Assembly (NCBI GenBank): GCA_947568835.1
Contig: OX387606.1
Span: forward strand, 2,108,001-2,172,000
DNA from: Protonemura montana
Lineage: Eukaryota > Arthropoda > Insecta > Plecoptera > Nemouridae
Direction: 5' to 3'
DNA: 64,000 nucleotides
A program made the position numbers and the translations under genes. Below the pieces are notes generated by a model, which ran no database searches, was not told where the DNA came from, and saw nothing but the letters and a program-made list of their open reading frames with translations. Of this stretch, positions 1-64,000 are shown piece after piece. Each line of letters begins with the position of its first letter. The first letter of the stretch is position 1.

Positions 1-231
1 AATCTTTTGACAGCCAACGTCTTTTGTTTTCGAAATTGTCATCGTGGTCACTTTGGAATTCACAGAGTTTCCACAATGCAGTGACCCCGAGTGACATAAG
101 CGGCAAATTTCAAACAAAATAAACGGGGGTACTGTATGGTATTGCATGGTACTTTTGGTTGTGGTCCCATTAAAACCAAAATGCCCACTCCCTCAAAATC
201 GTAAGCGGCCGTAGGCAGCGGGTACTGCTAG
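1..231 (+). mobile_element. Helitron-like element, 3' portion
   Basis: The segment ends in a GC-rich degenerate hairpin followed by GGGTACTGCTAG and then T. A hairpin followed by CTRR inserted before T is the usual form of a Helitron 3' end. The whole segment is the reverse complement of about 47925-48160, so this is a dispersed family. It carries an 18-base insert made of the ATACCATACA-type decamer that is hugely expanded at 44.2-46.9 kb. The left end lies outside the window, and no transposase is visible. The Helitron assignment is inference from the terminus only. Confidence 0.5.
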
Positions 232-454
232 TATTTCAAATAATGTTCAATGTGGGCGTTTCCCTCCATGCAGCTGACGTTAGTGTAGTAAAGTGCAGTG
301 ATGTGCTTCGCTAGCGCTTTGATGCTAGCGCTACCTGTTGGGTATCAAACGAACTTGATCAATTAGTATTGGGTCGGTAACAGGGTACTACTTGGTCGGC
401 TGTCGCAGGCTGATATTGTCACGTACCAATTAGCAGGCAAAAAATTCGGAGGTG

Positions 455-535
455 AGCTATTGCTTGGTGGCCAAGTTGATAGAGTTGTCGCATCTAAATG
501 CAGTGGGTCTGCGTTCGCTTCCCGGTGCAGGAGCA
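455..535 (+). repeat. tRNA-like module, slot 1 of unit A
   Basis: The A-box-like GGTGGCCAAGTTGATAG is followed about 30 bases later by GCGTTCGCTTCC, a diverged B box. The segment is followed by GAGCACTTTTTGG. The acceptor stem does not pair convincingly, so it is a tRNA-like relic or SINE head rather than a working tRNA gene. Confidence 0.45.
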
Positions 536-716
536 CTTTTTGGTTTTGGAATTATTACAAATCGTGGTCCTGTAGGCAACTAACTGTTGCTTGGACATAT
601 ATGAATTGTAAGAAATTTTGTTGTGAATATCTTCCTTGATTGCTAAGTATCGAGCAGATCGGTTGCATTAGCTTCCTTATGTACTTTTGCCTAAATTAAC
701 ACACAATCCATAGTAG

Positions 717-788
717 AGCCCGTGGCCCTGCGGTTAGCGAGCTTGCTTATAATGCGAACGGGTTGCGTTCGATTCCCGGCCCCGTAGC
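717..788 (+). repeat. tRNA-like module, slot 2 of unit A
   Basis: The pattern is GTGGCCCTGCGGTTAGCGAG (A-box region) and GCGTTCGATTCCC (B box), spaced as in a tRNA, followed by CGGCCCCGTAGC. The anticodon-arm stretch between them differs from the same slot in unit B while both boxes are kept. It may act as a Pol III promoter; activity is not shown. Confidence 0.55.
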
Positions 789-1336
789 TTTTTGGCTATG
801 TCGAGCTCGAGTCGCTCTGGTGGCAAATGTCGAACTAAGTTGCTGTAGGTGCCAGATTCTGCCGACAGGTTGCGCTGGGTCTCTGAACACTACTGCGCGT
901 TCGGTGAAACCTTACAGATAAGAGTCATATTTCAAATCACTGTCAGTGTGGGCGTTTCCCTCCATGCAGCTGATGTCTGTGCAGTGATGTGCTTCGCTGC
1001 TGACGGCAGCGGCAAGATTCGTATCACCGGTCAAAGGCTGGGACTCGAATGAGTTGGCCAATGCGACCAGTTCGAATCCCGTCCATTGTTTGGATGCATG
1101 GTTGTGTTGGATGGCAGTTGGTTCATCCATGGCGAAATATCCAGGATGAATTAACTGATCAAAACTTGGGAAATATTTCCGATGATGGGCATCCATATTT
1201 GATGAAGTCTACTGATGCATTCAAAATATATATTGATTGAAAATCATCGATGCAGTGGCTGAGAATTTGTTCAGATTCTTCGCTGCTGTCGTCACAGTTG
1301 AACAGTTTATCAATCCCAAAATACCATCCATATGTA

Positions 1337-1409
1337 TAGCGGCTCGAGTGGTCGAGCGGTGACAGTGACTGACTGATATGCAGAAGGTACCGAGTTCGAT
1401 TCCCGTCAT
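1337..1409 (+). repeat. tRNA-like module, slot 4 of unit A
   Basis: GGCTCGAGTGGTCGAGCGGT resembles the D-arm region of leucine or serine tRNAs, and GAGTTCGATTCCCGTC is a good B box. There is no clear CCA-ready acceptor stem. Unit B has the matching copy at 2969-3041. Confidence 0.55.
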
Positions 1410-2083
1410 GATCAACCTTTTTGTTTATACTTTTGTCGGCCACAATCATTTTTGGCTTTCTACGAATTTTTTTTCAAATAATTTTCCAGTCCCGGTTAGT
1501 TCCAGCCTGGCTCACAGGTGGCGCCACCGTCGACGTCGCGACGCCATTTGAAATTTATATTCGATTGCAGAATTGAGTTCAGCTAGTGATGACGTCAGTG
1601 CATCACTCGCGGCGGCTTCTTGAGATGAGGCTGCTTCGGCCCCAGGCGCTACGTCACAAGTAGTGGTCATGTGACGTCAGCTGCACCTGGCATTTTCATC
1701 AATCCCTGCACTGAGTGCAAGGAGAGTGAAAAGTCCGTCCAAGACTGGACCCAGCCTCCGGCGAGGGGTGGGAGTAGGTTTTAGCCACTCCAAGAAAAAG
1801 AGCTTCCATCGCTCGCCAAGATCCGACGTGGATCAGCGAGACGATGGAGGCCGACTGGTGCAGGATCAGTCAAATTTTTGTACGCACTCGACCCCCTAGA
1901 CCTGTACCAAGTATCACCGAACATGCGCTAGTGTGTGCTTTTTTGATGTTAGCGCTACCTGTTGGGAATCAAACGAACTTGATCAATTAGTATTAAGTCG
2001 GTAACATGATACTACTTGATCGGCTGTCACAGGCTGGCATTGTCACTCGGCTCCACTTAAGAGGCATAAATTACTGATAACCA

Positions 2084-2160
2084 CCGCTGACTTCTTGGCT
2101 ATGATGGTATCGTCGTTCCCCCTGGAATCCGAGGGTCTGGTGTTCGCAACCCGATGCAAG
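2084..2160 (+). repeat. tRNA-like module, slot 1 of unit B
   Basis: It occupies the same position as 455-535, before the shared GAGCACTTTTTGG, but the first two thirds of the sequence differ. It reads TTGGCTATGATGG as an A-box-like part and GTGTTCGCAACCC as a B-box-like part. Confidence 0.4.
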
Positions 2161-2344
2161 AGCACTTTTTGGTTTTGGAATAAATTACCAACCGTGATCC
2201 TGTAAGCGACTTTGTTGCTAAGACATTTATGAAATGTAAGAATTCATGATATGAATATCTTCCTTGGTCGCTAAGCAACAAGCAGATCTGTTGCATTAGC
2301 TTCCTAATGTACTTTTGCCCAAATTAACACAATTAGTCATAGAC

Positions 2345-2411
2345 GAGCTCGTAGCCCTGTGGTTAGTGAGCTTCAAATCAGGCGGGTCGAGTTCGATTCC
2401 CGGCCACGTAG
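2345..2411 (+). repeat. tRNA-like module, slot 2 of unit B
   Basis: GTAGCCCTGTGGTTAGTGAG and GAGTTCGATTCCCGGC are the A and B box parts. It is homologous to 717-788 with a different anticodon-arm segment. Confidence 0.55.
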
Positions 2412-2968
2412 ATTTTTGGCTATGTCGAGCTCGAGTCGCTCTGGTGGCAAATCATCGAACTAACATGCTGTGAGTTCCAGATTCTGCCGACAGGTTGCGC
2501 AGCTCTTAGCACGACTGCGCGTTCGGTGAAACCTTTTAGATAAGACTCATAATTCAAATCACTGTCAGTGTGGGCGTTTCCCTCCATGCAGCCGATGTTT
2601 GTGTGGTGAAGTGCAGTGATGTACTTCGCCGCTGACGTCAGCGGCAAGATTCGTATCACGGGTTAAAGGCCGGGACTCAAATGAGTTGGCCAATGCGACC
2701 TGTTCGAATCCCGTTCATTATTTGGACGCATGGTTGTGTTGAATGACAGTTTGTTCATCCATGGCGAAATATCCAGGATGAATGAACTGATCAAGTACTT
2801 GGAAAATATTTCCGATCATGAGCATCCAAATATGATGAAGTCTATTGATGCATTCAAAATATATTTTGATTGAAAATCATCGATGCAGTGACTGAGAATT
2901 TGTTCAGATTCTTCGCTGCTGTCGTCACAGTTGAACAGTTTATCAATCCCAAAAAACCAATCACATGT

Positions 2969-3041
2969 ATAGCGGCTCGAGTGGTCGAGCGGTTACAGTG
3001 ACTGATTGATATGCAGAAGGTACCGAGTTCGAATCCCGTCG
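2969..3041 (+). repeat. tRNA-like module, slot 4 of unit B
   Basis: It closely matches the module at 1337-1409 and has an even better B box, GAGTTCGAATCCC. Confidence 0.55.
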
Positions 3042-3469
3042 TATGCAATCTTTTTGTTTATACTTTTTTAGGCCACAATCATTTTTGGCTTTCTACGAAT
3101 TTTTTTTTCAAATAATTTTCCAGTCCCGGTTAGTTCCAGCCTGGCTCACAGGTGGCGCCACCGTCGACGTCGCGACGCCAATTGAAATTTATATTCAAGT
3201 GCAGATTTGAGTACAGCTGGTGATGACGTCAGCGCATCGCCCGCGGCGTCTACTTGAGACGAGATGAGACGCACTCGACCCCCTAGACCTGTACCAAGTA
3301 TCACCGAACATGCGCTAGAGTGTGCTTTTTTGATGTGAGCGCTACCTGTTGGGTATCAAACGAACTTGATCAATTAGTATTGGGTCGGTAACATGATACT
3401 ACTCGATCGGCTGTCACAGGCTGGCATTGTCATGTACCAGTTTATAGGCACAAAAAATGCGAGTAAGAG

Positions 3470-3546
3470 TCGAGAGTGCTGGGTGGTCGTGTGGTTGAAT
3501 CGTAGGTTTAAATTACGGATGGATACGGTTCGCAACCCGACGATGA
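3470..3546 (+). repeat. tRNA-like module, slot 1 of partial unit C
   Basis: GGTGGTCGTGTGGTTGAATC (A-box-like) and ACGGTTCGCAACCC (B-box-like) are spaced as in a tRNA. It is the third, again different, sequence in slot 1. Unit homology is lost beyond it. Confidence 0.45.
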
Positions 3547-3599
3547 GGTTAATTTTTGTTTTTGCTGGGAAAGAAGACTTGCTGTGACAAGTGGACAAA

Positions 3600-5975
3600 G
3601 ATTAAATGTGAACCATTTCTTGACCATGCAGCAAAGAATTTCTTTATATTTATATAAATATAAATAATAAATAATATAAATTAAAAATAATATATAAATT
3701 AAATTATTTTTCACTGTAATACATTTTACATGCTAGAGTTTTTTCACACAATTATGTTACTATTACTAACTTATTTACTGTGATTATTGACTATGTGTGC
3801 ATATTCTATGTAGGTACTATGTATACATATATTACTATTTACATTCTATTTAATTTATAGAGCATTATTTACCAAAACAGAAAGTAATTGTTTAGTAATT
3901 AGCAATTATTATTCATGCAATTATTTTACAGACCAGGCAGATGCAAATGATGAACAATTTTGTTGGCTTAAATCGATTGGAAAAACCAATTTAATTTTTC
4001 TATATATTTGCCAATTATTATACGTCCTGACCTTTGACACAAAGTCTTACAAAAAATGAGTTTAAGTTTTTTAACCTTTGCCTGGTATTTGGGATAATAA
4101 CGGCTCTGTTTCTCGCTCGCCTTATCAGCTGAAACGTCACCTCACTACTTATCTTTGGTCAGGTCAATTTTTGATAATTAAAAGATAAATTAACGAATGC
4201 CCTAAATGTTTTTCACTCATATATTCTCGCTTTTAGGAAGCTGTCAGCCGCTCTAGAGAACACAACCTTGGTAAGTTTATTACAACATCGCCGTTATGCA
4301 AAGTATTTACCTCCTAATAATCATGTAACTTTAGTAGATGTCTGCTGGAGGCTTGACCTTTACCAAGAGCACATACCTAGGACAAGTTTCTGATTTTTTT
4401 TTTTTTTAAACTCATTCATAAGATCAAGTTGCAGTGTATATTTAAAACTAAATCGTCCAGTAACATGGTTTTGCCGAGAGCTGGGTCATTTGATACTTAC
4501 CTGAAGACCTGCTTGCTTGTCAGTTGGTTGGGAAGTGGACCCAACTGGAGTCTTTATTTCGGTCTTACCGTTAGTTCGCATCTGGTGATTGCAGCTTTCA
4601 GAACCATGGACTTCTACAGCACAAAGGACATCAAGGACATGACAGTGGAAGTAAGATTCATTTTTGACAAAAAACCATTTCAACTGCGTTTTAAAAGCGA
4701 ATGAAGAACAACTAAATTTCCCGAAGTTGAAATAGTTTTTGTTAAAACTAGTGCTAAGTTTACATCAAGTAGACGCGAGTCTAAGAACAAGCATAAGATT
4801 CATTTTTTGCTAGTAATTATTCCTAATTTACTAGAACTATTACACTATTGGTAAGAGTAACAGTTTTGAACTTGTCTTACCTTGAGCTGGATGGCTGAAA
4901 AGTTTACACAATTCGAGATTTCATCTAAAATCTATGTGGAGAAATACAAAAATATATGTAATATTTTATTATTAACAACACTATAACCGTTTCAAAAATA
5001 ATAAAATACCCCGCGCATTGCAAGCGTTTGCAATTTAAATAAGATTTCATCCTGATATATGTAGTAATATGTGTCTATGTTTTTTTCTTATAGGAAATTG
5101 AACTGCAGTATTCTCCGACCAAGTGGTCGAAACTTTATAAAGGTGATCCAAAAGAAGTCATCGAGCATCACATTAACGTGGTATCAAAAGGTAAATCGTC
5201 AGAAAGAACAATCGATTAAAACAAAAACTATTTCAAATGGGTTTTCAATGCTAAGTGAAGGACAACTGAATTTCCCAACGTTTCGTAACTTGTACCTGTT
5301 ACTTTATCAAGGGTAAGAGCAGTCCTGACAATTTTCCAATAACAAAAGAACCACATAAAATTATAACAATTACCAAGTTCAAGCTTCCTAAATGCATCTA
5401 AATAATATAATCAGGGTCAATAACTTAAAAACTAATGTATTTTGTATTTTCTGAAATAAAATCCCGAACAAATTGGCGTTTTTTAACAACTAACCAATTA
5501 TGTGTATGGAAAAAAACGCCAAAAACTCTAGTGTTTCTCTTCTCTCGGAGTCTCGCCAATCTTTCTACCAACTTCCCACGTTTCTCCCCACAGATTCTTT
5601 ATGATAGTTTCTAGACTCATGTCTACTTGATGTAAACTTAGCACTTGTTTTAACAAAAACTATTTCAACTGGGTTTTGTTAGATTTGTTAATTTCAAGAT
5701 TGTTTACATGAAAAACAACAACGAAGCATTGTGTCAAAGTTTTGTTATGTGTTTGACAGCCAGTGCCGAGGCAAGACATACGATTCCGTGTGAGATCGGA
5801 GTAGAATATGGTTCGACCAGCGGCCAAAAACTTGACATCTTCGGCGGAGACGAACTGCCCAATGGTATGAGCGGCAAAAACTATTTTAAATTGGTTTTAA
5901 ATGCTAAGTAAAGGACTCAGCTAAGCTAAGCTAGATACCTCTCATCAAATACACTGAAATCGTCTCAAAAAGCCA
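3600..5975. other. AT-rich spacer with foldback-element pieces
   Basis: I see no gene here. Pieces of the foldback family described at 61.9 kb occur at about 4668-4800, 5195-5300, 5600-5690 and 5870-5925. They are recognised by AAAAACTATTTCAA, AATGCTAAGTAAAG and GACTCATGTCTACTTGAT. Short open frames in the stretch cross these pieces and look fortuitous. Confidence 0.6.
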
Positions 5976-5978
5976 GTG

Positions 5979-7020
5979 TCCAAGTAGCTCAATTGGTTAG
6001 AGCAACACCCGTGACAGGTGCAGATCGGGGTCCAAGTAGCTCAATTGGTTAGAGCAACACCCGCGACAGGTGGAGATCGGGGTCCAAGTAGCTCAATTGG
6101 TTAGAGCAAAACCCGCGACAGGTGGAGATCAGGGTCCAAGTAGCTCAATTGGTTAGAGCAACACCCGTAAAAGGTGGAAATCGGGGTCCAAGTAGCTCAA
6201 TTGGTTAGAGGAACACCCGCGACAGGTGGAGATCAGGGTCCAAGTAGCTCAATTGGTTAGAGCAACACCTGCGACAGGTAGAGATCGGGGTCCAAGTAGC
6301 TCAATGGTTCAGAGCAACACCCGTGACAGGTGGAGATCGGGGTCCAAGTAGCTCAATGGTTCAGAGCAACACCCGCGACAGGTGGAGATCGGGGTCCAAG
6401 GAGCTCAATTGGTTAGAGCAACACCCGTGACAGGTGGAGATCGGGGTCCAAGTAGCTCAATGGTTCAGAGCAACACCCGCGACAGGTGGAGATCGGGGTC
6501 CAAGTAGCTCAATTGGTTAGAGCAACACCCGTGACAGGTGGAGATCGGGGTCCAAGTAGCTCAATTGGTAAGAAAAACACCCGCTACAGGTGGGGATCGG
6601 GGTCCAAGTAGCTCAATTGGTTAGAGCAACACCCGTGACAGGTGGAGATCGGGGTCCAAGTAGCTCAATGGTTCAGAGCAACACCCGCGAAAGGTGGAGA
6701 TCGGGGTCCAAGTAGCTCAATGGTTCAGAGCAACACCCGCGACAGGTGGAGATCGGGGTCCAAGTAGCTCAATTGGTTAGAGCAACACCCGTGACAGGTG
6801 GAGATCGGGGTCCAAGTAGCTCAATTGGTAAGAAAAACACCCGCTACAGGTGGGGATCGGGGTCCAAGTAGCTCAATTGGTTAGAGCAACACCCATGACA
6901 GGTGGAGATCGGGGTCCAAGTAGCTCAATGGTTCAGAGCAACACCCGCGAAAGGTGGAGATCGGGGTCCAAGTAGCTCAATTGGTTAGAGCAACACCCGC
7001 GACAGGTGGAGATCGGGGTC
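5979..7020 (+). repeat. 52-bp tandem array of tRNA-derived sequence
   Basis: There are about 20 copies of a 52-base unit beginning GTCCAAGTAGCTCAATTGG. The unit contains TAGCTCAATTGGTTAGAGCA, a near-perfect tRNA D-arm and Pol III A box, then an anticodon-arm-like CCCGTGACAGGTGG. A fuller relative with a B box (GGGTTTGAGTCCC) is at 18.8 kb with matching upstream flank. The array is therefore the 5' part of a tRNA-derived SINE-like element repeated without its B box. Variants such as CTCAATGGTTCAGAGC recur in several copies. Confidence 0.9.
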
Positions 7021-7075
7021 CTATGCTATCCAAGATATAGCGGGATAAGCGGCCGTAGGCAGCGGGTACTGCTAG
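7021..7075 (+). mobile_element. Helitron-like 3' terminus next to the 52-mer array
   Basis: GCGGCCGTAGGCAGCGGG followed by TACTGCTAG and T repeats the terminus at 201-231. It starts directly after the last 52-mer copy, so the array lies just inside this element's 3' end. Confidence 0.45.
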
Positions 7076-7547
7076 TTGACCTTATATAAAAGCCTTGATC
7101 CGTTGCCAAGGGGTGAATTGGTTTTTGCGTCTGTACATCTTTATGGAAATCGTGAAATTTCGTCTAAAAAGCCGGCGCTTGCGCTAGATCGGTTCGTAAT
7201 TCGGTTTTACACACTATTGTGCCGTTTTCACGGCGATTGAATCGGGTTTTGCCGGTGAAATGTGGAAAAATTAACAAAAAAATCAACGGAAAAAGTACGA
7301 CAACAATGCATTTTTGACCATCGAAATCGTACCGCGTAGCGACGGAATGATTCGTAGCGTAGCAACGGAAATCTAAAATTGTATTGCAAACTTGAGCTCT
7401 GAATTTCCGTTGCTACGCTACAGAATAGGCTGGCAAAAAGATCAATTTCCAGGTATTGAAATATTGTTGAAATCAATTCAAATCTACACACCACTCTTAA
7501 CTGTCACCTTACACATGGCAGCTGCGTACGCAGCGGGTGCACTGCTA
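7076..7547 (+). mobile_element. Second Helitron-like segment with hairpin end
   Basis: The right end has a perfect 14-base palindrome, GCTGCGTACGCAGC (7521-7534), then GGGTGCACTGCTAG and T. This is the best Helitron-type terminus in the window. No protein is encoded. The left boundary is arbitrary, because I cannot see a defined 5' TC end. Confidence 0.45.
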
Positions 7548-7840
7548 GTTATTATTATTAGTTACCCATTTTTTCTACAAAAGACAAATGGTAGATGCAG
7601 AATTTGTTTTTCCTACAACAGCTGTTGATCTTTCTATTCTTGTGTCTGATTCGTTACGGAGTTTTCAATCGCTGTTGTTTAGCTACAGCTTTTTATATGA
7701 AAGTCAATATTTTGACCCACAATGACGCAACCAGGTTTTATGGATATGTCAAAATGGTATTTTACAAAAACGATGTGATCCGAGTCGGCAATTTTTATTA
7801 TAAATGAAAAAGACACTCATGCATCCTGAACCCTTGCAGA
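7548..7840. other. Spacer, nothing recognised
   Basis: An AT-rich stretch between the Helitron-like end and the EF-hand gene's polyA signal. No gene or repeat was recognised. Confidence 0.5.
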
Positions 7841-7846
7841 TTTATT
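7841..7846 (-). terminator. Polyadenylation signal AATAAA of the EF-hand gene
   Basis: AATAAA on the minus strand lies about 60 bases after the stop codon at 7908, the right place for the 3' end of that transcript. Confidence 0.7.
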
Positions 7847-7907
7847 CTCACATGATTGATTGTACTTATAATCAATATACAATGCAGTAGCCTTGCAGTG
7901 CCTCAGC

Positions 7908-9876
7908 CTACGCTTTTCTCGACTTCTTCGACTTCTTCGACTTCTTCGACTTCTTCGACTCCGGCTCCGGCTCCGGGCTCGGGCTCGGGTCTATTTCTAC
8001 TGCCGACATTTCTCCGTCGTTATCGGTATCCAGGTCGTGCCAATCGACTGAATCAGGTGACACTCCGATGCTGGTGAGGTACGTTCGGACTTCATCGTCG
8101 TTCAGCTCCCCGTCACCATCAGCGTCATTGTCAGAAACGATGTCCGCCCCGGTTTCTTCTCGATTTTTCTTCGGTGCTGCGCTGGCTGAATACCAAGAAA
8201 GCAGAAAGGTTAATTAGGCACCCGCCTAATTGATACAATTAATTATTTAATACAATGATGTAGTGGTCAATGCTCGCGGGTGTACGCAGTTCACCCAGTG
8301 GTGTAGTGGTCAACACACGTGGGTGTACGCAGTCTACCCAGTAATGTAGTGGTCAATGCTCGCGGGTGTACGCAGTCCACCCAGTGGTGTAGTGGTCAAC
8401 ACACGTGGGTGCACGCAGTCTACCCAGTGATGTAGTGGTCAATGCTCGCGGGTGTACGCAGTCCACCCAGTGATGTAGTGGTCAATGCACGCGGGTGTAC
8501 GCAGTCCACCCAGTGATGTAATGGTCAATGCACGCGGGTGTACGCAGCCCACCCAGTGATGTAGTGGTCGATGCTCGCGGGTGTACGCAGTCCACCCAGT
8601 GGTGTAGTGGTCAACACACGTGGGTGTACGCAGTCCACCCAGTGATGTAGTGGTCAATGCACGCGGGTGAACGCAGTCCACCCAGTGATGTAGTGGTCAA
8701 TGCACGCAGGTGTATGCAGTCTACCCAGTGATGTAGTGGTCAATGCACGTGGGTGTACGCAGTCCACCCAGTGATGTAGTGGTCAATGCACGCGGGTGTA
8801 CGCAGTCCACCCAGTGATGTAGTGGTCAATGCACGCGGGTGAACGCAGTCCACCCAGTGATGTAGTGGTCAATGCACGCAGGTGTATGCAGTCTACCCAG
8901 TGATGTAGTGGTCAATGCACGTGGGTGTACGCAGTCCACCCAGTGATGTAGTGGTCAATGCACGCGGGTGTACGCAGCCCACCCAGTGATGTAGTGGTCA
9001 ATGCACGCGGGTGTACGCAGCCCACCCAGTGATGTAGTGGTCAATGCACGCGGGTGTACGCAGTCCACCCAGTGATGTAGTAATCAATGCACGCGGGTGT
9101 ACGCAGCCCACCCAGTGATGTAGTGGTCAATGCACGCGGGTGTACGCAGCCCACCCAGTGATGTAGTGGTCAATGCATGCGGGTGTACGCAGTCCACCCA
9201 GTGATGTAGTGGTCAATGCACGCGGGTGTACGCAGTCCACCCAGTGATGTAGTGGTCAATGCACGCGGGTGTACGCAGTCCACCCAGTGATGTAGTGGTC
9301 AATGCATGCGGGTGTATGCAGTCCACCCAGTGATGTAGTGGTCAATGCACGCAGGTGTACGCAGTCCACGCAGTGTTGTAGTGGTCAATGCACGCGGGTG
9401 TACGCAGTCCACCCAGTGATGTAGTGGTCAAGGCACGCGGGTGTACGCAGTCCACCCAGTGATGTAGTAATCAATGCACGCTGGTGTACGCAGTCCACCT
9501 AGTAATGCAGTGGTCAATGCACGCGGGTGTACGCAGTTCACCCAGTGATGTAGTGGTCAATGCACGCTGGTGTACGCAGTTCACCCAGTGATGTAGTGGT
9601 CAATGCACGCGGGTGTACGCAGTCTACCCAGTGATGTAGTGGTCAATGCGTGCGGGTGAACGCAGTCTACCCAGTGATGTAGTGGTCAATGCACGCGGGT
9701 GTACGCAGTCTACCCAGTGATGTAGTGGTCAATGCACGCGGGTGTACGCAGTCCACCCAGTTATGCAGTGGTAAATTAACCCGAATTAATCTCACAATCC
9801 ACTTACCAGGCGGTAGCAGCACCAGCAACGCCAGGCTGCAGAAGACAGCAAGCATCGCCGTGGTCTTAAAATGCAT
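7908..9876 (-). CDS. Small secreted two-EF-hand protein
   Basis: Two exons join in frame: 9807-9876 (phase-1 donor, G then GTAAGT) and 7908-8185 (acceptor after TTCTTGGTATTCAG). The product is 115 aa. Residues 1-23 (MHFKTTAMLAVFCSLALLVL and on) form a signal peptide with an ASA-A cleavage site. Two EF-hand loops follow: one begins DNDADGDGELNDDE, the other reads DTDNDGEMSAVE. A low-complexity tail has Pro-Ser and Pro-Glu repeats, then four Ser-Lys-Lys repeats, encoded by a nine-base DNA repeat. It is probably a secreted calcium-binding protein of the cell exterior, shell, cuticle or glue; the tissue is unknown. The single intron holds the 43-mer minisatellite. A TATA box and AATAAA frame the gene. 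Confidence 0.85.
8262..9775. repeat. 43-bp minisatellite in the EF-hand gene intron
   Basis: There are about 35 copies of a 43-base unit, typically GATGTAGTGGTCAATGCACG followed by CGGGTGTACGCAGTCCACCC. TGTAGTGGTCAA resembles the A box of Gly/Asp/Glu-type tRNAs, but no B box is present. The array fills nearly all of the intron. One isolated copy lies at 33968-34018. Open frames across the array are a by-product of its periodicity. Confidence 0.92.
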
Positions 9877-9932
9877 CGTCGTCGGTTGTTGCGGCAGAGG
9901 AGAGACACAATGCCTGAGGCAATCGCCATGTG

Positions 9933-9940
9933 CTTTTATA
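9933..9940 (-). promoter_or_regulatory. TATA box of the EF-hand gene
   Basis: TATAAAAG on the minus strand lies about 60 bases upstream of the ATG at 9876. This allows a transcription start 25-30 bases downstream and a short leader. Confidence 0.65.
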
Positions 9941-9959
9941 GCAGTCCTGAATCATTAGC

Positions 9960-12940
9960 CAAGTGATACGTAGTTCGTTAAATCAAAGTGCCTTCAGTGA
10001 TAAAACACATACGTATGTATAAAACAATGTCATTGTAATTATGAACAGTTTGTGATTGTGCATATCAGTAAGGTTGATTTAAGACATGACATCTTTTATC
10101 AAATCAACATTACCACCCCCGTAGTTCGATGAAATGCAAGTGCTGCATGAATTGCACGATCGAATTACCGTAAAAGCTCGTTAGTGTGGAAAATATGGTA
10201 ATTGTTGTGGTTCCTGTTGTTTCAGACGTCATTTAGCGGTCAGCTGGAAGCTGATCTGGCGCTGACTTAAAATGTGATACTACGACTTAATAATAAATGG
10301 ACAATGTTTGTGTGGCTTGACTGTTTAACACGTTTATTTGGTTACTTAAATTCTGTATTGATAATGTTGTAATAGGATAAGTTTGAAGACTCTTTCAGTC
10401 CTGATCGAAATTGTATCAGTTCCTCTCATCCTCAATATTACTGCAGTAGATGTACCCAGAATCGTACACCGTATATTCGATTTAATTTCATATATTATAC
10501 ATTTTTAGATATAAATTTATTATTTTTGATACAGAGTATTTTTTTTATTGATATCTACAATAATTGTGGTAGTTTAAAAATGTTATGAAAAGATAGCGAC
10601 GACTATGATCAAGTGTAATAAATAAATAGGGCGGATTTGAAAGCCTATCACACAAAGCTTGTCCCAACATGACGTGTTATTGATGAACAGTTGGAGTTGA
10701 TATCAGTTTACTAACGTAGGTAATAATAGTCATAATACATGTGGCAAGAATAACGATAATGAAACATAGGCACAAAGCACATGGGGATTAATCAAAATAT
10801 TAATTCTCATTGGAAAAAAACTTCCCCAGGACGAATTAGGGCATAGCAAACATACTCTGTGGTATTTAGAAAAAACTGTTATTATTCCCATAGACTCAAT
10901 TTTATTCTACATGTTCGAAGTTTGGGAAATTTACAACCAGTAACATAGATTTACTGACGCCCTCCAGGCGCCAACTCTGCCAGGGGGGCTCCGCCTCCCT
11001 TAAAAACTGTGGAACAGGATCAATAGTAAAAAAAGTAGTTCAATTTTTTCTGGATTCGCCGTCCTTCTTCTTACCACCATTCACCAAATGCTAAATCCAC
11101 CCAGAATTTTGAAACCGTTACATATGTTAGAAGTTAACGAAATGGAAAGGGTCTGCAAAATGGAATCTTAGAAATAGTTCCTAAATAAAAGGTTATTCTA
11201 ACATGACAGAAATGCACCCTTTTAATATGCCCAAATTTCCCCCGGGTGTAAGAACCCTCAAAACTGCAAAACGTCAAAATCGGGTCTTATTTTTCAAGGA
11301 AACTGCTGCATAAATCTGAAATAGCATCAAGTGTAAAGAAAGGTATTTCAGATTTTTTTGTTTTTTTCCCCTTTGAAGCACCAAATGCCAGATTCGCCAC
11401 AGTTTTAAAACCGCGTCTTAATTAAGGAGTTGTCAGAAAAAATGCCAAAAATTAAAAAAATGACCAAAGTTCACCTCCACAAAGGGCCCAAAAATTATCC
11501 GCGGGTATCAAGCTTAGTGCTAAAAAACGTGGATTGCGACTTATCGAAAAAAAATTTTGAAGAAAATCTCAAAAACTGTAGAAACGTAAAAAGAGTGCTT
11601 TCTTTTAATTTAACCAAAATGACACTTTAGGAATGGGAACCCTATATGCAAAGCGGACAATTCACCGAGATTCAATAAATTGTCATGATTTAACTTCAAG
11701 ACTGTGGTCTAGTAACAAGGGTGAAGAACGGTATATTAAATAGTTTGCATCTCCTCCTCAATGGCGCCCCAAATAAAATAAAATCATCAAACTTTTTCAG
11801 TCTGCGAACGAATAAACGAGCTTGACAAATGGAGCAAGAAAAAGTTAACAAATATAATAATTACCAGAATTCCTCCTCAAAAATGACCCCAAATGCCCTG
11901 CGGACGTCTAGGGCTCGACTCAGCACTGTAAAACGTCAGTTTCGAGATGTTCCAAAAAGTTTCAAAAGACAATCTTAAAACTGATGCAATGCATTCTCCC
12001 TTAAGAGCCGCCGGACTTCACGCATGCCAGCTCAAAGACCTAAGCCGCAAAGAATCGAAACATTTTGCTCTCCACTCACAATTGTGGCGTTAGTAGCAGA
12101 CAAGTGAAATTGGAGATATCGCTCCTGTCGCCCAACTCACATAACAACTCCGTCCCTATTATCAGGCCTATAATCAGCTAACGACAATTGTCAACGGCTG
12201 CCTCTACAAGATATACACTTTATCGAGCTAAAAGCCTGTCAAACCACTTTGTCGAGTGCTGCATATTCTCGACGTCTTCTCGCATGGCGACCAAGGTCAG
12301 ACATGCGCGATGAGAGATCTCATCTCGACTGAGCAGCTGATCGCGGGATCGGAAGCTGAGGTCGTCTCGCCAGTGAACGTTTAGTGCTGCTAGTGGCGCT
12401 TGCCCGAGAGCACTCGCCAATCAAGTGCGGTGTAGAAAACATGGTATTACCAGTCAATCTTGCACTTGGACACTCACGTTGGAATTGGAGTGAAGTCATA
12501 GTCTGTGCATTCGTTGAGAAAAACAGTTGACAAGTCTTAAAAAAAAGAAATGAAGGTATGTTCTTTTTCATATAAGCTTCATGGATACTTTATCTTAAGT
12601 AGATTTTTCTGTGATATATGCATTGTGCTTAAATAATAAGTGAAAAGATTCAAAATGTTGTTGCACTGATAGCTTTCTTTCTTCCAAATGAGGAAATGAG
12701 ATGTGTTGAAAAACTCTTAATCAGGTTGAACCTGGTGTAACAGGTGGGACCTGGTTCTAAAAATAAATCACGGGGCTTCATAAAAAGGGATCATTCTCTT
12801 TCAACGGTTAAACACAACTTATTTTTAGAATGTATAATTTTAATGTTTTTATTTTTTACATTTCGGCAAGGCCCCGAGTGCCCACTCCGCCTGCTCGCCA
12901 CTGCGAAGATGCCAGCCGGAAGGGTCGTTATCGCCACCGC
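9960..12940. other. Intergenic stretch, nothing recognised
   Basis: I see no convincing exon, RNA gene or recognised repeat. The sequence is AT-rich with many poly-A runs around 11.0-11.7 kb. Short open frames here lack splice context or protein-like composition. Confidence 0.5.
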
Positions 12941-12949
12941 CAACACTAG

Positions 12950-13046
12950 CGCTGTTGCGCGAACTGGCCGCGTTCTGACGCAGACCCGTGCACGTCGTGT
13001 GTCGAACAGGAGGCCGATTCGGTGCGTGTTACCTGTCACCGTCAAG
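12950..13046 (+). CDS. Possible VWC-like exon of a secreted protein
   Basis: Between an acceptor (CCAACACTAG) and a donor (CAAG then GTTAGT) one frame reads RCCANWPRSDADPCTSC, then VEQEADSVRVTCHRQ. The spacing DPC-x2-C...VTC resembles the single von Willebrand factor C domain of arthropod secreted proteins. The frame is closed just upstream, consistent with an exon start there. No partner exons were found, and a longer frame from another register overlaps, so this is tentative. Confidence 0.35.
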
Positions 13047-14150
13047 GTTAGTGGTCGTGACGTTGACTAGCCAGAAGCCGCACGCACACGCGTTGCACTC
13101 TAGGCTGATGTTGTTTTTGTCTATGAGTAAACTGTTCTGCTATCCTCAGGCCTGACCCGTGACTGGTCAGTGTTGAGCATACGATGGCTACCGTTGTTTA
13201 TTACGCCAAGTTTATTTTCTTAAAACAAACATTGATTTTTGGGCAAATTTTGATTTTCGAGTTGTTTGAGTAGTGTTCTTGGTAATTTAACAAAAAGTCC
13301 CATATAACCTCTGGGTTGTGCGTCATCCGCCCGCCTGTCAAACTAGTTATTTCAGTCGTGCGAATATTTGTCCTTGGAAAATTTCGCGAGATATTTAATT
13401 TAAAACCACAAAACCTCAAAATTCTACAAAAAAAAGTGCGATAAAGCTTACAAGACAATGTGCTTGACAAAGCTCAAAACATAGCAAACAATAGTTGCCA
13501 CAATAGTAGGTACTTAACAGAATTATTTTCAACCAAAAAGGATCCAAATTGTATTTATCTGTTTGATGAAATAAAAATATATAAATTGTGTGCCGTTTCA
13601 AATGGCATGACAAACGTTCAAGCGAATATTGCGTTAGAAGAAATTTGCTTCTAGTGAGCATACAGTATATGCTAGAGATATATGATAGTAGTAGCATAGT
13701 AGTAGATGCTTCTAGAGTGACTAAAGTTAGTTAATTTTTCGTTTTCTATGCGTTTGAACTCTTGAAATTATTTGGTATATAGTTCCTTCGGTGTCATGGG
13801 ATGTGACGTAGGGATAATATGTTGCCTACATATTGGAATTCCGATACAACTCTCTTTAAAACTGCTTTTAAAGAAGTGAAAGCTCAAAGTAAATTTCATA
13901 AAACCCATGTAAAAGAACCTGATAGAGCATTTCGGAGTGAAAACCAAGAAGCTGGGATCTAGTTTTTAGCAAATCTTTGCAAAATTGAACAACTTCTAGA
14001 CATGAAGTTAGTTGCCACCGGGAAAACATATTGTACTGGAAAAGCACCCAAAATACGTCAGCTGACAGCGTCTTGACTTCACGCTTTCAAGCGGCTGTGT
14101 GATTTTATAGCGGCAATCCTCGTTTAGGCCGCGTCATAGTTCTAGATTTA
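13047..14150. other. Intergenic stretch, nothing recognised
   Basis: No gene or recognised repeat was seen. Short open frames on both strands at 13.2-13.7 kb are AT-rich and lack splice or domain support. Confidence 0.45.
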
Positions 14151-14154
14151 TTTA

Positions 14155-14965
14155 TTTATTTGTGATGTTTAACGACGTACTGTTTTGACAACTGGCCCTG
14201 TGGCACTGGTCTAATGGCGTCGGTGAATGAGTGAATGATGATGAGGATGATGATGAACCTAACCTAACCTAGAAGGGAGGAGGGGAAACCTGGTGCTGGC
14301 ACGTAGCCTACTCCTGTCGAAGAGCACCAAGGGGACCACCGGCTTAACGTCCCTTCCGAAGGACGGTACAACGCGAACAACAGGATTCCTCCACAAATCC
14401 ATGCTTTCGAGAGGTTGATAAGCAAGGCGAATGAAGTTGCTGTACTAACTTTCATCCCTCTTACCTCTCTCCCGAATATAACTGGTCTTGTGTATGATGG
14501 TCACCCATCCAATACCTGACCCAGCGCAGTGTTGCTTAACCTTCATCCCTCCAACCTCTCTCCCGAATATAACTGGTCATGTGTATAATGGTCACCAATC
14601 CAATACCTGACCCAGCGCAGTGTTGCTTAACTTTCATTCCTCCAACCTCTATCCCGAACAGAACTGGTCATGTGTATGATAGTCACCCATCCAATACCTG
14701 ACCCAGCGCAGTGTTGCTTAACTTTCATCCCTCCAACCTCTCTCCTGAACAGAACTGGTCATGTGTATGAAGGTCACCCATCCAATACCTGACCCAGCGC
14801 AGTGTTGCTTAACTTTCATCCCTCCAACCTCTATCCCGAACAGAACTGGTCATGTGTATGATGGTCACCCATCCAATACCTGACCCAGCGCAGTGTTGCT
14901 TAACTTTCATCCCTCCAACCTCTATCCCGAACAGAACTGGTCATGTGTATGATGGTCACCAATTG
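14155..14965 (-). mobile_element. 5S-derived SINE, 5'-truncated, 6 internal repeats
   Basis: Minus-strand copy of the SINE described at 26371-27194. The 3' body (about 14155-14455) contains CCTTCGGAAGGGACGTTAAG and the conserved GTGCTCTTCGACAGGAGTAG. About six 91-base repeats of the 5S box A-IE-C segment follow (14455-14965). The 5' terminal part with the CACCGGTTCTCG motif is missing. The A/T-rich TTTATTTATTTATT next to it is the tail side. Confidence 0.85.
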
Positions 14966-16260
14966 TAGTTATAGAATTCTCAGCTTGGTGCTAACATTGA
15001 GTTTATGAGCACCGTCCATTGGCAAAAACATGAGGGGCACCTCGTCCTAAAATGAGTTTTTCCTTAAATCAGAACTTTCATTGGCTCTTGTTGGAGTTTA
15101 CTCAGGTCTTTTTCCGGGCAGACACTTTACCTCTTAGTGGAGACAACCAGGTGGCCACACCTCTTGTCCAATCGCAAGGAAACAAAAACCAGGTGACTCA
15201 TCACACTACTGGCAACAGATAGTCGCTTTTCAAAATAAAAAAATATAATCTTATCTTATAGTTATACACGTTGTAAAATTCGCCTGTTCAAGGCGTTTTT
15301 CCGGTGTTTCAAAAAAAATCTGAGTTCCCCAAATTTGTGCAATATGTTTACAATGCCAAACTGCACGTTAAAAAGAGTACATGAGCCAACCATTTAGAAA
15401 AGTCTCCCTTCGTAGTTAAATCCAGTGCTAGAAAAAAATAAATTGGAACAGATTTTCCGGAAATTTTGCTCTTGTTCACTTCTTTGGTCAATTGAACCCC
15501 AAATAAGGAATACAACATGGTGCTTTGTTTCCTAGATATTTCAGCAAAAAAAAAATGTAGAGAGCCACTAAAACCCCTTATAAAGGGTCTGGACGTGGAA
15601 ATGGGAGCTGATGCTGGGAGCCTGATTCTAAGAATGGGTGTGGAGTAATTGCTATGGGAAAACAACTTTATTTCCCACATTATTGGGTTACCGGTTGGTC
15701 TGAGACTGAGCCGCCGTCATTTCAAATTTTAAGACATTTTATTTCGTTATATCTCGCAGATTACTCGCATTTAAGACTGGTGTACGCTTCATTAATCCTA
15801 ATTAATTTGATAGATTGACGCAACTAATCAACCTTCATTTTTCTCGATAACAGTTTAAAATTAACGCACGGCGTCTGACTAATTGGAAACCCACGATGCC
15901 ACTATTTCAATGACATGTTCCTACGCATAGGGATACAATGTTCTTCACAAACCACCGCCCGGGGATATATCCCCACGCCACCCACCCCCTACATACGCCA
16001 CTGACAACACAAGCTTCATTGTCCCGCAGCGACCTGTTTTCAACCTAATCGTACCCTTACACAGGACGAAAACAAAACCCTCGAATCAACCCACTCAATT
16101 CACACTTCTGAGATCGGCGTCACGCAACGCGCACGCAGTCCACGCACCCTGATGTATCGCGATAACAATCTGACGACTGCATCGTCGGATACAGACGTCA
16201 TTAACATTAACAATCGCGAGCGGACACTGCGGTGAGAAGCAGAGTTTCGACGGGGCGCGT
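14966..16260. other. Intergenic stretch upstream of the secreted-protein gene
   Basis: No gene was recognised. From about 15.9 kb the sequence becomes less AT-rich as it approaches the putative promoter, with a second ACGTCA element near 16194. Confidence 0.4.
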
Positions 16261-16264
16261 GGTG

Positions 16265-16326
16265 TGACGTCAGTTGCAAAGCCGGGTGTCGAACTGCGAT
16301 AAGCAGCCTCTGAGGACCCTATAAGG
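16265..16326 (+). promoter_or_regulatory. Putative promoter: CRE and TATA box
   Basis: A perfect cAMP-response element TGACGTCA is at 16265-16272 and TATAAG at 16320-16325. About 175 bases after the TATA box a strong donor (AAGATAAG then GTAGGT, 16501) could end a noncoding first exon. The next acceptor directly before an ATG is CTCCACAG at 19332-19339. This fits the promoter of the secreted-protein gene; the link is inference. Confidence 0.45.
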
Positions 16327-16349
16327 CACTAACGTTCTATTGCTCGAGG

Positions 16350-16500
16350 CACTCCGGGCACGGCGTTGAACTTACTTGACATTCTTTCAGTGCATCTTAA
16401 GCCATGCCACGAGTCGGCTCTTGAACCTCAGAGACATTAGGATGCAGCGAGCGACAATTAGTTACTGAAATAGTTTAGCTGCAACCCACGTGAAGATAAG
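16350..16500 (+). other. Putative 5' UTR exon of the secreted-protein gene
   Basis: It lies between the TATA box and the GTAGGT donor at 16501. The exact start is unknown. If correct, intron 1 spans 16501-19339 and contains the 189-bp array. Confidence 0.35.
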
Positions 16501-16564
16501 GTAGGTTTTTTTGACGTGACTACGTCTTAAAGCGCATTATATAGGGAGGCATGTACGGATTTGC

Positions 16565-18235
16565 TCTCCAAAATAGCCAATGTGTAACAAGCTCTACAGC
16601 CTACAGGAAGCTAAGTACAGAATGCGACTTATTATCATTCAATAGTTCAGACAATTATCTAAAAGTACTTTTTTTTTATTTTCGATAAAATAAATATTGG
16701 AGGCGTTAGAGGGGTTGGCGTTTTTAATGCTCCCCATAAGACCAATGTTAAATTACGCAAAATGGCAAATGTGTAACAACCCCTACAGCCTACAGGAAAC
16801 AAAGGACATAATGCGACTTATTATCATTCCATAGCTCAGACAATTATCTAAAAGTACTTTTTTTTTATTTTCGATAAAATAAATATTGGAGGCGTTAGAG
16901 GGGTTGGCGTTTTTAATGCTCTCCATAAGACCAATGTTAAATTACGCAAAATGGCAAATGTGTAACAACCCCTACAGCCTACAGGAAACAAAGGACAGAA
17001 TGCGACTTATTATCATTCAATAGTTCAGACAATTATCTAAAAGTACTTTTTTTTTATTTTCGATAAAATAAATATTGGAGGCGTTACAGGGGTTGGCGTT
17101 TTTAATGCTCTCCATAAGACCAATGTTAAATTACGCAAAATGGCAAATGTGTAACAACCCCTACAGCCTACAGGAAACAAAGGACAGAATGCGACTTATT
17201 ATTATTAAATAGTTCAGAAAATTCTCTAAAAGTACTTTTTTTTTATTTTCGATAAAATAAATATTGGAGGCGTTAGAGGTGTTGGCGTTTTTAATGCTCT
17301 CCATAAGACCAATGTTAAATTACGCAAAATGGCAAATGTGTAACAACCCCTACAGCCTACAGGAAACAAAGGACAGAATGCGACTTATTATCATTCAATA
17401 GTTCAGACAATTATCTAAAAGTACTTTTTTTTTATTTTCGATAAAATAAATATTGGAGGCGTTAGAGGGGTTGGCGTTTTTAATGCTCCCCATAAGACCA
17501 ATGTTAAATTACGCAAAATGGCAAATGTGTAACAACCCCTACAGCCTACAGGAAACAAAGGACATAATGCGACTTATTATCATTCCATAGCTCAGACAAT
17601 TATCTAAAAGTACTTTTTTTTTATTTTCGATAAAATAAATATTGGAGGCGTTACAGGGGTTGGAATTTTTAATGCTCTCCATAAGACCAATGTTAAATTA
17701 CGCAAAATGGCAAATGTGTAACAACCCCTACAGCCTACAGGAAACAAAGGACAGAATGCGACTTATTATTATTAAATAGTTCAGACAATTCTCTAAAAGT
17801 GCTTTTTTTTTATTTTCGATAAAATAAATATTGGAGGCGTTAGAGGGGTTGGCGTTTTTAATGCTCTCTATAAGACCAATGTTAAATTACGCAAAATGGC
17901 AAATGTGTAACAACCCCTACAGCCTACAGGAAACAAAGGACAGAATGCGACTTATTATTATTAAATAGTTCAGAAAATTCTCTAAAAGTACTTTTTTTTT
18001 ATTTTCGATAAAATAAATATTGGAGGCGTTAGAGGGGTTGGCGTTTTTAATGCTCTCCATAAGACCAATGTTAAATTACGCAAAATGGCAAATGTGTAAC
18101 AACCCCTACAGCCTACAGGAAACAAAGGACAGAATGCGACTTATTATCGTTTAATAGTTTAGACAATTCTCTAAAAGTACTTTTTTTTTATTTTCGATAA
18201 AATAAATATTGGAGGCGTGAGAGGAGGCAGCGTTT
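16565..18235. repeat. 189-bp tandem satellite, about 9 copies
   Basis: Nine head-to-tail copies start near 16580, 16770, 16960, 17148, 17337, 17526, 17715, 17904 and 18094. Each contains TGTAACAACCCCTACAGCC, a T8 run, TTTTCGATAAAATAAATATT and TTGGCGTTTTTAATGCTC. Copies are nearly identical in the middle and diverge at both ends. It is non-coding and probably lies in intron 1 of the secreted-protein gene. Confidence 0.92.
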
Positions 18236-18774
18236 TTGGCACTCGTCAGTAGACTAATGGAAAAAAATAATATATATATCGCAAGATGACACTTTCATCC
18301 CAATCTGTAAAGTCCTTCAGCATGTAAATTAGATATGAAAACACTACCCAAATAAAGAGAGATGTAAAACTTGCATGTGAAGGATGGTCAGTACTGTAGT
18401 TGACCTACGTGGCTACGCGGTAGTTGAACGTAGTCACGCTTAAATATCGGCCGTATCAATAAGATACAGCTACACCCGGTTTTTTTAGAGGTTAATATTG
18501 TTTCAACTGGTCACTAATTACTATTGTTCCTAATAATAAAATAGCTTGCCCATTGCAAGCACTTGCAATTTAAATCAGATTTCACAACAGCAGAAAATAC
18601 GTATCCATTGTCGACTTGAATTTACTTGAGATTGAATGGATGTGACTCAGTCAAGGAAGCTGGAACCTCGCTCTTCTGTTTTGCTGCACAGCCTCCTTGG
18701 ACGCAGTATATAATAGCGTCACCAGAATCAGAGAGACTGTGAGCATTCACAGCCTCTTGGTTCTACTCCTTGGA

Positions 18775-18885
18775 TATCAAATACACTAAAATCCTCAAGC
18801 CAATCCAATTAGCTCAAGACTAGATCAGCACTCGCGACACGTGGAGATCTGGGTTTGAGTCCCCGGTACGGCACCAATTTTCCAG
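18775..18885 (+). repeat. tRNA-derived SINE-like head
   Basis: CCAATTAGCTCAAGACTAGATC is an A-box region and GATCTGGGTTTGAGTCCCC a good B box, followed by GGTACGGCACCA. The upstream flank (ATCAAATACACTAAAATCCT) matches the sequence before the 52-mer array at 5946, so this is the full-length relative of that array's unit. Confidence 0.7.
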
Positions 18886-18984
18886 AGTTTAAGAGTGTTA
18901 TTAAAAGTTAGCTACGTGCCATTACAATGCTTCAGTTTTGAGTTTTAGTCTGAGTAAATATTTAGAAGCAAGGAGAGAGGGTCC

Positions 18985-19180
18985 CCGAAAATGATGGTTT
19001 TTAGACTCATGTCTACTTGATTTATCCTTAGCAATGGACTGCTGGATTTATCCTTAGCAATAGGACTGCTCAAACCTCTGAAGAAGTAACTAGTATATGT
19101 TGCGAAACGTCGGGAAATTTAGTAGCCCTTTACTTAGCATTCAAAACCCAGTTCAAATAGTTTTTCTAAAAAAAAAAAGG
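18985..19180. mobile_element. Foldback-family fragment
   Basis: It contains GACTCATGTCTACTTGATTT, CGAAACGTCGGGAAATTTAG and CTTTACTTAGCATTCAAAAC, the arm sequences of the palindromic element at 61870-62053. Only one arm is complete. Confidence 0.6.
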
Positions 19181-19340
19181 GTCCCCGAATGCTCGAGCAA
19201 GAACGCTCTGGTGTCCCATGGTGAATATTTGTGTGGAGGCTATGCAGCATTAGCAAGAAAATGCTAGCTCATTTCCTATTTACTAACAAAATGTGGCCCA
19301 GAAAGCTTTTTTGCTGACCCACTGTTCTCCACTCCACAGA

Positions 19341-21313
19341 ATGACGGCCATGTTGGTTCACGTCGCACTGTTAGTGCTGCTGGCGACCCTAGTGGCGACC
19401 GGCAACATCGTGTTTCCGGGCCCGACCGCTCAGCCGGCGTGGCGCTCGTCTCAATCTGCATTGACTGCCGTTACCCCCCAACAAATGGTGAAGTCGTCAC
19501 GGATAGGTGAGGCGCGAGTTAATCTATTATCATTATTATTTGTGGTGTTTAACGACGCACTGTTTTGACAACTGGCCATGCGGCACTGGTCTAATGGCGT
19601 CGGTGAATGAGTGGATGATGATGAAGATGATGACGATGAACCTAACCTAGCCTAGAAGGGAGGAGGGGAAACCCGGTACCGGCACGTAGCCTACTCCTGT
19701 CGAAGACCAAGGGGACCACCGGCTTAACGTCCCTTCCGAAGGACGATACAACACGAACAGCAGGATTCCACCACAAATCCATGCTGTCGAGAGGTTGATA
19801 AGCAAGGCGAGTGAAGTTGCTGTACTAACTTTCATCCCTCCAACCTCTCTCCCGAACAGAACTGGTCATGTGTATAATGGTCACCCATCCAATACGTGAC
19901 TCAGCGCAGTGTTGCTTAACTTTCATCCCTCCAACCTCTCTCCCGAACAGAACTGGTCATGTGTATGATGGTCACGCATTCAAAACCTGACTCAGCGCAG
20001 TGTTGCTTAACTTTCATCCCTACAACCTCTCTCCCGAACAGAACTGGTCATGTGTATAATGGTCACCCATTCAATACCTGACTCAGCGCAGTGTTGCTTA
20101 ACTTTCATCCCTCCAACCTCTCTCCCGAACAGAACTGGTCATGTGTATAATGGTCACCCATCCAATACCTGACTCAGCGCAGTGTTGCTTAACTTCGGTG
20201 ATCTAACGAGAACCGGTGTTTCCAACACGCCAAACTGTTCGGTACGAGTTTATCTCTCATAGGCCGTGGTAGCCACCACACACGTGACTCCCCGTAATTA
20301 GTGCGTGACGACCTATTTGTTTTGATTCACACGATTGATGACTTTTCGGCATTGATATTGATACAATTATTGTACCTATTGCTTACTGGCTTCGCGATCA
20401 GGACATGTCGAAATTACCTTTTACTCCTCCATTCAATCTGTCGGAATATGAGATAAAATGCTTGGCACAAAAAGACAAACATATGCACAAGCAAACAAAC
20501 ATATGCACAAGTTGGTGATTGCGGATAAATGTTGGAAATGAAACGCTAGAGGTCAATCCGAGGGCAACAGATAAGCATATGACACATGCGAAATGTGACG
20601 TAGGAGTGCGGGGAAAACACATCATCCAGTGATAGCGGTTTTGAAACTAAATAAACATTTCGATTTTCTTGACTTCATATTTTGACTGTGTCAATTTGTG
20701 CTAGATCTTCCGCAAATAAGAAATTCGAGTCAAGTTACAGTTACTTTGACTTTGTCATTCGCATGTAAGTTGCAAAACACCAAAGTGAAAAACGCAATTT
20801 CAGACTCTTTTACAGCCACAGTAATTTTTGGTTATTTTTTGGATGGAAGTCAACCCAAAGTAGGGAAAATGAGCAACTGAAGTTCGGTGCTCTTCCCTTG
20901 CCATTCCACCCCACGCCCTCAATAGTAAGATAGGTTTTATCGGTGGGAGACACGGATTGCGACAATTTTTGGCTACTTCCAACACGTTTTCATGCGCAAT
21001 TCTAAGCATAACAGTAACGCTCTCTAAACTACGGAGCCCCCAAGGGTGGCACACCCATGTCTGATGGCCCACGGTGATGCTCTACAGTTCCAGTCTCATC
21101 AACGTGCCGAACCACGACGCCGAGGTGCCCAAACGATCCACCAGAGGGCACAACTGAAGACACGCTGGACCGCACCTGTTTCGAGATGACCGACGAGGAG
21201 GACAGCATCGCTATGTACTCGGCGCTCGGACATCAGTGCAGGGATGGTTTCTTGCTCGCACGCGACGACAGCTGTCGCCGAATTGCGAGATTGCAGAACC
21301 GCAAACCGCCCAA
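19341..21313 (+). CDS. Secreted cysteine-containing protein (partial)
   Basis: Exon 19341-19506 encodes a signal peptide (MTAMLVHVALLVLLATLVATG) and a spacer, ending with a phase-1 donor (ATAG then GTGAGG). Exon 21088-21313 follows acceptor TCTACAG and restores the frame. The mature part reads VPVSSTCRTTTPRCPNDPPE, continues through a CFEMTDEED stretch to CRDGFLLARDDSCRR. The frame reaches TGA at 21315, but that TGA lies inside GTGAGT, an excellent donor, so further exons are likely. The CPND...C...C-x2-G...C pattern is common in arthropod secreted or venom-type peptides, but I do not recognise the family. A SINE with target-site duplication sits in the intron. Confidence 0.7.
19525..20244 (-). 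mobile_element. 5S-derived SINE, full length with TSD
   Basis: It is flanked by CGAGTTAATCT (19514-19524) and CGAGTTTATCT (20245-20255), an 11-base target-site duplication with one mismatch. From its 5' end (20244) it reads GTACCGAACAG..., a 5S rRNA segment (CACCGGTTCTCG, then GATCACCGAAGTTAAGCAAC), four or five 91-base repeats of the 5S promoter region, the 3' body and an A/T tail. It lies in the intron of the secreted-protein gene, antisense to it. Confidence 0.92.
20256..21087. other. Intron sequence, nothing recognised
   Basis: This is the remainder of the secreted-protein intron. No repeat or exon was recognised. It ends in the acceptor GATGCTCTACAG. Confidence 0.45.
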
Positions 21314-21463
21314 GTGAGTGCTTTCTAAACTCTCTCGGGGTGTTTACTAAATTCTAATGCTGGCTTTTTGTTTTGAAAACTATGTGTAAAACACGCTTAA
21401 AGTAACCTTACCCTGATGCTTCTACACGATAATTTACTGTGAAAACTTTGAGATAATGTATGC

Positions 21464-21735
21464 CTCAAACAAAAACTATTTGAAATGGGTTTTGAATGCT
21501 AAGTAAAGAACAACTAAATTTCCTGACATTTTCTAACTTATACCGGTTATTTCTTCAAGAGTTAAAGAACTTTTTCAAGGACTGCTTTAACCCTTGATAA
21601 AGTAACAGGGGTACAAGTTACGAGACGTTGGGAAATTTAGTTGTTCTTTACTTAGCATTCAAAACCCATTTCAAATAGTTTTTGTTAAAACTAGTGCTCA
21701 GGCTAGATAAAGTAGACATGAGTCTAAAAACTATC
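21464..21735. mobile_element. Foldback element with two inverted arms
   Basis: The left arm (about 21471-21545) reads CTATTTGAAATGGGTTTTG and on. The right arm (about 21616-21690) is its imperfect reverse complement, with a spacer of about 70 bases. A further subterminal block, AGTAGACATGAGTCTAAAAA, follows. This is the same family as 61870-62053. Confidence 0.75.
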
Positions 21736-21739
21736 GTAA

Positions 21740-22570
21740 TGTATGACTCACTGGTTGGAGATCCAGATGTTTTTTAATACGCCTGCTTTAAGAAAGTATT
21801 TAAAATGTCTGAGACCGCGATTATTTCTCGCTCATCCAGTCCCAACTTTGCCCCCATTACGCACTTTTGGGAAAAATTCATATGCATACGCATATTTGGG
21901 GCTCTCCACGGAATTTTTCCCACACGTCCATCTTCTTCTGAAATATAGGACATGTTTGCGTGTTTGTGCAGATCGTAGATGACCAACTACATGTCACGTG
22001 GTCACAAGTAATTGAAATGGGAAAGCTTTAACCAGGAAACAGATCAAGTATTCCAGTAAAAATCACGGGCAATGTACGCAATGCGTGTCGCACAGAATCG
22101 CCCGCTTGGCAGAGCTGTAACTTGATCCACGTACGCGCAAAGTGTGTAAACTCGCAAGCAATGTTGCTACGTTCTGCGTCGACCCCCGAGGTCATGGTCA
22201 TTGCGTGGTCAGGGGTAGCAATTTTGCTGCAGGTGAAAATCCCTCCTAACTATCCCACCGATCGTAGTAGCCAGCAAGCCAAGAAAAAGAATAGAAACAT
22301 TGCAAAGCTAGCAAAAAACCGAACTACACGCAGTTCACTACGAGAACATAACAATGCTAGAGACAATCACGAAGTCTGGTTCTGCTTTCAGGGAAAATGA
22401 TTAAAGGGCCGGTTTTTCAAAGTCCAGTAAAAAAGATAACCGTAATTGAGATTCAAACGGAAGTATTTGATTGGTTGTGACCATGAGATAAGTCATTAGC
22501 TGGCTGTTATATTTTTAACTGGACATTAACTCTAAACCTTGCAACCCTAGCAAACCCAACATTCCAGTTG
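21740..22570. other. Spacer, nothing recognised
   Basis: No exon could be tied to the preceding gene by splice sites and phase. No repeat was recognised before the 15-mer array. Confidence 0.4.
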
Positions 22571-22574
22571 CCAC

Positions 22575-23188
22575 AGCCACTCGGAATAAAAACTAACCCA
22601 TATAATACTAACCCATATAATACTAACCCATATAATACTACCCCATATAATACTAAGCCATATAATACTACCCCATATAATACTAACCCATATAATACTA
22701 ACCCGTATAATACTAACCCATATAATACTAACCCATATAATACTACCCCATATAATACTACCCCATATAATACTACCCCATATAATACTACCCCATATAA
22801 TACTAACCCATATAATACTACCCCATATAATACTAACCCATATAAAACTAAGCCATATAATACTACCCCATATAATACTACCCCATATAATACTAACCCA
22901 TATAATACTACCCCATATAATACTAACCCATATAATACTACCCCATATAATACTACCCCATATAATACTACCCCATATAATACTAAGCCATATAATACTA
23001 ACCCATATAATACTAACCCATATAATACTAACCCATATAGTACTACCCCATATAATACTACCCCATATAATACTACCTCATATAATACTACCCCATATAA
23101 TACTACCCCATATAATACTAACCCATATAATACTACCCCATATAATACTACCCCATATAATACTACCTCATATAATACTACCCCATAA
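22575..23188. repeat. 15-bp minisatellite, about 41 copies
   Basis: The unit is CCCATATAATACTAA with AAC/ACC/AGC variants. As the period is a multiple of three, one frame stays open and would encode a (T/N)-PYNT pentapeptide repeat of about 206 aa. There is no promoter, no flanking coding sequence, and only third-position-indifferent substitutions, so I treat it as non-coding. Confidence 0.92.
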
Positions 23189-23189
23189 T

Positions 23190-23755
23190 GCTACCTACAC
23201 CAAAAGTAACCGCTTTATTTAATTGTTATGAATCTTTTATAATATTATTCAGATAGTATTTCCTTATTATTTGCATAATCCTAAATAATAAAATATTAAA
23301 AAGTAAGAAAGTAAAAAACATACAGTTTATTCTGGGTTACCAACCATGCAATTACCAAAACCTAGGATGACCTTCAGTTCGATGGACCTGCTGTGAGATT
23401 TCTACCAAGTATTTTTCACAGATATTTTGTGAATTATAAGATAAATCAATCTCTTAGAGTTTGTTAAAATCATGATGGATACGTATTAGATGGCCCCAAC
23501 ACAAACTTGTTGCATTGGAAAGACTGTTTTAAAATGCCGTTACATTTTTTGTTATATTAAAATTAAAAAATAATGTGAATCTGTAAGAGATTTCTGTTTA
23601 TCAACGTTGCACCCTTTTAAATCCACGAAGACTTCCTCTAGTTCGAGACGAGTCGAAAGCATCTCTTGCCACTTGACTTGTGCGAAGAGGTCGAGGCCAA
23701 GTGACACTCTCAGCTTGGTAATCGTGCTATGTACACATTTCATTCAGAGAAGCAA
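23190..23755. other. AT-rich spacer, nothing recognised
   Basis: No gene, RNA or recognised repeat was seen. Confidence 0.45.
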
Positions 23756-23759
23756 TCCT

Positions 23760-25485
23760 TTCAGGGGAGTGGATGGGTGACCATCATACACATGGCCAGT
23801 TCTGTTCGGGAGAGAGGTTGGAGGGATGAAAGTTAAGCAACACTGCGCTGAGTCAGGTATTGGATGGGTGACCATCATACACATGGCCAGTTCTGTTCGG
23901 GAGAGAGGTTGGAGGGATGAAAGTCAAGCAACACTGTGCTGGGTCAGGTATTGGATGGGTGACCATCATACACATGATCAGTTCTGTTCGGGAGAGAGGT
24001 TGGAGGAATGAAAGTTAAGCAACACTGGGCTGAGTCAAGTATTGGATGGGTGACCATCATACACATGGCCAGTTCTGTTCGGAAGAGAGGTTGGAGGGAT
24101 GAAAGTTAAGCAACACTGCGCTGGGTCATGTATTGGATGGGTGACCATCATACACATGGCCAGTTCTGTTTGGGAGAGAGGTTGTAGGGATGAAAGTTAA
24201 GCAACACTGTGCTGAGTCAGGTATTGGATGGGTGATCATCATACACATGACCAGTTCTGTTCGGGAGAGAGGTTGGAGGGATGAAAGTTAAGCAACACTG
24301 TGCTGAGTCAGGTATTGGATGGGTGACCATCATACACATGACTAGTTCTGTTCGGGAGAGAGGTTGGAGGGATGAAAGTTAAGCAACACTGCGCTGGGTC
24401 AGGTATTGGATGGGTGACCATCATACACATGACCAGTTTTGTTCGGGAGAGAGGTTGGAGGGATGAAAGTTAAGCAACACTGCGCTGGGTCATGTATTGG
24501 ATGGGTGACCATCATACACATGGCCAGTTCTGTTTGGGAGAGAGGTTGTAGGGATGAAAGTTAAGCAACACTGTGCTGAGTCAGGTATTGGATGGGTGAT
24601 CATCATACACATGACCAGTTTTGTTCGGGAGAGAGGTTGGAGGGATGAAAGTTAAGCAACACTGCGCTGGGTCATGTATTGGATGGGTGACCATCATACA
24701 CATGGCCAGTTCTGTTTGGGAGAGAGGGTGTAGGGATGAAAGTTAAGCAACACTGTGCTGAGTCAGGTATTGGATGGGTGACCATCATACACATGGCCAG
24801 TTCTGTTTGGGAGAGAGGTTGGAGGGATGAAAGTTAATCAACACTGCGCTGAGTCATGTATTGGATGGGTGACCATCATACACATGGCCAGTTCTGTTCG
24901 GGAGAGAGGTTGGAGGGATGAAAGTTAAGCAACACTGCGCTAGGTCAGGTATTGGATGGGTGACCTTCATACACATGACCAGTTCTGTTCGGGAGAGAGG
25001 TTGGAGGGATGAAAGTTAAGCAACACTGCGCTGAGTCAGGTATTGGATGGGTGACCATCATACACAAGACCAGTACTGTTCGGGAGAGAGGTTGGAGGGA
25101 TGAAATTTAAGCAACACTGGGCTGAGTCAGGTATTGAATGGGTGACTATCATACACAAGACCAGTTCTATTCGGGAGAGAGGTTGGAGGGAGGAAAGTTA
25201 GTACAGCAACTTCACTCGCCTTGCTTATCAACCTCTCGACAGCATGGATTTGTGGAGGAATCCTGTATTCGCGTTGTACCGTCCTTCGGAAGGGACGTTT
25301 AGCCGGTGGTCCCCTTGGTGCTCTTCGACAGGAGCAGGCTACGTGCCGGCACCGGGTTTCCCCTCCTCCCTTCTAGGTTAGACTAGGTTCATCATCATCC
25401 TCATCCTCATACACTCATTCACCGACACCATTTGATCAGTCAGTGTGTCGCAAACACCACAAATAATAATAATAATAACTTTCAG
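23760..25485 (+). mobile_element. 5S-derived SINE with 16 internal promoter repeats
   Basis: About sixteen head-to-tail 91-base units each carry TTAAGCAACACTGCGCTGAG and TTGGATGGGTGACC, matching box A/IE and box C of 5S rRNA genes. The SINE body follows (25200-25460) and ends in an (AAT)n tail at 25463-25485. The 5' terminal 5S part is absent. Confidence 0.92.
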
Positions 25486-25489
25486 GGGA

Positions 25490-26360
25490 GAATCTCTCAC
25501 TAACGGCGAGAAAAATTCTGTTCCAGGAAGCAGTTGGTGTTCCCAGGCTAACACTAGAACCCAGGTCCCTCGAACGTGTGACCCGCAGGGTAAAACAGCT
25601 GATCGGCCAAGCATGCAGCGCAGCGCTGCAGAGGAATGCTCAACTACTAAGCGAGGGGCGTAGTAACTCCATGGTTCGCTTGTATGCCGCGCCGAGCCGT
25701 CAGCGCCACCGTACTGTGCAAGTGTTGCGTCATGACCATAACCGCCCCTGCGAGAACAGAATCAAGTCTCAAGATGGCTGATCTCGAAACTGCGAGCCTG
25801 TGACCGTTATGATTGTGGTTGAAATATGTGCGAGCACTGCCTAACACTAGCTGCTTGCAACTCTAAAACAAGCACAATAGTTGGCATGCCTGTGACACCA
25901 AGGGCAAGGTGGCATTGTTTATTTAGAAAAGAGGACCAGGGCGAGTGCAACGATTGCTTTGCGAATACAGCAAGCAGTGAAATTATGAACGTTACCGAAG
26001 ACCGACCAAAGATACTACTTAACCGTTTTTTTCTACGAGTAATGCATACATTTTTTAAAATAATTTTTTAATAAATATTTGCTTCATTTTTCAATTAATG
26101 GCTTTCTCCATTTTTCTCCTAATATTTTAGTAAAAAAGACAGTGTACACTTTCGTTTTCATGTGATTTTCCGTTGTGATTGTTATGATTCATGTACGTTT
26201 TTTAGAACGCAATTATTACAACACATTGCCACTAACAGCAACAATGCACAATCTGATGAGTTGACACCTGACAACCTATTGAAAGGCCTTCATGAAGTTA
26301 ATGGCCTCTTGTGGCGTTGGCCTGCAGTTGTGGGTCTAGCGTAGACCTTAATTAGTAGAT
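25490..26360. other. Spacer, nothing recognised
   Basis: No gene was supported. The region near 25.5-25.75 kb is richer in GC but I could not join any frame to splice sites. Confidence 0.4.
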
Positions 26361-26366
26361 CTCCAC

Positions 26367-26370
<4 letters not shown>

Positions 26371-26398
<28 letters not shown>

Positions 26399-27194
26399 TG
26401 TGGTGTTTAACGACGCACTGTTTTGACATCTAGCCATGCGGTACTGGTCTAATGGCGTCGGTGAATGAGTGGATGATGATGAGGATGATGACGAACCTAA
26501 CCTAGCCTAGAAGGGAGGAGGGGAAACCCGGTGCCGGCACGTAGCCTACTCCTGTCAAAGAGCACCAAGGGGACCACCGGCTTAACGTCCCTTCCGAAGG
26601 ACGGTACAACGCGAACAACAGAATTCCTCCACAAATCCATGCTGTCGAGAGGTTGATAAGCAAGGCGAATGAAGTTGCTGTACTAACTTTCATCCCTCCA
26701 ACCTCTCTCCCGATCAGAACTGGTCATGTGTATGATGGTCACCCATCCAATACCTGACTCAGCGCAGTGATGCTTAACTTTCATCCCTCCAACCTCTCTC
26801 CCGAACAGAACTGGTCATGTGTATGATGGTCACCCATCCAATATCTGACCCAGCGCAGTGTTGCTTAACTTTTTTCCCTCCAGCCTCTCTCCCGAACAGA
26901 ACTGGTCATGTGTATGATAGTCACCCATCCAATACCTGACTCAGCGCAGTGTTGCTTAACTTTCATCCCTCCAACCTCTCTCCCGAACAGAACTGGTCAT
27001 GTGTATGATGGTCACCCATCCAATACCTGACCCAGCGCAGTGTTGCTTAACTTTCATCCCTCCAACTTCTCTCCCGAACAGAACTGGTCATGTGTATATT
27101 GGTCACCCATCCAATACCTGACTCAGCGCAGTGTTGCTTAACTTCGGTGATCTCATGAGAACTGGTGTTTCCAACACGCCAAACCGTTCGGTAC
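26371..27194 (-). mobile_element. 5S-derived SINE, full length, reference copy
   Basis: A perfect 10-base target-site duplication, CTCCACTTAT, flanks it at 26361-26370 and 27195-27204. Read on the minus strand it starts GTACCGAACGGTTTGGCGTG, then the 5S rRNA-like CACC(A)GTTCTC, GATCACCGAAGTTAAGCAAC and TTGGATGGGTGACC. About five 91-base repeats of this region follow, then a body with CCTTCGGAAGGGACGTTAAG, a CAT/GAT-rich stretch and an (AAT)n tail. The body's GGACGTTAAG...GGTGGTCCCC block resembles conserved central domains known from animal SINEs; that comparison is from memory and uncertain. Confidence 0.93.
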
Positions 27195-27240
27195 CTCCAC
27201 TTATGTAATTGCATTTATTTATCACATCACTTCTTACGCA

Positions 27241-30200
27241 TTACCGCCCTAAGCGGCGGTGTCTGTAGCCTACTCGCCGAGTCCACCAAGCCGTGACCAG
27301 CTCCCCGAAGAACACCGCGGCAGAGGTTGTGAGTCCTGCCGCTAGGACGACGTATGCACCTTGCAGGTGCGCCATGGTAAGAGGCCGCGCTCTATTACCA
27401 GGATCGCTGCTCGTCTCGGCCACTGGCGTCGCGTATTTCGCCTTGGACAGGTGTGCCACTTGGGTGCGCCACTTTGACATCAACCCGGCCTCGCGGATCC
27501 GGTCGATCACCTGTCAAATAATCGCCATGACAGATCGACAAACACGAGTCACAGCCAATCGCAAACTTTCAAAAACCCGCTAGAGCCAAAACGTATCGCA
27601 TGGGGAAATAAATCGACACTGAATTTCTCAAGGATTCCAAAAATATTGTCTTGATCGTTTATTAGATTATCCTACTCGAGTCTTGGTAGAGAAGCAGGGG
27701 TCCTGATCTGGTACTTGGTCAAAGTGATCTCATTGTGGTGTTTTACGACGCACTGTTTTGACAAAGTGCCATGCGGCACTGGTCTAATGGCACTGGGTGA
27801 ATGAGTGGATGATGATGAACTTAATCTAACCTAGAAGGGAGGAGGGGAAATCTGGTACCAGCACGTAACCTACTCCTGTCGAAGAGCAACAAGGGGACCA
27901 CCGACTAAATGTCCTTTCTGAAGGACGGTACAACGCGAACAACAGGATTTCTCCACTGATCCATGCTGTCGAGAGGTTGATAAGCAAGGCGAATGAAGTT
28001 GCTGTACTAACTTTCATCCCTCCAACTTCTCTCCCGAACAGAACTGGTCATGTGAATGATGGTCACCCATCCAATACCTGACTCAGCGCAGTGTTGCTTA
28101 ACTTTCATCACTCCAACCTCTCTCCCAAAAAGAACCGGGCATGTGTTACCTGGTCGAACCTGTCCAGTAAAATGCTGTCTTTGTTGAGCATCATGCCGAC
28201 GTGATAAGAGATCTGGTTGATTGGGAACGGCTTGACAAGCGGGTCTCCGCGGCGGTCCGTGTACAGTGCAGGTGTGAGGAACTCAACGAATGCGCGGTCG
28301 GTCAGGAGAGCAGAGTCGCCTGTGTACGCCACGCGGTTCAGGCAGGCCGTGTCGTTTGGGCAGACAACGCTACGCGACATGATTCCTGCCTTGAGAAGGG
28401 AGAACGATTGTAACCGTGGTAGATTATGAATGCTCGCTAGTTTTTCAAGGGGTTTAAACCCCACATGTTTGTTTGTTTATTTTCCTATAGACATTAACAT
28501 AGTTATTGTGTTGGCATCGTCTCTTATATATCTATATTTATACATATACAGTATTTACAAAGATCACATTATTATTATTATTATTTTTTTTTTACATTAT
28601 TTACAACATGGTTTGTGAAAGGGGAGGGGAGGGAGAGGAGAGAAGTGAAGTGGGTTAGGATTCGAGGTATTCACGTAAGGTGTAGAATGGGTTATATACA
28701 AGGTAGGATTTCAGGGTGTGGTTAAATGAGGACGTGGTTGGGGATTTTTTTATATTACTAAGGAGTTTGTTGTAGAGGACAGTGCAAGTGAAGAGTGGGC
28801 TATTTTCAAATGAAGAGTGGGAATGGGCAGGGACTCTTAGCGCGTTGCTTTGTCTAGTGGGGTATTTGTGGATATCGGAGTTTAGGATAAAGAGCTCGGG
28901 ATGGATCCAGGCAAAGGTGCAGGCTACTTGGATGATGGTGCAGGTGAGGGTAAGTAAGCGGAGGTTGGTAAAATGAGGTTTGGCAGTCTTTCTGCGTGAT
29001 ATGCCAGCTATTATTCTAATTGCCTGTTTTTGCAGTACAAATAGTCTATTGGCCGCTGGAGCGATGCCTGCTTTCGCGACTGACCCAAGTACACTATGGC
29101 TACCTTAATACCTCTACATACATTATGCAAAGGTACTCGGGGAAAGGGAAATATTAAACTGGTTTCCAAAAATCTGCAAGTTGTGTTTTAATTTAATGAG
29201 CGTAGCGATCGAAACAAAGATTCTGTTTGACTAGCCGGAAAAAATCCTTCTTTCTCTTGACTAACCTGACGTTTTAGGTATTTTACATCTTCTAAAAGTA
29301 TTATTGCTAATTTGCCAAGACGCTAACTTCGGCTAACTTCGCTAATAGCTTAGTCTAATTATGATGACGTATGAAATGAAGTTCAGATCCTCTGGTGTTC
29401 GCACTCTCACAAAAGTGTGAACCTGTTTCTCGGAAGGCTCAACTTTTTGCTCGAGTCTGCTGGCACATCATTGAATCAGACGAACCCGAACGAGCAAATT
29501 CTTTCTTTACCCACAGTTTTCGACTGTTCACGAGTTTAGCCGTCGTCGACCGTGTTACCTGCAACCTGTCATCCGGATTGAGGTACGCGTCGTATCCAAA
29601 GGAGAAGGACAACGCTAGCTTGGAGTCGTGTAGGTCCTGGTCGGTGCTGACCTGCTTCTGGCCGCGCGGATTGGTCAGCGAGGTGATCAGCAACGACTGA
29701 TACGCTGTGTTGATCTGAAGGCCAACATAATTTAGTCTTGAAAGACGCCACCAAGGACAAAAGCACCACCGGCAACTGGACGTGGCTTTGGTGTACAAGA
29801 GGCACCATCGGCACTGTAAAACAACCCGGAAAAAAGGCCGACTACGTTACTTCCATGTTGCCTGATGACCCAAGCAGCCAAATAGTCCGGGATCTTATTT
29901 TTTACATTTTTTCTTTAAATTTTTTGTACCCAATTTCTAAGCACAGTTCTCGTGAGGTGATTTTTTAAATTTTAATCTCCATTTTTGCCATCTCCTAAAG
30001 TAACCGCTAGGAAAGGTTTTATGGAAAGCAAAGTTTTAAAAGTTACATTAGAAATTGTCAGGAACTACTTAGTTATTACTAGGACTCAAAACGGCCTTCG
30101 TGCTTGTCACTGTGGGTCTTTGAGGTCCATTCCAAAGGAGAGCAATTTTGTCTCTGCAATGCTAATAAAAAACACGGCTTTGCGCTTCGAACACCCTCAC

Positions 30201-32522
30201 AATGCTAACGGTGGCGTTGATAAGCTCGACTGGCGCCGAACGTGGGGCAACAGAATTGTGTACCTGCAGACAGTACATGGCGTAGATGAGGAAGAAGGCG
30301 CGCAACGCGACGGACCGCGGCTGCCGGAACACGGAGACGCCCAGCAGCATGGCGAGGGCGTTTGACAAGCACGACGCTAACGCGTTGTATGTCTACACCA
30401 AGACAACGAATGATAGTCAGCCATAGGCAACCATACCACAGCCTGCGGATTGCTTTTAAAAAAGAGCTTATGGCGATTACAATTATTATCAAGATGTCCT
30501 GGCACTGTTGTTTTGATGTGATTTTTAATATATGAGCCTTATTGTCTTTTATTTCATGGTAGTCATGTTGCTAAGGGCCTACTCGTTTAAAACTGGCATT
30601 CCACGGCCTCACTGAAATAACGTCTCGAAACCTAGTCGTATGACGTGGTCGCACCTGTGGATCGGCACTGCGCAAGCTGAATGCGTGCGGTAGGCTAGCC
30701 ATGGCCCAGAAGATGACCGCGGCGACGACGATTGTGGCGACCAGCAACGCCCAGAAGGAGGAGGCAAAGATCTTGGCAAGACTCTGCCAGTGCGGGATTG
30801 AGCGTGCGCGCGGTGCGAACCATACAATTGCGTTAGTCACGTAGAAGTGCGTGTTGTCGAACACCTCAATCTTCTGCGTCGACTTGATCAGCGATGCCAC
30901 CATCACCTGCGCACGCACATCGACTGATTGGGCAACGGACGGGTGTTTTATGAATTCAGAAAAATCTGCCCCCAGGTCCTCGTAAATAATACTTATTTTG
31001 GCGCTCTTCGATAGGCTTATGGCAACTCTTGATGACATTTTCATGGTAATTATTTGACTTTGTAACGTTCCCGCCACTTTGTGCAGCTAATAACCTGTCC
31101 CTGCACCGGGGTAGGTAGGTAGGTAGACAATCCTGAAGGGCTGCGACCCCTAGGAGAGTCACTTGACTTCGGTCCTGCTAAGATATCACCGGTTCACCGG
31201 TACTATATTTTAATAAATCATCGTTTCCAATCCAAACTCTTGGCTCGTTTTTACTTTGATTAGCGAAACCTAACAACTTTGACTTTGGTGACATTTTTGA
31301 GTACTTGGTTTTTAAATAAAATCGGCCTAAACACGAATCAAAATTTTCAAACACTTTTAGAGCCATCCAACATTTCTCTTATCTGCAAGTGGTAGTCTAG
31401 GACCTTAGAAAGGATACTTAGCATGCGACAGCAGCTGTGACCTGTGCCCGGCGCGAGTGCAGATGACCGAAGGATCCGACCCACGATCCGTTGGGCAGTG
31501 ACCAGCCCCACTTATCGGGCGACGGCGGCAAGTAGATGGGCTGGAAGTTGGTCGCCGCGGCTATCGTCTCTAGCAGCCGGATTTCCAGGCCGTCATACTG
31601 GCCGTGCGTACTGTTGCCCAGCATCGAAGCCGAGATGTTCACGATGAACGGAGGCCACTCGAACGTGGTCACGGTGACAGGGCAGCCGTGCAGGTTTCGA
31701 GGCGGCCGGACGGCAAACAAGTGGTCACCGTTGTGCACGAACTTCCCGCCGCTGGGGGCAAGGCGTTTCACTTGATGCTGCCATCTGGTGGCCGAACTAT
31801 AATACTTTGTAGCTTCTAGCGTCCGTGATGATTATTGGGATTTAACGACGCACTGTTTTGACATCTGACCATGAGGCACTTGTCTAATGACGTTTCAACG
31901 CCCATCTACTCCTGTCCCACTTTGCTCATGGTGCGGGAAAAGGTCAAACCACTTACCTGTCACCCGTACCCTCGACCCACGTGTCGACCAGCACGGTTCT
32001 GCGCACCCGATCTGCGCACTGCCCACCAGCATCGTACGGCCGCCAAGTGTGGGCCTCGATCAACGCGCCCCTCCACATCAAGACCACCACGTGCGCAGCA
32101 CCCACGACCCACATGACCTCGAGCGCGTGCTGCGCGCGCAGCTCACCGCCTCCCTCGTCGTCACGCAGTGCCACCACAAAGCGTGCACGTGCACTCCATC
32201 CATTCTGTGCGCGCAGCGAGTCGCGCATGCGTGGCAGGAGGTCGGCGTGCGTGATGAGCACGACTGCGCGCGCGTGCGCTGTGAAGCCAAGCAGCACTGG
32301 CCAACGCTGTAATGCGTGCAGCTGGGGGAGCGTGATGTCAGCGTCGTCTGCCGTGGCCGCAAGCAGCGCCACTGGCACTCCAGACGGCACGTTGAGTGCG
32401 CACGCGCTCACAGTGGCCGCCACCAGGGCGCGCTGAGAAGCGGACTGGCCGACTGAGCCGCCGACGAGGCGGCCGCTTGCCGGGTACGCCACCAGGAGCG
32501 AAAGTAACAGAGCCACGAGCAT
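27241..32522 (-). CDS. Ionotropic receptor IR-A (variant glutamate receptor)
   Basis: Seven exons join in frame into 640 aa: 31957-32522, 31442-31751, 30655-30906, 30264-30392, 29559-29714, 28150-28389, 27241-27510. Order: signal peptide (MLVALLLSLLVAYPASG), a short amino-terminal domain, ligand-binding half S1 (VTTFEWPPFIV; VWFAPRARSIPHWQSL), M1 (FWALLVATIVVAAVIFW), pore and M3 with YCLQINTAYQSLLITSLTNP, S2 with CLNRVAYTGDSALL and AGLMSKWR, and M4 (GAYVVLAAGLTTSAAVFF). This is the IR layout of chemosensory cation channels in the neuron membrane; length is typical. I chose ATG 32522 because IR-B starts at the matching residue. Introns hold a LINE fragment, a SINE and a dispersed repeat. No disabling mutation was seen. 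Confidence 0.88.
27730..28145 (-). mobile_element. 5S-derived SINE, 5'-truncated, in IR-A intron 6
   Basis: Diverged SINE body (27730-28015) plus about one and a half promoter repeats. Homology runs to about 28145, that is to within a few bases of the exon 6 donor of IR-A at 28149. Confidence 0.85.
28480..29105 (-). mobile_element. LINE 3' fragment in IR-A intron 5
   Basis: A reading frame without ATG from 29105 to a stop at 28655 encodes the C-terminal end of a non-LTR reverse transcriptase protein. Visible pieces are NRLFVLQKQAIRIIAG, HKYPTRQSNALRVPAHSHSS, TCTVLYNKLLSNIKKSP and LKSYLVYNPFYTLREYLES. The LQK-(K/Q)-AIR and YNKLP-like blocks are typical of Jockey-type LINEs. The 3' UTR has an (AAT)n run. 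It is 5'-truncated and in gene orientation. Confidence 0.85.
31070..31275 (-). repeat. Dispersed repeat in IR-A intron 2
   Basis: About 200 bases match 42460-42672 in the same orientation. Shared blocks include CAAAGTGGCGGGAA, CTACCTACCTACCCC versus CTACCTATCTACCCC, and GGGGTCGCAGCCCTT. It may be a SINE or other short element. No terminal repeats were seen. Confidence 0.65.
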
Positions 32523-33351
32523 TGTCTTGACGAGATTACGGGTACACCATGTTTTATAGGGACTTTTTTGTGGTATTTGATTGGATTTCTTCATCTAGGT
32601 CATTAAAGACTCAACTTATGGCATTTGATTGATGCTCATCATCTCCCAAACAATCTTGACAGGTGACTCTCTGGAATGTATTTTATGGCGTTCAGCTGAG
32701 CTCAATCTAGAATGATGTCATTTACAAATAAGTCACAGCGGAGTACTTTACACTTACATTGAAAGAAGCATGAGGTGCAGAACTTTTTGTTTCTAAAGCA
32801 AACTCACTCGCATTTTCTTTGACTCACCACAATTGCATGTCGATTTTTAAATTGCAGAACAAAGCAATTCAGCAAAGCAAAGCAAATGTGCTGGCCGCAG
32901 GAAGTGGACATTTCGGATGGTTCCAGCCAAACGTCGCCAACATAACGGCAATCTCGTTCACTCGATTGGAAGCACTTTCTACAAATCGAACACAAATAAC
33001 ATCGTTATCAAAAGAAGCGAAGCAATTTTGACCGAGGTCCTGGACGATTGGAGTAGATCGGCGCTAACTGCCCAGGTCATTAGCTAATCGACGAGCAGCT
33101 CCAGAAATGTCAGCAAACCCTTCCCGGTGAGCCCGGAACTTCGGCTGGGAAACTCTGCCGCGGCGAACACCACCCTGGAGAAGTAATCGACACTAATCGT
33201 TTTGCCTGAAACGCGGACGAATTTCAATACCACTTCCCTAATTGAAATATTGAAATCGCTTCCGAGAGCGTTTAGTTATTTGTTATGCGAGCACAACTTT
33301 TGGTTGTCGATGTTAGTTTGGCGTGCAGGAAGTTCGAGTGGTACAGGGAGG

Positions 33352-33376
33352 GGGGGGGGGGGGGGGGGGGGGGGGA
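33352..33376 (+). repeat. Poly-G tract
   Basis: An essentially uninterrupted run of about 25 G, preceded by a further eight-base G tract region. It could form a quadruplex and is prone to length error in sequencing. Confidence 0.9.
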
Positions 33377-33967
33377 CAGGTAATTATTCTTTGATTGCGA
33401 AACAGTCCCTCTACATCACGGCCTGCTTATTCTTCCAGAATTAGCACTAGATCACTCCAATTGTTCAGTCTGGTGGTAACCTAAGCAGCCATTCTTCTAG
33501 AGCGGTACTATCTGGCCGTGTTTCCGTTACATAAAGTTAAACAAATATTATTCTAGAAAAATTTGGGTCTCATTCATAGTACATATTTTGTTTGACAATG
33601 TGCTGCTTGAGTGAGGTCACTCCATGACGTCATATTTAGCAAAGACGGTATTTTTATACCTCCACGATAACCTTTGTTTTACCCGCATTTCAAGAGGTCT
33701 GCAAAGTTTAAGTTATAAGTGCTTGCACGCAGACTTTCACAGTTAAAACGCCTTGTGATAACAGTCGCAAAATGCGCTCGGCCCGGTCCAATCAATAAGG
33801 ACACGGTGTCACCCTCGCCGTGTCAGTAAACTTGAGACAATACAAAATCGTATGAGCAATTCGGAGACTAAATTTGAAAGACACGTTACTTAAGGTGAAC
33901 CATTGTGTGAAAAAAGAGAACGACCGACCCGCGAACCTGGCACGTCGACACTGGTAAGTTAGGTTAG

Positions 33968-34018
33968 GGCTGGTCAGTGATGTATTGGTCAATGCACGCG
34001 GGTGTACGCAGTCCACCC
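33968..34018. repeat. Isolated copy of the 43-mer unit
   Basis: GGTCAGTGATGTATTGGTCA, then ATGCACGCGGGTGTACGCAG and TCCACCCAC match the unit of the array at 8.3-9.8 kb, 24 kb away. Confidence 0.85.
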
Positions 34019-37000
34019 ACTATTAATTTTATTTTTGGCCGTACCCCCACTTTGAATTTTTGAGGGAACGCAGGTGAATGCACGGGAAAGCAGTATTAAA
34101 TTATGATTATTCGGAATATCCTGCACTTCTTTATTTTCAAGGCGAAATTATCCCAGTTAAGGGTTTTATTTCTAATAATCCACTTACTTAAAAATAGACC
34201 TAGCAAGAATGCCACTGTTTGCGAACGTACTTAGAGTAGGTAGACTGGAATTATGTCGGCGTCGCGACTCACAACAAAGGGGTTAGTTAGAACCATATTA
34301 CTGTTATCACTTAGGGAAGTCGGTAGCCGCTTTCGCGGCGTCGCACGGCGGTGCAAGCTCTCAGAAGCAAGCCCGCTTCAAATAATAAGAATTCGCAGGA
34401 AAGACAAAAATACAAACAATAACCAAATTGCCACATACGAGCCACACTGGACGAGTAAGTTCAATTCAAGATACAGAAGAGGAAGCAAGTGGATTTGCAT
34501 TCCCTTTCGGGCCTTGCTCCTCCTAAAAAACCAAAATTTGATTTGGGAGAAGTTGAAGACACCACCAACGTCGAATGAAGAAGAGCTCAATGAAAAAGAG
34601 TCATTGTGGAAACTGATGTAATCTCGTCAACGCGAAAGTACGCGCGTATCTATGGATAGTTTCAACAAAAATTTAAACCAGTATTCGATTAAAATGATTG
34701 ACTTTATTTTACCAGATTCCCGAATCCCCACCAAATTTAAAGACTGCAACAATGTGGGAAGGTGGAGACATGAGAGGGCGGTATTAATTTAATTTTCTCA
34801 AAATCATTACGTAATTAAAAATGCAGTTCTGACCATGTCATTCCAAGGCCAATTTCATCGTAAACTCGTAGATTGACTCCAAAAGAAGCCGTAGAATAAA
34901 AATTCACTTGGAGCTGCGCCCGAAGCCCCCTATTTTCCACTCTTTCGGTGCATTCACCTTGGGTCTCCTCCTCCCCCCCCCCCCCACCCCGCCCGCCGAC
35001 ACAAAAAAATGGGTCATTTTTGCGTACCCCCACTAAAAATTTTACGAATACATCACTGGGGCTGGTCCTGGTGTGGGTCTGATCGCCGAGCCAGCCGACA
35101 CAAACAGCGAGCATCAATCATAGCCATGTGTTGCTATTCATGTCACCACACATGGACAATGGCTACTGCGGCCAGCACGCAGTTTTGCAGACAAGATTGA
35201 CCGACCGACACAAATGTGAACCTCGAATATATTCGCGTCGATAAAGACTGCAGCGTTCGACCATTGGGTTTAGAGTTAGTTAGAGACACAGAGACAATGC
35301 TAACAAACGTTACTAGCCACCGAGTCTCGAACAGGTGGTTACGGTAGCTGCCAAGCGATGGCGTTTGCTGCCGTCCTATTTTTACAAACCTCTCCAATAC
35401 AAATAAAAAAACAATCAAAACTAATCAAATTTATAAATTATATACATTTTACAGAATGTAAAAACAAATGTTGTAAAGGGTTATATGAGTTGACATAAGC
35501 ACTAGAAAATACGGGAGGCTTTTCCTGCAGGAGGTGCGATGAGGTTGTCAGTATTGTATTATCAATGACAGGTGGACAATGTAAGTTATCATGCTTTCAA
35601 ACAAAAACCAAACAATAGCGAAAACAAACGCACTTTTAATAATTTCCTCCCAAAAACCATTTACGGCTGAGTACCAATGAATGCTGCCTGACAAATAAAG
35701 TCCTGTGCAGCTTGTCAATTTGGTAAGAAAACTTTGTGATGATTATCTTATATCGTTACATAAAATATAATACTCGACATCATCAACAAAGCTAATCGAT
35801 TAGCAATCTATTGACATATTCTAGTAAAAAGTTATTGTCTACAATAAAAATAGGACTTAACAAATAAACAAAATGGAAACAACAAACTCTTAGCTTGCAA
35901 ATCAAGTATTTGCATGGGCGTTATTGGTACCAACCTGACAGAATGAGAGCTGCTCAAGAAAATCACCTTTGCCGCAGTCATCTTCTAGCCACTCGGTGAT
36001 AGTTCAGAACGGTAATGAGCTGGACTCGACAGTAAAATTATGCCTTGAAAATGCCAAAATAATCTGCGTTGCTTGTTATATATACGGGTAATTCCATATC
36101 AAGCGCCCATACATAAAGTCTAAGCGAACTTACAAGCCAAACACGAATAAAAACTAGGCAAGTGGACCTTTGTGGGGTCGGATCTATGAAAAGTAAGCGG
36201 AATAATTTGTGATCTAAGTCGACTCCGAAACGTGGTCCGGTGCTGCATATTCACTCTTTTTTTGTACGAAGGACCTGAAAAGGGGGAGAGAGGGAGGTAA
36301 TAAACTCTCTACCGAACAAGACAATAAGATATTTAAAAGTGATAAATTGGCCAGTAAAAAAGTACGACCAAATTTAGTAATTCTGCCACAATTTTTTGTC
36401 CGCATTTGAACAATTTCGCCGCGTTATCAGAGCTTATCACTAGCTTCTATATCTCCTAGCAAGAAGGGTGCACGATGGTGAAAATTTCAATTACATGTGA
36501 ACGTTTTGCAAGAAATTCGTCGCTCGTTATACAAAATAACATACGCCGTCCCTCGCTACGAGTGGCCGTGCTCGGGATACAGTCCGAGCAACGGCCCGGG
36601 CGATACAATGCGTCGCTCATCAATAATGCACGCTGCCGATTGGCCGGCTATTGATTGGTCCGTTTCGGTGACAGGTGAGACTGATTGGACAAGTTGATTG
36701 ACAGCTCGGCCACTTAGGTTTGCTTCAGGCGCCAATATATCAGGCGACAAGCGCGGCAAACAGACAAGGAGAGCAACAGCTCGTGTGGGTTGCAGCCGTC
36801 CAGTGGCTTTTGACAGAGGTAATTTAAACATAGGTATTTTATAGGGACTTAACAAAAATGTATGTTTTTGGGAATAAAATGGCTAATTGCAAAAACAAAG
36901 GGTTACCTTGTGGTATTAAACATTTCTCATAGGGAGTTATTTAATTAGTAAATTCTTTGTAATGTAATTTTTCGGAATCGTCCTTTTCATTACGGACTTT

Positions 37001-37072
37001 GTTGGCATGAGAGTTCTTGTTGGCATTGACGCCTTCCTGCGTTTTAACGTCTTTTATCACGGGGTGTGGAGA

Positions 37073-40000
37073 ATGCTTCTGGTTCTACTGCTGGCTCTCC
37101 TGGCGGCGTCTCCGGCAAGCGGCCGCCTCGTCATCGACAGCTCAGTCGGTCAGCCCGCCCCCGAGCGCGCCCTGGTGGCGGCCACGGTGGGCGCCTGCGC
37201 ACTCAGCGTGCCTTCAGGACTGTTGGTAGTGCTGCTTGCAGCCACGGCGGATTGCGCCGAAACTTCTCTCACCCAGCTGCACGCGCTGCAGCGCTGGCCA
37301 GTGCTACTCGCACCCACCGCGCGTGCACACGCCGTCGTGCTAATCACACGCAGCGATCACCTGACGCACATGCGTGACACGCTGCGCGCGCAGCCCACGT
37401 GGAACAAGCGTGCACGCTTCGTGGTGGCGCTACGTGACGACGAGGGAGGCGGTGAGCTGCGCGCGCAGCACGCTCTCGAGGTCATGTGGGCCGTGGGTGC
37501 TGCGCACGTGGTGGTGGTGACATCTAGCGGGGGAGCTGGCAGTAGATTCCTTGAGGTCTACACGTGGAGTCTCTTCGGTCAAGGTCGCTGCGCTGACCGG
37601 GTTGTTGCGGAATTAACGAACCGCTGGGATATCGCCTCGGACGAGTTTGAGATTGGCACCGACCTGTTCCCGAACAAGGTATGAAAAGCGGCGGCCACGA
37701 AAGACGATTGAGAGAGACGTGTAGTAATGTTGCGATCGCCATTTCAGATTGGATTTGTTGCGGTATGTTCATACATGAACATACCGCAACAAATCAACCA
37801 CCACTACCACCAAGTTTTTACATCCCGCATCTGGGAACTTGTCCTCATCAGAAGGCAGCAACCGTTTTGATGGCCGCTTTGTCGAACAAGGGCCCGCATT
37901 GAGGGGATCAAACCCCCTAGCCAAGTGGTACCCAGATATCTTGTCGAAGACTTGACGGGGTTGTCGTGCCCCGACAGGTGCCGGCACGACTGGGAGGTTG
38001 CGTGTTAACGGCGTCCACTTTCGACTGGCCGCCGTTCATCCTCGCACCAAGTGGCTCCATGAAACCGCTCGGGGGTCTGGAGATATCTCTGCTGGAGGCA
38101 GTAGCCAAGGCTTGCGATTTCACTTTGCGATACGTTATGACGCCCAAGGTATGTTGTGGCCTGAGAGAGGCGGTTTTCTGAATCCTAAAGGCAAGAATAA
38201 AATAAAATAAAATAACATTTTTTATGAGAGGAGGTTGGGTGCAGCGAAGCTTCCAACTTCTAAGGAAAAACAAAGAAATTAATGATAAAAGAAGACAGCC
38301 GAATTCATTAACACTCGACTCAAATTGTGTTCGCGAAGCTTTTGTTTCATCATTCAACTGGCTGTTAACTTACTGTTAGGTTTTTGTTTCTGCAGGATGC
38401 ATGTTTAACAGTTTTTAGGCGCTGATCTAGCTGGCAAATTCCCCATAATCAACCCTGGAACTGCGCCATAAATTCCTTGTTCTTGCTTCCTACCGCTAGC
38501 AATTAAAATACATTTTAGCCTCAGCCGGTAGATTTTTGGGATTAACCGAGGCATGAAGCTCATCCAATCACTCGCCAGGAACTTTGGGGAGGCGAGCTTG
38601 CCGACGGCTCGTGGAACGGGGCAAGCGGCGAACTGTTCCACGGACGCGTCAATTTCTCGGTGGCGTCCTACATCGACCAGGTACAGCGGCACCGCGTGTT
38701 CGACGTCACCAACGCCTACCTCGCCAACGGCGTCGTGTGGGTCGTTCCGCGCGCCGGTCATACGCCGCGGTGGCTCAGCCTCGCCAAGGTTTGAGTCACG
38801 TCATCGACCAAGAACCCATCGACTCACAACCTCTGAAATCTGCTTGCGGTCTCAAAGGCTTCAGATGTTTGGAAACTCTTTGAGAATTTGGCGGACGGTG
38901 ATCCTTTATAAGCAACCAGTTCAATTTGCCTTGTTCTTAAATTAGCTGTCTGGCTTGTCATGTTAATACTGACAAACACCCAGCAAGCGCCCATGAAGCC
39001 CACTTCGTTTTCAGGTGTTCTCTCCGAGCTTCTGGGCGACCGTCGTCGCAACGTGGGCACTCGCCGCCCTCGTCCTGCGCCTCCTGGCATCGACCTCTGG
39101 TCGCGATCACACTGTCTATTCGACGCTCGCATCATGCCTGTCCAACGCTCTCGCCGTGCTGCTCGGGATGAGCGTCGCGCGTCAACCGACCACCGACACT
39201 CTGCGCATGTTCTTCATGCTTTGGTGCTTCTACTGTCTGCAAATCAACACGGCCTACCAGTCCACGCTGATCAGCGTGCTCACAGAACCGACCTATCAGA
39301 AGCAGGTATAAGGTTTAGCCAGCCCCACGTTGGGCGCTAGCTGCTTCTTTAGAATCTAGATTTTAAATTTCTGTGGGATTGTCTTTTAAATCTAGGGGTA
39401 AATTATTTCTGTCCTACATTGACTGCACTATCCTGACAGCACTTATTTCTCCATACCAACTTTTGTCGTTTAAAAAATCATCTTTCAAACTTGATATATC
39501 CCAAGTAGGCACCACAACAAGCGCAGTGGCACTTTCCGCTCTGGTACTGTAGTAAATCTCCCAGTGCACCTACTCTTATGTGTGAGCTCTTGCTGTTACA
39601 GGTAACCAACATGGAAGAGCTGGTCAAGTCCCGGATGCAGCTCGCCACATTCATGGACTACACGCGTTACCTGGACGAGGAGGTGGTCGTGGAGCAGGTA
39701 GTCAAGGCGCGCATTTCGTCCGTTTGTGAGGTGCGCATGTGCGAGGAACGACGCCCCTCCTGCTCAACTCACATTCTTTGACTCATTCCAAGTTTAGTGC
39801 GAAGATCGCGATAGATACTCTGAAACTGTAGTGATTCGAAAAGGATGCGGAGCTTTTCTTGCGAATTCTTTGATATCTTAACTATAAGTTAGTCTCTAAG
39901 GCTTCTCACGAGCCTGGAGAGAAGAAATTATTAGTGAAAAAGATGGAACTTTCCGAAAAAACTTTCTTGCGGTTCAAAATTCCATTGACTATCCACTCCA

Positions 40001-41188
40001 TTCTTTGTGTGGTTCCCGGCGTTGGATCAAGGGTTGCAAATCCAGTCGTCAATTCCCTGTGACCGCCCTCCGCAGGAACATGAGCGCTGCCTGCGCCACG
40101 TGGCCGCCGGCGAGGACTACGCCTTGCTCGCTGACAGCGCATACTCAAACTTCATGATACCCTCGCTGTCAGTCGGCCAGCCGAGGGTAGTGCCTTTCAA
40201 GAACCAGGTCTTCACCTACTTCGTTGGCATGCTGCTGCCCAAGGTACCATATCATAGTACGGCGCAGCGGCCTGCTAGTGCCACAAGCCTAAATGTTCAT
40301 GCCCAGTATTACAATTTTCTTAACTCCTAGAAAAAGTGCCGAGTTAAATCAATTACCATGGCATCATCCAATCATATGCAATGAAATTCCGCTGTTTCTG
40401 TGAGTTAAAAGCTTAACTCAGAGTTGAAATATATTAATGTTGGGCCTTACTAGAACAGAGCCGCTACGGGACAAATGATTAGTATTTTTAACAAGGCTTA
40501 TACTGACGTTCTGTTTGTGAGTCAGGACGGACTGCTGACTTTTCGATTCAACGAGATTATCGAGCGAATCAACCAGGCCGGGCTGATGAACAAATGGCGG
40601 AATGATGTCATCCTTCAGGCGACAGAGCCGAGCGGAGGCGAAGTACCAAAGAGCGCTTCGGCAGCAAGCGGTCCAGTTCGTCTTACCTCGTCGCACCTAC
40701 AGGCAACTCGATATTAGTAGCAACTTTTCTAGCAAAGCAATGTTTTTACTAACTTTGAAGGCAACTTCGCAGGTTAGATTTTAGATTAAATGATTGGCAG
40801 CCAGGAGAGAGGTAGTGGACGTTTCGTAACTACTTCAGGAAGGGAACTCTTTTTTTCGGAGGGTTGAGAGTGAGAATTGAATTGGCAAAACACAACAGAC
40901 ATGCAAGTGCTTTCATCAATAATTCCAGCCATCGACATATATCGAAATCATCAAAGTTCAAAAACCATTCGCTGGCTCTTCGCTTTCAGTTCTTAGTTCT
41001 TAATTTTTAACCTCCCCCCCCCCCCCCCCCTCCGCCAACCACATAATTTGTCGCTCTAAAGTATCATGGCTACGAAACGCTTTGCCTTGCAGGGAGCTTA
41101 CATCGTGCTGGGAGGCGGCCTGTCGATGGCCACCCTGGCCTTCATCGTCGAGCTGGTAGCCGCACACATCGCCGCCTCCAAGAAATAG
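37073..41188 (+). CDS. Ionotropic receptor IR-B (variant glutamate receptor)
   Basis: Eight exons, all joined in phase 0, give 615 aa: 37073-37678, 37978-38148, 38579-38788, 39015-39305, 39602-39730, 40076-40243, 40526-40702, 41093-41188. Order: signal peptide (MLLVLLLALLAASPASG), amino-terminal domain, S1 (TASTFDWPPFILAPSG; ANGVVWVVPRAGHTPRWLS), M1 (FSPSFWATVVATWALAALVL), pore, M3 (CFYCLQINTAYQSTLISVL), S2 (CLRHVAAGEDYALLADSAY; QVFTYFVGMLLP; AGLMNKWR) and M4 (GAYIVLGGGLSMATLAFIV). It is a paralogue of IR-A in head-to-head orientation. The ATG at 37073 is preferred over an in-frame upstream one because it starts the signal peptide. The last intron appears to use a GC donor. It is likely a chemosensory channel subunit; the ligand is unknown. 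Confidence 0.88.
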
Positions 41189-41867
41189 GCCTCACTTCGT
41201 CGGCAGTGAGCAGCGATTACACATGGAAGCGTCGTCCGGGAAATATTTTGCCCGTTTTTCAATACAATTTAGATTCGTCGAGACTTTCATGTTTGCCACG
41301 CTCATATTCGAGCCACCACACCTAGGATATAGCAACTGAGCTGAAATAATCAGCAATTTATACATTGTTCCCTTGTTTAAATTGTGTATTTTGTGTCTAA
41401 ATCATGATTAACTAACTACTTAGACTAATCTCAAAATGAAGCAATAACAACTCCGGCATTCTCATTTCACGACTTGACGAATTCGATGCAATACTGGTCA
41501 ACGCAATGCAAGCAGTTCACTATGTCTTTACAAAGTTTTTATATAAACAAAACTTAAAAGAAAGGAAAAGGACAATAACGATTTGGTTTCGTGCATCATG
41601 TTAACTGACACAAGACCTTGGAACTCTCATAAATATCTATACCGAGACTTGCGTTGAGTTCTGCACGAAATGATGACACAACAGGCAAAGTATTTTATTG
41701 CTGATACTCGTTGATGTCATGCAAGAATTCCTAGTCGTTCATTATTTATCATCGCTGAAGGAGAAATAAAAAGTGAATATTACAACTTATACTGTCTTAT
41801 TCAACGAGTTCGCAGTGTAAACAATCTAGTTCCAGTTGATCGACTTTAGGTACTGACAGTCGGTAGA

Positions 41868-42390
41868 CGGCAATCACATTAATCTTTACCTTCTGGTTCT
41901 TCACCGTCAAGGTGAGTGCTCCATGACAATGTTCATAAACGTGCCTACACTAAACAAAATCTTATAGGCTTAGGAAACTGTCAAGCACTTTAATTTAACA
42001 CCTTGTCGATGGTCTCAATCCGCTCGCAAAGCAAAAAGAATTCATTTGATATTCCAGACAATGAAGGTCAGCATTGGAGCCTACACACGGCAAACTTTTT
42101 GCAACGTTTCACTCCTGGAATCCGCGTCTCATTTTGACACACTGGATATACTTGGCTGTGATCGGATGCCCGATGACCGGCTACGAGGCCGTCGAAGAAT
42201 CTCCTGTAGATCTACTGGACTCTGTGGTCTACACAATCGCATCAATCATCCTGCTCGCCATTGCCCTTTGTCTGCACTACCGTAACACAATGTTCGAGGC
42301 CGCAGTCGAAGTATTTTCTACGACGCAGCAGTGCGCCGGTCTGCTACCGGATGCAATAATTGTCTATCGTCTTGGCGTATTTTTTTGGGA
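41868..42390 (+). CDS. Possible membrane-protein exon(s), unassigned
   Basis: A frame at 42074-42390 reads through a hydrophobic segment, VVYTIASIILLAIALCLHYR, and STTQQCAGLLPDAIIVYRLG. It looks protein-like and could be an M1 and pore region of a diverged IR, but conserved residues are too few to say so. A strong donor (CGTCAAG then GTGAGT) lies at 41912 after a hydrophobic frame (TLIFTFWFFTVK), yet its phase does not match this frame. It may be a relic. The stretch 41190-41860 shows nothing else. Confidence 0.25.
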
Positions 42391-42459
42391 CGATGGCCAC
42401 CGTCTTCAGCCTGCTTCCATATCTCATCAGCAACCGACATATTTATATCAGGCTTGGAA

Positions 42460-42672
42460 CCTTCCCGCCACTTTGTAAGGTTAGTAATCTGTCCCTCCTC
42501 TGGGGTAGATAGGTAGAGAGACTCTCTGAAAGGGCTGCGACCCCAAGGAGAGGTAGTTGACTTCGGTACTCCGAGTGTATCATTGGTCCGCCGGAATAAC
42601 ATCTCTTTAAATAAATAATTGTTTTCATCCTATTTCTTGGCTTCGCTATTTGTTATGATAAGCGAAACCTTA
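42460..42672 (-). repeat. Dispersed repeat, second copy
   Basis: Partner of 31070-31275, same orientation, with homology continuing into the A/T-rich tail (TTTAAATAAATAATTG; GCGAAACCTTA). Confidence 0.65.
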
Positions 42673-42906
42673 CAGGCTAGAAACGACTGTGTTATATCCT
42701 GAAAATGAGTGAACGCTAGCCAATCGACACGACGAGCTTACACTGCAAGGGACGAATAGGCCCCTAGGCGACCATTGGACGGAATTTTTATCAATTCAAC
42801 TTAATTTCGAGTCCTATCCATCTTATTTTTCAGAGTTTGGTACCCATAACGACATAACCGCATTTCCTTACTACGACATCACTATGATTGGCTGGGTCTC
42901 GTTTAC

Positions 42907-43078
42907 CTTGCTTTGGATACATGCTGCCTTGCATGGCATTGCTCAACACGCTGCTGGTCAGAGCTAAGCTGTAGAACCACAACTTGGCCACGCTGAGGCA
43001 ATCTGCCCTTCGAGTAGACAGCAACGACACTCCAGGGGACACTGACGTCAGCGAGAACAAAGCGATCGTCTTGCGCAC
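42907..43078 (-). pseudogene. IR-like M2-M3 exon, isolated
   Basis: Acceptor CGTACGCAG and donor CAAG/GTAAAC bound a frame containing ALFSLTSVSPGVSLLSTRRA, then LWFYSLALTSSVLSNAMQGS and MYPKQ. Its layout matches the IR M3 exon (FFMLWCFYCLQINTAYQS... TYQKQ) and the exon ends at the same place as in IR-B. No other exons were found on this strand, so it is a lone relic or part of a gene I cannot assemble. The family assignment is by pattern only. Confidence 0.35.
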
Positions 43079-43299
43079 CTGCGTACGACACCACCGAGCC
43101 GTCATCAGGTCATCTGGGAATTAATTCAGCTTCTCGCATGCATGCCCTGCGTCCCTCGTATCCCCTATCGAAACGTGCTACAATCCGATCATTTCGCTGT
43201 TGCTCGTTGGGATTGACATTGAATGACAGGCTGTTCCATAGTCTAGTTCCTCTGCCAAGGAGTGAGTGGCGTCCTATATTTGTTCGATAAAACTTTATA

Positions 43300-43636
<337 letters not shown>

Positions 43637-43979
43637 TTAATAATAAACATTTTTATTCCAGATTGGTTGTTACAACATTAGAACGTCATATTTTCCTATG
43701 CTAAAATCATTATTGTAGAAATCGTTTAACGAGTAAAAACAATGGTGTTTTAAAAAATCTTTGAGCAGTTTTACAAATTCTTTATCTTCATATTTTCATT
43801 TAATATAATAGGGCAAATTATTAAAAATATTCACACCGCTTAAGATAGGTCCATTACAATATATTGTTGTCGTCAGGTCATACATTTTGCTATTATGTCT
43901 TAATACATATTTGTGGTTATTATCAAATTTCAATTTTGTAAGTTTCTTATTGTTAATTACATGTCACAATATTAAGGAT
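43637..43979 (-). mobile_element. LINE 3' end fragment
   Basis: On the minus strand the frame reads KLTKLKFDNNHKYVLRHNSK, then LTTTIYCNGPILSGVNIFNN and LPYYIK, an internal stop, then FVKLLKDFLKHHCFYSLNDF. This is the usual C-terminal end of a LINE ORF2 (IFNNLP... FK..LK...FYSL). The fragment is cut at 43980 by a Helitron-like end. It is decayed. Confidence 0.7.
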
Positions 43980-44596
43980 ACTAGCAGTACCCGCTGCCTA
44001 ACGGCACCTTAAGATTTTGAGGGAGTGGGCATTTTGATTTATATTTTACTTGACTTGAAGCATATTTTAAAAAGTTTTCGAAATTTGTCAGATGCCGTTC
44101 CAAAAGTTTTAAATAGGGCCACAACCAAAAGTGCCAAACAACACCTAACAATATTGTTAAATACCATAAAATTCCATAAAATACCATAGAATACCATAGA
44201 ATACCATAGAACACCATAGAATACCTAACAATACCATAGAATACCATAGAACTCCATACAATACCATAGAATACCATATAACTCAGTACTAGCAGTACCC
44301 GCTGCCTAACGGCACCTTAAGATTTTGAGGGAGTGGGCATTTTGATTTATATTTTACTTGACTTGAAGCATATTTTAAAAAGTTTTCGAAATTTGTCAGA
44401 TGCCGTTCCAAAAGTTTTAAATAGGGCCACAACCAAAAGTGCCAAACAACACCTAACAATATTGTTAAATACCATAAAATTCCATAAAATACCATAGAAT
44501 ACCATAGAATACCATAGAACACCATAGAATACCTAACAATACCATAGAATACCATAGAACTCCATACAATACCATAGAATACCATATAACTCAATA
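43980..44596 (-). mobile_element. Helitron-like 3' end, exact 308-bp tandem duplicate
   Basis: On the minus strand both copies end GCCGTTAGGCAGCGGG then TACTGCTAG and T, at 43981 and 44289. The 308-base copies look identical from the terminus through the first decamer repeats. The same family occurs at 1-231 and 47925-48160. Confidence 0.7.
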
Positions 44597-46930
44597 GAAT
44601 TTCATAGAATATCATAGAACTCCAAAGAATACCATAGAATACCAAACAATATCATAGAATACCAAAGAACTCCATAGAATACCATAGAATACCATAGAAT
44701 ACCATAGAATACCATAGAATACCATAGAATACCATAGAATACCAAACAATATCATCAAATACCATAGAACTCCATAGAATACCAAAGAATACCAAACAAA
44801 ATCATAGAATACCAAAGAACTCCAAAGAATACCATAGAATACCATAGAATACCATAGAACTCCATAGAATACCATAGAATATCATAGAATACAAAAAAAA
44901 ATATCATAGAATACCCTAGAACTCACTAGAATATCATAAAATACCGAAAAATGTCATAGAATACCATAGAATACCATAGAATACCATACAATATCATAGA
45001 ATACCAAAAAATATAATAGAGTACCATAGAACTCCATAGAATACCATAGAATACCATAGAATACCAAACAATATCATAGAATACCATAGATCACCAAACA
45101 ATACCATAGAATACCATAAAATACCAAACAATATCATAGAATACCATAGAACTCAATAGAATATCATAAAATACCAAACAATGCAATAGAATACCATAAA
45201 ATACCATACAATACCATACAATACCATACAATACCATACAATACCATACAATATCATAGAATACCAAACAATATCATAGAATACCATAGAATACCATAGA
45301 ATACCATAGAATACCATAAAATATCATAGAATACAAAAAATACAATAAAGTACCAAGGAACTCCATAGAATACCATAGAATACCATAGAATACCATAGAA
45401 CTTAATAGAATATCATAGAATACCATACAATGTCATAGAATACAAAAAAATATCAAAGAATACCATAGAACTCAATAGAATATCATAAAATACCAAACAA
45501 TGTCATAGAATACCATAGAAAACCATAGAATACCATACAATACCATACAATACCATACAATATCATAGAATACCAAAAAATATAATAGAGTACCAAAGTA
45601 CACGATAGAATACCATAGAATACCATAGAATACCAAACAATATCATAGAATACCATAAAATACCATAGAATACCATAAAATACCATAGAATACCATAGAA
45701 TACCAAACAATATCATAGAATACCATAGAATACCATAGAATACCATAGAATACCATAAAATATCATAGAATACAAAAAATACAATAAAGTACCAAGGAAC
45801 TCCATAGAATACCATAGAATACCATAGAATACCATAGAACTTAATAGAATATCATAGAATACCATACAATATCATAGAATACAAAAAAATATCAAAGAAT
45901 ACCATAGAACTCAATAGAATATCATAAAATACCAAACAATGTCATAGAATACCATACAATACCATACAATACCATACAATATCATACAATACCATACAAT
46001 ATCATAGAATACCAAAAAATATAATAGAGTACCATAGAACTCCATAGAATACCATAGTACACGATAGAATACCATAGAATACCATAGAATACCATAGAAT
46101 ACCAAACAATATCATAGAATACCATAGAATACCATAGAATACCATAGAATACCATAGAATACCATACAATATCATAGAATACCAAACAATATCATAGAAT
46201 ACCATAGAACTCCATAGAATACCATAGAATACCATGGAACTCCATAGAATACCATAGAATACAATAGAATACCATACAATACCATACAATACCAAACAAT
46301 ATCATAGAATACTATAGAACACCAAACAATACCATAGAATACCATAGAATACCATACAATATCATAGAATACCAAACAATATCATAGAATACCATAGAAC
46401 TCCATAGAATACCATAGAATACCATAGAATACCATAGAATACCATATAATACCATAGAATACCATAGAATACCATAAAATACCATAGAATACCATAGAAT
46501 ACCAAACTATATCATAGAATACCATAGAACACCATAGAATACCAAACAATACCATACAATTCCATAGAATACCATAGAATACCAAACTATATCATAGAAT
46601 ACCATTGAACACCATAGAATACCAAACAATACCATAGAATACCATATAACTCTATATAATACCATAGAATACCATACAAAATCATAAAATACCAAACAAT
46701 ATCATAGAATACCATAGAACTCCATAGAATACCATAGAATACCTTGGAATACCATAGTTTACCATAGAATACCATAGAATACTATAGAATACCATAGAAT
46801 ACCATAGAATACCATAGAATATCATAGAATACCATAGAATACCATAGAATACCATAGAACTCCATAGAATACCATAGAATACCATAGAATAACAAAGACT
46901 ACCATGTAACACCATAAAGTACTATACAAT
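44160..46930. repeat. 10-bp minisatellite, about 270 copies
   Basis: The unit is ACCATAGAAT with variants ACCATACAAT, ACCAAACAAT, ATCATAGAAT and CTCCATAGA. Longer variant blocks recur, for example the stretches around 45300-45500 and 45740-45920, showing higher-order duplication. Minus-strand frames encode an (F/W)YG(I/V)LWYSMV repeat, a by-product of three decamers equalling ten codons. Confidence 0.97.
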
Positions 46931-48840
46931 ATTAAACACTTCCATAGAAAACCGTATTAAACTTAGATTGCTTATTTGGATTAGATTTGATAAAACTGCA
47001 CTCTGTCATTAATGACGTTTTGAATTTAAATACCTGTTGAATAATCACGGCATCCTCGAAAATAAAATAAGTATCCACGGCGTCCTGATTCGATGAAAGA
47101 TATCTGTCAAATGTTTATCTTTGATCTGTCAATGTCACTTTAAATCTAGTTTTGGCAAAATTATCAATAAAAAACTAAGCAAGTGTGTTTTGTTTGTTTA
47201 AAAACCCTATTTAATGTATAAAAGACCTGAAAAGAAAGTTAGGATTGTTATTGATTTACATATTTGTCACAAATATCATTGATGGCTTGGAATCAACTGT
47301 GTGATCTTGTCTAGGCTGGGGATGGAGAAAAATCGTCGTATTTTAAGAAATTTCTTGTCTTTCGTATACTATTTACAATAAATATCTTTAAATATGTTTA
47401 CAAAAGATTCCAATAGTTGTGTTAATAGATTGTTTAACTTTCCAAACCTTTTTGACGTGTAAATAACCTCCACAAGAATGCCACGGGCTTGTCAAGTGGC
47501 TATTTTTCATCTTGCTAGCCAAGACACCAACAATATTTTTGATACTTTACTATAATAATGCTCTTTAAAATCACCGTGAAAAAGACGTAGTTGGATTAAA
47601 TCCTGAATAAAGAACCAAAATAAGCCAATTTCACACGTTTTTCCTTCAGTTCCAGAGATTTTGAAAAGAATTTGACATTGACGTTGACACTGACATTGAC
47701 GTTTAAATATCCTGAATTCACTACCGCAAAGATAAGTTTAAGAATTCGTTCACCCTGCAGTGGTCAAAAAACCAAACAAATGAATGCATCTGTCAAACTT
47801 TTTGCAAAATTATTTCTATTTCACTTAAAACGAACGTAAATAACAGCGTTTGTGCTCAATTTCTTCAATAACTTTCATAGGCATGCATGAAGAGTATTAC
47901 CAAACTGAACGTGGGTTATTAACAGAACCCGATGCCTAACGGCACCTTAAGATTTTGAGGGATTGTGCATTTTGGTTTTAATGTAAAGCCTCTAATGGGA
48001 CCACAACCAAAAGTACCCCCATTTATTTTATTTGAAATTTGCCGCTTCTGTCACTCGGGGTCACTGCATTGTGGAAACTCTGTGAATTCCAAAGTGACCA
48101 CGATGACAATTTCGAAAACAAACGATGTTAGCTGTCAAAAGATTTCCGTGTATGATTTCTTGAAATATTTCTTAGAGAGTGAAACTTGTGAAATACCTTT
48201 TAGAATCTGGGCTTACCAATCTTGCTAGCCAAGACACCAACAATATTTCAGTTTTGTCATTTATTTCCCTTCAGTTTTAGAGATATTGAAAAGAATTTGA
48301 CATTGACGTTGACATTGACATTGACGTTTGAATATCCTGAATGCACTGCCGCAAAGATAAGTTTAAGAATTCGTTCACCCTGCAGTGGTCAAAAAACCAA
48401 ACAAATGAATGCATCTGTCAAACTTTTTGCAAAATTATTTCTATTTCACTTAAAAGGAACGTAAATAACAGCCTTTGGGCTCAATTTCTTCAATAACTTT
48501 CATAGACATGCATGAAGAGTATTACCGAGCTGCTGCGGGTGAGTAAAAGGCAAGTTTTGAATCAAATAAAAATCGAGCTGTGAGACATGGCTCCAATTTT
48601 CCTAGGCAGGAAATTTCAAACATATTTATCGATATTGCACCAAAAAAACGTTTTCAAATCTCCCTCAAAGTGTCACAATAGTGTTGAGATTTTAATTTTG
48701 AACAATTATAACCTAATTGCACACGTTTTCAACCAAATTTCGCAATTTAAATCAACATGTACAGAAAAATGTTACCCCAGCTGGTCAGCTGGTCGGTCGC
48801 CAGATACAAACTAAAAAGTTGAACATCGCCATTTTAAAGC
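46931..48840. other. Spacer with duplicated 0.4-kb block and Helitron-like copy
   Basis: A block at about 47512-47910 recurs at 48218-48540 (shared CTTGCTAGCCAAGACACC, GAATTCGTTCACCCTGCAG and CATGCATGAAGAGTATTACC). The first copy has about 100 extra bases. Between them, 47925-48160 is the inverted relative of window positions 1-231, here without any decamer insert and with a decayed terminus. No host gene was seen. Confidence 0.75.
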
Positions 48841-48849
48841 TTTTATATA

Positions 48850-51800
48850 AGGTTAATAGTACATACAGGTCAGAGTAATGTCAAACCTTTTAAAAAGTGG
48901 TTTCGTCGAATCCTTAAAATAAACACCGGGATCGGTAGGGTCGTAACTAGCATTAGCAAGATATTTAATCGCTCGCTTTTGTAATATAAATAATTTCTTT
49001 GTCAGTAGTGAGTGTCCCCATAAAACGATCGCGTACAGAAGATTTGAATGCACATACGAATAATACTCTAATTTGGCCGCACGAAAATCACATATTTTCA
49101 ATATTCTTTTTATTAAGTAGCAGCCGGAACAAATCTTATGTGCTATAATGTTTATGTGTGTGTCATATTTTAGTCGATAGTCAATCGTTAATCCCAATAA
49201 TTTGGTCTCTTTCATTACCTTGATACTTTTCCCGTTTAAATAGATTAGAGGTGATGTTATGTCGTTAGTTCTATCTCTTTGAGTATAGAAGGAAATGAGG
49301 GCCGTCTTTGAAGCGTTGAGCAAGTGGTCGTTGCTTGCTTGAACTCCATTCCTTCATTTGGTTTACCGCTAATTTACTCGTTTCATCGATATTATTTATT
49401 TGCTCGTTAATTAATTGTGTGGTATTGTTACGAGCAGAATTTAGACTGTTGCTTATGCTAGGCCGAAAGATCTCGCTTGGCAATGTGAGAGGTCGTAACT
49501 TGCCGGGATATAATTTAGACTCTACTTGGAAAGAAAGTAATATAATAATGTGCTCACCAAATCCGTATTACACAATCAGAACCGTTCAACCCGGGAGCTG
49601 GTTTCTCTCTAATGCACTTCCTGACCACATGAATACAGCTGGGCCATCTGGATATTGCTGACGCTTATCGTGCAAATTCCTACCCGCACGCGACAGCTCA
49701 CCTAAGCACCAACTGCAACTATGCAGTTCGCAACAATATCATCGGCAAAAGTTGTCAATTGTCCTGTGGTTACCGTCAAAGCAAGATCATTTGTGTAGAT
49801 GATAAATAGTATAGGAGGGATCGATGCTCCTTGGGGGACTCCTCTATTGACTATAGCTTCGTCTGAGTACGTTGTTTCTCCTGAGCGCCTTATCTTTACT
49901 ATTTGTTTTCTATTTCTTAGGAAAGATTCCATCCATCTATTAGCTACACCCCTTACTCCGATATAATGTAATTTAGATAATAAAATGTCGTGGTTAACCA
50001 TGTCGAACGCTTTCGTGAAGTCGTAAAAAATTCCGTATGATTTATTGTTTGTTTTCATAGAAGTCATTAGTCGGTTAACGAAGTCACTGATTGCCGTGGT
50101 GGTGGATCTTGCCTTCCTAAATCCATGCTGACACTGGCTAAAGATTAGATTCTTTTCTAGGAAAGATACCAAACGCGTACTATATGCGTTTTCTATTATT
50201 TTTGAGAATACTGACTGTAAAGCTATTGGTCCGTAATTACTCAATGTTGATTTGTCTCCTTTTTTATGTTATGGGTAAACGATAGATTTTTTTTAGTGCT
50301 TCGGGAAACACGCCTAATTCAAATGATATATTGATGATATGGATCATAGGTACTGCCAGGTAAACTGCCGCATTCTTTAGTTCGAACGGAGGAACATCAT
50401 CATAGCCCGGGGTCCTTTTCTTCGTAACTTTTTCCATTATTTCATGGTACTCTTTTAGGTCTAAGGGGTATAAGAATATATTCTGGCTATTAGCCATGGT
50501 ATGCATTGTGGTCGAGTTATTATTATTTATGCTAGCGTAATCAATAAAGTGTTTGTTGAACAATTCGGCTATATGCCTTGCCGATGTTGTCTCTAAATTT
50601 TCCTGTTTTATCTTAAAAATGTCGTCATGGGAGTTATTTTTCTTAGTAAACTTTTTCCCATTGTTACTATCAACAATATTCCAAGCTGCCTTAGATTTAT
50701 TTGTAGATTTTGTTATCGTTTTACTTTTATGCGTTTTTATTGCGATTTTAATTTCTAGTGCATATTCTTTTTGTACTTTATTATATGTATAAATGTCCTT
50801 CGGATTGAATCTTCTTCTTGAGATTAGGTACATATTTTGTACTGACCATTCTTTACTTTTGTCTAATCTGTTCCCTTTTTTCTTATTGCCAAAACGAGGA
50901 AATGCTGAGTCGCAACATTCATTAAACTTTGTTGCAAATATTTTGAAGGCTTCATTGACCTCATTTGACATGGTTACCGACTCCCAACTCACAGAACTGA
51001 GACCTAGTAAAAACTCGTTAATGTTATTTTGATTGAACGACCTCATAAGTACCTTCGTTTCCGTGGTATTATTTTCTCTCACATGTGGATCCTTTTGTAT
51101 ATAAACTAACTGCCCCATATGGTCAGAGAGACAGCTATACATTGGCAATGAATGTAACTTGTGAGCTATTAGATATAACGTTGTCAATTACTGTTGACGT
51201 ATTAGTGGATTTAGTTTTTGCTATTCTAGTAGGTTCCCAATTCAAAAGTTTACAATTTACAATCGCTAATGCTTCTTTGCACGCATTATCATTGGAATTA
51301 TCATTTATGTTGATATTGAAGTCTCCTAGTAGTAAAACTTGTTTGTCATTTTTGCTCACCCTCTCTATCATCTCGATCATCTTTTCTAAAAAGACGTTAA
51401 CATTTGCTTTTGGTGGCCGATAACATACTATAACAATAATTTTCTTGGGGGCTGACATTTCGATTGCACACAGTTCTAATTCTCCTTTCACTGCTATTTG
51501 GTCAATGTCCTTTCTCGATATGTATTGACAATTTGTGTTCATATTTACATAAATACCTGCCCCTCCACCTTTCCTCACTTGCCTACAGTACCTTCATGGC
51601 CACTGGTTTGAAATGGTTTATAGCCAACACTTCCTGTTTCTCAGTGGAGAGCCAATGCTCGGTAATACAAAGGATATCAATGGTGTCACTCAATGAATTT
51701 AGCTCAATTTCTAGGGCGTCTCGCTTACCCTTACTAGCACTATACTCATTTACTATTTTGCTTAATTCCACAGTATCTTCCAGTGTGTTTGCTGCCTGTG

Positions 51801-52163
51801 GTCTCTCTAGTGTGATGAGTGGGTCAGTTTTTCTTTTGTTTTCTTCCTCGTAACCTTTATCCATTTGTCTAAGAAAATCCTGGGTTGTTACCCTCTACTT
51901 TTTCTCCCTGCATGTTAGGTTGATTTTTGCTGAGCCATTTTTCTAGCACCGTTATCATGTCCATGGGTTTTATTAATTTGGTGATTGGCATGAAGTGTGT
52001 GATGCTTTTCGCGAGGACTTGCTTTCCATTCCAGTTTAAGTGAAGCCCATCTCTTGCAATGTGATTGCATACCGTATGGTGTGAAACCATACGAGTTCGT
52101 AATTTATGTAAACATACATGTATTGCATAACAGGTAATTCTTAGGTTATAAATAAACAACAAA
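48850..52163 (-). mobile_element. LINE retrotransposon, nearly complete but decayed
   Basis: Order on the minus strand: end of an ORF1 with DGLHLNWNGKQVLAKSI, typical of the C-terminal end of esterase-like ORF1 proteins; an apurinic endonuclease (DILCITEHWLS; VLLLGDFNINI); reverse transcriptase with HGFRKARSTTTAI, FYDFTKAFDMVNHD, NRGVPQGASIPPILF and FADD; and a C-terminal part with LNASKT, TKLLGLTIDYRL, AIVLWGH and LQKRAIKYL. This is the Jockey-type layout. The frame breaks near 51580, 51150, 50255 and 49700, and an insertion of about 250 bases follows FADD (49484-49735). Its 5' end lies about 50 bases past the stop of the C1GALT1-like gene, same orientation. Confidence 0.9.
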
Positions 52164-52213
52164 TCAAAGTTCCCAAAAAATCTCCATGAATCTTCTCAAA
52201 AAGATGATAATTT

Positions 52214-55200
52214 CTACTTGGACTTCGCCCCCATGGAGGCGTTGGATGGTCGATGGTCGACGCCGAAGGGTCGCAGGTGGTAGAGCAAATAGTCTATAAC
52301 GAACATCATGCCGGGGGAGACGTAGTGAAACGAGATGGCCGTGTCCGAGCAACAGGCTAAACCCGTGCGAGATCCCTGGTATCCGGTCATCTTCCAGAAC
52401 CTGTCGAGACCAGAAGGTCAGGTTCACCCTCAGCTCACGTATAGGACTAGCTAGCATCGCGCCACGAGGAAAGTGCCAAAACAATGTGTCATCGTGAAAA
52501 GGCTAAGAAATGGCCAGGTCTCGATGCTGTTCGGTAGTGGCAGACACAATCCTGCACTGGTTTGACCCTCAGATCATCATCAGCCTGTCATTCATCGTCA
52601 GCTAATCTACCAAAGTAACAAAGCGAGTCATGATCAGGGACTGGCCCATGCTGCTAAACAGGGCAAGGCTACATTACAGTACTAAATTCACTATATACGC
52701 CCATCTTGCTTCCTAGCTCGTTGACGCAAACAAAGAAGTGCTATTTGCAAGCAAAAATGCCTGCAAAAATGTCGTTCTTACCAAGAATCACTGGAAATTG
52801 TACTAGATATGAGATGCCGTTCAGGAACCATCGGAAAGAACCTATCTCGTCCGAACGAGTCCCGAGAGTCCCCAAGTTGAATCCCAATCTTCCGTAAGCA
52901 TGCGCCTTAGGAAAAAAAAGGTTCCTTGAAAATCAAAATTCTCGGATTCCCTGCAAGTATATCGACGCACTCGTCGTACCCAGCTCGTAGTCCTCGTTGC
53001 CGCCATCATCCGGGCGACAAACGTCGGGGTCGGGCAACCCTCGTTGTACAAATCGGTCCAGCGCCGTCCTGCTGAGCACATAGCCGGCACCTCCCGACGC
53101 GAACGCCCCATCCGCAGAATTCAGCCGGAACCCAAAGTAGAGCGGCTTCCGGGAGTCATGCGCAGACAGCATATACCGCAGGTTCTCAACGACCACGTAT
53201 CTATAAGATCGGGATGATATGTCACTATTAACGTCAGTTATTTTCAATAGCAACCAGGGATATGTGTGCCAAGGTATAGGGTATGGTGTAAGCATGGATG
53301 TGTACAGCTTGGTTGGCATCTTCAATGGGAGCCAGGGATATGTGTGCCAAGGTATAGGGCATGGTGCAAGCATGGATGTGTACAGCTGGGTTGGCATCTT
53401 CAATGGGAGCCAGGGATATGTGTGCCAAGGTATACGGCATGGTGCAAGCATGGATGTGTACAGCTAGGTTGGCATCTTCAATGGGAGCCAGGGACATGTG
53501 TGTCAAGGTATACGGCATGGTGCAAGCATGGATGTGTACAGCTGGGTTGGCATCTTCAATGGGAGCCAGGGACATGTGTGCCAAGGTATAGGGCATAGTG
53601 CAAGCATGGATGTGTACAGCTGGGTTGGCATCTTCAATGGGAGCCAGGGACATGTGTGCCAAGGTATAGGGCATGGTGCAAGCATGGATGTGTACAGCTG
53701 GGTTGGCATCTTCAATGGGAGCCAGGGATATGTGTGCCAAGGTATACGGCATGGTGCAAGCATGGATGTGTACAGCTGGGTTAGCATCTTCAATGGGAGC
53801 CAGGGACATGTGTGCCAAGGTATAGGGCATAGTGCAAGCATGGATGTGTACAGCTGGGTTGGCATCTTCAATGGGAGCCAGGGACATGTCTGTCAAGGTA
53901 TAGGGCATGGTTCAAGCATGGATGTGTACAGCTGGGTTGGCATCTTCAATGGGAGCCAGGGACATGTGTGCCAAGGTATAGGGCATGGTGCAAGCATGGA
54001 TGTGTACAGCTGGGTTGGCATCTTCAATGGGAGCCAGGGACGTGTGTGTCAAGGTATAGGACATGAAACAAGCATGGATGTGTACAGCTGGGTTGACATC
54101 TTCATTGGGAGCCAGGGAAATGTGTGCCAAGGTATAGGGCATGGTGCAAGCATGGATGTGTACGGCTAGGTTGGCATCTTCAATGGGAGCCAGGGACATG
54201 TGTGTCAAGGTGTAGGGCATGGTGTATGCATGGGCGTGTACAGCTGGGTTAGCATCTTCAATGGGAGCCAAGGACATGTGTGCCAAGGTATAGGGCATGG
54301 TGCAAGCATGGATGTGTACAGCTGGGTTGGCATCTTCAATGGGAGCCAGGGACATGTGTGTTAAGGTATAGGGCATGGTGCAAGCATGGATGTGTACAGC
54401 TGGGTTGGCGTCTTCAATGGGAGCCAGGGACATGTATGCCAAGGTATAGGGCATGGTTCAAGCATGGATGTGTACAGCTGGGTTGGCATCTTTAATGGGA
54501 GCCAGGGACATGTGTGCCAAGGTATAGGGCATGGTGCAAGCATGGATGTGTACAGCTGGGTTGGCGTCTTCAATGGGTGCCAGGGACATGTGTGCCAAGG
54601 TATAGGGCATGGTTCAAGCATGGATGTGTACGGCTAGGTTGGCATCTTCAATGGGAGGCAGGGACATGTTTGTCAAGGTATAGGGCATGGTTCAAGCATG
54701 GATGTGTACAGCTGGGTTGGCATCTTCAATGGGAGCCAGGGACATGTGTACCAAGGTATAGGGCATGGTGCATCCATGAACGAGTACAGCTAGTTCGGAA
54801 TTTTCATTTTTGAGCATTCCAGTGTGTATATTACGTGTCGTCGTCGGCCTTGAGGAACCATTCTGCGTCAGCGCGGTGATGCGCGTGCAGGTGCGCAAAC
54901 GCAGCCTTTGTTTTGCCCCACAGGTGGTCCCTGCCCTCCTGCACGCCCAAGTCCAACACAGCTACCGTGGGCAGTAAAAGAACATCGAGTCAGTGCACAC
55001 GGCGCTTGTATTAAAACAGATTCGGATGCGGTCGCTCTGGTCGCAAACACTTACGAAGGTGCGCGTTCGATCCCGAGCCGATGAATATGAACTTGTTGCA
55101 TCGCGTTGCCCACGTAGCGTTGACTGCACGTGCCTTCGTCGCGTGGTTGGAGGGTGAAGTTAGCACCCAGCAACACACGCGCACGCGCTCTCGCAAGTCA

Positions 55201-55673
55201 CGCGCCACCACGTCCTCGTCTGCATAAAGCGCAAGTTATTTGTGAGGCCTTGATTGGCTTCGCTATTGACAGATGTGAATACAAGAGAGGCGGCCATGCT
55301 TCAGTACTACAAGGTTAATTCTTCAAAAAGCCAAATATTATCTGAGTTTGATAGCCTTACAGATGCCCCGCAGTCAAATTTGTTTTAGAAATGAATGTTT
55401 GTGGATTTTTTGACTCATTTTGCTTGAACAGCATCGTGGACATCCAGCAGTGGTGTTCCTGATCCGCCGCACCATGGCGTTCGTACTTCGGTGCCAGGCC
55501 TCGTCGTCGCCGTGCCGACCGAACTCCGACGCCGTGGGGACGCTCAATGTTTCGGCGTCTCGACGCGCGACGATGGCGAGAGTCGCTGCGACGCCGAGAG
55601 CGACGCCAAGAGACAGCGCCGTGACGGCGAGTACCCACGACGCAAACCGTCGCACTAATGCACCACGGAAACC
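52214..55673 (-). CDS. Core-1 beta-1,3-galactosyltransferase (C1GALT1-like)
   Basis: Six exons join in frame: 55487-55673, 55055-55219, 54835-54961, 52980-53200, 52782-52905, 52214-52400 (336 aa recovered). The enzyme adds galactose to GalNAc-Ser/Thr to make core-1 O-glycans in the Golgi. Seen in order: a type-II membrane anchor ([20 protein letters not shown]), [14 protein letters not shown]...[26 protein letters not shown]...WFLKADDDT with the metal-binding [71 protein letters not shown], and the terminal [13 protein letters not shown]...[10 protein letters not shown]. Length is close to the usual 360 aa. The start codon lies in an upstream exon not found: the frame closes just before acceptor CTTCTATAG. 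The exon 1/2 junction is the least certain. Confidence 0.9.
53236..54800. repeat. 78-bp minisatellite in a C1GALT1-like intron
   Basis: There are about 20 copies of a 78-base unit, for example CATGGATGTGTACAGCTGGG, TTGGCATCTTCAATGGGAGC, CAGGGACATGTGTGCCAAGG and TATAGGGCATGGTGCAAG. Because 78 is 26 codons and the unit lacks stops in most registers, long frames stay open on both strands; none is expected to be translated. It almost fills the intron between exons 54835-54961 and 52980-53200. Confidence 0.95.
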
Positions 55674-55689
55674 CTATAGAAGTTGAAGC

Positions 55690-57200
55690 ATCTTTTACAT
55701 CTTTCCTTGGTGTGAATTCAAATTAGAATGGCAAGAAATCCAATCTTTTACACAATCACTGCCGTAATGTAGTGGTTCCATTACCACGCTGTAAGAAATC
55801 CGACAACTTACAGTTAAGCAAGTCAATTCATGCAGGCGATTTTCATTTGATTGGAATGCTTATACTGCGTCCATATCGCGACCGACTTTTACGCCTGGAA
55901 AGGAGACGTCGTATCTTCGATTTATGATTGCATCTTGTACATCACGCCAAAGGATAAATGCCGGTAAGAATTTGGCAGACAAAGGCAACAATATTATATT
56001 CAAAATGACGAGTTTGTTGTTTTCACAATATTGATTAGGTACTAGAATTGTCAAAAAAATAGTTTACTAACTAACATACATGTATAAAATAACATAACAT
56101 GTATGTATGTTTGTGTGTTGGTGGTTGTAGGTTTGCAAATACTTCTCCAATTCTCGACGAACACATTTATTGTCGCTCGATGGCATGAAGCAAATCGCAC
56201 GTTACTAAACTGATCCTGTAGGGCATTTCTGATATTTTTTTTTGGTAGTTGCCGATCGATGCTCTTGTATTTGTTTCATTCAAACCATCGACAACAATAG
56301 CAAATAATAATCAAGAAGTAGATGTTAGTATCAACATTAAACAATCTTGGAATCGCAGTGCTGGGATTGGATGTCTTCCGCACTCGGAAATATTATTGTT
56401 AAGAAGCTAACGATTCTAATAAAACTAGAACTTCCACAAGACGGAGTTTTCGGAATTAGATATTTTCTCCAATGCGGAGGCAATTCTTACTTACCCAAAG
56501 ACCATCGTTGTCAATTGGAGTTGATCGATCCTCTCTCGATCCTATCTTCAACAGATTTCCTGAAATAAACATGAGCATCGATTGAATTTTGGTGAACAAA
56601 TTTTGATTAGAACTTGGTTCATGGCGGCGATGAGCTGTAGAAAGGCTAAGTTTAGTACTTAGGGGTTTGAGAAAATACTACAAAAATTGTCAGCGTCAAT
56701 CAACAGATTTTCCAAGCGTATGCCACATGGCAGAGTTGCCCACATGTTTGCATCGTATCGTGGCTGGTAGCCGGGCTCGAAGATCACCTGGTAAGTGGGG
56801 TGTATTTGGAGGCCTTCCAGTTTCGATACATATGAGCAAAGTAGTTGCGGATTTTCCGCAACGTGGACTTAGCAGACCAGTGCCTCCAAAAACATAGACA
56901 TTCACGACAATATCTCCAAAGAAGATGCTATCGAAAGCCTTCGCCAATAAGGAGCTGAGCTTGCAAAATCAAGACAAATTCACACCCAAACTTACATGAG
57001 TATCAACCGGCATCGTGTGGGTGTTTTGCCAACAAAAATCGTTGAGAATTGATGCAGATATTTTGAGCATGAAAAATCTCAAAAGCGAGTAACCTACGAG
57101 AAATATCGAAATTAAATTTCATACGACAGTGGCTCCACTTAACGGCGTGTTTCAGTACTCTGCATTTTTGTCGGCAAAGTAGTCATTTGGCAGCCATTTT
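55690..57200. other. Upstream of the C1GALT1-like gene, nothing recognised
   Basis: This should contain the missing first exon and promoter of the galactosyltransferase. I could not pick out a matching phase-0 donor after an ATG with confidence. Open frames near 56.35-56.95 kb have no recognisable domain. Confidence 0.4.
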
Positions 57201-57204
57201 TCAC

Positions 57205-58155
57205 GCAGAAAGTTTAACAATGACCTTCTGCCTCTGCCTAGAACCTGCACACTCAAAGGTTTAACATTAACGTTCTGCCTCTACCTAGAACCTGCACACT
57301 CAAAGGTTTAACATAAACGTTCTGCCTCTACCTAGAACCTGTACACTCAACGGTTTAACATTAACGTTCTGCCTCCACCTATAACCTGCACACTCAACGG
57401 TTTAACATTAACGTTCTGTCTCTACCTCGAACCTGCACACTCAACGGTTTAACATTAACGTTCTGCCTCTACTTATAACCTGCACACTCAAAGGTTTAAC
57501 ATTAACGTTCTGTCTCTACCTAGAACCTGCACACTCAACGGTTTAACATTAACGTTCTGTCTCTACCTAGAACATGCACACTCAACGGTTTAACATTAAC
57601 GTTCTGTCTCTACCTAGAACCTGCACACTCAAAGGTTTAACATTAACGTTCTGCCTCCACCTAGAACCTGCACACTCAACGGTTTAATATTAACGTTCTG
57701 CCTCCACCTAGAACCTGCACACTCAACGGTTTAACATTAACGTTCTGTCTCTACCTAGAACCTGCACACTCAACGGTTTAACATTAACGTTCTGTCTCTA
57801 CCTAGAACGTGCACACTCAACGGTTTAACATTAACGTTCTGCCTCCACCTAGAACCTGCACACTCAACGGTTTAACATTAACGTTCTGTCTCTACCTAGA
57901 ACCTGCACACTCAACGGTTTAACATTAACGTTCTGCCTCCACCTAGAACCTGCACACTCAACGGTTTAACATTAACGTTCTGCCTCCACCTAGAATCTGC
58001 ACACTCAACGGTTTAACATTAACGTTCTGCCTCCACCTAGAACCTGCACACTCAACGGTTTAACATTAACGTTCTGCCTCCACCTAGAACCTGCACACTC
58101 AACGGTTTAATATTAACGTTCTGCCTCCATCTAGAACCTGCACACTCAACGGTGG
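57205..58155. repeat. 47-bp minisatellite, about 20 copies
   Basis: The unit reads AACGTTCTGCCTCTACCTAG, AACCTGCACACTCAACGG, TTTAACATT. Most copies differ by one or two bases (CTC/TCC, ACC/ATC). AACGTT is palindromic in every unit. It is non-coding. Confidence 0.95.
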
Positions 58156-58159
58156 TAGT

Positions 58160-58550
58160 GTTCATAGTATTAAAAAACGAAGGTGGCTTATTTTATTTCG
58201 TCGTCCTACTTTTGACTATCAATGGTCTACGCAATGGTCTATTAATGGGACTACCTTGGTCTACGCAAGGTTTAGAAAATATTACCAGTGCATATCAATG
58301 CAACTTACAAATGCTGTTATTTCTAGTGTTAATTACTTTTTTGCATTAAAATATATTTCAGCCACGCAACATTGGAAATTAAAGGTGTACAGCAATAAAG
58401 CACTGAATAAGCACAGGAGGAGACTCCTTGTTAGAGACCATTGCTGTGACGAGGACTGGTTTCACAGAGAAGAACATGGATGATGTAAGGAGCTGGTCAT
58501 CTACACTTAAGACGGACAATCTTGCGATTGGAAAGAAAGCTAGTCTGGAA
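58160..58550. other. Spacer, nothing recognised
   Basis: No gene or recognised repeat was seen between the 47-mer array and the tRNA-like head. Confidence 0.4.
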
Positions 58551-58552
58551 AA

Positions 58553-58615
58553 ATGTGCGACCGAACCGGTATACAAACCGGTCAGGTGCTCTACCAACTG
58601 AGCTATCTGGGCACA
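58553..58615 (-). repeat. tRNA-derived head (A box intact)
   Basis: On the minus strand GCCCAGATAGCTCAGTTGGT then AGAGCACCTGACC is a textbook D-arm and A box. The B box is degraded (ACCGGTTCGGTCGCAC). There is no acceptor pairing, so it is probably a SINE head or tRNA relic, not a functional tRNA. Confidence 0.6.
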
Positions 58616-58782
58616 CTGATTCTAGGTTTGCGGGGTGGGACATAAGATCCCGGCAGCCGACATTCTGAAACTAGAAGGCTGCTCGTGTCCACAGAAGAAA
58701 GCGTTTTGCCCTTCACAAGAATGGGAGGGCTATGAATGGAGGCATTGGTCCTGTAATTGTGGTATGGGCAAACTATCCTCAA

Positions 58783-59734
58783 GTAGGGGAGGAGGGGTCT
58801 AGTTGTCTCAAAATCTATCTATGTGTGCATATCTTCTAGAAAAATGAAGTTATTCTCATGTTATATTTTTTTCTTGAATAATACACATTTGGTTACAATG
58901 TGAAAATTTTTTACGATTTATTAGACCGTCAGTTGAATTGCTATGTCTCTAAGTTTACCTGTAAATGTTTGAGACTTTAAACCCCACGTGTGGGTCAAGT
59001 TGTCTCACACACTGAGGCTAGTTGTCTCAGTGAGAAATTTCGTCTTGTGATCATATAATTAATTTAATTAAAATCTGCATCAGTTACTTTGTGACAATAC
59101 CGAGTCAATGTTCGATAATTTATGTCAAAATATTTTGCCACTTTTTCCTACAACACAAATTGAGCAGCGCGTAACATGACATCGGGTGCTACCAGCCCCC
59201 GATGAGTTTTTTTTTTATAAACTCGTTATAAACTCGTAATTGGTAAATTTTTGTAAATCGGTTCTGTAAAAAGTAAAATAAATCAATTACTTACAAAACA
59301 AACAAAATGAACTTGTACTGAAAGCTACTTCTGGGGTTAAGTCATTCTGTGACAACTAGACCCATCATAGACTTTCAGCTTTACATTTAAAATTAATATA
59401 CATCTCGTGCATATATTCATCATATAAGAAAAATTATAAACAGACAATATGTTTGATTAAAAGAATATAAATATGCACATTCGATTAGATGGATATTTTT
59501 ACATAAAATATGAAATAACTTAGCAGCAGAAAAGTTACTAACTACCTGTCAAAAAAAACAATCTCTTCCAGGAGTGTGAATTATGCACCGAAACTAATGA
59601 AATTTTCAGAATTGTAAGATATTTTAGACGCCGAAGCAGCCAGGATCAGTATTTTGCTTCTGGCACTATTTGGAGTCGAGATTTGAACACTGAGACAACT
59701 AGCCCCTGAGACTTTTAGACCCCTCCTTCCCTAC
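58783..59734. mobile_element. 0.95-kb non-autonomous TIR transposon
   Basis: Terminal inverted repeats of 19 bases, GTAGGGGAGGAGGGGTCTA at the left and the reverse complement of GTAGGGAAGGAGGGGTCTA at the right, differ at one position. Subterminal GTTGTCTCA motifs recur inside both ends (for example 58802, 58993, 59023, and inverted near 59692). The interior is AT-rich and lacks a transposase. Flanking AA on both sides may be a short target duplication. Superfamily not assigned. Confidence 0.75.
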
Positions 59735-60228
59735 AAGGCATTATTTCCTGCATTTTAGAACGAGTTCCAACAATTGATTTTAATTTCTCTCTGAAATTAT
59801 TCTAGAGGCTTGATTAATTTGTATCTATGCTTAAAACTGTGTTTATGTCGATCGCCCAAAATCTCAGTTTTATCGCAAATTAAAAAATGTACTCGGACAT
59901 ACCTTCAGTAGCATGCATGTAGAAATTGTTATCAGTATTTTTCCATTCCGTGAAAAGCGTATTATTTTACAATGCAACCAAAATCTGTCGATACTATTTT
60001 GTAAAATTAGCAGAGAGATACATGTGTTTTGGGATCTGTCAAAATTGATCAAGATGTTGTTCTTGTTCCCAAGAATCCACAGCCTCCTGTAAACGTAGTT
60101 TAGGAAAAGTGTCCATTTGAACAAAGACAAAGCACTCGGCAACGACTCTCCGTGGACGGCGGCAGTCGCCTTCACAATGATTCATCATTTGTCAAGGCGA
60201 CTGCTTGGTCAAGATGGGTGGCTCGACC
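59735..60228. other. Spacer, nothing recognised
   Basis: No gene or recognised repeat was seen. An AT-rich minus-strand open frame has no domain or splice support. Confidence 0.4.
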
Positions 60229-60229
60229 G

Positions 60230-60600
60230 GTTATCGAGAGTTCTTAAAAGTTAAGCAACACTGCGCTGAGTCAGGTATTGGATGGATGACCATCATACAC
60301 ATGACCAGCTCTGTTCGGGAGAGAGGTTGGAGGGATGAAAGTTAGTACAGCAACTTCACTCGCCTTGCTTATCAACCTCTCGACAGCATGGATTTGTGGA
60401 GGAATCTGTTTTTCGAGTTGTACCGTCCTTCGGAAGGGACGCTAGGCTGGTGGTCCTCTTGGTGCATTTCGCCAAGAAATGACTATCTGCTGGAACCCTA
60501 TCTAGGTAACGTAGGGTTCTCATCACCATTCAGTGTCACCAGACCAGTATCACCAGACTATTGGTCAAAACATTGCGTCGTTAAACCCCCGTAATCAATC
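60230..60600 (+). mobile_element. 5S-derived SINE with a single promoter unit
   Basis: It starts abruptly at AAAGTTAAGCAACACTGCGC, has one box A-IE-C unit, then the body and a degraded 3' end (GTCGTTAAACCCCCGTAATC). It shows that the unamplified form exists beside the 16-unit form. Confidence 0.85.
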
Positions 60601-60877
60601 GATCAATTTATTACATTGGAAACGTTCCGTTAATCCTTTATTATTATTATCCTTTGCTTTTTAAACCTTATGTTACTTTCCATATCGCAATTTGGCGCTG
60701 TGATATTTTGTAAGCGAATGACTCTGAACAAAAATCTGTTTAATTTGTTTGTGCAGACACTACACTTTAATGTGGAAGTTGAGGTGAAGTTCTGAAGTTC
60801 TGCGTAAGACGAAAAACGTACAATGAGTCAGTAAACTATGATTAATCGCCACCAGAACAAATTGTAACGCAATTTAC

Positions 60878-61860
60878 CCATCATATCTAGCCGCGGTCAC
60901 AAAGACACGGCTCCATCGACATCGATTGTCGACAGAAGTTACTTCGGGACAGAAGTGAACGTCCTCGACCCGCATCAGGTAAGTGTTGTTGAAGACGCTG
61001 ATTTTTGTGTCACGGCCGATCGGTATTGATTTTGAGATGAGACTGTCGACTCGGAACTCGATGTTGAAGTGTTGGGCTTCGTCCAGGCTCTCGTTGAAGT
61101 ACGTGATATTGCTGTCACCGATCTCAGGAAGTGCGCACAGATCCCTATCAAGCTTGCTCTTTGCCTCTCTGGTAAGTTTGTCTTTCAATTTTCTGTCAGT
61201 TTGAGTCAATTGAGTTCGGAATTTAACGCTAGTTGTCTGGTCGTCATCTGGCAAAAAAAAAAATACGAAGAAAAATGTCGATATCAAATTTTGTTTGTTG
61301 TTTTTTCTCCGAACTCTGCCATACACATGACCAGTTCTGTTTGGGAGAGAGGTTGGAGGGATGAAAGTTAAGCAACACTGCGCTGGGTCAGGTATTCGAT
61401 GGGTGACCATCATACACATGACCAGTTCTGATCGGGAGAGAGGTTGGAGGGATGAAAGTTAAGCAACACTGCGCTGGGTCAGGTATTCGATGGGTGACCA
61501 TCATACACATTACCAGTTCTGTTTGTGAGAGAAGTTGTAGGGATGAAAGTTAAGCAACACTGTGCTGGGTAAGGTATTGGATGGGTGACCATCATACACA
61601 TGACCAGTTCTGTTCGGGAGAGAGGTTGGAGGAATGAAAGTTAAGCAACACTGCGCTGGGTCAGGTATTGGATGGGTGGCCATCATATACATTCGTCCAG
61701 TTTCATCGGAAGCCCCAGGCATTGCCAGCAGCGTTATCAAGACGCGACGGGCAGCGTCACACCAGATCACCGTCAGATCGGGAAGCCCGATCTTCTCCTG
61801 ACGATGCCAACTCTTAGCTCGTGTCAAACAGCAGATGGTCCTCGAGGAATATGGAAATCC
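60878..61860 (-). pseudogene. IR-like fragment broken by a SINE
   Basis: Exon about 60878-61168 (donor GATGG then GTAAAT) encodes SNITYFNESLDEAQHFNIEF, RVDSLISKSIPIGRDTKISV, FNNTYLMRVEDVHFCPE and CRWSRVFVTAARYD. Upstream, about 61700-61860 encodes LPDLTVIWCDAARRVLITLL. The first resembles the end of IR S1 (IR-A: VASLIKSTQKIEVFDNTHFY) and the second the end of the IR amino-terminal domain (IR-A: ALEVMWVVGAAHVVVL). A SINE array lies between them, and the rest of the receptor was not found. It is probably a third, diverged or dead family member. Similarity is by eye and weak. Confidence 0.35.
61320..61690 (+). mobile_element. 5S-derived SINE, promoter repeats only
   Basis: About four 91-base units with TTAAGCAACACTGCGCTGGG and GATGGGTGACCATCATACAC. 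Neither the 5S 5' end nor the SINE body is present. The right boundary is abrupt at CATATACATTCG. Confidence 0.85.
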
Positions 61861-61869
61861 ACTATTTTT

Positions 61870-62053
61870 AAGAAAAACTATTTGAAATGGGTTTTGAATG
61901 CTAAGTAAAGGGCTACTAAATTTCCCGACGTTTCGTAACATATACTAGTTACTTCATTAGTACTTCATTAGTAACTAGTATATGTTACGAAACGTCGGGA
62001 AATTTAGTAGCCCTTTACTTAGCATTCAAAACCCAGTTCAAATAGTTTTTCTT
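61870..62053. mobile_element. Near-perfect palindromic foldback element
   Basis: Arms of 83 bases (61870-61952 and 61971-62053) are reverse complements with about one mismatch, around an 18-base centre containing TTCATTAG and TACTTCATTA. The right side continues with AAACTAGTG and GTAGACATGAGTC, the family's subterminal block. Related copies are at 4.7-5.9, 19.0 and 21.5 kb. Confidence 0.9.
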
Positions 62054-62099
62054 AAAACTAGTGTTAAGGATAAATCAAGTAGACATGAGTCTAAAAGTC

Positions 62100-63230
62100 A
62101 TCATGGAAATCCACTCTCAATCTTAAATGAAACGCAGTCAAGATAGGGTTTTCCGTATATTAAATATGTTTTAAAACATCAAACATTCTCTGAGCGTTGT
62201 AATATCTATATTTCGACCGTTTTAATTACCAGGAGATAGCGAGACGGTGGCAGAGGTTGTTGCTCCTGTCACAGGGGAAGACACCGTGACCAGGGGCCCG
62301 TGAAGAGGCCCAGTCTATCGTCGGAGAGCAGGAGCGTCTGGCCAGGGCCGAGGTTCAGAGCAACATCTACAACTTCACCCAATGCCGGCAAGTGCCCGAG
62401 GTCGCAGTTGCAGTTGCCAGCGCTTCGTGGGGCAAGAGGGATGCAGCTTGAAGAACAACAGCTGCTGCAGCCAGCGACGCCCGGAGCGCCGTGACAGGAC
62501 ACGGAGCCCAAGCTGCCGCAGAAGCCACTGTGGCTACCGTTGTAGTCATTAGTTTAATTTATCAGTGCAATAAATAATATTTTAATATTTTAATATAATA
62601 AAAAATAAATATCTTCAGATATTTTTTTAATGCTTCTTATTTCCAGTTCATCTCTCAATCATGAATATCAGATCGCATGTTTTCTTACGTCATATTCCAG
62701 TCACAACAGTCATATGGTGCAGTTCATGCTCAAGATATTCTCATGAAATCAGTATTTTGCTTTCCACCAGAATCTTGTCCCTCAGCTCCAGGATTCCTCT
62801 TCACCACGGGTTGTATTAAAGCATTTCTTTGCCAGGAAGGGGGAAGTTCGGCAAAAAGATCTGTTCTGTTTACACTTTCCGGCGCGATGAATTGAACTCG
62901 ATGGTTTAATAATGCGGTGAAAATGTCGCGAGGACTAACATTCAAAGAATCTTCACCAAGAGCATTACTTGTGCATTGATAGGAGGGTAGCGGTGCCAAC
63001 AAGAGGCCCATATTGGAAAGAGGGAAATGAGGAAACTTTCTAAATCCGTAGGCATGCGAAATACATCGATGGCAAAAGATAAACTAGCTCAGAGTTGACC
63101 AGAGTTGAGCCTGAAGGTATCTTCTGTTGGAACTTTAACCTGACAGTGACGTGGAAAATGGGATCTCGTGTGGTCACATCCTAAGATTGTTTGGCGTCCC
63201 AACGATTGTTTTGTTTTAAAGTTATGACTT
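62100..63230. other. Spacer with possible exons, unassigned
   Basis: A plus-strand frame at about 62304-62458 reads REEAQSIVGEQERLARAEVQ, SNIYNFTQCRQ and stops after ASWGKRDAA. The composition is helical, followed by AATAAA at about 62569, so it may be a last exon. On the minus strand 62730-62950 reads DIFTALLNHRVQFIAPESVN and PPSWQRNALIQPVVKRN, protein-like but unknown. Neither could be tied to a family. Confidence 0.25.
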
Positions 63231-63234
63231 GCAG

Positions 63235-63379
63235 GGAAGTTTTTGAGAGTGGGCGATACTACTCCATTGACGCCGACCTCACAGCAGAGGACATTGAGGA
63301 GTTCAGCGAATACATGCGGGCTTCTGCACCAGATGATGAAGACCCAGATGGTGATCGGTTTGCACCGGAGAAGCTATGA
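63235..63379 (+). CDS. Putative terminal exon, acidic C-terminus
   Basis: After the acceptor TATGACTTGCAG the frame (one leading base) reads EVFESGRYYSIDADLTAEDI, EEFSEYMRASAPDDEDPDGD, RFAPEKL, stop. It is strongly acidic and codon-like. No upstream exon was identified in the window. The family is not recognised. Confidence 0.35.
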
Positions 63380-63599
63380 GCTATGTAAAGCCACGGTGAT
63401 AATTATATGTTATAACACGTGATCAGGTATAATTCCTGACCAACAGTTAATGCCAACACACCGTTACATGCTACACTGGCGAAAAAAGTGCCCCAATATG
63501 GTGACGCCAAAACCAACCTAAACACTGAGGTGGATGGACACTGTCAAGAAGACAAATTTCAGCGATCGGTGATAGAAGTACTCAATTGGCCCAAGGAGA

Positions 63600-64000
63600 C
63601 GCCGAACAAGGAAGAGCCCCAAGAGGCAGATTAAAAGGTGTTCCCATTATCTGGCGAGAAGAAAACGCTTCCGCTATCTTTATCTAAAGTCATTAAAAAA
63701 TGTACAGAAAAACCAAGGATAGTAATAGTGACAACTGGTCTTGGTAGGGAATTGGGCAGGAGGCTCGCAGAGAAACTTAGTAGCTCATATGATGTCGGTT
63801 TGTTTGTAAAATCTAGAGCGAATGTCCGTGCTTTTGTCGATCACGCGATGGCTCAAACGCTACGTGGGAATGATTGTTTGGTGGTAATGGGTGGGTCGAA
63901 CGACTTTTAAAAAAGTCTTCTTACGGAAATAAGGGAAGACATTTTACCTTCTAAGTATTTTATGAACACCATCCCAAAAAAAAAAAATACGGAAAGAGCG
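63600..64000 (+). mobile_element. LINE ORF1 (esterase-like) fragment at the window edge
   Basis: A frame at about 63638-63910 contains VIKKCTEKPRIVIVTTGLGR, AEKLSSSYDVGLFVKSRANV and LVVMGGSNDF, then a stop. The hydrophobic strand, spacing and GxND resemble the SGNH-hydrolase-like domain in ORF1 of some LINEs. This would fit the DGLHLN C-terminal motif of the element at 48.9-52.2 kb. It probably continues beyond the window and is already broken by the stop at 63908. Confidence 0.45.

What the first reader, a model, noticed from the sequence alone, without database searches (positions are those of the whole stretch)
23760..25485. SINE that has multiplied its own 5S-type promoter up to 16 times
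The SINE family begins with a 5S rRNA-derived head: CACCGGTTCTCG, GATCACCGAAGTTAAGCAAC and TTGGATGGGTGACC are 5S gene blocks and include box A, IE and box C. In most copies the 91-base segment holding box A-IE-C is repeated head to tail (1, 2, 4, 5, 6 and 16 copies in the seven loci here). Internal promoter repeats of this size are not what I know from 5S-derived SINEs. Each unit could bind TFIIIA/TFIIIC, so a copy may have many possible start points.
Basis: partly seen in the sequence, partly recalled or inferred. Interest (0 to 1): 0.75.

Follow-up and report, generated by a model that had tools for sequence, protein, structure and literature searches.

The report
5S-SINE promoter grown into minisatellites
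A very common jumping element in this genome has a promoter piece that is repeated head to tail, and in the copies examined the repeats are long almost only towards chromosome ends, where unrelated DNA repeats itself too, so the repeated promoter looks like a by-product of how those regions evolve and not a special trick of the element.

Summary
The window carries a 5S rRNA-derived SINE whose 91-bp box A-IE-box C segment is tandemly repeated (1, 2, 4, 5, 6 and 16 units, plus one bodyless array). Genome-wide, at up to 3 mismatches, there are 9,545 head-unit, 26,970 unit-unit and 9,290 unit-body junctions, reversed controls 0. So the 91-mers belong to the SINE.

"SINE multiplied its promoter" is only partly supported. 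In loci picked without looking at array length, 29 of 49 copies within 4.5 Mb of a contig end are multi-unit, against 1 of 34 further in (p about 3e-8); this holds among copies of similar body divergence. Unrelated tandem repeats are enriched in the same places (8-17% versus 1.1-1.4%). Other segments are arrayed too: a 92-bp unit, a 15-bp unit without promoter boxes, a 36-bp body unit, a flank-SINE chimera, a 52-bp tRNA-like unit. Three periods equal the spacing of 6-nt direct repeats inside the element. Promoter boxes in internal units are no more conserved than the rest.

Best account: microhomology-seeded, chromosome-distal minisatellite growth inside a SINE; some multi-unit copies seem also to have retrotransposed. 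Closest precedent: SINE-derived satellites of squamates. Promoter activity is untested.

The parts
23758..23769 (.). left target-site duplication CTTTCAGGGGAG of the 16-unit copy
   Evidence: 12-bp exact repeat flush with the array start
23770..25200 (+). 91-bp array, 15 full units plus a partial unit that starts at unit position 33; no 5S head
   Evidence: TRF, unit chain
25201..25478 (+). SINE body and (AAT)n tail of the 16-unit copy
   Evidence: body matches in five other window copies; sequence
25479..25490 (.). right target-site duplication of the 16-unit copy
19826..20243 (-). 5S-derived head (about 20243-20196) followed by 4 units
   Evidence: Rfam 67.3 bits
19525..19825 (-). SINE body and tail of the 4-unit copy
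26371..27194 (-). complete copy: 5S head, 5 units, body, (AAT)n tail
   Evidence: Rfam 60.1 bits
27195..27204 (.). target-site duplication ATAAGTGGAG, 5' side of the 5-unit copy (second copy at 26361-26370)
14446..14963 (-). array of 5 full units plus a partial unit, starts mid-unit, no head
14205..14445 (-). SINE body of the 6-unit copy
27807..28146 (-). copy with one full and one partial unit plus body
60247..60477 (+). single-unit copy (unit 60247-60344, body from 60345)
61320..61702 (+). array of about 4 units without 5S head or SINE body
5978..7021 (+). 52-bp x 20 array of a tRNA-like 5' half (box A, no box B, read by eye): a second Pol III-type element with a multiplied head
   Evidence: TRF; the same family in L073 scores as tRNA in Rfam (40.7 and 34.3 bits); 14,214 unit junctions genome-wide
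8256..9776 (+). 43-bp x 35 array; unit resembles a tRNA A-box region by eye only
   Evidence: TRF; 2,644 unit junctions genome-wide; ARAGORN finds no tRNA in the window

Best explanation
This is a large 5S rRNA-derived SINE family in which an internal segment (the 3' part of the 5S-like head, holding box A-IE-C) has become a 91-bp minisatellite unit. The first duplication is most simply seeded by a short direct repeat inside the element: AAGTTA of box A and AAGTTA at the head-body junction lie exactly 91 bp apart in the single-unit form. Unit number then changes mostly in the chromosomal DNA, by template switching or unequal exchange. This is part of a regional process that makes tandem repeats of many kinds in the distal few megabases of the chromosomes. 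Copies with two or more units can apparently also be transcribed and retrotransposed. SHOWN here: structure, genome-wide junction counts, position effect in the sample, other arrays in the same places, exact repeats at three array periods, target-site duplications in some copies. INFERRED: the recombination mechanism, recombination or repair at chromosome ends as the cause, and retrotransposition of multi-unit RNA. The multiplied promoter is then mainly a passenger.
For: Position: of 67 anchored copies, 25 of 41 within 4.5 Mb of a contig end are multi-unit against 1 of 26 further in (p = 1.4e-6; Spearman rho -0.60). It replicates in 16 further loci on C4, C5, C11, C12, C13 and C15 (4 of 8 versus 0 of 8); combined 29 of 49 versus 1 of 34, p = 3.1e-8. 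It holds among copies with body divergence up to 0.035 (18 of 24 versus 1 of 8, p = 0.003). Regional process: tandem repeats that do not match the SINE unit fill 8.1% and 16.8% of terminal loci but 1.4% and 1.1% of interior loci (L001-L030, L061-L090). Other units: a 92-bp unit (L002, L008; 2,447 junctions genome-wide), a 15-bp unit repeated about 91 times up to the locus edge (L001), a 36-bp body unit (L105, 2.3 copies up to the locus edge), a flank-SINE chimera x12 (L072), and a 52-bp tRNA-like unit (L073). Seeds: the 340-nt core has 12 exact direct repeats of 6 nt or more within 200 nt (shuffles 8.6); three sit at the observed periods and places: 15 (TGACCA), 36 (ACAGCA), 91 (AAGTTA). L072 has a 7-nt ACTGCGC in flank and SINE (by eye). 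Promoter boxes in internal units are not more conserved. Retrotransposition: the 16-unit window copy and the 8-unit L004 start mid-unit, flush with 12- and 14-bp target-site duplications.
Against: Units within one array are almost as different as units of different arrays (0.0475 versus 0.0546 over 24 arrays of 3 or more units; within is lower in 19 of 24; permutation mean 0.0543, sd 0.0017, minimum 0.0493 in 1000). Purely recent local expansion would give a bigger gap; arrays must be old, inserted already mixed, or exchanging units between loci. Some arrays do look recent (L010-84: 0.007 within versus 0.040 between). Copies that start mid-unit and hold full units cannot have grown from a truncated single-unit insertion without a donor, so some multi-unit RNA probably moved; yet interior insertions sampled are nearly all single-unit, which this leaves unexplained. 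Only 2 of the 6 mid-unit-start multi-unit copies have a target-site duplication of 8 bp or more by the exact search. Nine of the 12 short direct repeats in the core have no array that I saw, and the 92-bp unit has no useful microhomology at its junction. Multi-unit copies are younger on average (body divergence 0.034, against 0.058 for terminal single and 0.063 for interior copies), so age and position are partly mixed.
Confidence: 0.68

Rival explanations
1. Multi-unit SINEs are a master lineage: RNAs with many promoter units are made and retrotransposed as such, and the multiplied promoter gives an amplification advantage (more TFIIIA/TFIIIC sites, more starts).
For: Mid-unit starts flush with target-site duplications in the 16-unit window copy and the 8-unit L004; a 5-unit copy with complete head and target-site duplication at 26371-27194; units within arrays nearly as divergent as between arrays.
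Against: Sampled insertions further than 4.5 Mb from contig ends are not multi-unit in 33 of 34 cases. Boxes of internal units are not more conserved than the rest. No cluster of 5' ends at the predicted internal start (n = 6). The same element also makes arrays without promoter boxes (L001, L105).
Confidence: 0.17
2. Single-unit copies are turned into arrays by ectopic (between-locus) gene conversion or break-induced copying from other SINE arrays, concentrated at chromosome ends. (Overlaps with the best explanation; the odds are not exclusive.)
For: Explains the position effect, mid-unit starts with intact target-site duplications, and similar divergence within and between arrays.
Against: Does not by itself explain arrays of unrelated sequence in the same regions or a locus-private-looking chimeric unit (L072). 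Not separable from the best explanation with these data.
Confidence: 0.3
3. The position effect is caused by selection or insertion bias: long arrays are purged from chromosome centres, or multi-unit RNAs insert near ends.
For: Unrelated tandem repeats are also rarer in the interior loci, as purging would give.
Against: Single-unit copies were read in the interior of C1 (2.6-22.1 Mb) and C2 (5.3-11 Mb); chimeric and non-promoter arrays in terminal loci suggest that new arrays are being formed there. Gene density was not measured.
Confidence: 0.2
4. The 91-mer is an independent satellite that abuts the SINE by chance.
For: A few arrays lack a SINE body (window 61320-61702, L072).
Against: 9,290 unit-body and 9,545 head-unit junctions genome-wide; single-unit copies have the same head-unit-body order.
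Confidence: 0.01

Closest known systems
SINE-derived satellites (sSats) of squamate reptiles, PMC10702118 (Vassetzky, Kosushkin and Ryskov 2023; seen: abstract and outline, Discussion, the sections on snake Squam3 satellites and on chromosomal localisation)
   Same: A segment of a SINE becomes a tandem unit (67 nt with box B plus body in snakes); different segments give rise to different arrays; a clear subtelomeric preference, stronger for long arrays; ordinary SINE copies spread over the chromosome.
   Different: Their SINEs are other families (Squam1-3), and the snake unit carries box B; here the head is 5S-derived and the unit holds the 5S control region. Here sampled multi-unit copies keep the 3' body (they were found by it or scored by it), 10 of 16 body-anchored ones keep a 5S head match, and some keep target-site duplications; theirs mostly keep one longer terminal unit. 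Here within-array homogenisation is weak.
SINE3, the 5S rRNA-derived SINE class (lepidopteran HaSE3 and others; passages seen in PMC10886601)
   Same: 5S-derived head with box A, IE and box C; non-autonomous, short.
   Different: No multiplied promoter segment is mentioned in the passages seen; the body and tail here were not compared with Repbase.
Tandem repeats grown from TE segments, e.g. tRNA-related regions of SINE-like elements in Hydromantes and Xenopus (table rows seen in the review PMC9659126)
   Same: A Pol III head region becomes a tandem repeat.
   Different: Here thousands of copies are still interspersed SINEs, and copies with 1 to 16 units stand side by side in one genome.

Membership tests
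SINE (5S-derived, SINE3 type) | 5S rRNA-derived Pol III head | tested here: met
   Rfam RF00001 67.3 and 60.1 bits; alignment to the genome's own 5S gene
SINE (5S-derived, SINE3 type) | target-site duplications and 3' simple-repeat tail | tested here: met
   exact repeats of 10-14 bp within 2 bases of the element's 5' edge in 10 of 47 copies; none of 8 bp or more in 23 of 47; other matches are short or off the edge. (AAT)n-type tails read in several copies
SINE (5S-derived, SINE3 type) | many dispersed copies | tested here: met
   13,182 body-start matches at up to 3 mismatches, control 0
SINE (5S-derived, SINE3 type) | 3' end shared with a partner LINE | not tested
   partner LINE not searched for
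SINE (5S-derived, SINE3 type) | transcribed by Pol III | not testable with these tools
   needs RNA or occupancy data
SINE-derived satellite | tandem unit is a part of a SINE | tested here: met
SINE-derived satellite | longer arrays prefer chromosome ends | tested here: met
   measured to assembly contig ends in a sample of loci, telomeres not checked
SINE-derived satellite | homogenised units (concerted evolution) | tested here: inconclusive
   within 0.0475 versus between 0.0546, small but beyond all 1000 permutations

The most novel reading that the evidence does not exclude
Multi-unit copies are working promoter arrays: extra box A-IE-C units raise TFIIIA/TFIIIC binding, multi-unit RNAs are retrotransposed, and thousands of such sites mark the distal chromosome regions, so a SINE promoter array helps to organise chromosome ends.
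Probability: 0.1. Interest if true: 0.8.

Novelty: new variant of a known kind. Interest (0 to 1): 0.5.

Why it matters
One genome holds thousands of copies of the same element with anything from one unit to many, at known chromosomal positions, some with target-site duplications that help to order insertion and growth. That makes it a natural experiment on how minisatellites start (short direct repeats) and where they grow (chromosome ends). It also warns against reading a multiplied promoter as an adaptation of the transposon.

Tried and rejected
Rejected: 91-mer as a separate satellite (junction counts). Not supported: internal start sites (no 5'-end cluster, n = 6; no box conservation). 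Left out of that n = 6: L009 minus-strand copy (start cut by the locus end), L001 (its start lies in the 15-bp array), and truncated copies with no full unit, whose starts (L063 18, L012 41, L101 41, L109 53, L025 63, L111 70) cannot come from an upstream unit. Species: the chaetognath Paraspadella gotoi was considered because of its 257 Mb assembly (PMC12460157, abstract start and passages), but that paper reports 9 chromosome-size scaffolds and ten contigs here reach 12 Mb or more; left unidentified. The RNA fold of one unit was not unusual (z -1.39). The place lists of the genome search were found incomplete (exact minus-strand matches of L003, L009, L010 and L014 are missing from the list), so densities were not taken from them; the lists are used only as support. 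A DNA search with the unit gave nothing; that tool skips very common words. The listings (one search returned none) showed no title or abstract that I recognised as a 5S-SINE with a multiplied promoter; I read passages or sections of five papers only (PMC9191728 on cockroach SINEs among them), and the library lacks most subscription papers.

Full report
WHAT IS THERE. The window lies at C4:2108001-2172000 of a 258.5 Mb assembly in 34 contigs, about 2.1 Mb from a contig end (C4 is 25.9 Mb). It holds six body-bearing copies and one bodyless array of a SINE whose head derives from 5S rRNA. A full copy reads: 5S-like head starting near 5S position 1, then the 91-bp unit one or more times, then a body of about 280-310 bases that ends in an (AAT)n-type tail. 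The unit begins at box A (AAGTTAAGCAAC) and includes the IE region and box C (TTGGATGGGTGACC); these stretches align to a 5S gene of the same genome (L031; the box names and limits are recalled from 5S literature). Window copies have 16, 6, 5, 4, 2 and 1 units; the array at 61320-61702 has neither head nor body.

GENOME SCALE. With up to 3 mismatches the body start occurs 13,182 times, the unit-body junction 9,290, the head-unit junction 9,545 and the unit-unit junction 26,970 times; all reversed controls are 0. So the array belongs to the SINE, and there are about 2.9 unit-unit junctions per unit-body junction, some of them in bodyless arrays.

POSITION. I read loci chosen without regard to array length: 40 by an exact body match on C1 (L001-L030, L061-L070) and 30 by the head-unit junction on C2 and C1 (L071-L100). 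Of the 67 that could be scored, 25 of 41 within 4.5 Mb of a contig end have two or more units, against 1 of 26 further in (Fisher p = 1.4e-6; Spearman rho -0.60). The body-anchored set alone gives 15 of 25 against 1 of 14, the head-anchored set 10 of 16 against 0 of 12. Among copies with body divergence up to 0.035 it is 18 of 24 against 1 of 8; between 0.035 and 0.08 it is 6 of 13 against 0 of 10. The left end and the right end of C1 (3 of 6, against 0 of 4 in its middle) both show it. Sixteen of 27 places of a rare body variant, on six other contigs, gave 4 of 8 against 0 of 8. Together: 29 of 49 against 1 of 34, p = 3.1e-8. The exception is L062 (5 units, 8.96 Mb).

REGIONAL PROCESS. In L001-L030 and L061-L090, tandem repeats that do not match the SINE unit cover 8.1% (C1, 0-2.3 Mb) and 16.8% (C2, 0.1-4.3 Mb) of the remaining sequence, but 1.4% (C1, 2.6-12.8 Mb) and 1.1% (C2, 5.3-11 Mb) in interior loci. 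Other segments of the same SINE are arrayed too: a 92-bp unit from near 5S position 1 to box C (L002, L008; 2,447 junctions genome-wide); a 15-bp unit repeated about 91 times (L001); a 36-bp unit of the body, 2.3 copies up to the locus edge (L105); and a 91-bp chimera of flanking DNA and SINE head, 12 times (L072). A tRNA-like element repeats a 52-bp piece with box A but not box B, 20 times in the window (5978-7021) and 4 times in each of two copies in L073, where the last unit runs on into a tRNA-like 3' half with box B (boxes by eye); 14,214 such junctions exist. Exact listed places further than 6 Mb from a contig end number 6 of 88 for the 92-bp unit (12 places on C3, whose length I do not know, left out), 8 of 100 for the 52-bp unit and, leaving out 16 on C3, 0 of 84 for the 43-bp unit, against 16 of 56 C1 places for the plain head-unit junction (my counts); those lists are capped and not complete.

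SEEDS. In the 340-nt core of the single-unit element 12 exact direct repeats of at least 6 nt lie within 200 nt (shuffles average 8.6). Three of them sit exactly where arrays have formed, at the array periods: TGACCA 15 apart, ACAGCA 36 apart, AAGTTA 91 apart. The other nine have no array in what I read. L072 shows ACTGCGC in both flank and SINE. The 92-bp unit lacks such a seed. This fits slippage or template switching between short repeats, which is inference.

BEFORE OR AFTER INSERTION. The 16-unit window copy begins mid-unit (position 33), flush with a 12-bp target-site duplication; the 8-unit L004 begins at position 54, flush with a 14-bp duplication. The other four mid-unit-start multi-unit copies gave no exact repeat of 8 bp or more (the one at 14963 has an imperfect match by eye). 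A truncated single-unit copy could not regrow the missing part by itself, so such copies need an RNA with two or more units or copying from another array. Against purely local recent growth, units of one array differ by 0.0475 on average and units of different arrays by 0.0546 (24 arrays); the gap is real (below all of 1000 permutations) but small. L010 has one plainly recent array (0.007 against 0.040).

PROMOTER FUNCTION. In 83 internal units the box half diverges as much as the other half (0.0255 and 0.0254); first, last and single units show no significant difference either (p = 1, 0.12, 0.47). Six mid-unit starts (13, 33, 36, 51, 54, 63) do not gather at position 43, where a 5S-type start about 50 bp before box A would fall (my prediction); six is too few to exclude it. 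So a gain in promoter strength is possible but nothing here shows it.

COMPARISON. The nearest precedent is the SINE-derived satellites of squamates (PMC10702118; abstract, Discussion and two Results sections seen): parts of SINEs in tandem, several independent units, subtelomeric preference. What differs is the 5S type, the many intermediates that keep head, body and sometimes target-site duplications, and the fit of three periods to short-repeat seeds. Hence: new variant of a known kind.

Noticed in passing
5978-7021 (+); L073 596-1139: 52-bp array of a tRNA-like 5' half; the last unit in L073 continues into a tRNA-like 3' half with box B (GTTCGAGTCC). 14,214 unit junctions genome-wide.
   Followed up: partly
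8256-9776 (+): 43-bp x 35 array with an A-box-like stretch (TAGTGGTCAATGC, by eye); 2,644 junctions genome-wide, exact listed places near contig ends where the contig length is known.
   Followed up: partly
L072 443-1541: A 12-fold array whose unit joins flanking DNA and the 5' part of the SINE; its period is also 91 bp, perhaps by chance.
   Followed up: partly
L095 76-741: A single-unit SINE that seems to be inserted inside a 91-bp array of the opposite strand.
   Followed up: no
L034-L060 (C11:70-102827): Real 5S genes in clusters with a spacing pattern repeating about every 9.5 kb at the start of C11; a histone 3' stem-loop lies near the 5S gene in L035 and L038, so 5S and histone genes seem linked.
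   Followed up: partly
30571-31077 (-), 31953-32594 (-), 37007-37684 (+): ORFs that resemble pieces of divergent ionotropic receptors of arthropods (recalled likeness, not searched).
   Followed up: no
48853-51187 (-): Broken LINE-type reverse transcriptase ORFs (recalled likeness, not searched).
   Followed up: no
22592-23187, 43300-43646, 44160-46931, 53243-54791, 57212-58153, 16569-18224: Other long tandem arrays in the window (15, 3, 10, 78, 47 and 189 bp units), in line with the regional excess of tandem repeats.
   Followed up: partly
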